This document shows, one piece after another, positions 1 to 64,000 of a DNA stretch of 64,000 nt. The translations under genes were made by a program, and so were the position numbers. How positions within the stretch are numbered: the stretch's first letter is position 1; each line of letters opens with the position of its first letter. Origin of the DNA: Methanococcus vannielii SB (lineage in GTDB: Archaea > AGJL01 > Methanococci > Methanococcales > Methanococcaceae). The notes under the pieces are model-generated. The model was not told the origin of the DNA. It worked only from the letters and a program-made list of their open reading frames with translations, and did no database searches. The stretch is from positions 310,001 to 374,000 of the forward strand of contig NC_009634.1 of assembly GCF_000017165.1 (NCBI RefSeq), written 5' to 3'.

Positions 1-1
1 A

Positions 2-1573
2 CCAAAACAAAAAACGTTAGAAATGTTTGGTAAGCGTTACACTGACGGGACATTCCATCCGTTCCACATTTATTCGATGAAACAGGCAATTGAAGAAGGA
101 TTTATACTTGATGTGCTCAAAAACTACATGACTTATAAAACATGTTACAAGATTGCTAAATCCACACCCGATAACCCGGAATTACCCGAAAGTGAAGCGA
201 GAAAAGCAATCGCTAGATATGAATCACTACATCCGTATAACTTGCAGCAAAAAACTGCAGTGATGGTTGAGCAGTTTCGTGAAGTTACTTCAAAGAAAAT
301 TAACGGTCAGGCCAAAGCAATGATTGTAACACCTTCAAGGCTTCACGCTGTTAGGTACTACAACGAATTTAAGAGATATATTAAGCATAAGGGCTACAAC
401 GATCTCGATGTCCTTATCGCGTTTTCTGGAACTGTAACTGATACTGATGGTACAGAATATACGGAAAGTGGAATGAATAAGACTAAAGCAGGTAACAAAA
501 TTAGCGAAAAGCAGCTCCCCGAAGTATTTCATGGTGACGAATTTAACATGTTAATCGTTGCCGAAAAGTACCAAACTGGCTTTGATGAACCTTTACTCCA
601 CACAATGTTTGTTGATAAGAAACTTAGTGGTGTAAAAGCTGTTCAGACACTTTCAAGACTTAACCGAACCGCGAAAGGTAAAAATGACACGTTTATCCTT
701 GACTTCGCAAACGAAACTATCGATATTCAAGCTGCATTTGCACCATACTACAAGGAAACAGCGCTAGATGAAGAAATCAACGTCAATTTAATTTACGATA
801 CCAAAGTGTTACTTCGAAAATTTAACGTATACGGCGATAGCGATGTTGAGAAATTTATAAAAATACACTATAAATCCGGCAAACAAACGGACACCGATCT
901 TGGTAAACTCACAAGTCTTTTCAGACCGATACAGGATTATTATCTCGAACTAAGTGACGAAGACCAGTTCAAATTCAAGAGATCCGTTAGAAACTTTGTT
1001 AAGTGGTATTCGTACATCACGCAAATCACGAGGATGTTTGATCGGGATTTACAGATGGAATACGATTTTCTATACTTCCTAAATAAATCGTTACCAAGTA
1101 ACAGTTCAGAACGAGTTGATCTTGATGATAAGATCAAGCTTGAATATTACAAGCTAGATAAAACGTTTGAGGGTAACATTGCACTCGAAACACCGGACAC
1201 GGTGATACTTGAAAACCCGAAATCAATCGATGTTGAGAAACCAAAAGAAGGTAAGGATGAACTGCTTGAAGTGATAATTCAAAGTATTAACGACCGATTC
1301 AACGGCATATTCACGGATGGCGACAAAGTCATTATCGAAACGATATATGGTCGAATTGTGAATAACGACGGCGAAAGAATTGCGAAATATGCTGAAGATT
1401 CGTTTGAGATATTTAACGACAGTTTCTTCCCAAAGGTGTTTGATGAAGTTGCGAGAAGTTGCTTTTTAGAGCAAACGAAAGCGTTCAAAAAAATATTCGA
1501 AAATAAGGAGTTTTATAACACGATACAACAGGAGATGGCTCGACAGGTGTACCGTAAGTTTAAGAATCGATAA
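2..1573 (+). CDS. hsdR: Type I restriction enzyme R subunit (HsdR), C-terminal part
   Basis: The reading frame is open from the first bases of the window (PKQKTLEMFGKR...), so the 5' end lies outside; the first ATG at 23 is internal. The protein is the second half of an HsdR motor and nuclease subunit, which translocates DNA with ATP and cuts it. Visible are the second RecA-like helicase domain with AMIVTPSRLHAVRYY, LIVAEKYQTGFDEP (motif V region) and AVQTLSRLNRT (motif VI), followed by the long helical C-terminal domain that contacts the methyltransferase. The N-terminal nuclease and the Walker A/B half are not in the window. An EVE-domain gene, often linked to restriction loci, follows after a small gene. 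CG content is higher than in the core genome, which suggests transfer. Confidence 0.92.
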   Translation, partial: PKQKTLEMFGKRYTDGTFHPFHIYSMKQAIEEGFILDVLKNYMTYKTCYKIAKSTPDNPELPESEARKAIARYESLHPYNLQQKTAVMVEQFREVTSKKINGQAKAMIVTPSRLHAVRYYNEFKRYIKHKGYNDLDVLIAFSGTVTDTDGTEYTESGMNKTKAGNKISEKQLPEVFHGDEFNMLIVAEKYQTGFDEPLLHTMFVDKKLSGVKAVQTLSRLNRTAKGKNDTFILDFANETIDIQAAFAPYYKETALDEEINVNLIYDTKVLLRKFNVYGDSDVEKFIKIHYKSGKQTDTDLGKLTSLFRPIQDYYLELSDEDQFKFKRSVRNFVKWYSYITQITRMFDRDLQMEYDFLYFLNKSLPSNSSERVDLDDKIKLEYYKLDKTFEGNIALETPDTVILENPKSIDVEKPKEGKDELLEVIIQSINDRFNGIFTDGDKVIIETIYGRIVNNDGERIAKYAEDSFEIFNDSFFPKVFDEVARSCFLEQTKAFKKIFENKEFYNTIQQEMARQVYRKFKNR

Positions 1574-1719
1574 GTTAAGCAATGATACAGATTCTGACAA
1601 ATCAACGGAATACTTTTAACAACATTACTACTTTTTTTGCCAATTTACGGTATATTCTACACTGTTTTCATCAGTCAGGCTCACTGCTGATAATCCATAT
1701 ATTCTAACACACCGATGAA

Positions 1720-1729
1720 GTATATATAC
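1720..1729 (+). promoter_or_regulatory. TATA box GTATATATAC for the 1773 gene
   Basis: The palindromic archaeal TATA element lies about 50 bases before the ATG at 1773, giving an expected start of transcription near 1750. The same ten bases occur before both structured RNAs (7930, 10257) and the tRNA-Ser fragment (20664). Confidence 0.55.
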
Positions 1730-1772
1730 TAGCTGCAATTTGGTTCAATTACGGACGAACGGAGGTGAGATT

Positions 1773-1970
1773 ATGTTAAGTTATTGCTATGATGACAGCC
1801 AAACTTTGGAGAATACGCTCAGATTACGAATAGAACGTAAATTGAACAAAGCATTCGAGGAAAAAGAATATGATTTTATATTGTATATATTATCTCAGCT
1901 TGAACTACATGAACATGAAATGTTATGCGCAAAACAGCCTGAAGAACTTATGTTTAATCAGGAAGAATAA
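1773..1970 (+). CDS. Small acidic hypothetical protein
   Basis: A 65-residue protein (MLSYCYDDSQTLENT...) with no family I recognise. The start is fixed by a strong ribosome binding site, GGAGGTGA at 1761-1768, four bases before the ATG; an upstream in-frame TTG at 1740 would lie before it. The middle is predicted helical and the C-terminus is acidic. It sits between hsdR and an EVE-domain gene, so a role tied to restriction or to the mobile element is possible, but that is only context. Confidence 0.7.
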   Translation: MLSYCYDDSQTLENTLRLRIERKLNKAFEEKEYDFILYILSQLELHEHEMLCAKQPEELMFNQEE

Positions 1971-1980
1971 GTAAAATGTG

Positions 1981-2427
1981 TTATTTACCGTTTCGAATAG
2001 TGTTGAAGTCTTTTTCGCTTAACGGAACCATCGCACGTCTGAGTGAACCTGACCACTGTTTTTTGTTTTTTATGAATTCGAGATCACCAACTAGTGGCTT
2101 AAATAGAATTGGTGACTTGAACACTTCAATCTCTTTTAATTTAACTCTGAGCGGGTACGTTTCGTTTGGCCTATTCGGGTGTGTTCCAAATATCTTTTTT
2201 CCATCACGATTAACGTCTGAAGTGACTTCATAAAGTCCACGAATGTATTGTGGCTTTGGTTCTTTTCCAGTTATACCCATTTCGTAAATCAGTAACATAT
2301 CGCCCTTTTCAACCTTCGCGATCGTGTTTTTGTACATTTCAGAAACGCCCCAGACTTTTTTGTCCTTCACGACGTTCCAGTTTTCTTCGTTTGTGATACA
2401 CATGAAGTAATTTGTCAGAATAACCAC
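1981..2427 (-). CDS. EVE domain protein (UPF0310/DUF55 type)
   Basis: About 148 residues covering a complete single EVE domain of the PUA-like fold: TNYFMCITNEENWNVVKDKKVWGVSE at the start, a central MLLIYEMG strand, and YIRGLYEVTSD. EVE domains are thought to bind modified bases in DNA or RNA and are often found beside modification-dependent restriction systems. Here it converges on hsdR and a small gene, which fits a defence context. The start is probably the GTG at 2427, after a weak GAGGG-type site; an internal start is possible. The exact ligand cannot be told from the sequence. Confidence 0.85.
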   Translation of the reverse strand: MVILTNYFMCITNEENWNVVKDKKVWGVSEMYKNTIAKVEKGDMLLIYEMGITGKEPKPQYIRGLYEVTSDVNRDGKKIFGTHPNRPNETYPLRVKLKEIEVFKSPILFKPLVGDLEFIKNKKQWSGSLRRAMVPLSEKDFNTIRNGK

Positions 2428-2856
2428 CGCCCTCGATATTATCTACCAAAACATTTTGTTGTTACCCCAACTTAACATTTTCGAAATGATGGTGTAAACG
2501 GTAGACGAAAATGTTCACGAACTATGCTAAATTCAAAAGTTAACATTAGCGTTTCGGAGCTACGAGTATAATGTGCAAGGGAGCTCCAGTACGGGGTGAT
2601 TTAGTAGTTACCAAGTATCCTATTTACCCATACGATTTGATTAGCACCTTGCGAACTAATTACTCAATATCCAATGTATTGTTTACTAAATTTACAACAT
2701 GTTCCCCCGGTGGCGTATCTAGCGGGACTAAACGATACATGAATACCTGAAGATTCAAAATCGAGCAAATGCGCATCAGGTAGACACATTTGGGATTTAC
2801 AGGCGTCTCGCTACGGGTTGCGTTAGCATCTCGACTAAGTGATAACTTAGGGTGAG
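2428..2856. other. Noncoding stretch with repeat copy A
   Basis: No credible gene. It contains the first member of the dispersed ~100-bp repeat family (2487-2590), then low-complexity sequence up to the end of the broken MCM gene. Confidence 0.6.
2487..2590 (+). repeat. Dispersed element repeat, copy A
   Basis: Shares with copies B-E the blocks TAGACGAAAATGTTCACGAA, ATTCAAAAGT, CGTTTCG-AGCTACGAGTATA and a GGGAGCTC end, in the same order and spacing. The AGCT-centred block is near-palindromic. Function unknown. Confidence 0.75.
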
Positions 2857-4931
2857 TTAAAACCCAAACAATGAGTTGGAGGCATATAAATTTTTCAATG
2901 GTTCAGCATCACTTTTGATATTTAATACATACATGGCATGTGCATCTCTAAAATCTTGTTCCGTAACTTCTTTATCCAACCTAGCTTTCGCAAATGCGGT
3001 TGAAAGCCTGATCAACGTTTCAACCAACCGGGCCGACGTCTTATTTTCAACCAACCTTGGGTTTAGTCTTTTACGGTATTCAGTACTTCGAACATAATAG
3101 TCAACTATTAATTTTCAACTGATTCGGGAATTTTAACGTTCAAAGCCCTAGTATATTCGATAAAATCCATCAAAAATGAGTAGTCGAGAATATATTCGCC
3201 TACACGGGTAGTTACGGCAGTATCGCCATTGACCATTGGTGAAACGTAGTTATAATTTTTAATGATTTTTTGAGCTATTTCTTCATCTGATTCGCGGTTA
3301 TTCTCAGGATTCATGTCGAATATCAGGTCGAATCGATCAATAACCGGTTCACTTAACTCAATCTGTTCAATTAACCATTTGGATTTATCCTGTCGACCGC
3401 TTTTGGGGTTACACGCAGCAAGAATTGCAACTTCAGCAGGAAAACATAAAGTTGCACCTGCCTTTGCAATGTGTATGGTCTGCGATTCCATTGCCTCTAA
3501 AAGGTGAATTGACATGTCGTTTACGGTTACTTCATCTAAGGATACGGTTCCACCATTTTTAGCGACCAGTAAACCTGGTTTAGATACCCGGCCACTATCA
3601 CCAATCAAACTTTTTACATAGTCTATAGAAGCCGTTAATCCGACACCCGAAGTTCCAGCAAGTGAGCCATACGTGTTTTTCGGAAATTTTGAAACTCTAC
3701 GAAGGATTTCCGATTTACCTAATCCGGGATCTGAAACCAGCAGTATGTGGATATTATTACGGTTTAAACCAACAGATCCTTTGATTTGTTGAAGTAATAT
3801 CGCTTTTCGTATGATTTCGTAACCGTGGATTGTTGGAATAAGTAATTCAGAGAGCTTATCGAGTAAATCGATGTTATTATTGTTACAGTACTCCACGATA
3901 TGCTTCATATGGGCTATTTTGGTTTCATCTAAAGGGCGTTTTGAAGCATTTTCTTCTGAAACGACGTGTTTAGCGTAAATGTAAATATCGTATACTGGAG
4001 CGTTTTTCTGTTTCTTTTTGAACGGAATTCCAATAACGTTTACCTTACCGTTCCATATTTTGGAAGTGGTCTCAAAAAATACCGTAATATCGTTTGGTGG
4101 TTCTTGTGGGTTATCCGTCGATTCTACTGGTTGCTGTAACGTTAGTTCCTGTATATCTACATATTTAGAGTTATTTTCATCAAAAACCATGTATTTTCCG
4201 CAGTTACATTTTACTTTGTCAGAAACATCCTTTTCAAATACATTATCTAGTGCATATTCTTCTTTTTTACCACAAGCGCATGAATATACTGCTTTTTTCA
4301 CCATGACTTTATTTACTGACGCTGACAATACGATACCCTCAAATTCGACAATTTTACCGATCGAAGTTGAATTTAAGTTCCCAATTTTACATCGGTACTT
4401 ATTTGGTAGGTTTTTGATTGCAACATTGTAATATGCCACGTTATCTTTAGCTAATGGCGTGTAAGCTTCAGCATATGCTTCCGAAAACATTCTAAAAACG
4501 TCATTGGGGTTGCTATCAAGTTTATCTAACAGAAATGTGTCCGCACCATATTCCTTTTGAAAATCAACGATCACGGGTTTACCGTTTGTCATCTGTTTAA
4601 TGTGGTTATCTAACAGTTTTTTCGAAATGTCAGATATACTGGTTCCGGACTTACGTAAATAGCCAAATGGATCTTCGTAAATTATGTTTGTATCCATTAG
4701 TTTTCCAATGTACTTACTAACGGTACTGCGGTTCATTTTCGCACCGATTAGAAGTTGTTTTAGCCCATCAACGGTAAAATTTACATCTTGATAATTATCG
4801 AGAACGTAAATGATTGTATCACTTGCAGTTGATTTCCCACAATTATCGTTCTTTAACTTCCGAAATGTTTGAACTGACCTGATAATTTCTTCTTTCGTTG
4901 TTTCCATAAGCGCCGTAGTTTTGTCGACCAT
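2857..4931 (-). pseudogene. mcm: MCM replicative helicase, broken by a frameshift
   Basis: The 607-residue upstream part (3108-4931) has an N-terminal winged-helix-like segment, a CxC...CxC zinc site, Walker A (SDPGLGKSE), Walker B (GTVSLDEV), sensor 1 (AILAACNPKSGR) and the arginine-finger segment (VIDRFDL). It stops at 3108. The missing end, with the sensor 2 helix (SARLVETLIRLS) and TEQDFRDAH, continues in the -1 frame down to 2857 with no other damage. Adding one A to the AAAA run just before the stop (near 3113-3116) restores an ordinary MCM. Extra MCM genes on mobile elements are known in Methanococcus, and this one probably belonged to the element's replication. The break is a recent mutation, a homopolymer sequencing error, or less likely a programmed shift. 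Confidence 0.88.
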
Positions 4932-5463
4932 TAAATGCCCCGTTCATCAGTTTTTAGTATATTTGTCGTGTTTATTTCCGAAAATATCACTGAATCGCGT
5001 ACTATATAAATATCACACAAGCTTTCCATCGTGAAAACTTTTCTGAATAATTATAATGTGTACCCCCACGGTGTGCAATATTGGTCAGATATCGGAGTAG
5101 TTATTACCTGTTTTTTTGCAAAAAATCCACAATATACTGTTACCCAATAGTAGTAACATGATGGTAACGCCTGAAAAGGGGGAGTAACGAAAATATTATG
5201 ATATACGGAGTTTACCTGTAATTCTAAAAAACACCTGTTTAATGAGGTTATCGTGATGTACACTAAGATTCCATGTCATGTGATACTAACGGTATCTCCA
5301 TTAACCTGTGTGGAATGTGTGTGTAATTGAAAATATGATAATGTGGAGAGCTAAGATAATATGGAATCCGTAAAAGCCATATGCCCTGTAACGCAGGTAG
5401 CTAAACTACATAATAGCCAATTTATGATATCTTGTGGTTTAACTCGTTTTTCCAATACTTACC

Positions 5464-5567
5464 AATAGTGATCTAAACTGTAGACGAAAATGTTTGTGAA
5501 ACCGGTTAGATTCAAAAGTGAATGCTAGCGTTCACGTGGTGAAGTATAATGTGTGAAAGAGCCTCGG
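5464..5567 (+). repeat. Dispersed element repeat, copy B
   Basis: Starts AATAGTGATCTAAACTGTAG like copy C, and keeps ACGAAAATGTT, GATTCAAAAGTGAA and AAGTATAATGTG. The middle palindrome is replaced by GTGAA-N8-TTCAC. Confidence 0.75.
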
Positions 5568-5680
5568 TAGTGAACGATATCCACAATCAAATCCGTGTGA
5601 AATTAGATTCATACCTTGGTCGATGTATCACCAGCGGATTAATCAATATGGGTTGCAACGATGAGTTTACAATACTCCAA

Positions 5681-5790
5681 AATAGTGATCTAAACTGTAG
5701 ACGAAAATGTTCACGAAACCCCCTGGATTCAAAAGTGAACAAATCCGTTTCGTAGCTACGAGTATAGCATACAATGGAGCTCAAGCGTGA
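5681..5790 (+). repeat. Dispersed element repeat, copy C
   Basis: The most regular copy. It has AATAGTGATCTAAACTGTAG, then TGTTCAC and GTGAACA as a 7-bp inverted pair about 20 bases apart, then the perfect palindrome CGTAGCTACG and GGAGCTC. Confidence 0.78.
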
Positions 5791-6164
5791 CCGATCAGGT
5801 GGTTATATGATGTTGAATTTATGTTCACTATTTAGTCGATGTAACTACGACATATATCCTAACAATGTCATTTTTACGGATTTCATATGATGAATAACGA
5901 TAGCAGTGGGTGATAATGTGATTATTGAATACTAATCAGGATATTTCTAAATTAGTGACGATATCGCTTGTGATATTTAAAAAATAACGTGAATAGTGTA
6001 AAAGCTGTTGAACAGACGCCATACTAGTGAGTGACTGGTGTGATGATACCAAAAAGTATCAAATAAGTAACTACGGGGGTCTAACGGTGACTATATACCA
6101 ATGAGTCATCCGAAGTGACCAAATAACAAAACAATGCTTAAACAACCCCATAAATGGTGAAACC

Positions 6165-6566
6165 ATGAAAATAACAACTAAATTAACTATGCCATCAATC
6201 GTAGCAACTTCGCTGTCCCATAAAGGATTATGTGGAATGAAATACTCAGAAATTCGAAAACAGGTAAATTCTAACTACCGTTCGGTTGGTGCCAAATATT
6301 TCGAAGAATTGAATGCACACAATTTAACGACTATGTATTGGTTAGCGGGTGCGCTATACGATGCTGAAGATTACAACTTTAAAGGTGACCGATATCACAT
6401 AAATGTTATCGGGAATAATTTTGTAAGGCGAACATGTATGGACATCGCATCGGTAGAATTAAATCTAAAGCGAAATATTGAGCCGAAATACGAAAAGATG
6501 TTGAAAAACATTGTAGAATCATCAGACAAGTTTGATTTTATAACGCAGCAATTGTATCTACCATAA
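6165..6566 (+). CDS. Hypothetical protein of the accessory region
   Basis: A 133-residue protein starting MKITTKLTMPSIVATSLSHK, no family recognised. A GGTGA ribosome binding site at 6154-6158 supports the ATG at 6165. It is mixed helical and soluble, with basic and aromatic residues, and no signal peptide or membrane segment. It stands alone among noncoding repeats of the element (copies C and D on either side), so it may be an element-specific replication or maintenance protein, but nothing in the sequence proves this. Confidence 0.65.
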   Translation: MKITTKLTMPSIVATSLSHKGLCGMKYSEIRKQVNSNYRSVGAKYFEELNAHNLTTMYWLAGALYDAEDYNFKGDRYHINVIGNNFVRRTCMDIASVELNLKRNIEPKYEKMLKNIVESSDKFDFITQQLYLP

Positions 6567-6674
6567 TAACTCAGTATCGATGCTTACTTTTTTCATGTTT
6601 AGTTTTAGCGGGTTTGTCTGAACAGACTGACGGTACTATAACGTTCCTGTCCAGGGTTACAACATTTGGTATTG

Positions 6675-6785
6675 ATGATCTAAACTGTAGGCAAAAATGT
6701 TCACGAACCACGTTAGATCAAAAATCATTCGAATCCGTTTCGTAGCTGCATGTATATTTTGTAATACTCTTCAGGATGAGTCGTA
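6675..6785 (+). repeat. Dispersed element repeat, copy D
   Basis: Keeps TGATCTAAACTGTAG, AAAAATGTTCACGAACC, TTAGATCAAAA, ATCCGTTTCGTAGCTGC, but has lost the palindrome's right arm. Confidence 0.7.
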
Positions 6786-6874
6786 TTCTTGCATGGCCAC
6801 TGAAAAATAATATGGGTATTTTAGTATGGGTTATACTGGTGTGACGAAATGTATATGGTTCTTCAAACTTACGG

Positions 6875-6960
6875 AATAGTGGGCTAAACCGTAGTTAAAA
6901 ACATTAACGAACCCGTATGAATTAAGATATTATGAATGGAATACACGTAGGGCAGTTTTA
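6875..6960 (+). repeat. Dispersed element repeat, copy E (degenerate)
   Basis: Begins AATAGTGGGCTAAACCGTAG followed by AACGAACCC and ACACGTAGGGC; the most decayed member of the family. Confidence 0.5.
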
Positions 6961-7412
6961 GAAATAAATGCACCACTGTACGATGACTTAACGCATTTAG
7001 ACAATAGATATCAAAACAATGTTTCACTATTCTTCGAGTAGGATTTAGCGAATCAACTAAAATGTTAACTGAAACGATAGTTACGATTTTTCCATAGTCC
7101 CGGTGTTTTTCCACATACGGCTCACTTCTATCGGTATATCTGTAAAAAAACAATCTGTAACTCATGAATGTTTAATTAGCTGTATGGTAATGCCGATCTA
7201 ACAACATAACTATCACATGAGGTATTAATGCATGTTTAACGTGCCAACTCAAATTTATCAAAAAAGTAATTCGTCCATAGTGTTCAGCCAACTGTGTCGG
7301 CTGTGTGCTAAACACGGTAGGGGCTTATCCCCTTCGAATAAAATGATATTTAAAGGACGAGTATTTACATTTCGTCGTCAACTTCGTTTCCGACTCATTC
7401 ACTCGTCATTGG

Positions 7413-7423
7413 GCGCTGCGCGC
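7413..7423. terminator. GC-rich hairpin next to RNA copy 1
   Basis: GCGC-TGC-GCGC followed by AT-rich sequence on the plus strand. The same position beside copy 2 holds GGCGC-TCC-GCGCC (9679-9691). It lies just beyond the 3' end of the proposed minus-strand RNA and could be a stop signal or boundary element. Confidence 0.4.
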
Positions 7424-7443
7424 TATAATTATTATATATATTG

Positions 7444-7910
7444 AAAAAAATATAGTCTAATCTTATGTGCTTTTCACATAAAACTAGTAGCTTACGTCTG
7501 GTTAGCGTAACGGTACAGTGATAACCAGTGTTTTACTCATGTGTACGATATCACTTGATTCCCGGCTTAATCACACAACATTTCACTACTAGTGGTGTGA
7601 CTTACAAATCGACAGTTCGAAATGACCGTAACCTCAAGCACGTCTACCGCGTTACACGTATGCGTTTATAATTCCTGATTGAACCGTTTAAACTCGTGGG
7701 TCCGCTTTTCTTCACGATAACTATCTGGTTATCTCTAAGATTACACTGATGTTTCGTGAGGGTAACTGAGGTATGTTCAGGCAACTATAACTCGCACCAT
7801 TGTACAACAAGGCACAATGTGAGTGGTTTCCGTTTGATAAGGCGTTATAATGTACCACATTCTCGTGTCTCGCACGTCCATCTGTGTTTTTGTGTACATT
7901 ATTGTATAGT
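7444..7910 (-). ncRNA. Large structured noncoding RNA, copy 1 (new family candidate)
   Basis: About 465 nt, homologous to 9733-10238. In the proposed minus-strand RNA the order of helices is: P1 (7894-7902 with 7847-7855, nine pairs), P2 hairpin inside it (7873-7876 with 7864-7867, constant loop CGAGA), a central domain with conserved blocks at AGCGGACCC and GGTTACGGTCA, P3 (7595-7600 with 7571-7576), P4 (7522-7528 with 7498-7504) and P5 (7475-7481 with 7463-7469). All five pair in both copies although their bases differ. A further GATAAC/GTTATC hairpin is specific to this copy. The minus strand is chosen because pairs that are A-C mismatches on plus become G-U on minus. A TATA box lies at 7930-7939, and a T7 run at 7450-7444 follows P5. 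No known RNA family was recognised; it is not rRNA, RNase P, SRP RNA or tRNA. Confidence 0.75.
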
Positions 7911-7929
7911 ATATAAAGGTATGCCCCTA

Positions 7930-7939
7930 GTATATATAC
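7930..7939 (-). promoter_or_regulatory. TATA box of structured RNA copy 1
   Basis: GTATATATAC centred about 32 bases before the outer pair of helix P1, so transcription would start near 7910. The same element stands at the same distance before copy 2. Confidence 0.6.
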
Positions 7940-8094
7940 CTTATCAATCACCGTCGATGATGCTGGTCAAAGTCCCAAGCGTATATCATTCTAATACACG
8001 TGAACAAGATTAACACCCAATAGAGCATGTATAACATGTGTGTACATACTAACATACATGTGTATTCAAGCATAGACATAAATGTGCACCTACG

Positions 8095-8298
8095 TTACCA
8101 TTTCGTTGATTGATGCAAATACATGAACGCAGCGATGTATGTTCCTATACCAAGCCCCATAACGCTTAAATTTGGCACGCAGAGTAGTAAACCAGCTACC
8201 ATCGTCCAAATTACATACCATGTGTATTGTTTAGGGACCGTTCTGTCTTTTGAGTAATTTACACATGTTTTACATTTACAACAACCGTCATCGGCCAT
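8095..8298 (-). CDS. Small membrane protein with cysteine motif
   Basis: A 67-residue protein. The N-terminus has CCxCxxC (CCKCKTC, residues 6-12), which could hold a metal. It is followed by two hydrophobic segments (about residues 27-44 and 47-60, rich in Trp, Leu and Gly) and a short tail. A GAGGGAAGAG ribosome binding site precedes the ATG. It is the only convincing gene between the two structured RNA copies and is read in the same direction as they are. The function is unknown; an element-encoded membrane anchor or immunity-type protein is a guess. Confidence 0.7.
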   Translation of the reverse strand: MADDGCCKCKTCVNYSKDRTVPKQYTWYVIWTMVAGLLLCVPNLSVMGLGIGTYIAAFMYLHQSTKW

Positions 8299-9560
8299 AT
8301 CTCTTCCCTCGTAATTTTAAATTAGTAGCAATGACAATACTCTAAACGACTATTTAATCCCCTCACATATAACTTTTATTCAGCATGTCGGGTAATTTAC
8401 TACGCTATTATTACAGTATGGTTGTTAAACTGGCGAAAAATTCGTTAAAACGGAAATTGAGTAAGTTTAAACTTCACGATGGGGTAAATCATTAGATGTA
8501 ACCGATTTGCTTTTAAATGGGTTCAACACAACTGTAACATTACGCTATTCAGTCGGCATACACCATAAAATGTTAAATTAACACTCAATGATCCATAATC
8601 ACCAATCAATGTTAGTTTTTCAGTTATTGTGGCAGCTGAGGTGTTACTTTCAGTTATTCAACAAAATTTATCAGTTAATATTCTTAGTTAACGATTATTG
8701 TTCGCTATAGCTCATAAATCGCTTTTATCAATGTTTTGTAATCAACTTATCCAACTCGTATCGCTACAATCGAGTACAATGATAGGTTACTACTGCAGTA
8801 ACAATTAAGCCTTCGGCTATTCGCTGTTAATTACAGTAAAATGTTATTAATTAGTCACCGTTTACTTAAAACCGTAAATTTCATCGATATATTCATTACC
8901 GGTGTGGCAATTACGGATATTGTGATCATTTCAACAATGTTAATGTAACAAGTGGTTTGTTTAACAATTTACATTGGCATTTCGCTATTAACGTTTATAG
9001 ATTAACGCTCACAAATCGCTCTTATGGTATTTTAAGTTACAGGTCAGTTAAGTCAAACCGATTAAACCCACATAATCCGTTAAACGTACAACTTAACTTA
9101 TCGTCATTTTTACATGATAGTTTACCTACTACGGTTTATTAACGCTTATTGTTCGCTGTTACTCACAATTCGCGTTTAACCGGCGATATATCTTCGATAA
9201 AACACATAACTTTCGTAATTCCTAACTTAGTATTAACTTGTAGATACAATGTTCATTACACCACTTACCGTTTAACTAACAGTACAATACGGAATGTTTA
9301 TTGGTAAATATATTCGATAATTGACAGTTAAGCTAAACAATGACGTGATAACCGAAGTAATCGTTACTTAAATGGTATTTACTAAGTAATGTCAACATCG
9401 TAGTTTATCGATTAATCTGATAACTAAATACCTGTTCTTACATATCATCCACTAGCGATACTTCAGTAGACCCCGTAGTTATCACAACTTGTCATTCAAC
9501 AGTTAAGCCTTCGGCTATTTGTTGTTAATCACAGCAAAAACGTTTTTGTAACCATATCAC
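8299..9560. repeat. Noncoding AT-rich segment with degenerate repeats
   Basis: No gene supported. Two repeat types are visible. Type one, TTAACG-TTATTGTTCGCT followed by CTCA(C/T)AA-TCGC, occurs at 8688-8722 and 9138-9173, with a partial copy at 8990-9022. Type two is a 42-base repeat at 8800-8841 and 9498-9539 (37 of 42 identical) with a central AGCC-TTC-GGCT hairpin. The segment fills the space between the two structured RNAs. Confidence 0.6.
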
Positions 9561-9618
9561 CATGAGTTAGTCTTACTACGCATTCGCTTTCGCTTTATGC
9601 TTCATAATCTAACTCATG
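9561..9618. repeat. Long hairpin beside RNA copy 2
   Basis: CATGAGTTAG (9561-9570) pairs perfectly with CTAACTCATG (9609-9618), and an inner GCAT/ATGC pair flanks a CG-rich loop. A block resembling the TCGCTGTT...ACTCACAA repeat follows at 9635-9664. Confidence 0.6.
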
Positions 9619-9732
9619 TACTCGTTGCTTCGCCGCTCGCTGTTCGTGGGACTCACAAGCTCGCTACACTCGTATTGGGGCGCTCCGCGCCTATAATAAT
9701 ATATATAATACTATAAAATAATAATTAAACAT

Positions 9733-10238
9733 TTATAGTCTAATCTTATACGTTAAATCGTATAAAATGACTTGCTTACTTCCAGTTAGTGTTTCGGTAA
9801 AGCGATAACTGGTATTTTGCCCATATGTACGATATCACCCAATTCCCGGCGTTACTAACACAACATTTCACTTACTAGTGTGTTAGTTTACAGAATGAAT
9901 CTGACCAAACTGACCGTAACCTTGAGTTCGTCTACCGTTTTCACTTATGATTGCATATCTATGGTTTTAACCGTTAGTCTCGCCGGGTCCGCTTCTAGTC
10001 ATACTACTTGATATTACTAGTACTTGAGGGGTGTTAAGGTAACCTAACACTTTCCTCAAAATGTTAGTAATGGTGTAGTCATGAGGGTGTCAGAGGGAAG
10101 GTTCCAGTAGACTATACAATCACCACCGTACTTGGTACGGTGTGAGCGACTCTTTTTTCCGTTTAATTATGTGCGTAAACCACCACATTCTCATGTCTCG
10201 CATGTCCTTCTGTTTTACGGTGATTTACTGTTGCAGGT
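9733..10238 (-). ncRNA. Large structured noncoding RNA, copy 2 (new family candidate)
   Basis: About 505 nt, second copy of the RNA at 7444-7910 in the same orientation. Helices: P1 10219-10228 with 10175-10184 (ten pairs on the minus strand, one of them U-G), P2 10201-10204 with 10192-10195, P3 9879-9887 with 9854-9862, P4 9806-9812 with 9782-9788, P5 9759-9765 with 9746-9752. Loops and junction blocks are kept almost letter for letter, while P4 and P5 each carry two paired substitutions relative to copy 1. This copy has an extra arm: 10000-10007/10075-10083, 10013-10019/10065-10071, 10024-10029/10054-10059 and 10031-10036/10045-10050, stacked as one long hairpin of about 27 pairs, plus a CACCGTAC/GTACGGTG hairpin near 10123-10142. 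Conserved structure with changing sequence implies selection on an RNA. Confidence 0.75.
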
Positions 10239-10256
10239 GATACGAAATCTTAGATA

Positions 10257-10266
10257 GTATATATAC
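10257..10266 (-). promoter_or_regulatory. TATA box of structured RNA copy 2
   Basis: GTATATATAC, about 33 bases before the outer pair of P1. The flank GATAAAG-TATATATACTA matches copy 1 (GATAAGG-TATATATACTA) on the minus strand. Confidence 0.6.
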
Positions 10267-10561
10267 TTTATCCTCAACTGTCACAGGTTAAGCGACGTGG
10301 TGTTCCTAAAGTCATATTTTGTAAATTTAAACAGTTTAAGTAACGAAAAAAGCAGTCTGTAGGGGTTACTGTAACGATAAACCGCATAGTCAAAACCAAC
10401 AGATTTGAACATCAGGGGTTACTGTGTTTCATAGTACAATCGGGTTTAACATTTCTATAGTTTGACATGACATATAATGTCTTCACGTTGAACCGCATTC
10501 TAGTTGGTAGCAACTCAGAATGAACTGATAAATCGTTAATCGTATTAACTACCAGTTTGTG

Positions 10562-10682
10562 TAATTGATACACTGACGGTTACAATATTACTGGTTAATG
10601 TAATCCAGGTTAGATTTACACCTTGATTACATAACGCCGTTTTAGATAAAACTTACGGATATACCTGGGTGTATCAATTTCA
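10562..10682. repeat. Nested inverted repeats
   Basis: Outer arms AATTGATACAC (10562-10572) and GTGTATCAATT (10672-10682) enclose an inner perfect pair ATGTAATC (10598-10605) and GATTACAT (10625-10632). Either a structured RNA domain or protein binding sites. Confidence 0.5.
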
Positions 10683-10739
10683 GTTATTCACGTCAAATTA
10701 CACCCCTATTTTCCAAACTATGAATGTAAAAATGTCCAT

Positions 10740-10828
10740 ACATAAAAATGTACGTACATAATTGAGTATTTATGTACGGCAATGAATACATACTTAATTA
10801 GGCACATAAAACTGTACTTACATAATTG
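10740..10828. repeat. Two imperfect 25-bp direct repeats
   Basis: 10740-10764 and 10804-10828 match at 23 of 25 bases (ACATAAAA-TGTAC-TACATAATTG pattern), 64 bases apart. Confidence 0.55.
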
Positions 10829-10829
10829 T

Positions 10830-11508
10830 GTGTATACCTATATTGAATGTTTAAATTTGACAATAGGTAATTGTTAAGCCATATATCGGCAAGATATCCG
10901 GTATGATTAGAATTTCGAAAATAACACTTCAAACTACGATAGTTCAAGGCATTGCTTTACGATTGTATAAAACTTATTTCAATAACTGTTATAGCATCCC
11001 GTATGAACTATTAACTGGTTGTAGTTACATCACATAATTAAAATTCGATTAATAAACACGATAGATTCTTTTCACCCGCAACGGGTAATTTTACGTAATA
11101 GTAATGTTGGATTTAGCATTTAACACATTTAATAATTATTTTGTAAGTGTAATGGCTACACTAACTTCAACGCATAATTTCACAGATGTACTAAAATTAG
11201 TCATACCAATGCCAATTCTCCAATTATCGGATATATCGGTAAAACAGATACACTACATCGTTTGTTTAATTTTGTAAAATAAAATTAGTCGCAATGATTT
11301 CGATATCATGCCAATGTAAAAAAGAGTCATACTCTTTTTGCACCAAAACTTCACAAGTCACAAATAAAAAATTACATTTGTGAGTGTCGCACACATCCAT
11401 CTAATATGACCCATATGGTTCATTTGAATATCAAACACACCTACCAGTTGATTATTACGCTACATTACTTAGTCATAGGTGATATGCCATTAAACGCTAC
11501 GCCGTCGA
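10830..11508. other. Noncoding, one terminator-like hairpin
   Basis: No gene seen. A perfect hairpin AAAAAGAGT-CAT-ACTCTTTTT lies at 11319-11339 and works as a terminator shape on both strands; CACAAAT...ATTTGTG follows near 11360-11383. Confidence 0.5.
11319..11339. terminator. Symmetric hairpin with T-run
   Basis: Nine-base perfect arms around CAT, ending in T5 on either strand. It lies about 170 bases beyond the stop of the minus-strand gene at 11509-11805. Confidence 0.45.
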
Positions 11509-11805
11509 TTACTCCTTTGTTTTAAACTTCACAGGTTTACCAGTTCTTTCAAAGTATCGTAACATCATAGTTTCTGAAACAATGTCCCAGTCGATGAATT
11601 CAATAAGGTAATTCAGTAAAGCCGGTTTAAATGATGTAATTTCAGACATTGGATTAGATCGAAGTTCCGACTTTAACAGAACAATTAGTTCGGTGTATGA
11701 TGTACAGCATTCGATTTTTTCGGTCCAATTACCGGTATAATAAGCGTAATTATTTAATGCCGATACAACTACGTCGGTTAGCTCTTTGGGGGTTATTATG
11801 TTCAT
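11509..11805 (-). CDS. Hypothetical protein of the accessory region
   Basis: A 98-residue soluble, mostly helical protein (MNIITPKELTDVVVSALNNYAYY...). An AGAGTGAT ribosome binding site precedes the ATG. No family is recognised. The C-terminus is basic (GKPVKFKTKE). It is transcribed away from the promoter-like sequence near 11820 and stands alone in the gene-poor region, so a role in element maintenance is possible but unproven. Confidence 0.65.
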   Translation of the reverse strand: MNIITPKELTDVVVSALNNYAYYTGNWTEKIECCTSYTELIVLLKSELRSNPMSEITSFKPALLNYLIEFIDWDIVSETMMLRYFERTGKPVKFKTKE

Positions 11806-11860
11806 TTTATCACTCTATATTGTGTTTAATTTACCTGTGGCTACCGCTGGTAGGCACAAT

Positions 11861-12056
11861 AATGATCATGGGCCTCGGAGTCGATAGTCTCGTCATCGGC
11901 AATTTTATGTCTGTAAAAACGTACATGGGAACTCATGACATAGGCGGTAACAGTGAAAGAGCGTTCACCACCGAGAAGTATATGGTTGATTCGTATTCCC
12001 TCGTCACATATGTATTTGATACATGGGCTGAACGACTCGAGTTATGTGAAAAATGA
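11861..12056 (+). CDS. Doubtful small ORF
   Basis: An open frame starting with ATG at 11861 (MIMGLGVDSLVIGNFMSVK...) runs 64 residues to a stop. The frame extends upstream over the opposite-strand gene at 11509-11805, so only the part after 11805 could be a gene. The ribosome binding site is weak (GGTAGG). No family recognised. It may be a chance frame. Confidence 0.25.
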
Positions 12057-12059
12057 AAA

Positions 12060-12810
12060 AGAGTTTACTCAGGGTTAGTGAAACAAGTGTGGACTTGTAC
12101 ACTTTTGCAAGTTTTTACTTGTGCAGGGGCACAAATGATCCACCGATATTTCTGTGTAGATATGGTTTACGATAGTCCGACATAAATCCGACCGGACATA
12201 GGATATAGTACATCGAATGAACCCATTGATTACATAATCAGCTCACTACGGGGACTTCCACAGTTATATGCGATCCACACCGAATCGGATATCGTTGATT
12301 CATATTTTTAGTATGATTATATGTTCGATAGATTGGCGGTAATGTCAACATTTGCTAATTCCTTTATAGTTCGTTCCGATGCGACTACTTAGCTATTCAT
12401 ACTGTGTGTATTTGTGTTTAAAAGTACGTACGTAGTTACATAAAAATATATAAACATACGAACAACAGTCCGATATGTATTTACAGTCCACAGGTGTTTT
12501 ATTTACGTCTCAACCGTATTGATACAGCTTATATTCACTATATATCATAGTAAACTACACTGATCGAGCTACATCACTTATGCTAGTGATCAGTAGCTTC
12601 AAAACCTCATCAAAGTTGTATCCACACTTACTCACTTATAGTACTGCAGTACTAGTTTACCGTGTCTTCATTATATGTGGCCGCGTAATACGCCGTAGAC
12701 TCTCGGTATCATCATATATGCTACTGTTTTTTAGTATCTATCACTAGATCTAACCGTTTAATGTTAAATCGTTGAAAAAAGCGCAGAACATTATATAATC
12801 GTGATCTGAG
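12060..12810. other. Noncoding, no clear structure
   Basis: No gene supported. A short CAAGT-TTTT-ACTTG hairpin lies near 12108-12121; otherwise I see nothing notable. Confidence 0.5.
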
Positions 12811-12811
12811 A

Positions 12812-12857
12812 GTGTAGGGTCGTGTAACTGTGGTGTAAATTAGTGTAGGGGGGTGTA
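12812..12857 (+). repeat. Array of five GTGTA boxes spaced by about 10 bp
   Basis: GTGTA occurs at 12812, 12822, 12833, 12843 and 12853. Steps of 10, 11, 10 and 10 bases put all boxes on the same face of the helix, as expected for cooperative protein binding. The array ends in an AGGGG...CCCCT hairpin (12847-12862) and a GCGG-TTTTT-CCGC hairpin follows at 12875-12887. A TATA-like ATTATATAATC lies just upstream. Confidence 0.6.
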
Positions 12858-13097
12858 CCCCTGCAAAAAATGTCGCGGTTTTTCCGCACTTAATTACCCT
12901 ATAGTGTAATATGGTACGTTTTCAGGAAAATTTCAAGTTTTTCGAAAACTTTGGCTTTTTTGAATGTAAATTAATGCATGTCAAAATATGAACAAAACAA
13001 AATTACTAAATAATGATAGCGCCATTATTCAATTATTCAAAATAAACTGATTTTTCGGAGTTATATGATCACGGGGGTATGCATGTCGGCCCTAATG

Positions 13098-13141
13098 TTT
13101 ATATATCAAAACAACTGTATAATTAATTGACTAATCAGTCA
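13098..13141 (+). promoter_or_regulatory. Promoter and operator of the island TetR gene
   Basis: TATA box TTTATATA at 13098-13105 with the inverted repeat TGACT-AATC-AGTCA (13128-13141) centred on the expected transcription start. The repeat belongs to the TTGACT-N4-AGTCAA family also seen at 14095 and 18169. Confidence 0.65.
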
Positions 13142-13156
13142 GTGGATGAGATACAT

Positions 13157-13735
13157 ATGAAAGCAAATATTGAAGACAAAAGAAAAGCCGTTATGGATGC
13201 CGCATTGAAACTATTCACCGAACGTGGATTTCACGGTACATCTACAGCCCAGATTTCAAAAGAAGCAGGAGTAGCTACGGGTACGCTCTTTCATTACTTT
13301 CCAACGAAAGAAGACCTAATAAACAACCTGTATTTTGAAGTAAAAGGAGATTTAAGTCGAACAATGGTAAAAGACCTCGAATTACAAAATACTTTCAAAG
13401 ATAAGTTGAAGAAAATATGGGATAATTTAGTTAGATGGGGCTTAGATAACCATAACGAATTCCTATTTGTCGGCCAATTTTGCAATTCCCCATACATATC
13501 GAATTTTACACGTGAAGAAGTGATGAAAGAGTACGTATTCTTACACAAACTCGTTGATGACGGAATAAAAAATGGGGACGTTAAAGAATTACCCTCAGAA
13601 CTGATAATCGCAATGTTTTACCAAAACAGCAGGACCTTGGTAGATGTAATTTCTGGTTGTGGCCCATCCTGCAACGAAAATAAATTTATTGATGATGGAT
13701 TTGAGATAGTCTGGAACGGACTAACCAAAAACTAA
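13157..13735 (+). CDS. TetR family transcriptional regulator of the metabolic island
   Basis: About 192 residues. The N-terminal helix-turn-helix (RKAVMDAALKLFTERGFHGTSTAQISKEAGVATGTLFHYFPTKEDLI, split in this text only by family landmarks) is textbook TetR; the rest is the ligand-binding helical domain ending in an unusual CGPSC segment. The ATG at 13157 is preferred over the upstream TTG at 13127, because the latter would place the operator inside the gene. Operator-like sites at its own promoter and before the hydrolase and second reductase genes suggest that it represses the island until a small ligand binds. Confidence 0.88.
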   Translation: MKANIEDKRKAVMDAALKLFTERGFHGTSTAQISKEAGVATGTLFHYFPTKEDLINNLYFEVKGDLSRTMVKDLELQNTFKDKLKKIWDNLVRWGLDNHNEFLFVGQFCNSPYISNFTREEVMKEYVFLHKLVDDGIKNGDVKELPSELIIAMFYQNSRTLVDVISGCGPSCNENKFIDDGFEIVWNGLTKN

Positions 13736-13754
13736 TTTTTTTAGTTAAACTATG

Positions 13755-13768
13755 ATTGATTAGTCAAT
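13755..13768. promoter_or_regulatory. Variant operator-like palindrome
   Basis: ATTGA-TTAG-TCAAT, just after the TetR gene and before the small membrane gene. The half-sites resemble the island operator, but the spacing is four bases shorter. Confidence 0.4.
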
Positions 13769-13820
13769 TAAAAATATAGTAATTATTTATCACAAAAAAA
13801 TCCTTAGTAAAGGTGAGAGT

Positions 13821-13988
13821 ATGTATTGTCCATATACGTGTAACCCATATCTTAGTGGCCTTGTAATGGTCATATTATTCATTTTATTCAGCTTTATATT
13901 TTCAGCAATATTCTGGAAAACCAAGAAATGGATGGAGTGTATTGAAGCTAAATGTATGAAAAAAAAGTGTAAAACTGAAGAAAAGTAA
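13821..13988 (+). CDS. Small Cys-rich membrane protein
   Basis: A 55-residue protein starting MYCPYTCNPYLSGL. Cysteines CPYTC lie before a single strong transmembrane segment (about residues 12-32), and three more Cys in a Lys-rich tail (WMECIEAKCMKKKCK) follow it. AAAGGTGAGA just upstream is a good ribosome binding site. It lies between the TetR gene and the hydrolase gene. Paired cysteines on both sides of a membrane span suggest metal or redox function, but no family is recognised. Confidence 0.6.
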   Translation: MYCPYTCNPYLSGLVMVILFILFSFIFSAIFWKTKKWMECIEAKCMKKKCKTEEK

Positions 13989-14094
13989 TCAGTTCTTTTC
14001 TTTTTTAGTTATTTTGAAAATATGCCTGAACAGCAAATTTTTCCCCTTTTTTCAAGATGCCTAAATTATATATGCCATAAAAACAGAGTATTAT

Positions 14095-14110
14095 TTGACT
14101 GAGTAGTCAA
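14095..14110. promoter_or_regulatory. TetR operator before the hydrolase operon
   Basis: TTGACT-GAGT-AGTCAA, perfect arms, about 25 bases after a TTATATATG TATA box at 14066-14074, so it covers the transcription start. Confidence 0.7.
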
Positions 14111-14165
14111 TCTTAAACCAATCTTGTAATTTACTCAATAATTCAGAAAAATCGAGTGTGAAAAT

Positions 14166-15128
14166 ATGGAATCAAACAAAACTTTCAAATTAAGCGAAAA
14201 AGTGACGGTAGAAAAAGTTTCATATAAAAACAAATACGGAATCACCGTTGCAGCAGATATGTACCTGTCAAAAGACATAGACAAATCCCAAAAATATCCT
14301 GCAATCGTTATCGGAACACCTTATGGTGGTGTAAAAGAGCAGGGTGCAGGTATTTACGCACAAAATTTGGCAGAAAGAGGGTTTGTAACAATTGCATTTG
14401 ATGAATCATATAATGGAGAAAGCAGTGGGGAGCCTAGGCATATATCTTCACCCGATTTATTTGTGGAAGATTTTAGCGCAGGAGTGGACTTTTTAGGAAC
14501 AAGGCCGTTTGTAGATAGAAACAAAATCGGTGCTATTGGCATTTGCGGAAGTGGGGCATTTTCAATTACTGCAGCCCAGGTAGACCCCAGAATTAAGGCC
14601 GTAGCTACTGCAAGTATGTACGACATGAGTAGAATGATCCGAAACGGATGGGAAGATTCAATGACTGATGAACAGCGTGCTCAAACCTTAGTTCAGCTTG
14701 GTGAGCAACGATGGAAAGATTTTGAGAACAGTACTCCTGAATTACCTGCTGGTTTTCCTAACGAACCTGCTGACGTTATTCCCGAAGGATTGGATCCAAT
14801 TACAAGTGAATTCTTTGAATACTATGGAATGAAACGTGGACATCATCCTAATGCAGGAGCCGCATTTACTATAACTAGCAGCATGTCTTTCATGAATTTC
14901 CCTTTGATGAAGTATATAAAAACGATTTCACCAAGACCAATTTTATTTATTATCGGTGAAAATGCTCATTCCAGATATTTCAGTGAAGATGCTTACAAAA
15001 TGGCTACAGAACCAAAAGAACTATATATTGTACCGGGTGCAAGACATATCGACTTGTACGATGGTGGGGACAATGACTGTATTCCATTTGACAAATTGGA
15101 AGGATTTTTCAAAGAACATTTGGAATAA
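14166..15128 (+). CDS. Alpha/beta hydrolase (YcjY/dienelactone hydrolase type)
   Basis: A 320-residue soluble esterase-like protein. The nucleophile elbow is GICGSGA (about residue 124), with Cys at the usual nucleophile position as in dienelactone hydrolases. The N-terminal sheet (ITVAADMYLSKD, YPAIVIGTPYGG), a late Asp/Glu region (ILFIIGENAHSRYF) and the catalytic His in PGARHIDLYD complete the fold. It leads the TetR-controlled operon. The substrate is unknown; the neighbouring reductases and cupin suggest breakdown or detoxification of an organic carbonyl or lactone. Confidence 0.85.
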   Translation: MESNKTFKLSEKVTVEKVSYKNKYGITVAADMYLSKDIDKSQKYPAIVIGTPYGGVKEQGAGIYAQNLAERGFVTIAFDESYNGESSGEPRHISSPDLFVEDFSAGVDFLGTRPFVDRNKIGAIGICGSGAFSITAAQVDPRIKAVATASMYDMSRMIRNGWEDSMTDEQRAQTLVQLGEQRWKDFENSTPELPAGFPNEPADVIPEGLDPITSEFFEYYGMKRGHHPNAGAAFTITSSMSFMNFPLMKYIKTISPRPILFIIGENAHSRYFSEDAYKMATEPKELYIVPGARHIDLYDGGDNDCIPFDKLEGFFKEHLE

Positions 15129-15181
15129 ACCCAAACTGGTCGAATAATAAATCAAAGCTAACATTGAAATGAGGAGAACTT

Positions 15182-16294
15182 ATGGAATACCGAAAATTAC
15201 CTCACGGTGGTGAAAAGGTCAGCACTATCGGCATTGGATCAGGGAGCTTGAAAGATGCCACACCACAAGAGATCAAAGATATCGTCAGTTATGGTATGGA
15301 CCAGGGCGTAAACCTGATCGATACCGTTATGTATGACACAAATGCGGTAGATCCAATTGCTGAAACATTGAATGGGTATCGTGACGAGATGATGATGCAA
15401 CTACACCTTGGCGTGTGGTATCCAAAAGGAACATATTCAAGGACAAGAGTTCTCCGCAATGTTAAAAAGGGTTTTGAGCAGGAATTGAAGAACTACAATA
15501 CAGACTATGCCGATATTGGCCTCATCAGCTATGTTGATCAGGTTAAAGACTTTGAAAACATCATGTCAAATGGCATTTTTGATTATGCTAAAAAGCTAAA
15601 ACAAGATGGAACCATTCGACATCTTGGTATTTCATCCCATTCTGAAGAGATATGTAAACTCTTTATCGAAACTGGTGAAATCGATGTCATAATGTTCAGC
15701 ATTAATGCAGCTTATGATTTTAGTCCGTCCAGAGGCATGCTCTCTTTATCTAACGAACGTATGGAACTCTATCGAGAATGTGAAAAACAAGGGATCGGAA
15801 TCACAGTTATGAAAGCGTATGGTGGTGGACAGCTATTAAATGAAAAAACATCACCTTTCAAACGTGTTATGACAATTCCTCAATGCATACAGTATACATT
15901 GGATCGTCCAGGCGTTATTTCATGTCTTCCGGGGGTACGGTCAAGAGCAGATTTGGATTATGCACTTAAATTTTACTCGGCTTCTGAAAAAGAACGAGAT
16001 TATTCATTTATTGGCAATCTACCACATAAGGAAATGACCGGTACTTGTATATACTGTAACCACTGTCAACCGTGTCCATCCAAAATCGATATTGGTTCAG
16101 TAAATAAGTATTTAGACCTTTCAAGAGTGGGTGATGACCTTGCAAAAGACCACTACATGAAGTTAAGTAAAAATGCAAATGACTGCACCAATTGTGGCAC
16201 CTGCGAAAAGAACTGTCCGTTTAATGTGGATATACGTGGCAGAATGATTGAAGCAAAAAAGTATTTTGGTTCAATAAATAATGCAAAAAAATGA
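15182..16294 (+). CDS. Aldo/keto reductase with C-terminal 4Fe-4S domain
   Basis: A 370-residue protein. Residues 1-280 are a TIM-barrel aldo/keto reductase (GVNLIDTVMYD holds the Asp and Tyr of the active site). It ends in two ferredoxin-like clusters, CIYCNHCQPCPSKID and CTNCGTCEKNCPF. Such Fe-S aldo/keto reductases (COG1453 type) probably take electrons from ferredoxin rather than only NADPH. A GAGGAG ribosome binding site lies before the ATG. Part of the hydrolase-to-flavoprotein gene string; a second, more complete homologue is at 18209. Confidence 0.88.
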   Translation: MEYRKLPHGGEKVSTIGIGSGSLKDATPQEIKDIVSYGMDQGVNLIDTVMYDTNAVDPIAETLNGYRDEMMMQLHLGVWYPKGTYSRTRVLRNVKKGFEQELKNYNTDYADIGLISYVDQVKDFENIMSNGIFDYAKKLKQDGTIRHLGISSHSEEICKLFIETGEIDVIMFSINAAYDFSPSRGMLSLSNERMELYRECEKQGIGITVMKAYGGGQLLNEKTSPFKRVMTIPQCIQYTLDRPGVISCLPGVRSRADLDYALKFYSASEKERDYSFIGNLPHKEMTGTCIYCNHCQPCPSKIDIGSVNKYLDLSRVGDDLAKDHYMKLSKNANDCTNCGTCEKNCPFNVDIRGRMIEAKKYFGSINNAKK

Positions 16295-16318
16295 AATCCG
16301 AATATTCTAGGTGACAAA

Positions 16319-16744
16319 ATGAACGATTCAACAGATTTAAGCAATAGCGTAATTTTCCCAAAAGGAGAAGAACTTCCAGAATTTTTGAGCAAGTATTTTT
16401 CGGGTAAAGTATGGGTCAGTATGTTAGTTGGAAGAGATAACGAATTCAATTGCCCGATTGGAAATGTGACATTTGAACCAGGCTGTATAAATAACTGGCA
16501 TAAACATCCCGGAGGACAGATTTTACTGGTTACCGGTGGTCGTGGTTACTATCAAGAAGAAGGAAAACCTGCTCAGGAACTTAAAGCTGGAGATGTAGTT
16601 GAAATTCCTTCAAACGTAAAACACTGGCACGGGGCAGCTCATGACAGCTGGTTTGTACATCTTTCCGTTGAGACAAATTCAAAAGCAGGTCCTGCAGAAT
16701 GGTTAGAACCCGTATCTGACGAAGAATACTGCGATCTGAAATAG
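16319..16744 (+). CDS. Cupin domain protein
   Basis: A 141-residue single-domain cupin. Metal-binding motif 1 is NNWHKHPGGQ...E (about residues 58-66) and motif 2 is PSNVKHWHGA. This type is often found beside carboxymuconolactone decarboxylase-like and reductase genes in bacterial stress operons. It lies 24 bases after the Fe-S reductase and is probably co-transcribed. Its substrate is unknown. Confidence 0.88.
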   Translation: MNDSTDLSNSVIFPKGEELPEFLSKYFSGKVWVSMLVGRDNEFNCPIGNVTFEPGCINNWHKHPGGQILLVTGGRGYYQEEGKPAQELKAGDVVEIPSNVKHWHGAAHDSWFVHLSVETNSKAGPAEWLEPVSDEEYCDLK

Positions 16745-16765
16745 GATATTTAAAACGTGATACTT

Positions 16766-17512
16766 ATGAACTCGCTTATATTTAACCCGTTTTCAGGAGC
16801 TGCTGGTGACATGATTTTGGGATGCACCATGGACCTTGGGGCCGATAGAAATTACGTAAAAGAGATTATCGAGTCAGCAGTACCTGTATCTGTAAGCATT
16901 CGTGATGTCGTGAAACGAGGTATTCGGGCTTTGGATGTCAAGATCAATGTTCCCGAACACGAACACTCACGAACATATTTTGAACTTATCGATATTATAA
17001 AAGATGCTAAGCTACCTAAAGACATAGAACTGAGTGCACTTGATATTTTTTCAAAAATGGCTGAAGCTGAAGCACATGTTCATGGTAAAGACGATCTTGA
17101 AAAAGTACATTTTCACGAAGTTGGGCAAAATGATGCACTTGCAGATGTTATCGGTTCATCAGCAGCTATTTATGCACTCAAATGCGATTCGGTTTATTGT
17201 ATGCCGATAAACGTCGGAAGCGGAACTGTAAGATGTGCACATGGTAATTTACCAGTACCTGCACCGGCTACGTTTGAAATACTGAAAACTGGAAAACTCT
17301 ACTTTAAAGGCGGAACTGATGAAAAAGAACTTCTAACACCAACTGGTGCTGCCATACTTTCTCATTTCACAAAACCAATAGAAATGTTTCCATCCTGTGT
17401 TGTATGTTCTATTGGTTATGGTGCAGGAGATATCGAGCTCGATGGTCCAAACGTGCTTCAAGGCATAATAATTGAACAAAATATACCACTTCATAATCAT
17501 GTACATGAGTAA
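16766..17512 (+). CDS. larC: LarC1-like protein (nickel-pincer cofactor nickel insertion), no LarC2 domain
   Basis: LarC inserts nickel into the pincer nucleotide cofactor made by LarB and LarE. This 248-residue protein matches the N-terminal LarC1 part: NPFSGAAGDMILG, HEHSRTYFELID, HVHGKDDLEKVHFHEVGQNDALADVIG, and CSIGYGAGDIELDGPNVLQ near the end. It stops where LarC1 normally joins LarC2, with a short His tail (HNHVHE). Full archaeal LarC is about 400 residues. Only 40 bases separate it from the next gene, so no LarC2 exists here in any frame. It may cooperate with a complete chromosomal LarC. The ATG at 16766 follows GTGAT; an upstream GTG at 16757 is less likely. Confidence 0.82.
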   Translation: MNSLIFNPFSGAAGDMILGCTMDLGADRNYVKEIIESAVPVSVSIRDVVKRGIRALDVKINVPEHEHSRTYFELIDIIKDAKLPKDIELSALDIFSKMAEAEAHVHGKDDLEKVHFHEVGQNDALADVIGSSAAIYALKCDSVYCMPINVGSGTVRCAHGNLPVPAPATFEILKTGKLYFKGGTDEKELLTPTGAAILSHFTKPIEMFPSCVVCSIGYGAGDIELDGPNVLQGIIIEQNIPLHNHVHE

Positions 17513-17552
17513 ACGGGATAATTTTACAATATGACTAATGAGGATGATTCAA

Positions 17553-18089
17553 ATGAGTAAATACGTGCTAGTGATATCAGCAAGTCCAAGAAAAGGTGGA
17601 AATTCCGACTTACTATGCGACCAGTTTATAACTGGGGCAAAAGAAGCCGGCAACCTTGTAGAAAAGATATTCATATGCGATAAAAAAATTAATTACTGTA
17701 CTGGCTGTGGTACGTGCTTTGGAACGAAAACTTGTCCACAAAATGATGATATGGGCGAAATACTTGATAAAATGGTTGACGTGGACGCAATTGTAATGGC
17801 GACGCCGGTTTACTTCTACACGATGAATGGTCAAATGAAAACATTGATCGACAGAACATGTGCTAGATACACAGAAATTAACAATAAGGAATTTTACTTC
17901 ATTGTAGCGGCTGCTGACAACAGTAAACATGCAATGGAACGAACATTTGAAGGATTTCAGGCATTCTTATCATGTCTTGACGGTGCAGTAGAAAAAGGGC
18001 GTATCTATGGAACAGGTGCTTGGAATATCGGAGACATTGTCGAAACTGATGCAATGACTCAGGCATACGAAATGGGCAGATCAATATAA
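17553..18089 (+). CDS. NADPH-dependent FMN reductase / iron-sulfur flavoprotein
   Basis: A 178-residue flavodoxin-fold protein. The FMN phosphate loop is ISASPRKGGNSD; a Cys cluster CTGCGTCFGTKTC follows strand 3 as in iron-sulfur flavoproteins (Isf); TPVYFYTMNGQMK is the usual flavin-ring loop. It would pass electrons between ferredoxin-type donors and the Fe-S reductases around it. The start at 17553 has AGGATGAT before it; two upstream ATGs (17538, 17544) are in frame but lie in that site. Confidence 0.85.
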   Translation: MSKYVLVISASPRKGGNSDLLCDQFITGAKEAGNLVEKIFICDKKINYCTGCGTCFGTKTCPQNDDMGEILDKMVDVDAIVMATPVYFYTMNGQMKTLIDRTCARYTEINNKEFYFIVAAADNSKHAMERTFEGFQAFLSCLDGAVEKGRIYGTGAWNIGDIVETDAMTQAYEMGRSI

Positions 18090-18168
18090 TTCAATAAGTG
18101 TTTATCTACATATAAAACGTTATTTTTACAAAAATTATCCGAAAAACAAGAATAAACAGAAATTAGCA

Positions 18169-18184
18169 TTGATTGAACGGTCAA
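18169..18184. promoter_or_regulatory. TetR operator before the second reductase unit
   Basis: TTGATT-GAAC-GGTCAA, same length and spacing as the site at 14095. It overlaps the leader of the next gene, so the last two genes of the island probably have their own regulated promoter. Confidence 0.6.
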
Positions 18185-18208
18185 TCAGATAAACTCAGGT
18201 GGGTAAAC

Positions 18209-19402
18209 ATGTTATACAGAACAAATCCTAAAAATGGCGATAAACTTTCGATACTTGGTTTTGGTGCTATGAGGCTACCATCAAAAGAGGATGGTGGCAT
18301 TGACGAAGATAAAGCGATACACATGGTTCGCTATGCAATCGATAATGGGGTAAATTTCGTAGATACCGCATGGCCATACCATATGGGTGAAAGTGAGCCG
18401 TTTTTAGCCCGTGCACTTGTTAATGGGTATAGGGAAAAAGTTAAATTGTCAACAAAACTGCCAACGTGGGCGGTAAATGGTAGGGAAGATATGGATAACT
18501 TCCTAAACGCACAGCTTGAAAAACTGAATACTGACCGCATTGATTACTACATGGTACACACACTTACCAAAGCAAGCTGGGAACGAATAAAAGAACTCGG
18601 TGTCATCGAGTTTTTGGACAGTGCAAAAGCAGACGGTAGAATAATTAATGCAGGTTTCTCATACCATGGAACACAGGAAGATTTTGCGCCAATTGTTGAT
18701 GATTATGATTGGGATTTTTGCCTAATACAGTATAATTTCCTAGACGAAAAAGTTCAGGCTGGAACGGATGGACTTAAATACGCTGCATCAAAAGGTCTCG
18801 GCGTCTTTATAATGGAACCGCTACGTGGCGGTAATTTGGCGGGTAAGGCACCTGAAGAAGTTATGGCAATATGGGATGAGGCTGAAACAAAACGAACGAC
18901 TGTAGAATGGGCACTTCGATGGGTATGGAATCAACCTGAAGTTACCTGCGTATTATCGGGAATGACTGAACCTGAACACGTCGAAGAAAACATACGAATT
19001 GCAGAAAACGGTTATCCAAACGCACTGACAGAAAAAGAGTTAGGCCTTGTAAAACGAGTCGCTTCAAAATATTCGGGAATGTTAAAAATCAACTGTACTG
19101 GTTGCGGTTACTGTATGCCATGTCCTGCAAAAGTCAATATACCGGCATGCTTTGACACATACAATAAACTACACATGTTCCACGAAGAATTCTTACGATT
19201 GCAGTATTTTGCAATACTTGGCGATATATTCTGGACCAATGAACCACATTTTGCATCACAATGTACAAATTGCGGTATTTGTATAGATTCGTGTCCTCAA
19301 AATATCCCTATACCCGAAATGCTCGAAAAAGTTACTGCTGAATTTGAAGGGCCCGATAACGAAGCAAAAATGGCAATGGTAAAGAGTATTTTCAAGATGT
19401 AG
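18209..19402 (+). CDS. Aldo/keto reductase with two 4Fe-4S motifs
   Basis: A 397-residue Fe-S aldo/keto reductase (COG1453). The barrel carries VNFVDTAWPYHMGESE (active-site Asp and Tyr) and GFSYHGT, and the tail has CTGCGYCMPCPAKVNIP and CTNCGICIDSCPQNIPIP. It is a homologue, not a copy, of the reductase at 15182. AGGTGGG at 18197-18203 supports the ATG at 18209 instead of the TTG at 18173, which lies in the operator. Followed by larB after 10 bases. Confidence 0.9.
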   Translation: MLYRTNPKNGDKLSILGFGAMRLPSKEDGGIDEDKAIHMVRYAIDNGVNFVDTAWPYHMGESEPFLARALVNGYREKVKLSTKLPTWAVNGREDMDNFLNAQLEKLNTDRIDYYMVHTLTKASWERIKELGVIEFLDSAKADGRIINAGFSYHGTQEDFAPIVDDYDWDFCLIQYNFLDEKVQAGTDGLKYAASKGLGVFIMEPLRGGNLAGKAPEEVMAIWDEAETKRTTVEWALRWVWNQPEVTCVLSGMTEPEHVEENIRIAENGYPNALTEKELGLVKRVASKYSGMLKINCTGCGYCMPCPAKVNIPACFDTYNKLHMFHEEFLRLQYFAILGDIFWTNEPHFASQCTNCGICIDSCPQNIPIPEMLEKVTAEFEGPDNEAKMAMVKSIFKM

Positions 19403-19412
19403 GTGATCCCAA

Positions 19413-20198
19413 ATGGATCTCAAAAGTGTATTGGATAATGTAAAAAATAATAAAACAGATATAGAAACTGCGGAAGCGACAATTCGTTCAATGGGGTACG
19501 TTTCAGTAACCGATATTGCTAAAATTGATACTTTTCGAAAACACCGAACCGGAGTCATGGAAGCAATACTTGCTGAAGGAAAAACCCCTGAAGACGTGGT
19601 GAAAATTGCAAAAGCCCAAATGAATGCAAGCGGACGTGTTCTTATCACCCGTATTGGTGATAAACATAAAGAAGCTTTACAGTCAAATTTCAATTCGGGA
19701 GAGATTGAGTGGGGCATTCATTCCACTACCGCAGTAGTTCATAACGGTACGCCAATTAAAAAAACAGGTGGCGTAGTTGCAGTGATTACCGCAGGTACTG
19801 CAGATATTGATGTAGCAGAAGAAGCAAAAATGACCGCATCAGAAATGGGCTGTGATACAATCGCAATTTATGATGTCGGCGTTGCAGGACTTCACAGGCT
19901 CGTTAATGAAATGGCGATACTGAAAGATAAAAAACCAGATTCAATCATAGTTGCTGCAGGAAGGGAAGGAACACTTCCAACAGTTGTTTCTGCACTCGTT
20001 GATGTTCCAGTTGTCGGTCTTCCAGTTTCTACGGGTTATGGTGCAGGTGCAAAAGGTGAAGCAGCACTTTTAGCAATGCTTCAATCATGTTCAGTTGTAT
20101 CTGTCGTAAATATCGATGCAGGGTTTGTTGCAGGGGCATTTGCCGCAAGAATTGCGAATCAAGTTGCCGAAGCACGTAATAAAATAATGGGGCAATAA
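19413..20198 (+). CDS. larB: LarB, pyridinium-3,5-biscarboxylic acid mononucleotide synthase (island copy)
   Basis: LarB carboxylates and hydrolyses nicotinic acid adenine dinucleotide, the first step of nickel-pincer cofactor synthesis. The 261-residue protein has the PurE-like C-terminal fold with VITAGTADIDVAEEAKMTA, GVAGLHRL and AGREGTLPTVVSALVDVPVVGLP, and an N-terminal segment KIDTFRKHRTGVMEAILAEGK. GGTGAT lies before the ATG. A second, clearly different larB is in the core genome at 59651, so this copy was added with the island and may serve its LarC1-like partner. No LarA or LarE homologue is in the window. Confidence 0.88.
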   Translation: MDLKSVLDNVKNNKTDIETAEATIRSMGYVSVTDIAKIDTFRKHRTGVMEAILAEGKTPEDVVKIAKAQMNASGRVLITRIGDKHKEALQSNFNSGEIEWGIHSTTAVVHNGTPIKKTGGVVAVITAGTADIDVAEEAKMTASEMGCDTIAIYDVGVAGLHRLVNEMAILKDKKPDSIIVAAGREGTLPTVVSALVDVPVVGLPVSTGYGAGAKGEAALLAMLQSCSVVSVVNIDAGFVAGAFAARIANQVAEARNKIMGQ

Positions 20199-20595
20199 GA
20201 TAACCCTGGTAGCTACAACGTCACAAAAACGGCAATGTCCAAGGCAGCAGGTCTACCGACAGAACTTATAATGGTATATGTTTACACGGTGTAGAATTCT
20301 ATAATTATCCCTAATTTTGTCATACTGGTGCGTTATTGAAATCGATAGATCAGGGGCCGTAACAGTAAATTCGATAAGATATATCCTGCGCGTTTTTGCA
20401 AAATAAGGAATGTAAATGTCCCGCGTTATAAGTTACGAAAAAAGAAATAATGTATACATAATAGTCGGTTAAATAACAAACATATAATCCATGAGCGTCC
20501 GAATGAACAATCAATGAATGATAATTTGTAACCGAAATGTAAAACCGCTAAAATCGCTTAGTTTGTGTTAAATCAATGTCAAAAAAGTCCGTCGA
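20199..20595. other. Noncoding end of the island
   Basis: No gene. It contains the first copy of a 25-bp direct repeat (20212-20236). Confidence 0.5.
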
Positions 20596-20763
20596 GATTT
20601 CAAGTCCGGCGCCTTTGGCCAAGCTCAACCACCTCTGCTCGCACATCTACTTAAGCGATTCGGGTATATATACTTTTCTATTTTTCATAGCGTTGCGGTA
20701 ACGTATGACCTGCCATATCGGCGCAGTTAACCATGATGGCTACAACGTCACAAAAACGGCAAT
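20212..20763 (+). repeat. Perfect 25-bp direct repeats
   Basis: The sequence at 20212-20236 is repeated exactly at 20739-20763, bracketing 502 bases that include the tRNA-Ser 5' fragment. Both begin GCTACAACG and end ACGGCAAT. Read as protein both give YNVTKTA, so they could be remnants of one duplicated coding segment, or recombination sites. Confidence 0.65.
20596..20638 (-). tRNA. tRNA-Ser(UGA) 5' fragment
   Basis: Minus-strand GCAGAGG acceptor strand, D arm (TTGAGCTTGGCCAAAGGC), anticodon stem and loop CTTGAAA with anticodon TGA, then the match breaks off after AAATC. A GTATATATAC TATA box lies about 30 bases upstream (20664-20673) and a T6 run follows at 20586-20581. It lacks the variable and T arms, so it cannot make a tRNA alone. 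Confidence 0.75.
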
Positions 20764-20805
20764 TGACATGCTTAACTGTGATTATCGTTAATTAACTGTT
20801 GATAT

Positions 20806-20860
20806 GACTTAAAACCCGATTCTCCACTGAAAACCGGCGGTTCAAATCCCTCCCTCTGCG
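20806..20860 (+). tRNA. tRNA-Ser 3' fragment
   Basis: Plus-strand decayed anticodon region (GACTTAAAACCCG), variable arm (CGATT...AACCG), T arm (GGCGG-TTCAAAT-CCCTC, one C-C mismatch) and acceptor strand CCTCTGC with discriminator G. CCTCTGC pairs perfectly with the GCAGAGG of the fragment at 20638, which lies 170 bases away on the other strand. Integration of elements into tRNA genes leaves such 3' fragments, so this is a likely attachment site. Confidence 0.7.
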
Positions 20861-21409
20861 CTTTTACGGCGGCGTTATTGTTTACATTATGGCAAATTTC
20901 GATAGTATCACCTCACGATATACTGCGAATTATCAATCGACGTAAATCATCGTAAAAACCGATCAAACCAATTATACGTTATATCTCGGCTATCGTCTGA
21001 TCTTGCTAAAACTTATTTTGGTATTATGTATTTTGGAAAATTTATGTCCGGTTGTCGCAGTAATAAAAGACTATCTACAAAATTTTAAAGAATTTAAATT
21101 TAGTTTTATCCTCAGAATTTTACATCTCAATTTTAAAAGAAAAACCATATCAAAAGCGACATATGTTATGAAAAATACCATTTTCTGGTAGTTTGAATTA
21201 TTTAATTAATTTAAATATAATATTATAATAAAATAAATTTTTCATATTATTATATTAAAAAAATTCTTATAATATATATTGATGTACTTTATTTAATATA
21301 TGGTTCAACATATAATGAATTATTTCTTTTAGTTTAAAATGTAAAGCTATCAACTACTATACAATACATATTTAATGTTATTGCATATTTATTTAAATCA
21401 CGTGAAAAC
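20861..21409. other. Noncoding boundary of the accessory region
   Basis: CG-rich style ends near 21,000; after that the sequence is the AT-rich, CG-poor core genome. No supported gene. Confidence 0.55.
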
Positions 21410-22468
21410 ATGACACAAGATCCAAATCAAGTAAATACTACTAAAATAAACAATTTAGTGATTCCTAATTCAGTTAACACTGTAGAAAAAGGTGCTTTTA
21501 GAAATATTGAGCTAACCAATGTAGTAATCCCAAATTCAGTAAAAAGTATTAGAGAGGGTGCTTTTAGAAATAATAATTTAACTAATTTAATTATTCCAAA
21601 TTCAGTAACAAATATCGAAGAAGGTGCATTTGAAAATAATAAGTTAACCAATGTAATTATTCCAGATTCTGTTACATATATTGGGGCAGGTGCTTTTAGA
21701 AATAATAATTTAACTAACGTAATACTTCCGGATTCAGTTAATTATATCGAAGAAAGTGCTTTTCAAAATAACGAACTAACTAATGTAGTAATCCCAAATT
21801 CCGTAACAAATATTGGATGGGGTGCTTTTCAAAATAACGAACTAACTAATGTAGTAATTCCTAATTCAGTAACGGCTATTGGAAAAAGTGCATTTGAAAA
21901 TAATAAGTTAATCAATTTAATTATTCCAGATTCAGTAGTAATCATTGGCGAAAGTGCATTTAAAGATAATAAATTAACTAATGTAGTAATTCCAAATTCC
22001 GTAACAAATATTGGATGGGGTGCTTTTCAAAATAACGAACTAACTAATGTAGTAATTCCTAATTCCGTAACAAATATTGGCTGGAGCACATTTGAAAATA
22101 ATAAGTTAATCAATTTAATTATTCCAGATTCAGTAAAAAGTATTGGAGAACATGCTTTTCAAAATAACGAACTAACTAATGTAGTAATTCCTAATTCAGT
22201 AACGGCTATTGGATGGGGTGCTTTTCAAAATAACAAATTAATTAGTGTAAAAATTCCAAATTCGGTAAAAAGTATTAGGGAAAATGCATTTAAAGATAAT
22301 AAATTAACTAATGTGGTAATTCCAGATTCAGTAAAAAGTATTGGAGAACATGCATTTTATAACAACTCAAATTTAACAATTTATTGTAATGAAAACTCGT
22401 ATACTAAAGAATATGCAACTAAAAATAATCTTAATTATATTATAATAGATATCGATGAAACTTTTTAA
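21410..22468 (+). CDS. BspA-type leucine-rich repeat protein
   Basis: A 352-residue protein made of about fourteen 22-residue repeats with the pattern TNVVIPNSVTxIGxGAFxNNKL (LRR_5/BspA type), closed by the usual cap NLTIYCNENSYTKEYATKNN. BspA repeats make an elongated solenoid for protein or cell contact. There is no signal peptide or membrane anchor at either end, so it is cytoplasmic or exported by another route. The DNA repeats every 66 bases with near-identical neighbours, so copy number may vary between strains. Confidence 0.88.
   Translation: MTQDPNQVNTTKINNLVIPNSVNTVEKGAFRNIELTNVVIPNSVKSIREGAFRNNNLTNLIIPNSVTNIEEGAFENNKLTNVIIPDSVTYIGAGAFRNNNLTNVILPDSVNYIEESAFQNNELTNVVIPNSVTNIGWGAFQNNELTNVVIPNSVTAIGKSAFENNKLINLIIPDSVVIIGESAFKDNKLTNVVIPNSVTNIGWGAFQNNELTNVVIPNSVTNIGWSTFENNKLINLIIPDSVKSIGEHAFQNNELTNVVIPNSVTAIGWGAFQNNKLISVKIPNSVKSIRENAFKDNKLTNVVIPDSVKSIGEHAFYNNSNLTIYCNENSYTKEYATKNNLNYIIIDIDETF
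21450..22380 (+). repeat. 66-bp tandem repeat array within the BspA-type gene
   Basis: About 14 units of 66 bases. Some units (for example 21795-21860 and 21993-22058) are almost identical, which suggests recent duplication by slippage or recombination. Confidence 0.8.
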
Positions 22469-22481
22469 AATAATAAAAAAA

Positions 22482-23273
22482 TTATTCATATTTATAGTAA
22501 TAAAGTATTGAAATAATTGATAATATTAAAATAATAATTGGCATTTTTAGAACCGGTAGTTTTAAAAGGGGTTTATTCCGTTTTGGAATTACTCTTTTTA
22601 AATCATAAGTTTTGTTGGTGCCTAAATTAGCACTATTTATTGTTGCAATGCCTTCTTTAAAATCTAATTTAATAGTATCATTATATATCCCATAGCCACC
22701 GCCCTTAGTAGTTAAAGGAATGTTTAGAGAATTATTATTGGTAGTATCCGTTAATTTTATTGTAAAATTTTGCATTTGTGTAACATTTTTATTTGTTTTA
22801 GTTCCATTAACTCCCCATGAATTAATACCTAAGTTAATTTGGGATGCACCATATGTTGTAGCTGAAGGGTTAGTTCTATCTGAAACTGCAAGCGATAATG
22901 TTGAACCTATAGGTATATTTTGAATATATGGCATATCTTTTGGAATACTATTTTGAAAGTCATTGTTACTTCCAACTTTGAAAATTTCTTTATCCCCAAT
23001 TGACAGTGCTACACTTGGTGTGGGATCATAATTCCTACCTGAGCCATATGTATCGGAAAAGGTCATATCCTGTCGAATAATTGTACCATCACTTAGCCTA
23101 TAGTTAATTACGGTATAATAATCCCCATTAACTAGTCCTTTTCCACTAAAAGTATTTCCTAATGCATCGTAATAAGTTCCATTAAACTTATGGATTCCAA
23201 CCCATGCATCAGTAATTTCTTGAGACGAAACTGAAGTTAAGAGTAGTAATAATAAAATAAAAATTTTTTTCAT
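22482..23273 (-). CDS. Secreted, C-terminally anchored protein, paralogue of 29357
   Basis: A 263-residue protein with a clear signal peptide (MKKIFILLLLLLTSVSSQ), an outer domain beginning ITDAWVGIHKFNGTYYDALG, several N-glycosylation-type NxS/T sites, and a C-terminal hydrophobic span (LPVLKMPIIILILSIISI) with a short basic end. The pro-rich KPLLKLPVLKMP segment before the span is shared with the paralogue at 29357 (KPILKLPIQW). Family not recognised; a cell-surface protein of unknown role. It converges on the BspA-type gene. Confidence 0.8.
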   Translation of the reverse strand: MKKIFILLLLLLTSVSSQEITDAWVGIHKFNGTYYDALGNTFSGKGLVNGDYYTVINYRLSDGTIIRQDMTFSDTYGSGRNYDPTPSVALSIGDKEIFKVGSNNDFQNSIPKDMPYIQNIPIGSTLSLAVSDRTNPSATTYGASQINLGINSWGVNGTKTNKNVTQMQNFTIKLTDTTNNNSLNIPLTTKGGGYGIYNDTIKLDFKEGIATINSANLGTNKTYDLKRVIPKRNKPLLKLPVLKMPIIILILSIISILYYYKYE

Positions 23274-23655
23274 AAATTCATCTTAAAAAATCTATATATT
23301 ATATATGATATATTATCTCGTTAATAAATATCTTACATTTTAATCAAGGTTTTTAGTTATATATAGTATACAGTACAATATTTAATTGTACCCCATTAAA
23401 ATCATAGAATTTATCCTCCAAATTAGTAGATTAGATTAAACATGCTATCACTACATTCTGACTTTCGTGCCTAAGAGTTCAGATACCATATATACTAATT
23501 AATTTCGGGTACAAACTACATTATTATTTTTTAAAAAGGAAAAATAATGTTTAAAATGAACAGTAAAGATAAAATTGTTTTTTTAAAGTCAGTTTTTATA
23601 CTACTAGCAATATGTAATATTTAAAATTATTAAAAATATGTATTAAACGATAATT
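23274..23655. other. Intergenic, possible 25-codon ORF
   Basis: Promoter region of the minus-strand gene plus AT-rich sequence. A 25-codon frame with AAGGA before it starts at 23547 (MFKMNSKDKIVFLKSVF...) and may be a gene remnant; not called. Confidence 0.4.
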
Positions 23656-24252
23656 ATGCTTAGATCAAGACGTCCCGAAGAAATAAAGAAAGAAAAAATG
23701 AATGTATATGCTATAACATTCCTATTAAGTATTTTAGTAAATGTTATTGGCGGATATTCAATATATTTATTTAGTCTTCCAGCATATCTTGATACAGTTG
23801 GAACAATACTTTCAGGGGTATTAATGGGCCCAGTTATAGGTGGAGTTGTTGGACTTATTTCTGGACTTTTACTTTCAGTACTAGTAAACCCTGCAAACCT
23901 ATATTTTACTCCAATTAATATACTAATTGGAATAGTTACTGGAGTTATATTTAGAAAATACTATTTTACATTGAAAAATATAATTTTAACAGCAGTTTTA
24001 GTTATAGTATTTTCAGTAATTTTGGGAACACTTATTGAATACTTTGTATTTGGTGGATTTGCAGGAAAACCTCTTGTAATGATAACTGAAGGATTAGTTT
24101 CTGCGGGAATTGACTTAATTATTGCAGTAAAAATTTCAAACCTATTTACGAATATTTTAGATAAATTTTTATCATTTGCGTTTGTATTTTTAATAATTTC
24201 AATAATGGATAATTATGAGATTATTGAATTATTTAATTTAAAAATTAAATAA
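23656..24252 (+). CDS. ECF-transporter S-component-like membrane protein
   Basis: A 198-residue protein with about five or six membrane segments, an acidic/basic N-terminus (RSRRPEEIKKEKMN) and glycine-rich loops (GVLMGPVIGGVVGLISGLLLS, NPANLYFTPINILIGIVTG) typical of substrate-binding S components of ECF vitamin transporters. No transporter ATPase is adjacent, so it would share an energy module from elsewhere. The substrate is unknown. An internal start at 23698 is also possible. Confidence 0.65.
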   Translation: MLRSRRPEEIKKEKMNVYAITFLLSILVNVIGGYSIYLFSLPAYLDTVGTILSGVLMGPVIGGVVGLISGLLLSVLVNPANLYFTPINILIGIVTGVIFRKYYFTLKNIILTAVLVIVFSVILGTLIEYFVFGGFAGKPLVMITEGLVSAGIDLIIAVKISNLFTNILDKFLSFAFVFLIISIMDNYEIIELFNLKIK

Positions 24253-24289
24253 TAATATATTTTTTATTATTTTAAAACTATAAAAAAAG

Positions 24290-24493
24290 TTATTTTAGCT
24301 TTTTTACATTTTTTAACTTTATTTTTGAAAAAATCGAACCCATAATAATGCCAAATAGTGCTCCAAAACCACTAAATACAGGGGCATAAACTGGAGTAGA
24401 TATAATTAATCCAAATGCATAACCTACTGAAACTCCAATAATTAAAAAAAATCCGACGTATCTTGAATATTGTTCTTTTTCATTTTGATGCAT
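24290..24493 (-). CDS. Small two-span membrane protein
   Basis: A 67-residue protein with two hydrophobic segments (YVGFFLIIGVSVGYAFGLII and APVFSGFGALFGIIMGSIF) and a basic tail. AGGGCGAT stands before the ATG. No family recognised. Confidence 0.6.
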   Translation of the reverse strand: MHQNEKEQYSRYVGFFLIIGVSVGYAFGLIISTPVYAPVFSGFGALFGIIMGSIFSKIKLKNVKKLK

Positions 24494-24580
24494 TTTATCG
24501 CCCTAAATAAATTAAATATTAAAGTATCTATTTTTAAATTAAATTAAATTAAATTATTAAATATCTAAATAATTAATAAG

Positions 24581-25495
24581 TTAAACATTTATATGGCCAT
24601 CAGGAATAATATTTATTGAAAGATAAGGATGATTTTTTGAAAGTATATTAGTAATATTAGTCCTTGCTGTTATGATATCCTTTTTATTGTAAACTAATTC
24701 ATCAGTTGAAATGTAAATAAAAATTATGTACTTACTGCCATTTTTGCTGATAAATATGTTTTCAATTTTCAATGTTTCAGGCATATTTAACGTAATAATT
24801 GTTTCAAATTCTTTTCGCTTTGCATCATCTTGTAATGCTCCCCCTGCAAGTTCAATTATTGATTCCCTAATAATTGTCAAAGGCTCTTTGATTAACATTG
24901 AAGCTAGAACTAAAACAAAAAATGAATCTGCTAAATACGGGATAAATCCAATTTCGCCCCCCCTAGAAAATAAAAATACCCCAAAACCAATACCTAAAGA
25001 AAGAGTACCATCAACAAATGCTGATTTTTGTTCAGTCCTTAATAAGATGCTCTTGTTAGTGAATTTACGGTTTTGTTGAAAATAATAGAAAGAAACAATG
25101 TAACATATAACCGCACAAATTAATGCATAATGAAGTATTGGTTCTGGAATTAGCATCGGTATATTATCTAAATATCCTGTAAAATAAAAGGTAATTCGAA
25201 TAACGGCTGTAGTAACCGACATTATTAAAACACCAAGGATCATAAGTCCTTTAATAAATCCATAAAGTGACTCATAATAGAATTTTCCAAATGGAAAAGT
25301 TTTTGTTCGGTTCGCCCTAACTGCAACAATTTTAAGGGCCACCAATACGCCTAAGAACATTATAAAGCTATAATTGCCGTCTAAAAGTATTGCCTCAGAA
25401 TTTGAATAATAAACCGTAAACCATGCAAGTACCGCCATAAAAATATTGGCGGCTGCCCCTATTAATAAAGCATTACTTTCTTTTTTTTCTTGCAT
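24581..25495 (-). CDS. Cation diffusion facilitator (CDF) family transporter
   Basis: A 304-residue transporter with six membrane spans and a cytoplasmic C-terminal domain (about residues 215-304). CDF proteins exchange divalent metals such as zinc, manganese or iron for protons. The metal-site aspartates are present in AILLDGNYS (span 2) and SAFVDGTLS (span 5), but the usual histidines of zinc-type CDFs are absent, pointing to another metal or a divergent subgroup. The ATG at 25495 follows GGGGAAAA; the TTG at 25510 lies upstream of that site. Confidence 0.85.
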   Translation of the reverse strand: MQEKKESNALLIGAAANIFMAVLAWFTVYYSNSEAILLDGNYSFIMFLGVLVALKIVAVRANRTKTFPFGKFYYESLYGFIKGLMILGVLIMSVTTAVIRITFYFTGYLDNIPMLIPEPILHYALICAVICYIVSFYYFQQNRKFTNKSILLRTEQKSAFVDGTLSLGIGFGVFLFSRGGEIGFIPYLADSFFVLVLASMLIKEPLTIIRESIIELAGGALQDDAKRKEFETIITLNMPETLKIENIFISKNGSKYIIFIYISTDELVYNKKDIITARTNITNILSKNHPYLSINIIPDGHINV

Positions 25496-25697
25496 GATGA
25501 TTTTCCCCAAAAAATAATATATGTGTAAACTGAAAAAATCTAAAACTATAACCCTATTTTAAATTGGGAAAGGGCATTAAAAAAGGTAATTTTTAAATTT
25601 GAGTGCTGAATTCCACTGAATTTATATTTACCATTATTCATATTTACTATATAAATTTATCCAATAATAATTATTTATCATAATAATACAACTAAAA

Positions 25698-25731
25698 TTT
25701 ATATATGATACATACCTACATGCATGCATGT
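25698..25731 (+). promoter_or_regulatory. Promoter and palindromic operator of leaderless tetR
   Basis: TTTATATA at 25698-25705 predicts a transcription start at about 25727, one base before the ATG at 25728. The perfect 14-bp palindrome ACATGCATGCATGT (25718-25731) overlaps the start codon and is a good autoregulatory site. Confidence 0.6.
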
Positions 25732-26333
25732 GCCAAAATAGAACTAAAATCCCAAATACAAAAGAAACAATAATTAATAACGCAAAACAGATATTTTTAG
25801 AAAAAGGGTATAATAATACCTTACTTTTAGATATAGCAAAAAAGTGCGGCCTAACTAGGGGTGGAATATATCACTACTTTAAAAATAAAGAGGATTTATT
25901 TTTAGAGGTGATGAATAAAATATTAGATGAAAATGAAACTCTTTTTTTATTATTATTGGATAAAGATGTATCTTTTAAAGAGTTACTCTATGATTTATGT
26001 TTATTATGCATTGAATTTGGGAAAAATTGTACAGTTGAAACTAAGGACTCCAAAATATTTTTCAAACATTTTTCAGAACTACTTGAAACTAAAAAAGAAT
26101 TAAGTGATAGAACTAAAAAAATGTATGAAAATATATTAAAAAAGCTAAATATGAAAATAAAAGAAGCTCAATTAAGTGGCGAAATTAAAAATCATTTAGA
26201 TTCAAAAGAACTTGCAGTCCAAATCTCGATAATTTTTGAAGGAGCCACGTATTCTTCATACTACTTAAATTTAGATTATGAAAAAACAGTAATTACTTCA
26301 TTTAATTTATTTTGGGAGTTTATTAAGGCATAA
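25728..26333 (+). CDS. TetR family regulator, probably leaderless
   Basis: A 201-residue TetR protein: KETIINNAKQIFLEKGYNNT, IAKKCGLTRGGIYHYFKNKEDLF, then a helical ligand domain. No ribosome binding site precedes the ATG, and the TATA box position implies a leaderless mRNA. The palindrome across its start suggests self-repression. The solute-binding lipoprotein gene follows after only six bases and is probably in the same operon. Confidence 0.88.
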   Translation: MCQNRTKIPNTKETIINNAKQIFLEKGYNNTLLLDIAKKCGLTRGGIYHYFKNKEDLFLEVMNKILDENETLFLLLLDKDVSFKELLYDLCLLCIEFGKNCTVETKDSKIFFKHFSELLETKKELSDRTKKMYENILKKLNMKIKEAQLSGEIKNHLDSKELAVQISIIFEGATYSSYYLNLDYEKTVITSFNLFWEFIKA

Positions 26334-26338
26334 TTGGG

Positions 26339-27085
26339 GTGTTTTTTATCAAAAAAATAATTTTAATGTTAACAATATTATTGTTTATTTCAGGATGCTT
26401 ATCTAATAGTAGTAAGCAGCTGACTAATAATGAAGGAACTTTAACCGTAGGGGTAGTTCCTTACGTAGTACCATTATCATATTATGAAAATGGGAAACTA
26501 ACCGGTTTTGAAATAGATTATGCTAATTATCTAGGGAATAAACTAAATTTAAAAGTTGAATTTGTCCCATATGAATTTAAAGATATATTAAATGCGGTTG
26601 AAAATAAAGAAGTAGATATTGCAATTTCATGTATTACGATTACTCCTGAAAGAAAAAAAAGGGTTCATTTTTCAAGACCTTACTTAAAAACAGGTTCCGT
26701 AGTTGCAGTATTTAGTACTGAAGAAGTATCCGATATTTCTGACTTTGATGGTAAAAAAATAGGCGTTTTAAAAGGTTCAGTTCATGAAAATTATGCGCTT
26801 GAGTTTAAAAAAGTAAGAAATATTGAAGTAATCACATATAACACTCAAAGTAGCTTGATTAATGGATTAAAATCTAATGAAGTTTACGCTGTAATTATTG
26901 ATAAAATTTACTTGGATTCCCTAAAAAATGATATTCCGATAAAAGAAGCAATTGTGCTTGATGTACAGTACATTGGAATTGCATCTAAGTTAAATACTCC
27001 AATTTTAGAAAATATAAATCAGGTTATTTTAGAACTTGAAGAAGATGGAACTTACAAATTACTCCATGAAAAGTGGTTTCAATAG
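26339..27085 (+). CDS. Extracellular solute-binding lipoprotein (amino-acid type)
   Basis: A 248-residue family 3 periplasmic binding protein. Signal peptide with lipobox FISGC (Cys20), LTVGVVPYVVPLSYYENGKLTGFEIDYANYLG, DIAISCITITPERKKRVHFSRPYL and GKKIGVLKGSVHENYA are all typical of polar amino-acid binders. The start is a GTG at 26339. No permease or ATPase gene is nearby, so it is either an orphan receptor or works with a distant transporter. Confidence 0.88.
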   Translation: MFFIKKIILMLTILLFISGCLSNSSKQLTNNEGTLTVGVVPYVVPLSYYENGKLTGFEIDYANYLGNKLNLKVEFVPYEFKDILNAVENKEVDIAISCITITPERKKRVHFSRPYLKTGSVVAVFSTEEVSDISDFDGKKIGVLKGSVHENYALEFKKVRNIEVITYNTQSSLINGLKSNEVYAVIIDKIYLDSLKNDIPIKEAIVLDVQYIGIASKLNTPILENINQVILELEEDGTYKLLHEKWFQ

Positions 27086-27103
27086 AATTTAGGTGAATAT
27101 TTT

Positions 27104-27706
27104 ATGAATGAATCAAAATACATATTAATATTTGGAATAATCTGCATTTTACTATTAGGTTCAATGTTTATTGGAGGAATGTTAGTTTTTGCAGGAACTA
27201 CGTTTTATAAAACATATAAAATGTCAGAACTATCGGATATTTCAAACATGAATAATTTTAATGGTAAAATAGTTTCAGAAGTTGTTACTGTAAAATCTAG
27301 ACATGTTACTTTTGAATATAATTACTTAAATCTTTTTGAAACTGAGAATAGTATAAAAAATAGACTAAACACTAATCCAGAATTTTTAAATATCCTGTTA
27401 AGTCATGAAGGACATACTGATGAAGTTAAAGTTCACATATTTGTTAGAGATAATACTAAAAATACTGTTTTAAAAGAATTTGGAAAGATTTCAATTGTTA
27501 CTTTGATGAATGAATATCAAAATGAAGATATTTTAATAAGCGACTTTAAAACAACAAAAAATGATTACTTAATAGTTATTTCAGATTCCAAAAACGTAAT
27601 TTTAACGGGATTTAAGGCAAAAGAGAGTTATGATAATATGGGAATAAAAAAAACAATTTTAAACTCATTAATAAATAAAAATACATTTTTTAGGTGTCTT
27701 TTTTGA
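27104..27706 (+). CDS. Hypothetical membrane-anchored protein
   Basis: A 200-residue protein with an N-terminal transmembrane segment (ILIFGIICILLLGSMFIGGMLVFAG) and an outer or cytoplasmic domain of beta-strand character. No family recognised. It overlaps the next gene by four bases (TTGA), which implies translational coupling. Confidence 0.7.
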   Translation: MNESKYILIFGIICILLLGSMFIGGMLVFAGTTFYKTYKMSELSDISNMNNFNGKIVSEVVTVKSRHVTFEYNYLNLFETENSIKNRLNTNPEFLNILLSHEGHTDEVKVHIFVRDNTKNTVLKEFGKISIVTLMNEYQNEDILISDFKTTKNDYLIVISDSKNVILTGFKAKESYDNMGIKKTILNSLINKNTFFRCLF

Positions 27707-28053
27707 ATTCAAAAGCCATATTTACTAATCCTACAGTACTTAGATCATTAAAAAAGAGTAAACTTAGAAAAAAAGTATTATATTTCCTATATGATTCTTA
27801 CCCTAATGGAACATATCTTTCAGAACTTTCCAGAAAAGTTAGATCTGATCCTGCAAATGTATTGGGGTGCTTAAAAGGAATGAATACTAGATATAATGGT
27901 AGTTCTTCGTTAATTGAACTTGGACTTATAGTTTACATTGAAGAAGACGGAATTAAAATTTACAAAATGACCGAATACGGAAAAAACATTGTAAAATATT
28001 TAAAAGAGTCCGATTCTAAGAAAGTAAATTTGGATGGTGATATTTATGGATAA
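27703..28053 (+). CDS. Winged helix-turn-helix DNA-binding protein
   Basis: A 116-residue archaeal wHTH protein: LRKKVLYFLYDSYPNGTYLSELSRKVRSDPANVLGCLKGM is the three-helix DNA-binding unit, IELGLIVYIEEDGIKIYKMTEYGKNIV the wing. Such proteins act as local transcription regulators. The TTG at 27703, six bases after AGGTG, is preferred to the GTG at 27694. It overlaps both neighbours and belongs to the 27104-28555 operon. Confidence 0.78.
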   Translation: MNSKAIFTNPTVLRSLKKSKLRKKVLYFLYDSYPNGTYLSELSRKVRSDPANVLGCLKGMNTRYNGSSSLIELGLIVYIEEDGIKIYKMTEYGKNIVKYLKESDSKKVNLDGDIYG

Positions 28054-28555
28054 AAAAGTAACAACTATAATTTTTATCTTTTTAGTAATAATAAATATAT
28101 ACCAATCATTTCAAATCCAAGGTCTTTCAAATGAAATAAACGTAAATAACAATCAAATAAAGTTATTAAAATACGAAATAATGAATTTAGGGTATAATAT
28201 TGATTTAAAACTAGATAAAATTGAAAAAGGGCCGTCTTTACTTGAAAAAAGTTTTGTAGATGTTACAAACGTATATTTTGAAGATAAAAAAATGGATGTA
28301 ACTATATCTTGGACCTTAAAAGAACTTAAAAACGATGAAAAAGTTTATTTAAATATTGTAACAAAAAAATCTAATGAAACAATTTCTAAAAAAATATTAG
28401 TAGATGAATTAGTTAGTTTAACGTATGAAGAAAAATTAAACCTTCCAATAAATGAACATCATGTATTTTACGTAGTAGTTAAAGGCAGTAATTATTTAAA
28501 AACGAGCTATATCGATGAATTAAATATTTACGAAAAAGAAAATGTTATTTATTAA
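28046..28555 (+). CDS. Hypothetical membrane-anchored protein
   Basis: A 169-residue protein with one N-terminal membrane segment (TTIIFIFLVIINIYQSFQI), a short coiled-coil-like stretch (LSNEINVNNNQIKLLKYEI) and a beta-rich C-terminal domain. GGTGA at 28035-28039 supports the ATG at 28046. Unknown function; operon with the wHTH gene. Confidence 0.7.
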   Translation: MDKKVTTIIFIFLVIINIYQSFQIQGLSNEINVNNNQIKLLKYEIMNLGYNIDLKLDKIEKGPSLLEKSFVDVTNVYFEDKKMDVTISWTLKELKNDEKVYLNIVTKKSNETISKKILVDELVSLTYEEKLNLPINEHHVFYVVVKGSNYLKTSYIDELNIYEKENVIY

Positions 28556-29198
28556 GTTCTTTTTCTGCATTTATTTTACCTGACCGTGCAAATTCAAAGT
28601 TAGGGTCAACATTTAGTGCTTTATCAAAATAAGTAATCGCTGTTTGATATTCTCCACTTTCATAATATATATTACCTTTAAAATACCACGCATATGCATA
28701 ATTAGGATCAGACTCAATTGCTTTATCAAAATAAGTAACTGCTTCCTCTTTATTTCTGCCATAGTATAATGCATATCCTTTACCACTTAGATAGTAAGAG
28801 TTATTTGGTTCAGAGTCTAATGCTTTACTGTAGCAGAAAATTGCTTCATCATACCTCTGCAAACTATTTAATGAATACCCCTTAGAACTTAAATAGTAGT
28901 GATTATTTGGATCTAATTCAAGTGCCTTATCAAAACAGAAAATTGCTTCATCATACCTTTGAAGTGCATTTAGTGAATTTCCCTTATTATACCATGATTC
29001 TTTAAATTTAGAGTCAACTTCAATTGCTTTATCAAAATAAGTAATCGCTGTTTGATAGTCAAAACTGTTGTAATACTCAAGCCCTACTTTGTTTAACGAG
29101 TCTGGACTGTCTTTATTAATAATTTCATCTAGACATCCTGAAGTTAAAATCAAGGACGTAGTTAATATTAATAATAAAATATATTGTTTGATTTTCAA
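28545..29198 (-). CDS. TPR-repeat lipoprotein
   Basis: A 217-residue lipoprotein: signal peptide with lipobox LTSGC (Cys22), then about five tetratricopeptide repeats of the form YDEAIFCFDKALELDPNN. TPR units bind other proteins. Its 3' end overlaps the convergent gene at 28046-28555 by 11 bases. Probably an outer-surface scaffold. Confidence 0.88.
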   Translation of the reverse strand: MKIKQYILLLILTTSLILTSGCLDEIINKDSPDSLNKVGLEYYNSFDYQTAITYFDKAIEVDSKFKESWYNKGNSLNALQRYDEAIFCFDKALELDPNNHYYLSSKGYSLNSLQRYDEAIFCYSKALDSEPNNSYYLSGKGYALYYGRNKEEAVTYFDKAIESDPNYAYAWYFKGNIYYESGEYQTAITYFDKALNVDPNFEFARSGKINAEKELNK

Positions 29199-29356
29199 AA
29201 ATATCCCTCAAATTTGTAGTTTATTTTTTCTATAATAATAAAAAATAGTGTTTAGTGTATTTTTATTTTTAGGTTTAAATTTTAAAAAAGGAGTTAAATA
29301 TTATTAAAAACATACTATTTTTTAAATAAATTTACGTTAGCTTTAGGAGTGATACT

Positions 29357-30175
29357 ATAAAAAAAATTTTCATTTTTTTAACGTTATTTTTGTTAGTTTC
29401 AGTTGCAAATGGGCAAGTTATTCAAGAAGCATGGCTTGGAATATACAAATACAATGGAACTTATTACGACCCACTTGGTGGAAGTTTTGAGGGTAATTCC
29501 AATTATGAAGGTCAGCACTACTATTACTCAGTTATAAGTTATGTAATGGATGATGGAACTACTAAAAGGCAGGTCTTTAAGTTAGAGGATAACCGTGGCG
29601 AAACAAGTCCTGCACCGACTGCTGTTTTAGATGTAAAGTACCCTAATGGAACTACCGATACTTATTTCAAACAAGTTCCTGCACAAGGAAGTCCTCAAAC
29701 AGTTCCTCAAGACGAACTACCGATAGTTACAAAAATACCACTTGGTTCAACAATAAGTATGGTTTTAAATGATAACTACCGAGATAACAACTATGGAGAT
29801 GGATTATTTTTAATATCTATTTCAGAAGACGGTAGTAAAATAGATATTGAAAGAAAAATGCATATAGGCACTCCAGGATTTTTTCATAATAATTCATTAA
29901 TCCTTACAGATCGGGATACTGGGGAGCATATAGAAATTAAAATGACTTATAAACCAAGTGGTGGACAAATTGATGATATTATTTCAATAGATGTTAAAAA
30001 TGCGATTTCAAAACTTAAAAATAACTTAAATGGGGAAGAGTTTATTTCAAGTCTTTATCCTGTCTTAAATCCATTAAGTGGCAATAAACCGATTTTAAAA
30101 CTACCTATTCAATGGTATTTTAATTTAGCACCATTTTTGATGATTTTATACTTTTTAAAGTATAAATTAGAATAA
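29357..30175 (+). CDS. Secreted, C-terminally anchored protein with apparent AUA start
   Basis: Paralogue of the protein at 22482-23273: EAWLGIYKYNGTYYDPLGGSFEG matches DAWVGIHKFNGTYYDALGNTFSG, and both end in a hydrophobic anchor after KPxLKLP. The conserved signal peptide (xKKIFIFLTLFLLVSVANGQ) is fully in frame, but its first codon is ATA at 29357, not ATG. AGGAGTGAT at 29345-29353 sits four bases before it, exactly where a start is expected. The first normal start codon, TTG at 29390, would remove half the signal peptide. So this is an AUA start, a G-to-A mutation that weakens the gene, or a sequencing error. Confidence 0.75.
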   Translation: MKKIFIFLTLFLLVSVANGQVIQEAWLGIYKYNGTYYDPLGGSFEGNSNYEGQHYYYSVISYVMDDGTTKRQVFKLEDNRGETSPAPTAVLDVKYPNGTTDTYFKQVPAQGSPQTVPQDELPIVTKIPLGSTISMVLNDNYRDNNYGDGLFLISISEDGSKIDIERKMHIGTPGFFHNNSLILTDRDTGEHIEIKMTYKPSGGQIDDIISIDVKNAISKLKNNLNGEEFISSLYPVLNPLSGNKPILKLPIQWYFNLAPFLMILYFLKYKLE

Positions 30176-30487
30176 AAAAATAAAATATTAAAATTAATAT
30201 ATTAATTTTTAACCATTTATTAAATACGATAAAGTTTCATTTCGTTTCATTTTCTAGCAAATGATTTAAAAGTATTTTTCCATTTAATTGATTTAATTTA
30301 ATTAATTTAGTAATTTACGTTTAAATTAACCATAACAGTTAAATAGTGCTTTTTTTATAAATTATATTACCCGAAAATTAATTTTCGGGGGTATAATAGG
30401 GGAGTCTATTAGTTTTTACTATTTTTTTTGAATACACCTGACAAAATCTAATTCCTTTGGGGGGAGGAATTAGATTTCTTTTTTATT
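30176..30487. other. Intergenic with palindrome and terminator
   Basis: AT-rich. A perfect 20-bp palindrome at 30370-30389 (arms CCCGAAAATT) and the strong hairpin at 30444-30477 are the only structures. No gene seen. Confidence 0.6.
30444..30482. terminator. Strong hairpin terminator between convergent genes
   Basis: AAATCTAATTCCT (30444-30456) pairs with AGGAATTAGATTT (30465-30477) around a G-rich loop and is followed by a T-run. It lies at the 3' end of cobA on minus and after the gene at 29357 on plus. Confidence 0.7.
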
Positions 30488-31207
30488 TTAAAGAATATTA
30501 ACAACATCTCCAATGATTATAATTCCTGGGGGAGATACATTTTCAAGTTTTGACGTATCAACAATATTTGAAAGAGTTCCACGAACAATTCTTTGATTTT
30601 CACGTGAACCATTCATCAATATTGCAACAGGCGTATCCAAAGTCCGTTTAGGGTTTTTCAAAAGTTCAGATACATGTTTTTCAAGTGTTGTAATCCCCAT
30701 TAATATAACAATCGTATCTGCATTTAGTTCACTTAATTTAACTTGCATTTCACCTTCGGACTTATCTTCTGCTTCGTGTCCTGTGACAACAGTAAATGAC
30801 GTTGAAACTTTTCTATGGGTTACAGGAATTCCAAAAATTTCCGGAACTGCAATTGATGAAGTAATTCCTGGAACCATTTCATATTCTATTCCTTCTCCTT
30901 TTAGTGCTAAAACTTCCTCGCCCCCTCGGCCAAAAACAAAAGAATCTCCACCCTTAAGCCTTACAACCAATTTATTTTCCTTTGCTTTATCTATCAAAAT
31001 TTTGTTTATTTCCTCTTGCTTATGTGAATGTTTTCCTTTCCGTTTACCCACATAGATAAGTTCTGCATCTTTTTTAGAATATTTTAGCAATTTTTCCCCT
31101 ATTAAATCATCATAAACGATTACATCTGCATTTTTTATTGCTTCAATTCCTTTTAGTGTAATTAATTCTTCGTCACCAGGCCCTGCACCAACTAAAATTA
31201 CTTTCAT
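30488..31207 (-). CDS. cobA: Uroporphyrinogen-III C-methyltransferase
   Basis: CobA (SUMT) uses two S-adenosylmethionines to make precorrin-2, the branch to cobamides, coenzyme F430 and siroheme. The 239-residue length is normal. Signatures: VGAGPGDEELITLKG at the N-terminus, VVRLKGGDSFVFGRGGEE, MVPGITSSIAVP and TIVILMGI. Methanogens need it for F430 and the corrinoid of the nearby CODH/ACS. Single gene, AT-rich promoter region upstream. Confidence 0.95.
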   Translation of the reverse strand: MKVILVGAGPGDEELITLKGIEAIKNADVIVYDDLIGEKLLKYSKKDAELIYVGKRKGKHSHKQEEINKILIDKAKENKLVVRLKGGDSFVFGRGGEEVLALKGEGIEYEMVPGITSSIAVPEIFGIPVTHRKVSTSFTVVTGHEAEDKSEGEMQVKLSELNADTIVILMGITTLEKHVSELLKNPKRTLDTPVAILMNGSRENQRIVRGTLSNIVDTSKLENVSPPGIIIIGDVVNIL

Positions 31208-31654
31208 AGTTTCCCTTTTTTCAATTTTTATGTACGATATTATATTTAATCGTAGTTTCGTAACCTTACTTTAAATTCAATAATACATACTAATTAAAAT
31301 AGAATTTATATATTGCTTTCGATTAGTTTTTAATTTATTTTATTTTTTATCTTATTTTTAAGTCCATATTTTAATGTGAAACTAAAAAATTGTTTTAAAT
31401 TAATAATTAATAATAATTAATAATTAATAATAAAATATGTATGGTATAGGTATGCTAAAAAATATAATGCATGCCCGATATAGATTATGTATGACATGAT
31501 TAAACAAAAGATTATAGAAAAATATTTTAAAATTCTTTAAAATATTTTAATTATGGTATATTATTAAATATATTATAATTATACTATATGTATATTATAA
31601 TTATAGTATAATTATACGTTAGTAAATAAATATTACCGACTACAAAGGGATAAT
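31208..31654. other. AT-rich intergenic region, divergent promoters
   Basis: Extremely AT-rich with simple (TAATAAT) runs; supplies promoters for cobA and cgi121. Nothing else seen. Confidence 0.55.
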
Positions 31655-32086
31655 ATGATAATAAAGGGCGTTAAAAATTCAAAAGTGCCTGAAGAAATAT
31701 TTAAAATGAACCTTGAATTTCAGCTATTAAATGCAGATTTGATTGCAACGAAAACACATATTTTACAAGGGATATATCAGGCAGAAACAAAAAAAAATAT
31801 TTCAAGCAGTATTTGGGTTGAAATCCTTTTAAGAATTTCGGGAACAAAACAGATATCAAATGCAATAAAAACCTTTGGTGCAAAATCAGGAAACGTGTGC
31901 ATTATATGTAAAGATTTAGAAACTTTTCAAAAAATATTAGATTTAATAGGCGGAACTTTGGATGATGAAGTATTGGAACTAAATGAATATAAAGAAGATA
32001 AAATAAAAACCTTATTTGACATTAAAAATTGTAAAAATCTTGTTGAAAGAGTTTGTGAAAAAGTTGCCCTTATTGAGGTCATCTAA
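31655..32086 (+). CDS. cgi121: KEOPS complex subunit Cgi121
   Basis: Cgi121 binds the 3' end of tRNA and helps KEOPS make N6-threonylcarbamoyladenosine at position 37 of ANN-decoding tRNAs. The 143-residue protein has the family's LNADLIATKTHILQGIYQAE and the RISGTKQISNAIKTFG strand-helix unit. Normal length. Its neighbour hisD, 46 bases downstream, may share the transcript. Confidence 0.85.
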   Translation: MIIKGVKNSKVPEEIFKMNLEFQLLNADLIATKTHILQGIYQAETKKNISSSIWVEILLRISGTKQISNAIKTFGAKSGNVCIICKDLETFQKILDLIGGTLDDEVLELNEYKEDKIKTLFDIKNCKNLVERVCEKVALIEVI

Positions 32087-32132
32087 TTAAATACGTTACT
32101 AAAGTAAAAAAACTTCCCCTTAGGGTGTATTT

Positions 32133-33410
32133 ATGATTGTTAAAAAAATATCAGAATTAAATGAAAGAGACCTTGAAACCATACTTAATAGAAATAAAAA
32201 TAATATATCGCATATTTTACCAAAAGTCAGCGAAATACTTGAAAATGTGAAAAATAACGGAGATTTCGCATTAAAGGAATATACTAAAAAGTTTGACGGA
32301 GTAGAAATTGATGATTTTAGGGTAACTCCTGAAGAAATTGAAAAAGCATATGAAAAAATTGATTCAAAAGTTGTAGAATCACTTGAAAAAGCATATGAAA
32401 ATATATGGGAATTTCATGAAATACAGCTGAAAAATATTAATGAATGGGAAGTTGAAAAGAATGGAGTAAGGGCAGGGCAGGTTATAAGATCTGTTGAAAA
32501 AGCAGGATGTTACGTTCCGGGAGGTCGTGCATTTTACCCTTCAACAGTTTTAATGACCGTAACTCCTGCAAAAGTTTCAGGCGTAAAAAAAGTAGTTGTG
32601 ACCTCCCCTCCAAATGGGACAGAAGGAAATCCTGCAACACTTGTCGCATCAGACATTTCAAAGGCAGATGAAATTTATAAAGTTGGGGGGGCACAAGCTA
32701 TTGGAGCCCTTGCATATGGGACTAAAACGGTTCCAAAAGTGGATATAATCGTTGGACCGGGAAATGTCTTTGTTACTGCTGCTAAAAAACTAGTATATGG
32801 TGATGTTTCAATTGATTTTCCCGCAGGGCCTTCTGAAGTGCTTATAATGTGTGATGAAACTACTAACGAAGAATACGTTGCAGTTGACTTTTTGGCTCAA
32901 GCTGAACACGATCCAGATGCCTCATGCATAATTACAGTAAATAGTGAAGAAAAAGCTAAAAAAATAAAAGAAAAGATATTTGAAGAATTAAAAACTGCAA
33001 AAAGAACCGAAATAATTGAAAAATCAATTAAAAACTCCGCAATTATTATTGGTTCGATTGATGAGTGTATAAAATTAACAAACGAATATGCTCCAGAACA
33101 TCTTGAAATAATGACTGAAAATCCAAGGGAAATTTTAAATTTCATTGAGAATGCAGGAAGCATTTTTTTAGGTAACTATGCTCCAGTTTCAGTTGGGGAC
33201 TATGCAACTGGAACAAATCACGTTCTTCCAACTTCTGCTTGTGCAAAAATGTATTCTGGATTAAGCGTTGAAACATTTATTAAAAAACCAACCGTACAGG
33301 AATTATCTAAAAACGGACTTTTAGGTATCAGTAACGTTGTAACGACTATTGCAGAAGCAGAAGGACTTTTTAATCACTCCGAAGCAGTAAAACGGCGATT
33401 AAAAGATTGA
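32133..33410 (+). CDS. hisD: Histidinol dehydrogenase
   Basis: Catalyses the last two oxidations of histidine synthesis (histidinol to histidine, NAD+ and zinc). The 425-residue protein is complete: [26 protein letters not shown]-type segment, [33 protein letters not shown] (zinc ligand His) and [16 protein letters not shown] precedes the ATG. Ordinary core gene. Confidence 0.96.
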
Positions 33411-33467
33411 AATTTAAACGATAAAATTACTAAATAGTAAATTAAAAATTTATCGGAAGGGAAAATC

Positions 33468-33899
33468 ATGTTAAACAGTTTAAAGCTATTAATATCCCTA
33501 TTCGTTGTTGTTATTGTATTATCCTATGGAATAAAAGTATTTGTAAGTTCAGACCTTACATTAAATAATCCAATAGTTTCTGAATTTCACGAACTTGAAA
33601 TGACTTCTAGTGTTTCAAAAAAAATTTTGAATAATTTTGAAGAATTTAGCGATAATGATTCTACTAAAAAAGCAGTTAAAACTGTTTCAGATACAGTTGG
33701 CCGTTTTAATGAAACCATGGATTACGTATTTAACATGGAAAACCATTTAAATAACCCCCAAATGGATGAAAAAAAGAATAAAGCGGAAAATACTGTTAAC
33801 TCCGAAAAAACGAATGAAATATCGTCTTTTGAAGTTGAAAACGATAACATACATTTAGAAAATTCTAAAGGAATATTTATTGAAGTAAATTTAAAATAA
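33468..33899 (+). CDS. Hypothetical membrane-anchored protein
   Basis: A 143-residue protein with an N-terminal membrane segment (LKLLISLFVVVIVLSYGIKVFV) and a hydrophilic, partly disordered tail rich in Asn, Glu and Lys. GGAAGGG before the ATG. No family recognised. It sits between hisD and lig. Confidence 0.7.
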   Translation: MLNSLKLLISLFVVVIVLSYGIKVFVSSDLTLNNPIVSEFHELEMTSSVSKKILNNFEEFSDNDSTKKAVKTVSDTVGRFNETMDYVFNMENHLNNPQMDEKKNKAENTVNSEKTNEISSFEVENDNIHLENSKGIFIEVNLK

Positions 33900-33982
33900 C
33901 CATTACTTAAAATAACCATTAAATGTAAATTTTGTTTTTTTCTGGCATTTTTTTATTAAATGCTCAAGACATGGTGAAAAAT

Positions 33983-35704
33983 ATGCTTTTTAATGAATTT
34001 TGTAAAATAATTGAAAAAATTGAAAATACTCCAAAAAGACTTGAAAAAATAGATTATTTTGTTGAAATAATTGATTTTGTTAAAAATCATGGAAAACCTG
34101 AAAATTTAAAAGAGATTTGTCAGGTATCCATTGGAAGAGTATTTGCAGAATATGAAAATAGGGAGATAGGAATAGGCCCAAACTTACTTATTGAAGCCAT
34201 TAAAACAACGGGAATTTCTGAAAATGATTTAAATTTAAAGATAAAAGAAACTGGTGACATTGGAATTTCAGTTGAACATTTAAGTTCAAAAATAAAGCAA
34301 ATTTCATTGTTTAATGAACCTTTGACCTTTGAAGAAGTTTATTCTACAATAAAAAAGTTATCAACTATTGAAGGAACTTCTTCACAAAAGAAAAAGATTA
34401 GAATAATTTCAAATCTCCTGATTATAGCAAATCCTATCGAATCAAGATACATTTCAAGATTAATTTTGGAAGATATGCGAATTGGGATGAATATTCCAAC
34501 GATTTTAGCAGCGTTTTCAAATTATTTTGGGATTGAAAAGGAAAAAATAGAAAAAGTATATGCTGTTACAAATGATATAGGGCTCATTGGTAAAAAGTTA
34601 CTTGAAAATTCAAATTTTGAAGAAGATCCTGAACTAAATCTTACTGTTTTTAGGCCAATAAAGCCCATGCTTGCACAATTAACGCCTTCAATTGAAGAAG
34701 CAGTTATTGAAATGAAAAATCCTCAATTTGAAACTAAATACGATGGAGCAAGAGTTCAAGTACATAAATCAAATGGTGAAGTAAAAATATACAGTCGAAG
34801 GCTTGAAGACATTACAAATTCCGTTCCAGAACTAGTTTTAGAGATTAAAAACTTAGAAGTAGATAATGTAATTTTAGAGGGGGAATGTGTTGCCATGAAC
34901 CTTGAAAACGGTAAGCCAAGGCCTTTTCAAGATATTTTAAGACGTTTTAGGAGGAAATATGACATTGATAAAATGACTGAAGAAGTAAGTTTGAGAATAT
35001 ATTTTTTCGACATTTTATACCACAATAAAGGATTAATTGATTTACCTTTGTTTGAAAGAAGAAATATTTTGGAAAACATTTTTGGAACTAATAATTGGGA
35101 TTTGGAACTTAAAAAAATAGAAAATGAAATAAAATCTAACAAAATGCTTTTTACATCGTTTAAAGTAAGCAGCACTGACCTAAAAATTGCAAAGGAATTT
35201 TTTAAATGGAGCTTAAGTATTGGACATGAAGGAATCATGGTGAAAAATTTAAATGCAATTTATACTCCTGGAAGTCGTGTAAAAACAATGTGTAAGATTA
35301 AACAGACTTTAGAAAACCTTGATGTTGTTGTAACTCGTGCAAAAATAGGAATGGGTAAAAGAAAGGACTGGTATGGGTCGTATGAAATTTCAGTTAAGGG
35401 TGACGACGAAAGCTTACACGTTATTGGGAATGTTGGAAGCGGACTTACCGAAGAAGATTTAGAAAAACTTACAAAAATCGCTAATGAAATAAAAATAGAG
35501 GATTTAGGTGGAGAAGTTATACTTGAACCAAAAATAGTTCTAGAGGTAACTTATGAAGAAATTCAAACTTCAGAAAAATATGAAATGGGCTATGCACTTA
35601 GATTTCCAAGGGTTGTTGGAATAAGAGAAGACAAATCTATAAATGACATTAACTCATTAGATGATGTGAAGAAAATATACGAAATAGAACGAAAAAGAAA
35701 ATAG
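33983..35704 (+). CDS. lig: ATP-dependent DNA ligase
   Basis: Archaeal replicative ligase, 573 residues. Adenylation motif I is ETKYDGARVQVH (catalytic Lys in KYDG), motif III LRIYFFDILY, motif IV EGIMVKN, motif V KTMCKIKQ, then the OB fold. It seals Okazaki fragments and repair nicks. The start at 33983 follows GGTGA at 33973-33977 and matches the known family start MLFNEFC; the longer frame from 33932 has no ribosome binding site. Confidence 0.95.
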   Translation: MLFNEFCKIIEKIENTPKRLEKIDYFVEIIDFVKNHGKPENLKEICQVSIGRVFAEYENREIGIGPNLLIEAIKTTGISENDLNLKIKETGDIGISVEHLSSKIKQISLFNEPLTFEEVYSTIKKLSTIEGTSSQKKKIRIISNLLIIANPIESRYISRLILEDMRIGMNIPTILAAFSNYFGIEKEKIEKVYAVTNDIGLIGKKLLENSNFEEDPELNLTVFRPIKPMLAQLTPSIEEAVIEMKNPQFETKYDGARVQVHKSNGEVKIYSRRLEDITNSVPELVLEIKNLEVDNVILEGECVAMNLENGKPRPFQDILRRFRRKYDIDKMTEEVSLRIYFFDILYHNKGLIDLPLFERRNILENIFGTNNWDLELKKIENEIKSNKMLFTSFKVSSTDLKIAKEFFKWSLSIGHEGIMVKNLNAIYTPGSRVKTMCKIKQTLENLDVVVTRAKIGMGKRKDWYGSYEISVKGDDESLHVIGNVGSGLTEEDLEKLTKIANEIKIEDLGGEVILEPKIVLEVTYEEIQTSEKYEMGYALRFPRVVGIREDKSINDINSLDDVKKIYEIERKRK

Positions 35705-35725
35705 TTTTGTTTAAAGGTGGTTTTA

Positions 35726-37075
35726 ATGGCTATTCATCCGATAGATTTTAGGTACGGAACTTTAGAAATGAAAAGAGTATGGGAAGAAGAAACCAAACTT
35801 CAAAAAATGCTTGAAGTGGAAGCAGCTCTTGCTATGGCTGAAGCTGAGCTTGAAATGATTCCAATGGAAGCAGCAGTTGAAATAAATAAGAAAAAATCAA
35901 CAGAATTTGTAAAACTTGAAAGAGTAAAAGAAATTGAAAGTGTAACAAAACACGACGTTGTTTCCGTAGTAAAAGCATTTGCAGAACAGTGTGAAGGTAA
36001 TGCTGGCGAATACATTCATTTTGGCTCGACTTCAAACGATATTATAGATACTGCACAGTCACTTCAATTTAAAGATGCTTGTGATATTATTCTTGAAAAA
36101 TTAAAAACCTTAAGAAGCGAACTCTTAAAAAAAGCAGAAGGACATAAAAATACTGTCTGTATTGGAAGAACACACGGCCAACATGCAGTTCCAACAACTT
36201 ATGGAATGAAATTTGCATTATGGGCTACAGAAATTCAACGGCATGTTGAAAGGCTTGAAACTTGTAAAAAAAGGCTTTGTGTTTCAATGATTACAGGGGC
36301 AGTTGGAACAATGGCTGCAATTGGCGAAAATGGAATTTTGGTTCATAATAGAGTTGGTGAAATTTTAGAGCTTACTCCAGTATTAATATCAAACCAAGTT
36401 GTTCAAAGGGATAGACACGGGGAATTTATGTCCATTCTTGCACTAATCGCACAAACATTAAATAAAATTGGGATTACGGTAAGAAGTATGCAGAGAAGTG
36501 AAATAAAAGAATTAGAAGAAGAATTTGACGCTTCAAAACAGACCGGTTCATCAACAATGCCTCATAAAAGAAACCCGATTACTTTTGAACAGATTTGCGG
36601 CCTTTCAAGAATTGTAAAAGCAAACGCACTTGCAGAATTTGATAATATTCCGTTATGGGAAGAAAGAGATTTAACAAATTCATCGTCTGAAAGATGTTTA
36701 TTCCCGGAATCTTGTGTAATTATAGACCATATACTAAACCTTTCAATAAAAGGAATGAGAAAATTAACTGTAAATATTGAAAATGTTAATAAAAACCTTG
36801 AATTGACAAAAGGGCTCATTATGGCTGAAAGAGTCATGATGTTTTTAGCAAACAGTGGAATGGGTAGACAGACTGGCCACGAAACAGTTAGAAGATGTGC
36901 AATGAAAGCTCATGATGAAGGAAGGCACTTAAAAGAAGTATTATTAGAAGAACCGGAAATTATGAAATACGTTTCAGTTGCTGAAATTGAAAAAATGTTT
37001 GATTATACTACCTACATTGGTTTAGCGCCTGAAATTGTAGAAAATGTAATTATTGAATCTAAAAATTGGAAATAG
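35726..37075 (+). CDS. purB: Adenylosuccinate lyase
   Basis: Splits succinylo-AICAR and adenylosuccinate in purine synthesis, 449 residues. Fumarase-superfamily signatures: HFGSTSNDIIDTA, RTHGQHAVPTTYG (catalytic His) and GSSTMPHKRNPI (mobile catalytic loop). GGTGG just upstream sets the ATG at 35726. Twenty-two bases after lig. Confidence 0.96.
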   Translation: MAIHPIDFRYGTLEMKRVWEEETKLQKMLEVEAALAMAEAELEMIPMEAAVEINKKKSTEFVKLERVKEIESVTKHDVVSVVKAFAEQCEGNAGEYIHFGSTSNDIIDTAQSLQFKDACDIILEKLKTLRSELLKKAEGHKNTVCIGRTHGQHAVPTTYGMKFALWATEIQRHVERLETCKKRLCVSMITGAVGTMAAIGENGILVHNRVGEILELTPVLISNQVVQRDRHGEFMSILALIAQTLNKIGITVRSMQRSEIKELEEEFDASKQTGSSTMPHKRNPITFEQICGLSRIVKANALAEFDNIPLWEERDLTNSSSERCLFPESCVIIDHILNLSIKGMRKLTVNIENVNKNLELTKGLIMAERVMMFLANSGMGRQTGHETVRRCAMKAHDEGRHLKEVLLEEPEIMKYVSVAEIEKMFDYTTYIGLAPEIVENVIIESKNWK

Positions 37076-37083
37076 TTTTAAAA

Positions 37084-37521
37084 CTATTTCAATTCCTGTA
37101 ATTTTTTTGCTAATTTCTCAGAATGTTTTTGAAATATTTCAAATTCATTGTTATCTAAAATTTCTTTAATTTTATTTATAAAAGCATTGTGTGCATCAAT
37201 ATTTACATTTACTAGCATATGTCCTTTTTTCGTTAAAATTAAATGATATTCTCGTTTATCTTCAATAGATTGTTTTTTTTCAACATATCCGGTATGTATA
37301 AGTTTTTGAATGGCTGCTGTAACGGATGGTTTACTGACATTTAATTTTTCTGCAATTTGGCGAAAAGTTGGATTTTTGAATTCATATATAACTTCCAAAT
37401 ATAAAATTTGACTCATTGTAAGCTTATTTATATCTTTTTCATCTAAAATCTTTTTTATATGCTCTTCATGACATTTACATACATATTTTGAAATTATATC
37501 AATTGATTCTTCTATTTTCAT
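37084..37521 (-). CDS. MarR family transcriptional regulator
   Basis: A 145-residue winged-helix protein: MSQILYLEVIYEFKNPTFRQIAEKLNVSKPSVTAAIQKLIHTGYVEKKQSIEDKREYHLILTKKG (helix-turn-helix plus wing, described only by landmarks). An N-terminal CKCHEEH segment could respond to metal or oxidation. Inverted TAGTTA/TTACTA repeats precede it (37550-37565), and a stronger 18-bp palindrome of the same type lies before the RND operon (40410-40427), so it probably controls both. Confidence 0.88.
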   Translation of the reverse strand: MKIEESIDIISKYVCKCHEEHIKKILDEKDINKLTMSQILYLEVIYEFKNPTFRQIAEKLNVSKPSVTAAIQKLIHTGYVEKKQSIEDKREYHLILTKKGHMLVNVNIDAHNAFINKIKEILDNNEFEIFQKHSEKLAKKLQELK

Positions 37522-37549
37522 AACTTTAACCTGAAGTATCGATATAATG

Positions 37550-37565
37550 TAGTTAGAGTTACTAA
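37550..37565. promoter_or_regulatory. Putative MarR operator (own gene)
   Basis: TAGTTAGAGTTACTAA, imperfect match to the palindrome at 40410-40427, located about 30-45 bases before the marR start. Confidence 0.4.
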
Positions 37566-37589
37566 AATAAGTAATTATTTATTATAACT

Positions 37590-37640
37590 AAAAAAATAAA
37601 ATAAAATAAAATAAAATAAAATAAAATAAAAAAATAAATT
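37590..37640. repeat. (AAAAT)n microsatellite
   Basis: About eight pentanucleotide units between marR and the convergent end of the next operon. Length may vary by slippage. Shorter TTAAA/AAATT runs occur at 24535-24555 and 45093-45120. Confidence 0.8.
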
Positions 37641-37648
37641 ATTCGTTT

Positions 37649-39211
37649 TTAATCACTTCTTCCTTTTTTACGTTTGTTATATACGTAATATCCGCCAAAT
37701 CCTATTATTAATACAATTAAAGCTGCAGGTATTGTAATAGACTTATTTCTTCCTTCAACTTTAACTTTCACAGTTTTTTGTGAAAGGTATACATTATTAT
37801 CTCCTTGTTCTGAATCTCCAACACTTCTTATCTCAATGTTAATAAAGTAGTCTTTATTAACTGCTTTTTTATCAACATCGATTACCAATATTCCTTGGCC
37901 GGTTTCATTTATTCCAAGTGTTCCAATTGAATCTGTTTTTTGAGGGTAATCAAATGGTTGAGCAGTATTTTTAATTGCAGTTATTTTTACGCTTTCTGCT
38001 TTTTGTGTTCCATTATTTTGAACTTTTAGAAGAATTTTATTCTCACGACCTGCTTTTAAAACGTAAACTTCAGGTACAATTTCAAGTACTGCTTTTGGTT
38101 TTAAAAAGATATTTACGTGGTGAATTTCAACGTGTTCATTGTTGAATATATCTAAATACGTTATTTTTAAAGGAATTTTATAAGTTCCAGATTTTGCATC
38201 TTTATCGACATCAATATAAAATGTTCCAGTTTTTACATCGCCAGACGTTAATGTTCCTATGTTTTTAAAGTTTGCATTACTCCATGAGTCCCTGAATGGA
38301 TATTCATTTAGCATATCAATTTGTATATTTCTAGCTTCCCCATGTCCATTGTTTGTAAAATCTACATCAATTCTAACATAGGTGTCTTGTGCTTTTATTT
38401 CCCTTGGTTCAGTTATAACGTTTGAAATTCCTAAATTTATGTCTCCCCTAACTACAAACCCTATGTTTATATTTTCAGATTTTTCAGTTCCATCTTCATC
38501 AATCCAGTTTAATGTTGCGGGAATTAAATAAGAACCTTCCTTTGTATTTTGACTTGCGTGAAGCTTTACATTAAATGAAGTCGTACTTCCTGAATCAATA
38601 CTTCCAAGATAATACTTTGTTGTATCAATAGGGTTTATCATGTTATTTGAACCAATTGTAAGTGTTGTTTGCTTTGCAGTTCCAGTTCCCCTGTTTGATA
38701 CGCTAAGTTTTACTTCTTCTGTTCTTGAAGGAGTTATTGTAACTCCATTTGAATTTATTTCAAAGTTTGCTAAACCATAGACTGGAACATAGTATATTTT
38801 TGTATATTCTCTTGAAATTACTTCTTTTTTTCCGCCCCTATATTCTACAATGTCATACGAAACAGTTACATCAAGCCTGTAGTCTCTTGTTGATGCATCA
38901 TTACTTATGTGTAGTTTAAAGTATGCAGTGTCACTTTCTCCTTCATTTAAGTGGGATATTTCATAAACTCCTTTTTTAGGATTTACTTGTTTTAATTCAA
39001 ATGGATATTTTGAATTAACAGTTACTCTTAAATTTTCTATCGATTCACCGGACCTTTCATTATTTGTTAATTTAATCCATACATCAACATCATCTCCAGG
39101 ATGTATAATATTTGGATTAAACTGCGGTTCGTTTATTTCAAGTGCGTTTACATTTAAAAACAGCAGCAGTAAGCAGCTGATTGATAAGATTATTTTAGAT
39201 ATGTTATTCAT
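37649..39211 (-). CDS. Secreted CARDB/S-layer-like protein (COG1361) with C-terminal anchor
   Basis: A 520-residue protein: signal peptide (MNNISKIILSISCLLLLFLNVNALE), four or five Ig-like beta-sandwich domains (for example VDVWIKLTNNERSGE, LSVSNRGTGTAKQTTL, VRIDVDFTNNGHGEARNI, LLKVQNNGTQKAESVKI), and a C-terminal membrane span with a basic tail. COG1361 proteins are often encoded with RND transporters in methanogens. AGGTGAT sets the ATG at 39211, overlapping the stop of the RND gene by eight bases, so the two are coupled. Confidence 0.85.
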   Translation of the reverse strand: MNNISKIILSISCLLLLFLNVNALEINEPQFNPNIIHPGDDVDVWIKLTNNERSGESIENLRVTVNSKYPFELKQVNPKKGVYEISHLNEGESDTAYFKLHISNDASTRDYRLDVTVSYDIVEYRGGKKEVISREYTKIYYVPVYGLANFEINSNGVTITPSRTEEVKLSVSNRGTGTAKQTTLTIGSNNMINPIDTTKYYLGSIDSGSTTSFNVKLHASQNTKEGSYLIPATLNWIDEDGTEKSENINIGFVVRGDINLGISNVITEPREIKAQDTYVRIDVDFTNNGHGEARNIQIDMLNEYPFRDSWSNANFKNIGTLTSGDVKTGTFYIDVDKDAKSGTYKIPLKITYLDIFNNEHVEIHHVNIFLKPKAVLEIVPEVYVLKAGRENKILLKVQNNGTQKAESVKITAIKNTAQPFDYPQKTDSIGTLGINETGQGILVIDVDKKAVNKDYFINIEIRSVGDSEQGDNNVYLSQKTVKVKVEGRNKSITIPAALIVLIIGFGGYYVYNKRKKGRSD

Positions 39212-40367
39212 TAGAATCACCTTTTAATTGCATTTTAAGCTTTTTTATTGTAGGCCTTAAATGGCGTTCTTCAATGATAATAAGTGATGGAAGAATACTA
39301 ATTACTGCAGCCATACAAAAAAATATACCCAGTGCACAGACTTTACCCATATTTGACATCATAGGTAACGGTGCAATTGTAAGTGCTGCAAATCCTGCAA
39401 CTGTTGTTGCGGTTGTCGTTACAACTGCACTTCCCGTAGTAATTACGGTGGTTTCTATTGCTTCATTTAATGAACTTCCCTTTTTAAGTTCTTCTTCGTA
39501 TCTATGGTATACGTGCACACCATAATCAATCCCGAGCCCCAAAAGTAATGAGCCCATTATTGATGTTGCCATATCCATTGGTATCCCAAATATTGCCATT
39601 GAACCTGCTGCCCATATAATTGCACAACCTACGGGAATTAGTGGGAGAACTGATTTTACAAAGCTTTTAAAATACAAATAAAGTATCGTAAAAATTGCTA
39701 AAAGGGCAGCTATTCCAGTTATTGCTTGACTTTCAGCCATTAATCGACCCATAAGTTCGCCAATTGCAGGAGAACCTGTTGTAATTACCTGAATTCCGGG
39801 GGGAATTGGTGCTTCTTTAAGTCTTAAATTGATTTCTTTTACAAGTTCTTCTTGTTTATCTGAGGATACATCAGTAGTTACATGAACTAAGGCCATTGAA
39901 TAATCGCTACTGTATATTCCATTCTTTGAGCTTTCAGGCAAGTTTTGGTATATTGTTCTTACTTTTTGAATGTCTTTTGGAATAATATCATTATTTTCAA
40001 CTACTATCTTATCAGTTGGGGAATATACTGAATTTACATCACCAATACTTACTAAGTCCTTTTTTAAAAAATCGATAAGTTCCAAAACACGAGGATCACG
40101 AATATCGGTCACTTTTTCAGGACTATTCGATGGAACTACTTCAATTCCCACCATTATTATTTCAGAACCTCCAAAATTATCCCTAACTTTATTAAAAGAT
40201 ATTATTACAGGGTCATCTTGTGGAACCATTTTTTCATAATCGGTCTGCGACTTTACATTTGGCAAAAGTCCTGCCATTAGCAAAGTAAATATAAATACAA
40301 TCGATAAAACTAAAAATGGTCGATTTATAGAGGATTTTGCTATTTTAGACAGTATTTCATTAATCAT
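39204..40367 (-). CDS. RND/MMPL-type transporter (HAE3 family, half-size)
   Basis: A 387-residue membrane protein with one N-terminal span, a large outer domain (about residues 40-210) and five spans with the GLGIDYGVHVYHRYEEE motif in span 4. Full RND pumps have two such halves, so this one works as an oligomer. Family members move hydrophobic compounds, lipids or isoprenoids. It is the first gene of an operon with the COG1361 surface protein and has a MarR-type palindrome in its promoter. Confidence 0.88.
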   Translation of the reverse strand: MINEILSKIAKSSINRPFLVLSIVFIFTLLMAGLLPNVKSQTDYEKMVPQDDPVIISFNKVRDNFGGSEIIMVGIEVVPSNSPEKVTDIRDPRVLELIDFLKKDLVSIGDVNSVYSPTDKIVVENNDIIPKDIQKVRTIYQNLPESSKNGIYSSDYSMALVHVTTDVSSDKQEELVKEINLRLKEAPIPPGIQVITTGSPAIGELMGRLMAESQAITGIAALLAIFTILYLYFKSFVKSVLPLIPVGCAIIWAAGSMAIFGIPMDMATSIMGSLLLGLGIDYGVHVYHRYEEELKKGSSLNEAIETTVITTGSAVVTTTATTVAGFAALTIAPLPMMSNMGKVCALGIFFCMAAVISILPSLIIIEERHLRPTIKKLKMQLKGDSNE

Positions 40368-40409
40368 TAAATCACCTGTATGGTAACGAAAAAACTATTA
40401 TTATATTAA

Positions 40410-40427
40410 TTAGTTAATATTAACTAA
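40410..40427. promoter_or_regulatory. 18-bp palindrome, probable MarR operator
   Basis: TTAGTTAATATTAACTAA is perfectly symmetric and lies about 45-60 bases before the RND gene start, next to the TATA-like AAGTATATATTTAA on plus. Confidence 0.6.
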
Positions 40428-40509
40428 GTATATATTTAATTAAAATATAACATCTATTATAAAAAAGTATCTAAAAACTTTTTAAATTTAAAATAAAATA
40501 ATAAATAAA

Positions 40510-40926
40510 TTAATCAAATTTATAGTACACAGTTGGCCCTTTTTCCGAAGAATAGATTGAAACAATTTTTCCACTTAAATCATAGTATTTAATAGTTATC
40601 GCAATATTACTTCCCAAAATTCCAGAAGATTTTATAGATTCTTCAATAAATTCTCCGTAAAAGTTTGTATTCCAGTTTGTATTCAGCATTACTGAACCGA
40701 TAAATTCTTCAGTAACAATTACATCAACCTCAGAATACCTTTCGTTTACAGGAGTTATTTGGACAATTTTTCCATTAGAATTTCCAGTTATTAAATTAAA
40801 TGATTCATTAAGGTTTACTTTTTGTTGTTCGTCGTTTGAACTGTAATTTGAAGTAATGCATGCGCTAAATGACAACATTAATATTAAAACAAGTATGGCT
40901 TTTAAAAATATTTTAAGTGTACGCAT
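40510..40926 (-). CDS. Hypothetical lipoprotein
   Basis: A 138-residue protein with a signal peptide and lipobox SFSAC (MRTLKIFLKAILVLILMLSFSAC), then a small beta-rich domain. AGGAGGGT five bases before the ATG at 40926 decides the start over an upstream frame. No family recognised. Confidence 0.75.
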   Translation of the reverse strand: MRTLKIFLKAILVLILMLSFSACITSNYSSNDEQQKVNLNESFNLITGNSNGKIVQITPVNERYSEVDVIVTEEFIGSVMLNTNWNTNFYGEFIEESIKSSGILGSNIAITIKYYDLSGKIVSIYSSEKGPTVYYKFD

Positions 40927-41033
40927 ATTTACCCTCCTATTAAACAATATATTTAAAAATAAGTATATAGTTTTTTCGATTGAAATTTAGTGTAAAATAA
41001 ATACTGAAAATTACTAAAAGTAAATAAAAATTA

Positions 41034-41894
41034 CTAAAATAAACTATCATAAATTATTCCAAGAAATGCACTGGAAATTATAACTGATAATATGTATTTT
41101 ATAGTTATATATTTACCGTAAGATTTATTTAATGCAAAAATCATTGGAAGGCCAAGCGTAGGTGCTGAAATTAAAAATGAGATTATTAATCCATTGGAAA
41201 CACCGTTAACGCTTACAGAATTTATTAAAGGAATTAGTGCATGAGGGCATAAAAATATAAAAATTCTTGCAAAAGAAACATAAAAGTACATCATAAGACT
41301 ATTTGAAAGGGCATAAAGGATTATATCTTTTGGAATAAACTCCATTAAAAATCCAGATAGTAAAAATCCAAAAATTATTGGGGGCATTAAATTTTTGGAT
41401 TGATTATATAGGATTGACAAATAGTTTTCTTCTTTTTTTATATCAAATTCTTCAAAAGTATATAACGGCATTTTTTCATTGTAAAATATGATACCAACAA
41501 TGCATGACAAAATTATTGACATAATAATTTGTAAAACTGCTAATTTTGACCCCAAAATTGAAAATATAAGCATTAGGCCTAATGGGGTAATTGATGATGC
41601 CGAAACAATAAAAGACATTGTAATTCCAAAATTTGCACCTTTTTTATTCATTACATTTGCAATTGGAACGCCACTTGCAGAGCAAAGCGGTAAAACCGCA
41701 CCAATTATTGATGCTATTATTATTGATTTTTTTGAACTATCAAGTACATGCATAAACTTTTGCCTTAACTTTCCCTTTAATTTTATTTTGATGTATGCAG
41801 AAATTAAAAACCCTAAAATAATATACGGAAATGAAGAAATAAAAAAATTAAAAGAGCGTTCTAATGAAATAACTATCGAATTAATTGGTATCAT
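41034..41894 (-). CDS. Predicted permease (UPF0718/DUF318 family)
   Basis: A 286-residue protein with about eight membrane spans and the family's GAVLPLCSASGVPIANVM and ISAPTLGLPMI segments. Members include ArsP and YraQ-like permeases for organic arsenicals or thiols. The usual paired CSC of the first motif is here CSA, so only one Cys remains. GTGG lies before the ATG at 41894. Third gene of an operon with a Fe-S membrane protein and an oxyanion-type binding protein. Confidence 0.82.
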   Translation of the reverse strand: MIPINSIVISLERSFNFFISSFPYIILGFLISAYIKIKLKGKLRQKFMHVLDSSKKSIIIASIIGAVLPLCSASGVPIANVMNKKGANFGITMSFIVSASSITPLGLMLIFSILGSKLAVLQIIMSIILSCIVGIIFYNEKMPLYTFEEFDIKKEENYLSILYNQSKNLMPPIIFGFLLSGFLMEFIPKDIILYALSNSLMMYFYVSFARIFIFLCPHALIPLINSVSVNGVSNGLIISFLISAPTLGLPMIFALNKSYGKYITIKYILSVIISSAFLGIIYDSLF

Positions 41895-42528
41895 GTTTTC
41901 CACAATTGCTACACTTGTGCTGTTTTATTTTGGTTATTCCTTTTTTTGTAAGCTGTATCGTTGTTCCGTATGGGCATGCATACCTACACCAGAACCTAGG
42001 GAGGATAATCCCAATTGAAATTGCTCCTAAAACAAGTAAAAGTCTTCCAAGGTATGCATCTCCTCCTGCAACAATTGAAATCCATATGGAATTTAAAAGG
42101 TTTCCTGCCTGAATTGGCGTGTAAAACCTAGGATTTCCATTTAGTAGTGCAACTATTACAAATGCAAATATGGTATACTTTAAAAGTTCAAATATTAATT
42201 TAAGTTCCGGAGATATTTTAAATGATTTTTTAGATATTGTTAACCGAATTTTAGTAAATATATCATGAAGAGTACCTAAAGGACATACTCTTCCGCAAAA
42301 ATCCGATTTTGTTACCGCAACATAACCTAAAAGTCCAACTAATATTGGCTTTCGGTAGTGTCTTGAAGGACAGTCTAAAACAGCACATAAATCACATGCT
42401 AAAAAAGGAACTGTATATGGGCACCTAAATATAACTAGCACTACAGAAGGAATCGCTGCTAAAAAAAATCCATATTTAGCATATTTTAATAATTTTATTC
42501 TAAGTTTAAACTTTGAAATTTTTTCCAT
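41881..42528 (-). CDS. NapH/NosR-like 4Fe-4S membrane protein
   Basis: A 215-residue polytopic protein of the NapH type, which moves electrons through the membrane. Cys motifs: CPYTVPFLACDLCAVLDCP, CGRVCPLG, CRYACPYG and a terminal CSNCGK. Four to five membrane spans. AGGTG upstream favours the ATG at 42528. It overlaps the permease gene by 14 bases. Why a redox protein is coupled to a permease and a binding protein is unclear. Confidence 0.82.
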   Translation of the reverse strand: MEKISKFKLRIKLLKYAKYGFFLAAIPSVVLVIFRCPYTVPFLACDLCAVLDCPSRHYRKPILVGLLGYVAVTKSDFCGRVCPLGTLHDIFTKIRLTISKKSFKISPELKLIFELLKYTIFAFVIVALLNGNPRFYTPIQAGNLLNSIWISIVAGGDAYLGRLLLVLGAISIGIILPRFWCRYACPYGTTIQLTKKGITKIKQHKCSNCGKHDTN

Positions 42529-42575
42529 GATATGAACACCTGTGTAAATTATAAAAAAACGCAAAAGAAATAAAA

Positions 42576-43418
42576 TTAATTATTTAAAGATAGGTATTGA
42601 GGGTAGTAATTTTCAAAAATATACTGTCCTTCTTTAGAATTTAAGGTTATAAATCCATGTTTTTGAAGGATATTCTGTGCTTTTTCAGATAATAAAAACT
42701 CTTGGTATTTGTATGCTAATTCTTTCTGTTTTGAATAGCTCATAACCCCAACTGAAAAAATACCTATTTGTGGAGCCATTGTCTCCCTTGGAAGGTCAAT
42801 AACTTCAACGTTTCCAGCTACTCCGTTTAATGTAGTAAGCCTTCTTTCAACAAGTGCAGCATCAGTATTACTATTTACTACGTCCATCATCATTTTTCTA
42901 TAGCAATCGTGATCTTTTGAAGTTTTTTCATATATTTTATCAATTAATTCCGCTTTTGGCGCCATTGCATTTTTAGCAGGAATTGTCGATTTAGTGTTTG
43001 TATATACTTTAACATCATTTCTCAATAAATCTTCCATTGTTGAAATTTCCTTAGGGTTTCCCTTAGGAGTTACAATCACCCAGTCAGTAAACATATAGAC
43101 CTTATAATCTGGATTCATTAAACCTGCTTTTTCTAAAACTTCAGAATGCATAACTGACCTTGGTAAAAATACATCAGCATATGCACCTGCCTCCAAGGAT
43201 TTTCTTAAAGTTCCGGCTGCAGCCCCTGTAAATCTTATTTCAACCCCATATTCCTTTTCAAACTCACTGTTAACTTCTGAAACGGCTTCAGTTGGGCCCC
43301 CACAACTGTAAACTACCAATATGTCTTTATTATTGGAAGGATTATTTGTTGTACATCCACTGAAAAGAACAGTAACTGCAACAAGGCCTATTACTAATGC
43401 CCAAAATTTTGATTTCAT
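42576..43418 (-). CDS. ModA-like substrate-binding lipoprotein
   Basis: A 280-residue oxyanion-binding type protein: lipobox LFSGC, ILVVYSCGGPTEAVSEVNSEFEKEYG, FTGAAAGTLRKSLEAGAYADVFLPRS, and YKVYMFTDWVIVTPKGN. ModA family proteins bind molybdate or tungstate; the CGG loop here is not typical, so another ligand is possible. No ABC permease or ATPase follows; instead the Fe-S membrane protein and DUF318 permease do. Confidence 0.82.
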   Translation of the reverse strand: MKSKFWALVIGLVAVTVLFSGCTTNNPSNNKDILVVYSCGGPTEAVSEVNSEFEKEYGVEIRFTGAAAGTLRKSLEAGAYADVFLPRSVMHSEVLEKAGLMNPDYKVYMFTDWVIVTPKGNPKEISTMEDLLRNDVKVYTNTKSTIPAKNAMAPKAELIDKIYEKTSKDHDCYRKMMMDVVNSNTDAALVERRLTTLNGVAGNVEVIDLPRETMAPQIGIFSVGVMSYSKQKELAYKYQEFLLSEKAQNILQKHGFITLNSKEGQYIFENYYPQYLSLNN

Positions 43419-43659
43419 ATTTGTACACCATTAGATTTTTTAATATGTTATTATATGTAATACCAGATATTCATTTATTTAATTAGTATATATAAATTGT
43501 TTTTTTGCACATATACGTTAAAATAGTAATTAAATTATCAAATAAGGTTGTTAGTATTAATTTTTTAAAATATGCATTTTTTAGAAATCGATATATATTT
43601 AAAAACCAATATAACGTTAAAATCTTAAAATTTAACCCATAAATAAAAATTGTGAAAAA

Positions 43660-44319
43660 ATGAATGTGAAAATAGTTTCTGATGGTCCATTTGGTGAAAG
43701 AGCGTACGAAACGATTAAAAAAAAATTTGAATGTGAATACATTATTTTAGATACGGTAAAACCTGCATCTATTGATGAATTAGCGGAAATTCCAAAGGAG
43801 CAGCTTGAAAAAATAAATAATTCAGATATTGTAATTACTTACATTTTGAATCCTGATTTAACACTTGACCTTGTTGAACAGATTTTTGGTAAAGTAAAAT
43901 ACATAATAATTGGAGCCTGGAAAGGAAAGGGACTTAAAAATCAATTGGAATCTTTTGAAAATGTAGTTTGTCCCGAAATAATGTGTGAACTTGAAGAAAA
44001 TGGAAATCCAATACATGATGAGTTTGTGTCAAAATTTGGAAAGCCAAAATTAGATATTATTGTTGAAAATGACATTGTAAAGAAAATCAATGTTTTAAGG
44101 GAATCTCCGTGTGGTGGAACTGATTTTATTTCAAAAGATTTACTTGGGAAGAATGTTAAAGAAATAGCCACATTAGCAGGACTTAGGATACAACATTATC
44201 CTTGTAGGGCAGGGCGAATTAGACTATTTAACGAAGAAGAAAGTGGAAGGTACAAAGCTGCAACTTACCATCATGATGCTTTTGAAAATGCAATAAAAAG
44301 ACTTTTGGTGAAAAAATGA
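43660..44319 (+). CDS. DUF166 family protein
   Basis: A 219-residue DUF166 protein, sometimes annotated thymidylate-synthase-like without good evidence. Two conserved Cys sites, ESPCGGTDFISK and QHYPCRAG, are shared with the larger DUF166-ferredoxin fusion at 53643. The stop overlaps the start of the CooC ATPase (ATGA at 44316). The linkage to CODH/ACS at both ends of the cluster suggests a role in metal or cofactor supply for CODH. Confidence 0.85.
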   Translation: MNVKIVSDGPFGERAYETIKKKFECEYIILDTVKPASIDELAEIPKEQLEKINNSDIVITYILNPDLTLDLVEQIFGKVKYIIIGAWKGKGLKNQLESFENVVCPEIMCELEENGNPIHDEFVSKFGKPKLDIIVENDIVKKINVLRESPCGGTDFISKDLLGKNVKEIATLAGLRIQHYPCRAGRIRLFNEEESGRYKAATYHHDAFENAIKRLLVKK

Positions 44320-45098
44320 AAATTGCAATAACGGGAAAAGGAGGCGTTGGAAAAACCACATTTTCCGGAACTTTGGCATGTATTTTGGCTGAAAAATACA
44401 AAGTTTACGCAATAGATGCGGATCCAGACATGAATTTGGCATCAAGTCTTGGCATTACCAAAGAAATTACCCCAATTTCCAAAATGAAAGATTTAATAAA
44501 AGAAAGAACGGGTGCAGAGCCTGGTTCATCATTTGGGGAAGTATTTAAAGCTAATCCAAAAACCAGTGATTTACCAGATTTACTTTCTATAAAATATAGT
44601 GAGAATGAAAACTTAAAATTAATGGTAATGGGAACTGTTGAAAAAGGAGGGGATGGCTGTGTTTGTCCTGCATCTGTTCTTTTAAAGGCCCTTATGAGAC
44701 ATCTTGTACTAAAAAAAGATGAAATTGTAATATTAGATATGGAAGCCGGAATTGAACATTTTGGAAGAAAAACTGCTGAAGCAGTTGATTTGATGATAGT
44801 TGTTACAGAACCAAGTTCAAAGTCTTTTGAAACTGTTGAAAGAATAAAAATCCTTTCAAAAGATATAGGTATTAAAAGTATTGCTTGCGTTTTAAACAAA
44901 GTTTCAAATAAGGAAGAACTCGAATTTGCAGAAAATAACCTAAAAAAAATGAATTTAAGTATTATTGGATGTATTCCTTATGATAAGGAAGTATCTAAAG
45001 CGGATATGAATAGGGAACCATTAATAAATTATAAAAATTCAAAAGCACTTTTTTCAATTAGAAAAATTTCAGAAAAGGTATTGGAACTTAAAAATTAA
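44316..45098 (+). CDS. cooC: CooC-type nickel-insertion ATPase
   Basis: A 260-residue MinD/CooC ATPase. It has the deviant Walker A GKGGVGKTT, IDADPDMNLASSLG, and the CooC-specific CxC metal site GGDGCVCPAS. CooC binds nickel at a dimer interface and loads the C-cluster of CO dehydrogenase. Translation is coupled to the DUF166 gene by a four-base overlap. A homologue with CxC lies inside the cdh operon (48465). Confidence 0.9.
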   Translation: MKIAITGKGGVGKTTFSGTLACILAEKYKVYAIDADPDMNLASSLGITKEITPISKMKDLIKERTGAEPGSSFGEVFKANPKTSDLPDLLSIKYSENENLKLMVMGTVEKGGDGCVCPASVLLKALMRHLVLKKDEIVILDMEAGIEHFGRKTAEAVDLMIVVTEPSSKSFETVERIKILSKDIGIKSIACVLNKVSNKEELEFAENNLKKMNLSIIGCIPYDKEVSKADMNREPLINYKNSKALFSIRKISEKVLELKN

Positions 45099-45114
45099 AT
45101 TAAATTAAATTAAA

Positions 45115-45294
45115 TTAAATTTCTTTTACAATTAATTTATGCCCTTCTAAGTCTAAAAGAGTAAATTTACCCCTAATTTCTTTTTTATTATTTAAAATAT
45201 CATAAAATTCTAAATTATCACCATTTACAACTATTTTCATTACATCTGCCATTATAACTGTTCCATCATCCAAATAAACAGTTGATTCACACAT
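45115..45294 (-). CDS. cooT: CooT, small nickel-binding CODH maturation protein
   Basis: A 59-residue protein too short for common gene cut-offs. It starts MCESTVYLDDGTVIMADV and continues DNLEFYDILNNKKEIRGKFTLLDLEGHKLIV (landmarks only), the full CooT fold. Cys2 right after the initiator Met is the nickel ligand. GGGGTGAT before the ATG is a strong ribosome binding site. It lies between cooC and the CODH/ACS operon, reading in the same direction as the latter. Confidence 0.88.
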   Translation of the reverse strand: MCESTVYLDDGTVIMADVMKIVVNGDNLEFYDILNNKKEIRGKFTLLDLEGHKLIVKEI

Positions 45295-45405
45295 TTTATC
45301 ACCCCGATACTACCATTATCTTTTTATTTTTTTATTATTAGTTTAAGGTTTAAATCATTTTTGTATTTTTCAATTTTACCATGATTAAAAGAAGTTAAAA
45401 AAGAA

Positions 45406-45903
45406 TTATTTATCATTATTATCATTAATTTTACGAATATCTTTATCTTTATACCTTTTTAAAGATTCAAGGATTATACTCATGTTTGAGTTTTCCCGCC
45501 TAAGTTCTTCTAAGTCTTCTGCTGAAAAGAGCTTTAAGACATTATATTTACATGCCTCAACACATGCAGGGAGCATTTTATCAGTTTCCATACATAAAGT
45601 ACATTTTTCAACCGATTTACTTTCGTTGTTTATTACTAGTGCCCCAATCGGACATGCAATCATGCACAATCTGCACAAAATACAGGCATCTTCATTTACA
45701 ATAAGTACGCCTTCCATTTCTTCGATAGCATCTACAGGACATACTTGCCTACATGGTGCTTTATCAGGGTGGCAGTGCATGCAAAACATTGGGACAGAGT
45801 GTGTTTTAATCGCCCTAGATTCCCCGTGTTCTTTTTTACATGCGGATATACAATCATTACATTCTGTACACTTTCTTGCATCGATTACCATTAAAGATTT
45901 CAT
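45406..45903 (-). CDS. CooF/HycB-like polyferredoxin
   Basis: A 165-residue protein with four 4Fe-4S motifs: CTECNDCISACKKEHG, CMHCHPDKAPCRQVCPVDA, CILCRLCMIACPIGA and CTLCMETDKMLPACVEAC. This is the CooF family that takes electrons from CO dehydrogenase. GGTGA sets the ATG at 45903. It is the last gene of the cdh operon, six bases after cdhE, so it is the likely electron partner of this CODH/ACS. Confidence 0.88.
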   Translation of the reverse strand: MKSLMVIDARKCTECNDCISACKKEHGESRAIKTHSVPMFCMHCHPDKAPCRQVCPVDAIEEMEGVLIVNEDACILCRLCMIACPIGALVINNESKSVEKCTLCMETDKMLPACVEACKYNVLKLFSAEDLEELRRENSNMSIILESLKRYKDKDIRKINDNNDK

Positions 45904-45908
45904 GAAAA

Positions 45909-47282
45909 TCACCATATTTTTGCTAGGAAAGCAGGAATTTCTGATGAATCTCTAGTACCTACAATGACTTCCCATCCTGATTCATCTTCAATCTCACCTG
46001 AAAGGGATGCAGCAAGCCCCGGAATTATTAATTTTCGGTGTTTAACAATATTTTCAATCCTTGACTCTTTTATAAGTTTTGCGGCTGCTTTTCCATTAAA
46101 TTGACCGCCTGCAACTGCCACGTCAACTGCTTTTCCATTAGTATCTAATACTAACAAATAACAGTTCACTTTTCCGGATTTCAAGTCACCTGCAACCGTG
46201 TAGTACGTTAAAGCAAAGTTTGTCGACATGATGACTGGTGAATTTTCATCAACAGTTCCAAATTCATAGAGTTTTGACTCTACTGATTGCGGTTTTCTTG
46301 GGTCAGTGTATAAGCTCTGCCTTAATGTTAATATCGGCATTAGTTCCCATATATCTATACCGTGTACTATCATTACATCTGCATATCTATTTATCAGTGC
46401 TGCGGCAGTTGTTGCTTCTTTCATTTTGGTTAATACTTCATTTTCTTCAGGATTCATCCAGCAAACTGCAGGAACCGCCATTATAGGGTACCTAAAGTCC
46501 TCATCGTTTACTTCGACTGCAAGTCTTCTTATCATGATGAAGTTGTCCATTGTATCTCCAATTGATTCCCCAATGTACGTTCCAGGGTCGAGTACAATAT
46601 CTTTAACGCCTGCATTTCTCAATTTTCTTGAAAGTTCCTTCATTTTTTCAAGATTATTTGGAACGAATAAGGCAAGTGGACAGTTGTGTTTTAATGCAAT
46701 TTTTGACATTTCGTCAATGTTTTTTTCTGTTGCAGCATAAATTAAAGGCCTTTTTGAACCTAAAATTTCAAGTGATTCATCAATTGCTTTTGTATCAAAC
46801 GAACAAAGAATTATTGGAAGTTTAGAATTTTTTAATTTTTCAGAAGCTTTTTTAAATTTTTCAGCATCCTTTGACTTGTTTCTTAGTGCAATCGCATTTA
46901 ATGTGAGAGTTTCACCAGTTCTTTCAAATTCTAACGTTTCAATGGCATTTAATTTTTCTTCAAATGCGCAATCGTCCATGTCATCGCTTAAATCAACAGC
47001 TATTGCCGTAGGGTTATAGTAGGTGAGTTCATATCGATATAGTACTTCGTCACCACCAATTTTTACCGCTTTTTCCCCAACACCAATTGTAATTTCCCTT
47101 ACCGCGGGCGCCAAAACTTTTGAAAGTTTTTCAAATTCCAAACCCGTGAGTTGTGTACAAAGAGATAACTCTGCTTCTTTTTGGGAGAGTTTAGTTGCAA
47201 ATGCCATGCAAGATGCGTCACCACATTTTCCACAGTTCGTTTTTGGAAGTAATTTATAGATATCCATTGCTGTAGCTTTCAC
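45909..47282 (-). CDS. cdhE: CODH/ACS gamma subunit (corrinoid Fe-S protein, large)
   Basis: With CdhD it carries the methyl group from tetrahydrosarcinapterin to acetyl-CoA synthase. The 457-residue protein has the N-terminal 4Fe-4S motif TNCGKCGDASCMAFATKL (CxxCxxxxC...C), a TIM barrel, and a C-terminal cobamide-binding domain. It begins with GTG at 47282 after AAGGGGG. It is 13 bases after cdhD. Cobamide supply would come through cobA at 30488. Confidence 0.95.
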   Translation of the reverse strand: MKATAMDIYKLLPKTNCGKCGDASCMAFATKLSQKEAELSLCTQLTGLEFEKLSKVLAPAVREITIGVGEKAVKIGGDEVLYRYELTYYNPTAIAVDLSDDMDDCAFEEKLNAIETLEFERTGETLTLNAIALRNKSKDAEKFKKASEKLKNSKLPIILCSFDTKAIDESLEILGSKRPLIYAATEKNIDEMSKIALKHNCPLALFVPNNLEKMKELSRKLRNAGVKDIVLDPGTYIGESIGDTMDNFIMIRRLAVEVNDEDFRYPIMAVPAVCWMNPEENEVLTKMKEATTAAALINRYADVMIVHGIDIWELMPILTLRQSLYTDPRKPQSVESKLYEFGTVDENSPVIMSTNFALTYYTVAGDLKSGKVNCYLLVLDTNGKAVDVAVAGGQFNGKAAAKLIKESRIENIVKHRKLIIPGLAASLSGEIEDESGWEVIVGTRDSSEIPAFLAKIW

Positions 47283-47295
47283 TTTTAAAACCCCC

Positions 47296-48450
47296 TTAGA
47301 ACTTGCTTATCCATTCGGAAATATCCTGGGATTCTTTTGATTTATATTCTTTTGTAAGTGTTGAACCGATTTCTTTTAACGTTTTAACTGAAAGCGGGTG
47401 TAGCATCATGAATATGTCAACCCCGCATAGCATCATCGTAAGTCCAGTTACTACTTCCCAAATAGGCCCTCGATATTTAGTAGGCCCCCATTCATCTTTT
47501 TTCATCCATGCTTCTCTTGAACCCCAAGCGTTTGTTGTTCCTGAAGACATTGGCATTTGTAGAATTTCCTCTCCTTTTAAAGCGGCGAGTCTTGTTCTTG
47601 TCATAACATCAATTGAAAATTCAATCCCGTATCCAAGTGCACATGTTGTTGGGTCCATTACGATATCATTTGGAGTCAGTCCTTCTTTTATAAGTGCTTT
47701 ATTCAGTACTTTTTGCATATTTATATCAGAAATCGCCCAAGAAAGTACTGCATGGTTATGTTTTACTGCAGCCCGTGCAATTTTTTGGTAGTCCAAATCA
47801 AGGTTTGCAGATGCAAGTAAACATCTCTCACCATCTGCAACTTCTGCAGCCATTTCTAAAACTAATGGATCTTTTTGAGGATTTCCTGACCCGCCAATTA
47901 CTAATGGAACCTTTACTGCCTGTAATACTTCTTCTAAATCTTTTGATGCATCTTTTAAGGATTTATCTTTAACTTTTGGATCTGTCCCAATTAAATGAAG
48001 TGTAATCATATCTGCCCCAAACTCTTTAACGGCTTTTCTTGCCCATTCTCCAGGACTATCCATTACTTCTTCAAAATTCTCTTTAATCGGCCTAGGTAGT
48101 CCTTTCATAGGAATATCAAAAACGTCAAAAGTAACTACAGGAGCATTTGGTTGTGGTTCTTCAAAACGATATAAACTATTTTGCCCACCAAGTTTTACTG
48201 TATTTCTATTTTTTCCACCTAAGAGTACTTCATTTACTTTTCCAGGGTATTCATTTACAGGATATTTAAATGCTAAATTATTTTCTAACTCTTTTTTAGC
48301 ATCTAATTGTTTTTCAGCAACTTTTTGAACGACTTTTTGTAGGGTTGGCATTAAAGTAAGTTCAAGTTCCTCTACATCCATTCTAAACTCATTTATTTCG
48401 ATGTAATCGTTTTTTTCGAGTAGTTTCAGTATCTGTGACATCGTATCCAT
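47296..48450 (-). CDS. cdhD: CODH/ACS delta subunit (corrinoid Fe-S protein, small)
   Basis: A 384-residue TIM-barrel partner of CdhE in methyl transfer. Typical segments: VVTFDVFDIPMKGLPRPIKE, DMITLHLIGTDP, VPLVIGGSGNPQKDP and DPTTCALGYGIEFS. GGATGTGA precedes the ATG. Same operon, 14 bases after the CooC-like gene. Confidence 0.95.
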   Translation of the reverse strand: MDTMSQILKLLEKNDYIEINEFRMDVEELELTLMPTLQKVVQKVAEKQLDAKKELENNLAFKYPVNEYPGKVNEVLLGGKNRNTVKLGGQNSLYRFEEPQPNAPVVTFDVFDIPMKGLPRPIKENFEEVMDSPGEWARKAVKEFGADMITLHLIGTDPKVKDKSLKDASKDLEEVLQAVKVPLVIGGSGNPQKDPLVLEMAAEVADGERCLLASANLDLDYQKIARAAVKHNHAVLSWAISDINMQKVLNKALIKEGLTPNDIVMDPTTCALGYGIEFSIDVMTRTRLAALKGEEILQMPMSSGTTNAWGSREAWMKKDEWGPTKYRGPIWEVVTGLTMMLCGVDIFMMLHPLSVKTLKEIGSTLTKEYKSKESQDISEWISKF

Positions 48451-48464
48451 GATTTCACATCCAG

Positions 48465-49217
48465 TTAACCTAAAATTTTTTCAATAATTTTTGAAACGGA
48501 AATTACAGTATTTGAATCATCAGGAAGCTCAAATAATGGTTTTCCTTCCATATCATACTTGGAAGTAACTTCATCGTCATATACTACGCCTATAACATCG
48601 AGTCCAAAATCTTCAACTCTTTTAAGGATTTCTTCTTCATTTTCAGGCTTTATTCTATTTAAAACGAGATACAAGTTTTTAAAAGAAATATCAAGTTCTT
48701 TTGTAAGCTCCTGTATTCTTTTAGCAGTCAATATTCCTCGTTTAGAAGAGTCAGTAACTACAAGAAGTGTATCAACATTCTGAGTCGTTCTCCTGCTTAA
48801 ATGTTCAAGTCCTGCTTCTGTGTCTATTACCACAATATCATAATTTGAAGAAACAGTTTCGATAATCTTTCTAAGCATGTTATTTACCGCACAATAGCAA
48901 CCACTGCCTTCAGGCCTACCCATTACCAACATGTCAAATTTTGGGGTTTCAATAATAGATTCCATTACCCCATAATCAAGCATACCCCATTTATCCATTT
49001 CTGGCGAAGAATTTCCGGATTTAACTTCTTTTTTTAAGTTTTCCCTAACATCCCCAACCGTTTTTGTGACATCTACCCCAAGAGCTTCAGGAAGATTTGA
49101 ATCTGGGTCTGCATCTATTGCGAGTATGTTTTTGCCTGTTTTTGCGAAGTTTCTAATTATTAAAGATGAAAGAAGGGTTTTTCCAACGCCTCCTTTCCCA
49201 GTAACTGCGATTATCAT
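48465..49217 (-). CDS. CooC-like ATPase inside the cdh operon (AcsF/CooC2 type)
   Basis: A 250-residue MinD-type ATPase with GKGGVGKTLLSS and the CxC site GSGCYCAVNN, homologous to the CooC at 44316 but clearly different. Its place between cdhC and cdhD suggests nickel loading of acetyl-CoA synthase cluster A (AcsF-like) or of CODH. AGGAT seven to eight bases before the second ATG favours 49217 over 49226. Confidence 0.88.
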   Translation of the reverse strand: MIIAVTGKGGVGKTLLSSLIIRNFAKTGKNILAIDADPDSNLPEALGVDVTKTVGDVRENLKKEVKSGNSSPEMDKWGMLDYGVMESIIETPKFDMLVMGRPEGSGCYCAVNNMLRKIIETVSSNYDIVVIDTEAGLEHLSRRTTQNVDTLLVVTDSSKRGILTAKRIQELTKELDISFKNLYLVLNRIKPENEEEILKRVEDFGLDVIGVVYDDEVTSKYDMEGKPLFELPDDSNTVISVSKIIEKILG

Positions 49218-49227
49218 TTTAAACATC

Positions 49228-50607
49228 CTATTTCTTTGTTATGATAACTTTTTCAGCATATATCTTTGCATTTTTCAATATGATTTTTATTCCTCCTGAC
49301 GTAGGAATTGCCATTTCAGGAACCTGTGCAAACTGAACCATTTCTGAATTTGATTCTTTTTCTTCTTCAAAAACTGTTTCAGGTTCTTTTTCAGTAGATT
49401 CTAATTCAGATATTCTCTTAATTACAGGATGATTCTTTTCGCTTAAGAATTTTTTCAAGTGATGGATACTTGAAACATCCTCCTCAGTTGCAATTTTTTC
49501 ATGTAGTTCTTTGGGAATGTTCTCTAATATTTTTTCTTTTATTTCTTTTGGAAGCCATACTATTCGCTCATAGCCCCCATCTGCCTTTAAAAATTTAGGG
49601 GATCTCATGTATTCAACGCATAGCCCGGAAAATCCTTCAACCTGCTTCCCCCCAGAGCACTGGCCTGCCATTGCTGAAAAAGGTATCCCTAAAGGAGTAT
49701 CCCCTTTAAAATCCCTGTGAACTACCCCAATACCATCAAGTTCAGGCATGTAAAATGCAACAGCTTCAAAGCACCCGCATGATGTGTGGGGATGCCCAAA
49801 TATGCTGTGTAAATATACTTTATTAAAAGTGTGTTGAGAATTTTCTGCAACAGTATTGTTTAATGAGGTATATTCGCCAGTTACTGAATCTAATAACTCA
49901 CCCTTTGGAATTTCAAATATTGGGCCCTCAGGATCAATTTTTGCAGCAGCCCTACAGTCAAACCAGTTAATGCCTCCACAAAGTGCAGGCCTATCGGGTG
50001 TAATTACGCATACGTGGGTAGGGGCAAAAGATTGGCACATAACACAGCCATAAAAGGAATCAACATCCTCCTCACTTAGATCTCTTGCCTTACTGTCTCT
50101 TTTTTCATATTCCAATTTTGCTTTTTCAACAAATTCTTTTACTTTTTCTTCTTCAGTCATTATCGTGACTGCTATTTCTTCAATAATTGGAAATTCATCT
50201 TTGAACATTATTGAAATAGCTTTTCCAAGGTGATTTAGTCCAAAACCCTTTTTATGGGAGTCCTTACTAACTCTGCACCAGATTTTGTCTCGCTGGTTTA
50301 AATGCATAAATCCCTGTACATAGTTACATATTTCGTGAATTCTTCGCTCAATTACTCCTTCAAGGTCTTTTTCAAGTTGTTTTCCAGAAACTTCCAATAA
50401 AATACCTAATGGATATATTTTACCTTCTTCCATGTCCTTAATTTCCGGGCCTACTACCGTAATTTTTCCATCTTCTACACTTTCGGAAACTAAAACAAGT
50501 TCTGCGCCAATTGACTTTGGGCCACCAAGTTCTACGAACATGTTTGCTGCCCTAATCCTTTCTCCTTCGTACATCGGACTTATTTCTACTGGTATATCTC
50601 CAAACAT
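49228..50607 (-). CDS. cdhC: CODH/ACS beta subunit (acetyl-CoA synthase)
   Basis: Joins the methyl group, CO and coenzyme A to acetyl-CoA at the Ni-Ni-4Fe4S cluster A. Cluster ligands are in C-x2-C-x8-C-x9-C at about residues 188, 191, 200 and 210 (YGCVMCQSFAPTHVC...). The 459-residue length is usual for archaeal CdhC, which lacks the N-terminal CODH-binding domain of bacterial ACS. The tail after about residue 395 is Glu-rich and variable. AGGAGGATG before the ATG. Confidence 0.96.
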   Translation of the reverse strand: MFGDIPVEISPMYEGERIRAANMFVELGGPKSIGAELVLVSESVEDGKITVVGPEIKDMEEGKIYPLGILLEVSGKQLEKDLEGVIERRIHEICNYVQGFMHLNQRDKIWCRVSKDSHKKGFGLNHLGKAISIMFKDEFPIIEEIAVTIMTEEEKVKEFVEKAKLEYEKRDSKARDLSEEDVDSFYGCVMCQSFAPTHVCVITPDRPALCGGINWFDCRAAAKIDPEGPIFEIPKGELLDSVTGEYTSLNNTVAENSQHTFNKVYLHSIFGHPHTSCGCFEAVAFYMPELDGIGVVHRDFKGDTPLGIPFSAMAGQCSGGKQVEGFSGLCVEYMRSPKFLKADGGYERIVWLPKEIKEKILENIPKELHEKIATEEDVSSIHHLKKFLSEKNHPVIKRISELESTEKEPETVFEEEKESNSEMVQFAQVPEMAIPTSGGIKIILKNAKIYAEKVIITKK

Positions 50608-50619
50608 GAGGCATCCTCC

Positions 50620-51138
50620 TTAAATTTTTGACGTTTTTTCTAGGTATTTTATCCATTCAGAATCTGACATGTTAGGAAACGATGCATCAGCATTTGAATG
50701 AAAGAATTTACATAGTGTTAAAGTCTTTAAATGTGGTGCAAAGTGTTTTAATGAGGATAATCCTTGTGAAGCTAAATAATATGTAACTCCAATAAATAAT
50801 ACTAAGTCGTGAGAGCCTTCCCCATCAACGCCTTTCCATTCTGGGTCCTTCAATAAATTTACAATTTCAATAGCACCGTATCTTTTTGACTTAACGCCGT
50901 TTTCAGTAAGTGTTTTATACATATTACCGGTTGCAGCAACAGGTAAGTTCCAATTTTCAACAATGTCCTTACAGAATGAAACTATTTCTTTGTCTCCTTC
51001 AATAAGTGAGCCTATTACAAATAATGGCCGTTTAGCTTTTTTAAGCATCATTTTAGCAATTGCAGGGGTTAAAAGCATTGCATGCTTTGGACCCGCAATT
51101 ACGGTTGGCTGCCAAGGTGTTGTTCTATCTCCATCCAT
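50620..51138 (-). CDS. cdhB: CODH/ACS epsilon subunit
   Basis: A 172-residue subunit that binds CdhA tightly in the alpha2-epsilon2 CODH component; possibly a FAD or electron-transfer site. Landmarks: [60 protein letters not shown] (partial). GGTGAAAAA before the ATG. Nine bases after cdhA. Confidence 0.95.
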
Positions 51139-51147
51139 TTTTTCACC

Positions 51148-53487
51148 TTATTTTTTCAAAAGCAAGGATGGTTCTTTTGGAGCTTCCCTTTGAACCCATT
51201 TTTTTTCCTTTAAGTTTTCCATTACGTCGTGTTTGTAAGTGATTGGAACGTCCCTTTCATTTCTTACAAATAATTCTAAATCTGGCGGTAATTCACCGAA
51301 ATACCTCTTATATAAGTCAATATAGTGTGAAAGTTTTAGTTGCCTTCCTTTTGGGGTGTCATTTGGCCGTATACACATTTTTACAATACTTACTATTGCT
51401 TCTTCCATTGTTTCTGCAGCATACAGTAGATGTTCTGGAGCAGGTTCCCCTTGAACTACTTCCCCAGTTCTTAAATCATTTAAATCCCATAATTCCTTTT
51501 TATCTATTCTTCCAAGATGTAGTCGCCTATATTTTGAACTATGTGGCCCTAAAACTGCAGGAATACCCCACCGGTTAACTCCTGCGGCAATTGCTGCTGC
51601 TTTTTGAGAAAATGCTCCCCATGCAACTCCACATGCCCCAACCCTATTCAAAATATAGTCTGCAATTTCTTCAAAATTTCCTGAAAGTGGCTTTTTAGCA
51701 AAAATATTTGCAATTTTTATGCATGCTCCAGAAATGTGTGCATTTGAAACACAAGAACCCGCATTTGCAAGTCCCCCTGCATCAAAAATACCTTCATATC
51801 GTTCATAAAGAGTAAGTCCGTCTTCATCAACGTATTCTCCAATTGACATTGCAGCACAACCTGTCGCTACAACGATATATCTCCTTTTTAATAGCTCTTC
51901 AGCCATTTTAGCCATTTCAATGCCGCCATTTGGATAATTTGAACATCCAACAAATGCTACTACTCCCGGAATATCTCCTAAAACGATAGGGCCACCAACT
52001 TTTCTAATTTCAACGTCTTGAACTGGACCTCTTCCTGCTCGCATTTTGAATTTTTGATTTTTAACGTGGTGGTCTCCTGCTTTAGTTATAAATGAAACTA
52101 AAGGAAGCTTTCTTTCACATTCCTCTTCACATCGTCCGCATGCATAACACATATCATTTTCATAGAGTTTTGCAAGCTTTGTAAGGTCTCCTTTTGCTGC
52201 AGAAGTTACTGCATCCATTACAGGCCTATTATTTGGACATACTCTTACGCACCATCCACATTCAGTACATTCCTTTGCAAGCTTTGAAATTTCTGAAACG
52301 TCCGGAAGTGCTTTTATACTTTCTCTTCTTTTTGCAATTTTTTTAGCAACTTCTACTGCAACTTTTCCTACATTTTTTGGTTCAAGAATAAGTGCCCCGT
52401 CAATTTTTCCATTTACTAATTCACTTATAACTAAATCTGAGTCTTCCTTAGTCTTATCTGGAAGTCCAAGGCACATTTTATCCGTTGTTGCAATAACTAC
52501 TGCGCCATTCTTTTTAGCTTCTTCTAATATATCAGTTCTAACGCACTGTTCATCTACGACAATAACGTCTGAAACACCACTTCGAATAAATTTAAGCTGT
52601 TTTGATAGTGGCCCGATAACCTTTGCAGCCGAATTATATCTTGTAATATCTATTGCAGTACAACATATACCACAAACTTCAACGTCTTCGTAAAGATCGT
52701 TGTCTTCGATATAGTCAAGTATTTCTGCACCCGGTGCTACGTTATGCCCAATACATAATATTACAGGTTTATCTTTATTTACGGTTCCAAGTCCAAGTTC
52801 AACTAATGGCTCATCACCGTCTCCTTTTGACATCCTGTATGCAATAATTTGTGCAATATCTGCAACTTCTCTTGCAAGGTCATCCATAATACCTGCATGG
52901 AATGTTTTTGATTCAAAATCAAGAGAACTTCCTTCCTGACCCGTATGGCATGCAGAAAGAAGGTGAGTTAACTGTTCTTCAACGTAAGCTAATGATTCTT
53001 CAAGGTCACCTAAAGTCTCAGGTTTTTTACCAATTAAAGTTCTTATAATTGGAGCTTCTATGTCAATATTTTTGCCAAGGTCTATTGGCTTATCTCTACC
53101 GTGCATGTGTATTACATGATGCAGTAAGTGCCTTGCATGCCCCGCATGAGCTGCAGTTCCGATGCATGATGCCAAAAGAACTGTTCTTGCCTGTTGTGCT
53201 TCTGCATTGATTCCACATGCTCCTTTTTTCCCTAAAAGGTCACACTTTCCATAAGTACATAAACAACACATATCACAAAAAGGTGCGTAAAAAGGAGGAT
53301 ACCTCTTTAATAATTTAAAATCCCAAGATCTAAGATCCGTTACACTTGGTTTTGGCGTAGGCCCCATTGGTTCATCAAGCTTAGATTTAGCAGATTTACC
53401 ATCAGAAACTTCTCCAATAGATATTTTAAGATTTTTGGTATTCCAAAAATTGTCATCAAGTTTTTTAGCCGTCTTTTCAAATGCCAT
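51148..53487 (-). CDS. cdhA: CODH/ACS alpha subunit (carbon monoxide dehydrogenase)
   Basis: Reduces CO2 to CO at the Ni-Fe-S C-cluster; 779 residues from the ATG at 53487. N-terminal Cys for B/D clusters ([14 protein letters not shown]), two added ferredoxin motifs [16 protein letters not shown] and [14 protein letters not shown], and C-cluster segments [11 protein letters not shown] and [20 protein letters not shown] before this ATG decides the start against two upstream codons. First gene of the operon cdhA-cdhB-cdhC-cooC2-cdhD-cdhE-cooF-like. Confidence 0.96.
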
Positions 53488-53530
53488 GACCATCACCAGA
53501 ATTGTCATGATTTATAATGACTTTTTTTTG

Positions 53531-53539
53531 TATATATAG
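53531..53539 (-). promoter_or_regulatory. TATA box of the cdh operon
   Basis: CTATATATA on minus, predicted start of transcription near 53508, giving a short leader of about 20 bases before cdhA. Confidence 0.6.
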
Positions 53540-53642
53540 TTTAACATTAAACTTGATACTAAAATGTGAAAAAATAGCATATTTTAAATCTTAATTTAGT
53601 TAAAATCTATTTATTTTTAAAATAAATATTATTATTTAAAAA

Positions 53643-54515
53643 TTAACTATACTTTAAAGAGATTATTGCATTAAAGGGGCATTCTCGAATACATTTCATA
53701 CATAGGCCACAGTATAAATAATTAATTTTTGCAGTCTTATCGATTATTTCTACTGCCTTTTCACCCATTTTAACTACGGGGCATATATTATAGCATTTAA
53801 ACCCGCATTCTACCCCCTTGCAATTAGAATTTACGTTTAAAACCATGTTTGAAAATCCTAAAGATTTTTTAACTGCTTCTTTTATTTTATAACCTGCAAG
53901 ATGCAGTATTGTATCAGAAAACTCGTTATCAAACTCCATCGATGCTAAGCAGGGGTAATTATGTAATTTATTTCCTGACTCAATTTCTGCTTCATTTAAT
54001 GGATAACCAGTTAAATTTTCTGCAATGTATTTTGTAGAACCGCAAGGAGCATTTCTATGTACAATTACTGATTTAATAAATTTTTCCCCGATTATTTCAA
54101 TTTTTGGAGCTCCAAAATATTTTACAAATTCATCAATATAAATATCACCAACAGGTTTCAAAGAACAGAATGGCTTTGGAAATACACATTTTACATTTAA
54201 AAGGCTTTCAGTAATTTCAGATCGTATGCCAAACGGTAACTGCTTTTGAGAATGTGATTCAATTATTACAGATTTTGCACCGGTTTTGTTAGCAATTTTA
54301 CAGGTAACTAAATTAATATCGCCGTGTAACCCAGTTACTACCAGTAAATCACATTCTGGTAAATTATCTGGGACGTAATTTTCAATATCTTCGATATATT
54401 CGGGTAAATTTTCTTCAAATTCATAAACTGATATAATATTTGGTGCAAATTTGGTTAAAATATTATTTAAAACCCGTTCACCGTAATTTCCAGAGTATAA
54501 CACGATAATTCGCAT
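53643..54515 (-). CDS. DUF166 protein fused to a ferredoxin domain
   Basis: A 290-residue protein. Residues 1-220 are DUF166 with NAPCGSTKYIAENL and HNYPCLASM, aligning to the Cys sites of the stand-alone DUF166 at 43660. Residues 228-290 add Fe-S motifs CKGVECGFKCYNICP and CGLCMKCIRECPFNA. It is read towards the cdh operon side and starts after AGGTGG. Two DUF166 genes, one on each side of the CODH/ACS genes, argue for a shared job in this pathway. Confidence 0.85.
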   Translation of the reverse strand: MRIIVLYSGNYGERVLNNILTKFAPNIISVYEFEENLPEYIEDIENYVPDNLPECDLLVVTGLHGDINLVTCKIANKTGAKSVIIESHSQKQLPFGIRSEITESLLNVKCVFPKPFCSLKPVGDIYIDEFVKYFGAPKIEIIGEKFIKSVIVHRNAPCGSTKYIAENLTGYPLNEAEIESGNKLHNYPCLASMEFDNEFSDTILHLAGYKIKEAVKKSLGFSNMVLNVNSNCKGVECGFKCYNICPVVKMGEKAVEIIDKTAKINYLYCGLCMKCIRECPFNAIISLKYS

Positions 54516-54542
54516 TTAAACCACCTGTTAACCATTATTTCA

Positions 54543-55346
54543 TTATTTTTTTGAAATTATATTCAGGTACAATATATTGCTTAATTCCCCAATTTTTTCA
54601 GGCGCTAATTTAAAAACCCGCTCTGAAAAGTCAAAATCAAGTTTAATGTTTTCTAAAATTTCTTTTAAACGTTCTCGTTCAATATTCATTTCATGACTTG
54701 AATCAATTAAAGCACGTTTTACAGTTCTATTTCTATGCTGGAATATTGCATTTAAAACGTTTCTAAAAAATTCTTCATTTTCAATATGGAATAAAGGTTC
54801 CCGCTTAGTTAGTTTTACAATTGCAGAATTTACGTCCGGTTTTGGTGAAAAAGCAGTGGGTGGAACCTTACAAATAAATTCAACATCGGAGTTATACTGT
54901 ATAGAAACACTTAATCTACTATATTCATCTGTATCGGGTTTTCCAATCATTCTTTTCGCAAATTCGTACTGATACATTAAAACTGCAACGTCAAAGTCAT
55001 TTTCTAAAAACTTAAAAGTTATTGGCGAAGAAATTTGATATGGTAGATTTGCAACGATTTTATTAAATCCAAGTTCTTTTAAATCAACTTTTAGAGCATC
55101 ATTCCAAATTACTTTAACATTTTTAAATTCAGACATTATCTGGTTTGCAAAAGGTTCAAGTCGCATATCCAATTCAATTACGTATACAAATTTTGCTAGT
55201 TTAGCAAGTTCTTTTGTAAGAGCCCCTTCTCCAAGACCTACTTCTAAAACAATATCGTTTTCAGTTATATCCGCACTTTTAATCGCTTTTTTAACAAAAT
55301 TTTTATCTTTTAAAAAACACTGCCCTAATTTTTTAGATTGCTTCAT
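54543..55346 (-). CDS. ksgA: 16S rRNA dimethyladenosine transferase
   Basis: KsgA/Dim1 dimethylates two adenosines in the 3' helix 45 of 16S rRNA late in small-subunit assembly. The 267-residue protein has LGQCFLKD, VLEVGLGEGALTKELAK (SAM site), VIELDMRLEP, and KIVANLPYQISSPI. Normal length, ordinary core gene. Confidence 0.95.
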   Translation of the reverse strand: MKQSKKLGQCFLKDKNFVKKAIKSADITENDIVLEVGLGEGALTKELAKLAKFVYVIELDMRLEPFANQIMSEFKNVKVIWNDALKVDLKELGFNKIVANLPYQISSPITFKFLENDFDVAVLMYQYEFAKRMIGKPDTDEYSRLSVSIQYNSDVEFICKVPPTAFSPKPDVNSAIVKLTKREPLFHIENEEFFRNVLNAIFQHRNRTVKRALIDSSHEMNIERERLKEILENIKLDFDFSERVFKLAPEKIGELSNILYLNIISKK

Positions 55347-55357
55347 TATTTCACTTA

Positions 55358-56239
55358 TTATATAATTACTACTTGTTTAGAGATTTTTTTTGCCTTTTCA
55401 ATGAAATTTATGGCGTTCATGTGTGGAAAAAGGTCGATAAAACACACGTCACAAGTAACATCCAGTTCTAAAAAATCTGAATGTATAATTTCAACTTTAT
55501 CAAACACATCATCACCAAAGTTTAATTTCAAATTATATATAACATCGTCTAACGCATTTTTGTTAATATCTGAAAAAATTACCTTTTCTGCACCTTTTTT
55601 TAATGCTGCCATTCCAAGAGTTCCAGAACCACAAAAACCATCGAGTACAACCTTTTCCTTCAAATTTAAACTGTCAACTTTTGCAATTTTCGGGTTAAAT
55701 AGCCTTGGAAATTCAATATGGACTTTTGACTGGTTTTTACATACCATTACACAGTTTGAAATGGATTTCAAGATAAATACATCACATCTAAAGTCATTTC
55801 CAGCTAATAGTTCGTTTACCTCGTTAGAATTGTCTGAAATTTCGAAATTATCTCTTGATTGTTTTGAAATAACGCCTTTAACTTCAGGTATTTTTATAAT
55901 TTCTTCTGCACATTTTCTTGAGACATTATTCATGATAATTAGTTCATTTTCTAAAAGCGATGGAAGGTATTTTAAAGGATAACCAATTTCAATAAGCGGA
56001 GTTCCTGCATCTTTTAAACAAATACTATCAGTATTTTTTTCAATTTCCCCAAAATCCATCATTACGTTTAAAATATCAATCATTACATCATCAATTTGGA
56101 CTTTTCCACATACACATTTTCTTTTTCGGTTGACTAATTCCAATTCGTTTAGTGGCTTATTTTTAAAAATTGGAGTATTGCAGTCATTACATGGCCTATA
56201 GTGGTTTAATTTTTCAATAACTTCTCTTCTTGATATCAC
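55358..56239 (-). CDS. SAM-dependent methyltransferase with N-terminal zinc-like Cys motifs
   Basis: A 293-residue archaeal methyltransferase. N-terminal CNDC (residues 18-21) and CVCG (38-41) may hold zinc; the C-terminal half is a Rossmann methyltransferase (VVLDGFCGSGTLGMAALKKGA, VIFSDINKNAL, FIDLFPHMNAI). The catalytic motif is not NPPY, so the base target is unclear; RNA or tRNA is likely. Eleven bases upstream of ksgA, so the two rRNA/RNA modification genes probably share an mRNA. Confidence 0.75.
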   Translation of the reverse strand: MISRREVIEKLNHYRPCNDCNTPIFKNKPLNELELVNRKRKCVCGKVQIDDVMIDILNVMMDFGEIEKNTDSICLKDAGTPLIEIGYPLKYLPSLLENELIIMNNVSRKCAEEIIKIPEVKGVISKQSRDNFEISDNSNEVNELLAGNDFRCDVFILKSISNCVMVCKNQSKVHIEFPRLFNPKIAKVDSLNLKEKVVLDGFCGSGTLGMAALKKGAEKVIFSDINKNALDDVIYNLKLNFGDDVFDKVEIIHSDFLELDVTCDVCFIDLFPHMNAINFIEKAKKISKQVVII

Positions 56240-56455
56240 TAAAACCCCCCCTATAAATCTCCTGAAAATAAATTTACGTAAAAATTTTACGTAGTAAAAA
56301 ATTTAGAATATAATAAATATAAAAATTAATGTATAAATAATAGCCATAATCGTTTTTAAAGTATCGAGTAGCTAAATTAAACTTAAATGGCAATATAGAA
56401 AAAATAGTAAAATAATTAAAATGTAAAAATAGTAAAAATAGTAAAAGTAGTTAAT
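56240..56455. other. Intergenic, AT-rich
   Basis: Promoter region of the methyltransferase-ksgA unit; simple TAGTAAAA runs; no other feature seen. Confidence 0.5.
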
Positions 56456-58456
56456 TTATCTTAAAAGATTAATTATATTTGACTCTATCTCCTCTTTCGA
56501 CCGTCCAGTAATGCTTGAAAGTCCCTCTGCAAATATATATGCATATTTTATTACATATTTTTTCTTTTGTTCTTCTTCTTTTTCACGCCTTACCCTTGAA
56601 ATATGTGTATCAAGCTCCCTTGCACATATCATTAATGATTGCCTTACTTCATTAAAAATTTCTTCGTTTTCTTCTGAGCCTGTTGCGATTGCTTGTTTTC
56701 CAGCAGATGTATAAGGGATATGTGTTGAAATGAGATTCACAAATATCGTTACAGGGGCATCTTCATCACTTCTAAGTCCATATCTTTTCCAATTTACACT
56801 TTTAACAGCGTTTGTAAGCCCGCAGCCTGATGTATCAAATAATAATGGTACGTGATTTGAAAATCTCATTATTTCCATTTTTTTGGAGTCTTCGCCACTT
56901 CTCCCGGCATTACCCCCATATGCAAGCCCAACTTCGACTGCAAATGGAATTCCACCTTTATATGTTTTTGGTTTTCGCGTAAGGGTTTTCAAAAATTCTG
57001 GAGTTAGTGTTTCAAGTGATTTTTCAATATTTTCTTCACCAATTGGCCTTAGTCCAATTGTGGATGGAGCCATAAAGTCCATATCCTGTAAAACATTTAC
57101 AATAATTTCTGAATCCGACCACGTCATTTCTCGGGGGGTTTTTTTCAATAGGTCTTTTATTGATTTTCGGTATTTTTCAAGCTCTTCTTCAGAAACCATT
57201 CCAAGGTCGGTAAGCGCTTTTACAAAATCTTCAGGCGATTTTGTAATTGTTTTTAGCTTTCGCCTAAATTCTTCAAGAAGCGATGCATTTAAATAATTTT
57301 TCTCTGCAAACTCCATGAAATTTTCAGGTTTTTTCTTAAAATGGTTCTTATTTTCTTTTAGCTGTTCGTCATCCAATTTTTGAATCAGGTATTCGACAAC
57401 CAGATACTTTAAACAGTACGTTTTAAGTTCAGATAATCCCTCAGGAAGGCCATTAATTAACATTTTTACGTCTTCTATTTCTTTTTTATCCAAATAGTGG
57501 CCATATATCTCAAAATATTTAGTAAAATTAAAATTCAGGTAACATCCAACAATGGTATCCCAAAAAACACTCTTTCGATAATTTTCTAAAAGTTTATCCC
57601 TTAAAACATAGTCTTCAAGATCCCTTATTCGTTTCATTGTAACTCTTGAAAGTTCACTATTTAGCATGCTTGAAATTCTTGAAGAATCCGTTTTTCTTGA
57701 AATATGGAGTAATTCATCAGTTGTTAATCCATAAGGGTGTGGTTTCATTACTTCCGGCCTTTCAGGAATTACAGTTACTGTTCTTTCAAATATTGTTGTT
57801 TCTTCAGGATCTATAAGGGTAATTTTGGCATGAGGTGTCGATAAACTTATCCTTCTAAGGTATTCGTACGGCCCTTGCTCTCTTCTATTATAGGTTACTT
57901 CCTTAAATTCACCTTCTACGCGTGTTCCCCTAAAATAGCCCTCCCTTATTTTATGGGCTACAATATCCCCTTCGTTTTTTTCAATGCTCATTTTAATTTC
58001 CATTTCATGGATTTTTCCAGTTCCAGTGGAAGTTGTAATTTTTAAAGGCCTTCCAGTAGTCATTTGGGAAAATAATAAAACTCCCGCTGCACCAATACCT
58101 TGCTGACCTCTTGACTGAACCAGCCTATGAAGCTTTGAACCTGCAAGCATCTTACCAAATACCTTTGAAACATATTCTGGAGGAATTCCTGGCCCATTAT
58201 CCTCAATTATAACTGTAAATGTTTCAGAACCTACTTTTTTAACTTCAACTAGAATTTCTGGCAATATTTCTGATTCTTCACATGCGTCCATGCTGTTTGT
58301 TACAAGTTCATGAACAATCGTGGTCATGCTTCTCAATCTTCCACTATAACCTAGCATGTGCTTATTTTTTCTGAAAAATTCAGAAATTGAGTGTTCTTTA
58401 AATTCATCAAATAAACTTTTTTCAGCTACTAAATTTTCAATATTTTCTTCAACCAT
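56456..58456 (-). CDS. top6B: DNA topoisomerase VI subunit B
   Basis: ATPase subunit of the archaeal type IIB topoisomerase, 666 residues. GHKL motifs: [12 protein letters not shown] (N box), EDNGPGIP (G1) and GQQGIGAAG (G2), then the H2TH-like insert and transducer domain. Works with Top6A to relax and decatenate DNA. GGTGAT five bases before the ATG at 58456; the longer frame from 58549 encodes a hydrophobic leader not found in the family. Confidence 0.95.
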
Positions 58457-58728
58457 TAAAATCACCACAGCCAAAATATAAACTGGATAAAATAAAACTA
58501 TATGAGTAATAATGAATGGTAAAACACAAAAATCAAAGTTTTTTACCAAGTAGATAAGAATATCCTTCTTAATTATTAGAGGCCAGGTATATATTGTTAT
58601 TGATGTTATTATTGAGGTAATTACTGACAGTTAATAACTTATTTAAATAATATTAAAGTACTAAAAAATTAATTGAATTCTCATGCTTTTTAAAAACATC
58701 AAGATAATAGTAAACTAAGGCGGTTAAA

Positions 58729-59493
58729 ATGAATTACCTATTAATTTCTTCAAAAAAAGACCCTGCAAGTCAAAACATTAAACGGCATTTGGAAAATTAT
58801 GGATATTTCGTTCATGAACTTGAAAAAAAGTCGAACACATCCAAAAAATCCGATTTTCACGATTCTAGCCTTTATGTATTTTTATCAAAACATAGAAGTG
58901 AAAGTAAAAAACCGACTTTAACAGTCCATACTCCGGGAAATTTAACAAAAGATAATTCACATGGCGGAAATCCTGAAGAAATATGCCATTGTAATCCAGT
59001 ATTTAATACATTACTCTTACAAAACATTGATAAATATAATTCAATGGAAGAATACCAAGAATTAGGCTTTGAGGTCAGTTTTGAGGTACTACACCATGGG
59101 CCAACAGATTTAAATGCACCATCCGCATTTGTTGAGATCGGAAGCAGTGAAATGCAGTGGCAGATAAATGACGCAGCAGAAATAATTACAAACGCACTGA
59201 TTGATACTATAAATGCAATTAGTTACGGAGATTTTGAAGAAAAAGAAAAGATAATTGGCCTTGGTGGAGGCCATTACTCCCCAAAATTTACAAAACTTGC
59301 ATTAAAAAATGAATATCATGTTGGTTATTTAACGCCAAAACATGCAAAACTTTCTGAAAATATTTTAAATCAACTAATAACCAAACAATCTTTTGATTTT
59401 GTTACAATAGATTGGAAGGGACTTTACGGAGAAGATAAAAAAATATATATAGAATTCTTTGAAAAATTTGAAATTCCTTGGAAAAGAGTTTAA
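58729..59493 (+). CDS. dtdA: D-aminoacyl-tRNA deacylase
   Basis: Archaeal DtdA (GEK1 type) frees tRNA from D-amino acids; 254 residues. Family motifs FLSKHRSESKKPTLTVHTPGN, HHGPTDLNAPSAFVEIGS and IGLGGGHYSPKF contain the zinc and catalytic residues. AGGCGG before the ATG. Single gene. Confidence 0.93.
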   Translation: MNYLLISSKKDPASQNIKRHLENYGYFVHELEKKSNTSKKSDFHDSSLYVFLSKHRSESKKPTLTVHTPGNLTKDNSHGGNPEEICHCNPVFNTLLLQNIDKYNSMEEYQELGFEVSFEVLHHGPTDLNAPSAFVEIGSSEMQWQINDAAEIITNALIDTINAISYGDFEEKEKIIGLGGGHYSPKFTKLALKNEYHVGYLTPKHAKLSENILNQLITKQSFDFVTIDWKGLYGEDKKIYIEFFEKFEIPWKRV

Positions 59494-59650
59494 AAATACA
59501 ATTAATACATTAATCTCTTAAAAAATCATTATTGAATATGTTTAATCTTAAAAACTTAGAGTTTTAAAATTAAAGTTTTAAAAAACTCAAACAATTAAAA
59601 ATTAATAGTATTAAAAATTATATATTTAATAGTTTAATTTAGGTATGATC

Positions 59651-60418
59651 ATGAGAGAAATACTTGAAAAGTTTAAAAATGGATTAATAAGTTTTGAAGA
59701 AGCTGAAACAAAACTAAAATTGAATTATTTTGATGAAGTTGAAGATTTCTGTAAAATTGATACAAACAGAAAACTTAGAACTGGAATTCCAGAAGTAGTT
59801 TATGCGGAAGGAAAACGTTTAGAAGATGTTGTAAAAATACTAAAAAAATTAGCTGTTAAAAATGGAACGGCACTTGCAACACGAATAAAAGATATTGAAG
59901 AACTTAAAAAATATTTTGAAGACGATACAGAACTGATTTTGGAAATAAATGAACTTGGAAGAACTGCTACGTTAAGACTTCCAAATTATACTATTAACAA
60001 AACAGAGAAAATTGGCATACTTGCAGCAGGAACTTCTGATATACCGGTTGCAGAAGAAGCATTTGAATCTGCAAAATTAATAGGGTGTGAAGTAATAAAA
60101 AATTATGATGTAGGAATTGCCGGAATTCACAGGCTTTTTAACCCCATTAAAAAAATGATTGAAGAAGACGTATGTTGTATTATTGTTGTTGCAGGTATGG
60201 AAGGGGCACTTCCCTCAGTTGTATCGTCACTTGTAGATATACCCGTAATTGGAGTTCCAACTTCGGTTGGATACGGATTTAAAATGACACCATTATTTAC
60301 GATGCTTCATTCTTGTAGTCCAGGTCTTGTTGTAGTAAATATGGATAACGGGTTTGGAGCAGGCGTTTTTGCAGGACTTATTGCATCAAATATATCCAAA
60401 AGAATAAAAAAGGGGTAA
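59651..60418 (+). CDS. larB: LarB-like PurE-family protein (core copy)
   Basis: A 255-residue LarB homologue, probably the native enzyme for nickel-pincer cofactor synthesis: KIDTNRKLRTGIPEVVYAEGKR, GILAAGTSDIPVAEEAFESA, GIAGIHRLFN, AGMEGALPSVVSSLVDIPVIGVP. About half identical by eye to the island copy at 19413. AGGT six bases before the ATG at 59651. The next gene follows after one base. Confidence 0.85.
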   Translation: MREILEKFKNGLISFEEAETKLKLNYFDEVEDFCKIDTNRKLRTGIPEVVYAEGKRLEDVVKILKKLAVKNGTALATRIKDIEELKKYFEDDTELILEINELGRTATLRLPNYTINKTEKIGILAAGTSDIPVAEEAFESAKLIGCEVIKNYDVGIAGIHRLFNPIKKMIEEDVCCIIVVAGMEGALPSVVSSLVDIPVIGVPTSVGYGFKMTPLFTMLHSCSPGLVVVNMDNGFGAGVFAGLIASNISKRIKKG

Positions 60419-60419
60419 A

Positions 60420-61922
60420 ATGGATATCATTGAAGGAAAATTCGTGAAAATGGGATCTGATTATAATGAAATTTTTGATGGACTCCCAAATAATTTTTTA
60501 GGTTATATCCGGGTTTCTATGAAAATTAACGGGGGCTTCAAAGAAGGATACTTATTTTTAAAAGATAAAAAGATTATCGGAGGGTATTCTAACTTTGAAG
60601 AAGAGCTTTTTGGAAATTCTGCAATTATAAAAACCCAAGAAATAGCTAAAAAGAGTTCCATTATTGATATTTTTTTATATACTGAACAGATGTTAAATAT
60701 GATGGAAAATACTAATAATAAGGTGTTTTCCACGGTAAAAAATTCTGAAAAAGTAGAACCAAGTAAAAATGTCAATTTAAAAACTCCAAATTCTGTAAAA
60801 ATTTCAATTCCTGAAGGAAATCCCATAAAACTTGGAATTTACGAAAACTACGAAGACTATTTTAAAAAATACTCCATTCTTGAAATTTTTAAAAAGGTTG
60901 AAGGAGGATATTTAAGAGGATATATTGCATATAATGGAAAAATTCCTGTTTGTGCCATATATGTATCTCAAAATAGTATCAAATTTGGAAATTCTGCAAT
61001 GTTTGAATTTAAAAAAATGATTGATGAAAATGAAGACCTTGTTTTTGATGTTTACGAATACAGTAAATCAAAAATAGATTATTTTATTGAATCATATCCT
61101 GAATCAGAAGTCTTTTTTGATAACGTAAAAAATTTTGAAACGGTAAAATCTACATTAAAAGTAGAAAATCAAAATGAAAGTACTGAAAAGAATTTAGATA
61201 ATTTAAACTCTTTTGAAAAACCTAAAATTGAAGAAGAAAGTATTTCGAGAGACGAATTAATGAAAAAACTTGGAATAAAGACTGTAAATGATGAAATGAT
61301 TGAAAATTTACTTGAAGATATATTTGAACCAACTAAAATTGAATTAGAATCTATTAAAGCGGAATTATTAGAAAAAATAACCGAATATCTTAAAAATAAT
61401 AATGAAATTTCAGAATTTAACGTTAAATTGGCCATAACGTATGATAAGGAGTTTAATGCAGATTGTAATGTTTATGCTACTTTAAAATATGATTCTAAAA
61501 ATTTAGAATCAAAATTAAATCCTGATATCCTAAAATTAGAAATTAAAAATATATTTAATAATTACGTAATTGATATTAATCCCGATCTAACCATAAATAC
61601 TAAGTTAGAAAATAATGCGTCCATTGAAAAAAGTGTTGAAGACCTTGAAAATATTATTAATGGCGAAATATCCGGATATCTTAAAAATTCTAGCGAAGTA
61701 TCTGAATTTGAAGTTTATTTAAAAATAAAGAATGAAGATGGATATGTTGCCAATTGTTCAATAACAATAGTTCCTGCAAAAATGTTTGGAATTATTAAAA
61801 GCAATCCGGATATTGAAAAAATTAAAAAATATGTTTTTGAAATAATAAATACATATAATATTAAAATCGATTTTTTAAATGTTAAAGTAGATAAGATTAC
61901 AACCTCAATTAAGAACAAATAA
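60420..61922 (+). CDS. DUF2226-like hypothetical protein
   Basis: A 500-residue protein. Two similar N-terminal domains (residues 1-90, beginning GLPNNFLGYIRVS..GGYL, and about 130-230 with ..GGYLRGYIAYNGKIPVCAIYVS) are followed by a charged linker and two helical/beta repeats (about 320-400 and 405-495; both contain NNxEISEFNVKL or NSSEVSEFEVYL). I think the front is DUF2226. Neither function nor partner is known; it lies right after larB and before a roadblock-like protein. Confidence 0.65.
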   Translation: MDIIEGKFVKMGSDYNEIFDGLPNNFLGYIRVSMKINGGFKEGYLFLKDKKIIGGYSNFEEELFGNSAIIKTQEIAKKSSIIDIFLYTEQMLNMMENTNNKVFSTVKNSEKVEPSKNVNLKTPNSVKISIPEGNPIKLGIYENYEDYFKKYSILEIFKKVEGGYLRGYIAYNGKIPVCAIYVSQNSIKFGNSAMFEFKKMIDENEDLVFDVYEYSKSKIDYFIESYPESEVFFDNVKNFETVKSTLKVENQNESTEKNLDNLNSFEKPKIEEESISRDELMKKLGIKTVNDEMIENLLEDIFEPTKIELESIKAELLEKITEYLKNNNEISEFNVKLAITYDKEFNADCNVYATLKYDSKNLESKLNPDILKLEIKNIFNNYVIDINPDLTINTKLENNASIEKSVEDLENIINGEISGYLKNSSEVSEFEVYLKIKNEDGYVANCSITIVPAKMFGIIKSNPDIEKIKKYVFEIINTYNIKIDFLNVKVDKITTSIKNK

Positions 61923-62035
61923 AAATAGTTAAATATGTCTTGGATGTAAAAAACTATTAGATTCAGTATTTCTTTATTGTTTATTACATTTGTTGCATTT
62001 AAAATTTATTAAATACCATTTTAGGGGGGAAATTT

Positions 62036-62557
62036 ATGGAAAACCTTACATTGTTTACCGTATCTCTTGGTGCAGGGTTTTTAAGTTCATATTATACTCT
62101 TTTAAAATTAAAAAAGGATAAAAAAAATCTAGAAGTTAAAGAGCATGCAGAACTTGAACTTGAAGTAATAGCCGGACTTCAAAAGTTAAAAACACGTGCA
62201 ATCTCAGAAAATCCTAAAAAAGCATCTGATAGGTATGACCTTTTAGAAATTGCTCTTTATCATGATATTTTAGATATCACAGTTGTTAACGAAGAAGGTT
62301 TACCTATTGTATCAACATTAATGGATCCTGACGATGTGTCTGGCCAATACAGTGGAATTTTTCAAACAATAAATAAAGTCATCGGAAACGTTTCAAAAGC
62401 AAGTGTAAAATCTGGCGATGAATACATATATATATCAACAATTGAGAAGAATGAAATGCCTTTCTATATTATTGCAAACTCAAATATTGAAATGAGTCCA
62501 ATGGAAGAAAAAGAACTTCAGTCAAAAGTTTTAGGAATTCTTGACCAGTATCTTTAA
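62036..62557 (+). CDS. Membrane-anchored roadblock/LC7-like protein
   Basis: A 173-residue protein. A short hydrophobic N-terminus (LFTVSLGAGFLSSYYTLLKL) is followed by a helix, then a roadblock-like alpha/beta domain (DILDITVVNEEGLPIVSTLMDP...IFQTINKVIGNV...IYISTIEKNEMPFYIIANSN). Roadblock proteins often regulate small GTPases. GGGGGGAAA-type site before the ATG. Confidence 0.6.
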   Translation: MENLTLFTVSLGAGFLSSYYTLLKLKKDKKNLEVKEHAELELEVIAGLQKLKTRAISENPKKASDRYDLLEIALYHDILDITVVNEEGLPIVSTLMDPDDVSGQYSGIFQTINKVIGNVSKASVKSGDEYIYISTIEKNEMPFYIIANSNIEMSPMEEKELQSKVLGILDQYL

Positions 62558-62562
62558 AATTT

Positions 62563-62629
62563 AGGCAAATGATGATGTTATCCCCGGCTGAGATTTGTGA
62601 TGAGCCATTATTATGATCTGCTGATGCCT
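62563..62629 (+). ncRNA. C/D box sRNA guiding 23S rRNA 2'-O-methylation
   Basis: All elements of an archaeal C/D sRNA in order: terminal stem GGCA (62564-62567) with TGCC (62625-62628), C box ATGATGA (62569-62575), 12-base guide TGTTATCCCCGG (62576-62587), D' box CTGA (62588-62591), five-base spacer, C' box GTGATGA (62597-62603), second guide (62604-62620), D box CTGA (62621-62624), then a T6 run. The D' guide is perfectly complementary to CCGGGGAUAACA, the universally conserved peptidyl-transferase loop of 23S rRNA. By the N+5 rule the target is the G equivalent to E. coli G2446. The target of the second guide was not recognised. It is read just after the roadblock-like gene. Confidence 0.88.
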
Positions 62630-62670
62630 ATTTTTTATTAAAAATTTTTATTTTTATGTTTTCTATTTTT

Positions 62671-62871
62671 TTATTCGTCTTCATCAAAAATAAAAAGCTC
62701 ATCTATTGTCGAATTTAGAGTTTTTGCAATTAAATACGCAAGTTTAAGTGAAGGGTTATATTTTCCTTTTTCAAGAAAATTTATCGTTTCTCGTCTTACA
62801 CCAACCTTTTTTCCCAATTCCTCCTGTGTAATATTGTATTTTGCCCTAAATTCTTTTATTCTTGTTTTCAT
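62671..62871 (-). CDS. Small XRE-type helix-turn-helix regulator
   Basis: A 66-residue single-domain regulator: [47 protein letters not shown] (landmarks) with an acidic tail. It overlaps the upstream membrane gene by four bases (ATGA). XRE plus DUF2178-type membrane protein is a common two-gene unit in bacteria and archaea. Confidence 0.9.
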
Positions 62872-63254
62872 TCAATATCGCCCATTTTTTTAAAGTAAGT
62901 TTGAAAAAGTAGCGCACTAATAATCATTACAAAATAAATCAGTCCAATTACTTGTTGAATAGTTATTTCAAGCCATTTGAAGTAATCTATCCAAAATATC
63001 AGGGTTATTATTAAAAATGTTGTAACCCATGAATAGGCAAGTCCCGCATTTGCAGTTTTTCGTATTCTTTCATCTTTTGAAGGAATTTCGCGATATTTTA
63101 TGTGGTAATACAAATTATATACTACCAAAATAGCTCCCAAATTTATAAGAACTATTGTTATCAGTTTATCAATTTCAAACATGTATTCGAGAAATATTCC
63201 AAAAAGCATTGTTAAAAATCCCAAAATCAACCTAGTTTTATATTTACTTTCCAT
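62868..63254 (-). CDS. DUF2178-like membrane protein
   Basis: A 128-residue protein with four membrane spans in two pairs and a basic cytoplasmic loop ([19 protein letters not shown], with the family's DER motif) between spans 2 and 3. AGGTGAT sets the ATG at 63254. Paired with the XRE regulator; function unknown. Confidence 0.82.
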
Positions 63255-63263
63255 AAATATCAC

Positions 63264-63487
63264 CTAAAGTTCAGATTTTTTAAAACGATTATTTTGAAGC
63301 CTTTTTTAAATGTTTAAATATTTATTTTATCAGAGTATCTGTTAATTAGTTTAAACATTATATTAATTATTTCTAACATAATGTTAGATATTAATAACAT
63401 AAAACTATATAAAACTTACTAAAAATTTAATATAAATAAAAAAATTTAAAAGTAAAAAATAAAGAATAAAAAATTTAAAAAAAAGGA
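63264..63487. other. Intergenic, AT-rich
   Basis: Promoter region with simple AT repeats; nothing else recognised. Confidence 0.45.
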
Positions 63488-63631
63488 TTATTTTTCTAAT
63501 TTTTTAAATGCATCTTCTACCTTAATTTCAATGTACGAATTTTTGGTCAGGCATGTAGGACATGGATTTGGCCAATTTTTTCCATAATGGATGTCTTTAC
63601 ATACCTTACATTCAAAAAACTTTTTATCCAT
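63488..63631 (-). CDS. Rubredoxin-like small metal-binding protein
   Basis: A 47-residue protein starting MDKKFFECKVCKDIHYGKNWPNPCPTC, too short for common cut-offs. CxxC and CPxC knuckles 16 residues apart make a rubredoxin-type iron or zinc site. GGGGGA before the ATG. It lies 14 bases after a cupredoxin-like gene on the same strand, which suggests a small redox unit. Confidence 0.75.
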   Translation of the reverse strand: MDKKFFECKVCKDIHYGKNWPNPCPTCLTKNSYIEIKVEDAFKKLEK

Positions 63632-63645
63632 ATTTTCCCCCATAA

Positions 63646-64000
63646 TCAGTCCACTATAAAAATTGTTCCCTTAACATACTGGTGAGGCTTTGAATGATAA
63701 TTATATACTCCTACATCATAGAAGGTATATTCAAAAGATACGCCCTTTGAAAGAAGTCCTGAATCAAAAATGCCTTCATCAGAGGTTACAGAGTGTCTTA
63801 CACTGTCTTTTTGTAGCCACCTTACATTAGTGCCTTTTTTTAAAGTAATATTGTCAGGATTATATGAGAAATTTTCAATTAAAATAAAAGCACTGGTATT
63901 TATTATGCTATCACAGGGACTTTCATTTGTTTCATTCAATTCAAGCACCCCTAAAAATACAAGTGCCAAAACTACTGAAAATAAAAGTATATATTTTTCC
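63646..64000 (-). CDS. Cupredoxin-like secreted protein, 5' end outside the window
   Basis: The frame is open through the window edge and reads EKYILLFSVVLALVFLG, a signal peptide, before the TTG at 63969; the true start is outside. The mature part is a plastocyanin-like domain (PDNITLKKGTNVRWLQKDSVRHSVTSDEG...GVYNYHSKPHQYVKGTIFIV). The first copper His is present (RHSV), but the loop normally C-x(2-4)-H-x(3-4)-M reads YHSKPHQYV, so the copper Cys and Met are missing. It may bind another metal or none. Confidence 0.8.
   Translation of the reverse strand, partial: EKYILLFSVVLALVFLGVLELNETNESPCDSIINTSAFILIENFSYNPDNITLKKGTNVRWLQKDSVRHSVTSDEGIFDSGLLSKGVSFEYTFYDVGVYNYHSKPHQYVKGTIFIVD

Follow-up and report, generated by a model that had tools for sequence, protein, structure and literature searches.

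Structured transcripts of about 500 nt, located in noncoding replicon regions and followed by an AT-rich tract, are found at the origins of ColE1 (RNA II, ~555 nt) and of T4 (R-loop). Members of another group, ROOL and GOLLD, are large ornate RNAs of bacteria and phages that form homo-oligomeric cages; the solved ROOL has 659 nt and many GOLLD RNAs are longer than 800 nt (PMC12286853). OLE, which belongs to Gram-positive bacteria and works with the Oap proteins (PMC9723947), is likewise large, conserved and structured. With regard to possible carriers in Archaea, the Methanococcales members of the pT26-2 plasmid family typically encode an MCM helicase and integrate into tRNA-Ser genes (PMC6972569).

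This analysis is centred on a 64-kb window (the whole stretch of DNA analysed, G000:C1:310001-374000 of a closed 1.72-Mb methanogen chromosome), in which two noncoding regions very probably encode two paralogues of a new RNA family. The new RNA is similar to ROOL and GOLLD in being a large folded noncoding RNA with pseudoknots, carried by phage- or prophage-like elements. ROOL and GOLLD often lie near tRNA genes (PMC12286853); related to this, the copy on a virus-like contig is ~4 kb from tRNA genes, and the plasmid copies belong to tRNA-Ser-integrated elements, far from the tRNA-Ser itself. GOLLD also combines a conserved 3' part with a variable 5' part (PMC12286853), as the new RNA does. On the other hand, the latter is shorter (~425-510 nt), has archaeal carriers and has no match in Rfam, to OLE or otherwise. 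Thus, the comparison with ROOL and GOLLD made in an earlier note on this DNA holds for size and kind of carrier and fails for homology. The likeness to ColE1 RNA II and the T4 R-loop lies in the length of ~500 nt, the structured RNA, the noncoding replicon region and the adjoining AT-rich tract, whereas the new RNA has no known antisense partner or mapped origin and is present in two copies per plasmid.

The copies and their homologues

Copies A and B (Table 1) recognise each other in reciprocal blastn searches (E ~2e-29). The custom models R1 and R2, built from the same copies that they match and with rough E-values, give 219 and 96 bits for copy A and 225 and 78 bits for copy B. The predicted ends of copy A are near 7908 (5') and at the U-tract near 7444 (3'). 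The two regions had been described as aligning end to end; 7444-7910 and 9727-10238 do align, but their middle part (~150-230 nt, ~7690-7830 and ~9985-10155) differs in length, the variable hairpin of copy B being longer, and can hardly be aligned between A and B. This middle part still folds significantly in the five-copy alignment. The conserved DNA extends beyond the RNA on both sides (~7390-7948 and ~9591-10275).

Five copies were found in total, distributed over three elements: A and B in the window, C and D in G002, a genome of the same genus with a sister element, and E in the virus-like contig (G061). C and D are 71-81% identical to A or B over the best matched stretches. Copy E was detected with a DNA pattern made to fit A, B, C and D, which gave no match in genome contigs and copy E in IMG/VR; two other conserved blocks used as patterns found E again and nothing else. 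The earliest patterns, run on genome and viral contigs, had been too closely tied to A and B. The search with R1 across 36 Methanococcales genomes returned the four known copies only; among its weaker matches (<=19 bits), the two best overlap plausible coding genes and were rejected. No further copy was found by blastn against plasmids and phages or with R1 on the Methanocaldococcus MCM plasmids. Besides, in Rfam 15 there was no gathering-level match anywhere in the 64-kb window, including both RNA regions, in agreement with the earlier note, which had seen no match to described families. At E<=10, the RNA-bearing loci gave only tRNAs and chance matches in L033, none of them at the RNA. The sample consists of five sequences, which come from a single genus or from a virus presumed to infect it.

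The copies can be assigned by their sequences to two paralogue types, I (A, C and E) and II (B and D). A, C and E have sequence variants in common as against B and D, and the nearest relative by 3' domain identity is D for B (81%) and E for both A (81%) and C (80%), A and C being 75% identical to each other. The occurrence of both types in both plasmid lineages suggests that the duplication is older than the split of these lineages.

Several observations were made between copies A and B. The repeat TTAAGCCTTCGGCTATT is present at 8800-8841 and 9498-9539, there is a weak R1 match of 11 bits at 8830-8940 (-), and a putative 67-aa Cys-rich membrane protein (MADDGCCKCKTC...) is encoded at 8095-8298 (-), with no Pfam or PHROGs match.

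Table 1. Features of the predicted RNA copies, of their surroundings and of the carrier elements (positions in the window unless a locus is named).
Feature	Position	Strand	Remarks
RNA copy A (type I)	7444..7910	-	~465 nt; homologous to the other four copies
RNA copy B (type II paralogue)	9727..10238	-	~510 nt
Copy C	L018:11556-12038		G002, congeneric species, sister element
Copy D	L018:13130-13573		G002, congeneric species, sister element
Copy E	L033 ~281-703		IMG/VR contig IMGVR_UViG_2860317346_000001 (G061), 175 kb
Conserved 3' domain, copy A	7449..7652	-	alignment A3; eight helices including pseudoknot
Conserved 3' domain, copy B	9732..9940	-	
Conserved 5' hairpin domain, copy A	7826..7912	-	loop CGAGA/CGGGA; alignment A4
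Conserved 5' hairpin domain, copy B	10155..10239	-	
Pseudoknot strand 1, copy A	7583..7588	-	UAGUGA; pairs with 7516-7521 UCACUG
Pseudoknot strand 2, copy A	7516..7521	-	in loop of hairpin 7498-7528
Pseudoknot strand 1, copy B	9868..9873	-	AAGUGA
Pseudoknot strand 2, copy B	9800..9805	-	UCGCUU
Promoter-like GATAAGGTATATATAC (BRE/TATA), copy A	7930..7945	-	
Promoter-like GATAAAGTATATATAC, copy B	10257..10272	-	
U7 tract, copy A	7444..7450	-	directly after last hairpin; terminator-like
AT-rich tract and GC hairpin GCGCGCAGCGCCC, downstream of copy A	7411..7443	-	93% AT
AT-rich tract and GC hairpin, downstream of copy B	9678..9733	-	
Protein X (133 aa)	6165..6566	+	50% in G002, 47% in virus contig
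Protein Y (98 aa)	11509..11805	-	predicted helical; also G002, G003, virus contig
Iteron array	12812..12857	+	five GTGTA at 10-11 bp spacing
Noncoding block (CAAAAAATGTCGCGGTTTTT)	12856..12952	.	also G002 and virus; 76% over 100 nt to L039:1239-1336
MCM helicase, host element	3108..4931	-	PF00493, 4.6e-54
Right attachment repeat	20595..21020	+	426-bp direct repeat, 99.5%
Left attachment repeat	L021:5509-5934		first part inside tRNA-Ser(TGA) gene

Strand, fold and ends of the RNA

The strand was analysed with RNAalifold on the five-copy alignment against 300 column shuffles, which kept the gap pattern and the conservation class and were refolded each time. The z values for the minus and the plus strand were -7.7 versus -3.7 in the 3' domain, -8.3 versus -4.1 in the middle and -4.4 versus -3.9 in the 5' domain. 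An RNA read from the plus strand, being weaker in every block, was rejected. The minus-strand fold of the 3' domain contains 33 G-U cells versus a single A-C cell; this scarcity points to the minus strand, since a G-U pair of a plus-strand RNA would appear as an A-C cell. The contrast is weaker over the whole alignment, with 37 and 35 double-change pairs in each strand's own fold and 7 versus 16 A-C cells. Thus, the structure sits on the strand opposite to that on which the earlier note had written it.

The five helices named in that note were all found at their positions, with paired changes, and its proposal of a large structured RNA with covariation gained weight, given that more homologues appeared and the covariation grew stronger with them. 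Changes on both sides were observed in 23 of the 74 named pairs (14 of 57 in the 3' domain and 9 of 17 in the 5' domain). A null with independent real substitution patterns gave 3.1 +/- 1.7 and 1.5 +/- 1.2 such pairs, respectively, and the observed 14 and 9 were reached in none of the 2000 runs each. In the 3' domain structure (A3, 57 pairs with the pseudoknot) 95.1% of the cells are paired and 14 pairs have double changes (0 of 500 shuffles). Most of this support, and of that for the 5' hairpin (A4), is lost when the partner is slid by 1-3 columns. The fixed structures behind these pair counts and this null were chosen on the same data, and the refolded shuffles, the only control that corrects for it, are the fairer one. 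The folding energies of the single sequences are unremarkable (z from -0.5 to -3.0).

A systematic stem search revealed a loop-loop pseudoknot that joins the loops of two hairpins. It is paired in all five copies with different sequences (UAGUGA/UCACUG in A, AAGUGA/UCGCUU in B and AAGUGU/ACACUU in C, D and E), two of its pairs showing double changes. A second candidate pseudoknot, between CGGUA and UACCG in a hairpin loop, competes with helix 1, and the two are inseparable on five sequences. The earlier reading had overlooked the strand and much the larger part of the fold, including the loop-loop pseudoknot. Its statement that no coding frame explains the conservation was right: in every copy, each of the six frames of the 3' domain is interrupted by stops, and a coding region was rejected.

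A promoter-like sequence of the GATAA(A/G)GTATATATAC type precedes four of the five copies (A, B, C and E) on the minus strand with similar spacing (GGTAAGGTATATATAC in copy E), whereas the version of copy D, AATAACATATATATG, is weaker and its spacing shorter. In the four copies the motif precedes the first conserved helix by ~28 nt, which corresponds to the archaeal BRE/TATA geometry. At the other end, the last hairpin of type I (A, C and E) is followed by seven or eight U, which are not present in type II (B and D). U-tract terminators are known from Methanococcus maripaludis, and the type I RNA ends in the same way (PMC8716108). Judging from these motifs, the RNA would have its own promoter and, in type I, its own terminator.

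Carrier elements and the set shared with a virus-like contig

The window copies belong to an MCM-encoding element of 27 kb, integrated in tRNA-Ser and with a tyrosine integrase at its left end. In G002 the element is likewise found at a tRNA-Ser site, with a 91-bp repeat, and also encodes MCM. The two related elements are 25-27 kb long. MCM, tyrosine integrase and tRNA-Ser integration are shared between the window element and the pT26-2 family (PMC6972569); the likeness rests on MCM, integrase and attachment site, and pMEFER01 and pFS01 have no match to the RNA model. A third element (G003) has MCM and Y, while RNA and iterons are absent from it.

The two integrated RNA-bearing elements have restriction-modification systems at the same place, named by eye, which are different: type I in the window element (L021 9279-13574) and type III-like in the sister element (L018 35-4070). 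The cargo at 13127-20198 includes a TetR regulator, an alpha/beta hydrolase, aldo-keto reductases with iron-sulphur tails, a LarC-like protein and a flavodoxin-like reductase, all of them except TetR named by eye from the translation. An EVE-domain protein (1981-2427, minus strand) shows 84% DNA identity in the G002 and G003 elements, well above the rest of the element. Moreover, a noncoding repeat of 100 nt with a GATCTAAACTGTAGRCRAAAATGTT core is found three times (5450-5549, 5667-5766 and 6657-6756), with a relative at L018 4940-5011.

The contig that carries copy E (loci L033, L039, L040 and L052-L059) has genes for a family B DNA polymerase (PolB), a terminase, an archaeal histone, an anaerobic ribonucleotide reductase, a protein with an RNA polymerase Rpb1 domain and tRNAs, and is read from this content as a large head-tailed archaeal virus. 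The Rpb1-domain-2-like protein is at L039:4886-6535 and the histone at L033:1408-2037. Copy E itself occupies an intergenic gap and is codirectional with the neighbouring genes. No MCM match was found in this contig, so MCM is not common to plasmids and virus contig.

Protein-by-protein and base-by-base comparison of the contig with the plasmids recognised nothing in common other than the RNA, proteins X and Y and short noncoding blocks, including iterons. When plasmids and virus are compared, the RNA (~75-81% identity, 3' domain) has changed less than X and Y (35-47%), the value for Y being 35-40%. Neither protein has a recognisable domain; the helical structure predicted for Y has no PDB match, and that of X is too poor for use. 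In the virus contig the gene of X begins to overlap with PolB at the end of the latter, and this position suggests replication. There is one iteron array per RNA-bearing element (the others at L018 16540-16585 and L039 9088-9132), and among the 36 Methanococcales genomes the iterons occur only in the two with the RNA. The whole set lies within 6.1-13 kb of the window; in the virus contig the genes are scattered. Another noncoding block, L018:13826-14059/L052:9288-9508, shows 72% identity between the G002 element and the virus contig and a conserved GGTCCGATTGCTCGGACC hairpin, with a short part at 11319-11385 of the window; it may represent either a further RNA or a site acting in cis.

Role proposed for the RNA and rival explanations

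The minus-strand regions read from 7910 to 7444 and from 10238 to 9727 are, with high probability, two paralogues of a new stand-alone, pseudoknotted noncoding RNA family of mobile elements, ~425-510 nt long and preceded by promoter-like sequences of its own. This reading is adopted because of the five copies on three elements, the minus-strand z values, the excess of G-U cells, the double changes, the pseudoknot, the promoter-like sequences and U-tracts and the lack of an open reading frame. Its role is predicted more tentatively, and at somewhat below even chances, as that of a trans-acting component in a module for replication or maintenance. The RNA would act in trans as a compact folded scaffold for proteins encoded by the element, the virus and the host, or for other copies of itself. 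This scaffold would be part of a module exchanged between virus and integrated elements, which might enable the latter to coexist with viruses like G061, to exploit them or to resist them. As relatives of the RNA occur in both, an RNA-based module appears to be common to virus and element; X, Y and iterons co-occur with the RNA across otherwise unrelated elements. RNA family and trans role taken together seem about as likely to be right as wrong. The explanation is weakened by the sample of five sequences, the unremarkable single-sequence folding energies, the missing U-tract of type II, the lack of a recognisable domain in X and Y and the scattered virus genes.

Chief among the rivals is a transcript-primed origin, given the conserved AT-rich DNA beyond the RNA 3' end. 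Each of the five copies is followed there by 29-45 nt of AT-rich DNA (85-93% AT), a GC (GCGC) hairpin and CGAG-rich repeats; folding of this flank did not tell the strands apart. The RNA would then be a folded pre-primer, similar to ColE1 RNA II or the T4 R-loop, whose 3' end stays on the template, and the tract, hairpin and repeats would form the origin. The length is similar to that of RNA II, iterons are nearby, and the carriers encode either MCM (plasmids) or PolB (virus), X adjoining the latter. However, the terminator-like U7-8 of type I precedes the AT-rich region, each plasmid has two copies, and the iterons are separated from the RNA by 2.6 kb in the window and by 5.5 kb in G061. In G061 the turning point of the GC skew also lies away from the RNA, but there the skew follows gene direction and is no marker of an origin. 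Considering both sides, a primer function seems unlikely, though worth keeping in mind.

An RNA-based conflict device is less probable still. The virus-like RNA, X and Y of the elements would sense, sponge or jam a helper or competitor virus, as a satellite or by superinfection exclusion. This would agree with a virus contig and elements that have nothing in common except X, Y, the RNA, the iterons and some noncoding blocks, and with the restriction-modification systems that the elements also carry; nevertheless, the sharing may be a simple exchange of a replication module. A cis-regulatory leader or riboswitch of the downstream gene is very improbable: in G061 a 146-aa gene does start ~200 nt downstream on the same strand, but the downstream genes differ for every copy, copy A faces a convergent gene and, in type I, transcription would stop at the U-tract, ahead of any gene. 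Finally, a DNA-level element, whose hairpins or palindromes would serve replication, recombination or packaging as double- or single-stranded DNA without any RNA, could account for a large, noncoding, repeat-rich replicon region and for covariation, which ssDNA hairpins would also show, but the strong strand asymmetry, the 33 G-U versus 1 A-C cells, the sequences resembling a promoter and a terminator at the expected ends, the long-range pairs and the pseudoknot make it the least credible of these readings.

It is also conceivable, if rather doubtful, that virus and integrated elements form an archaeal helper-satellite system around this complex RNA, the two small proteins and the iterons that they share, in which the element would use or block the replication machinery of the virus. 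The function of the large structured phage RNAs, such as ROOL and GOLLD, is an open puzzle, and the copies described here would add a comparable but unrelated family from Archaea. The genus is genetically tractable (M. maripaludis), and concrete candidate partners are available, as the RNA is accompanied by X, Y and an iteron array in virus and elements alike.
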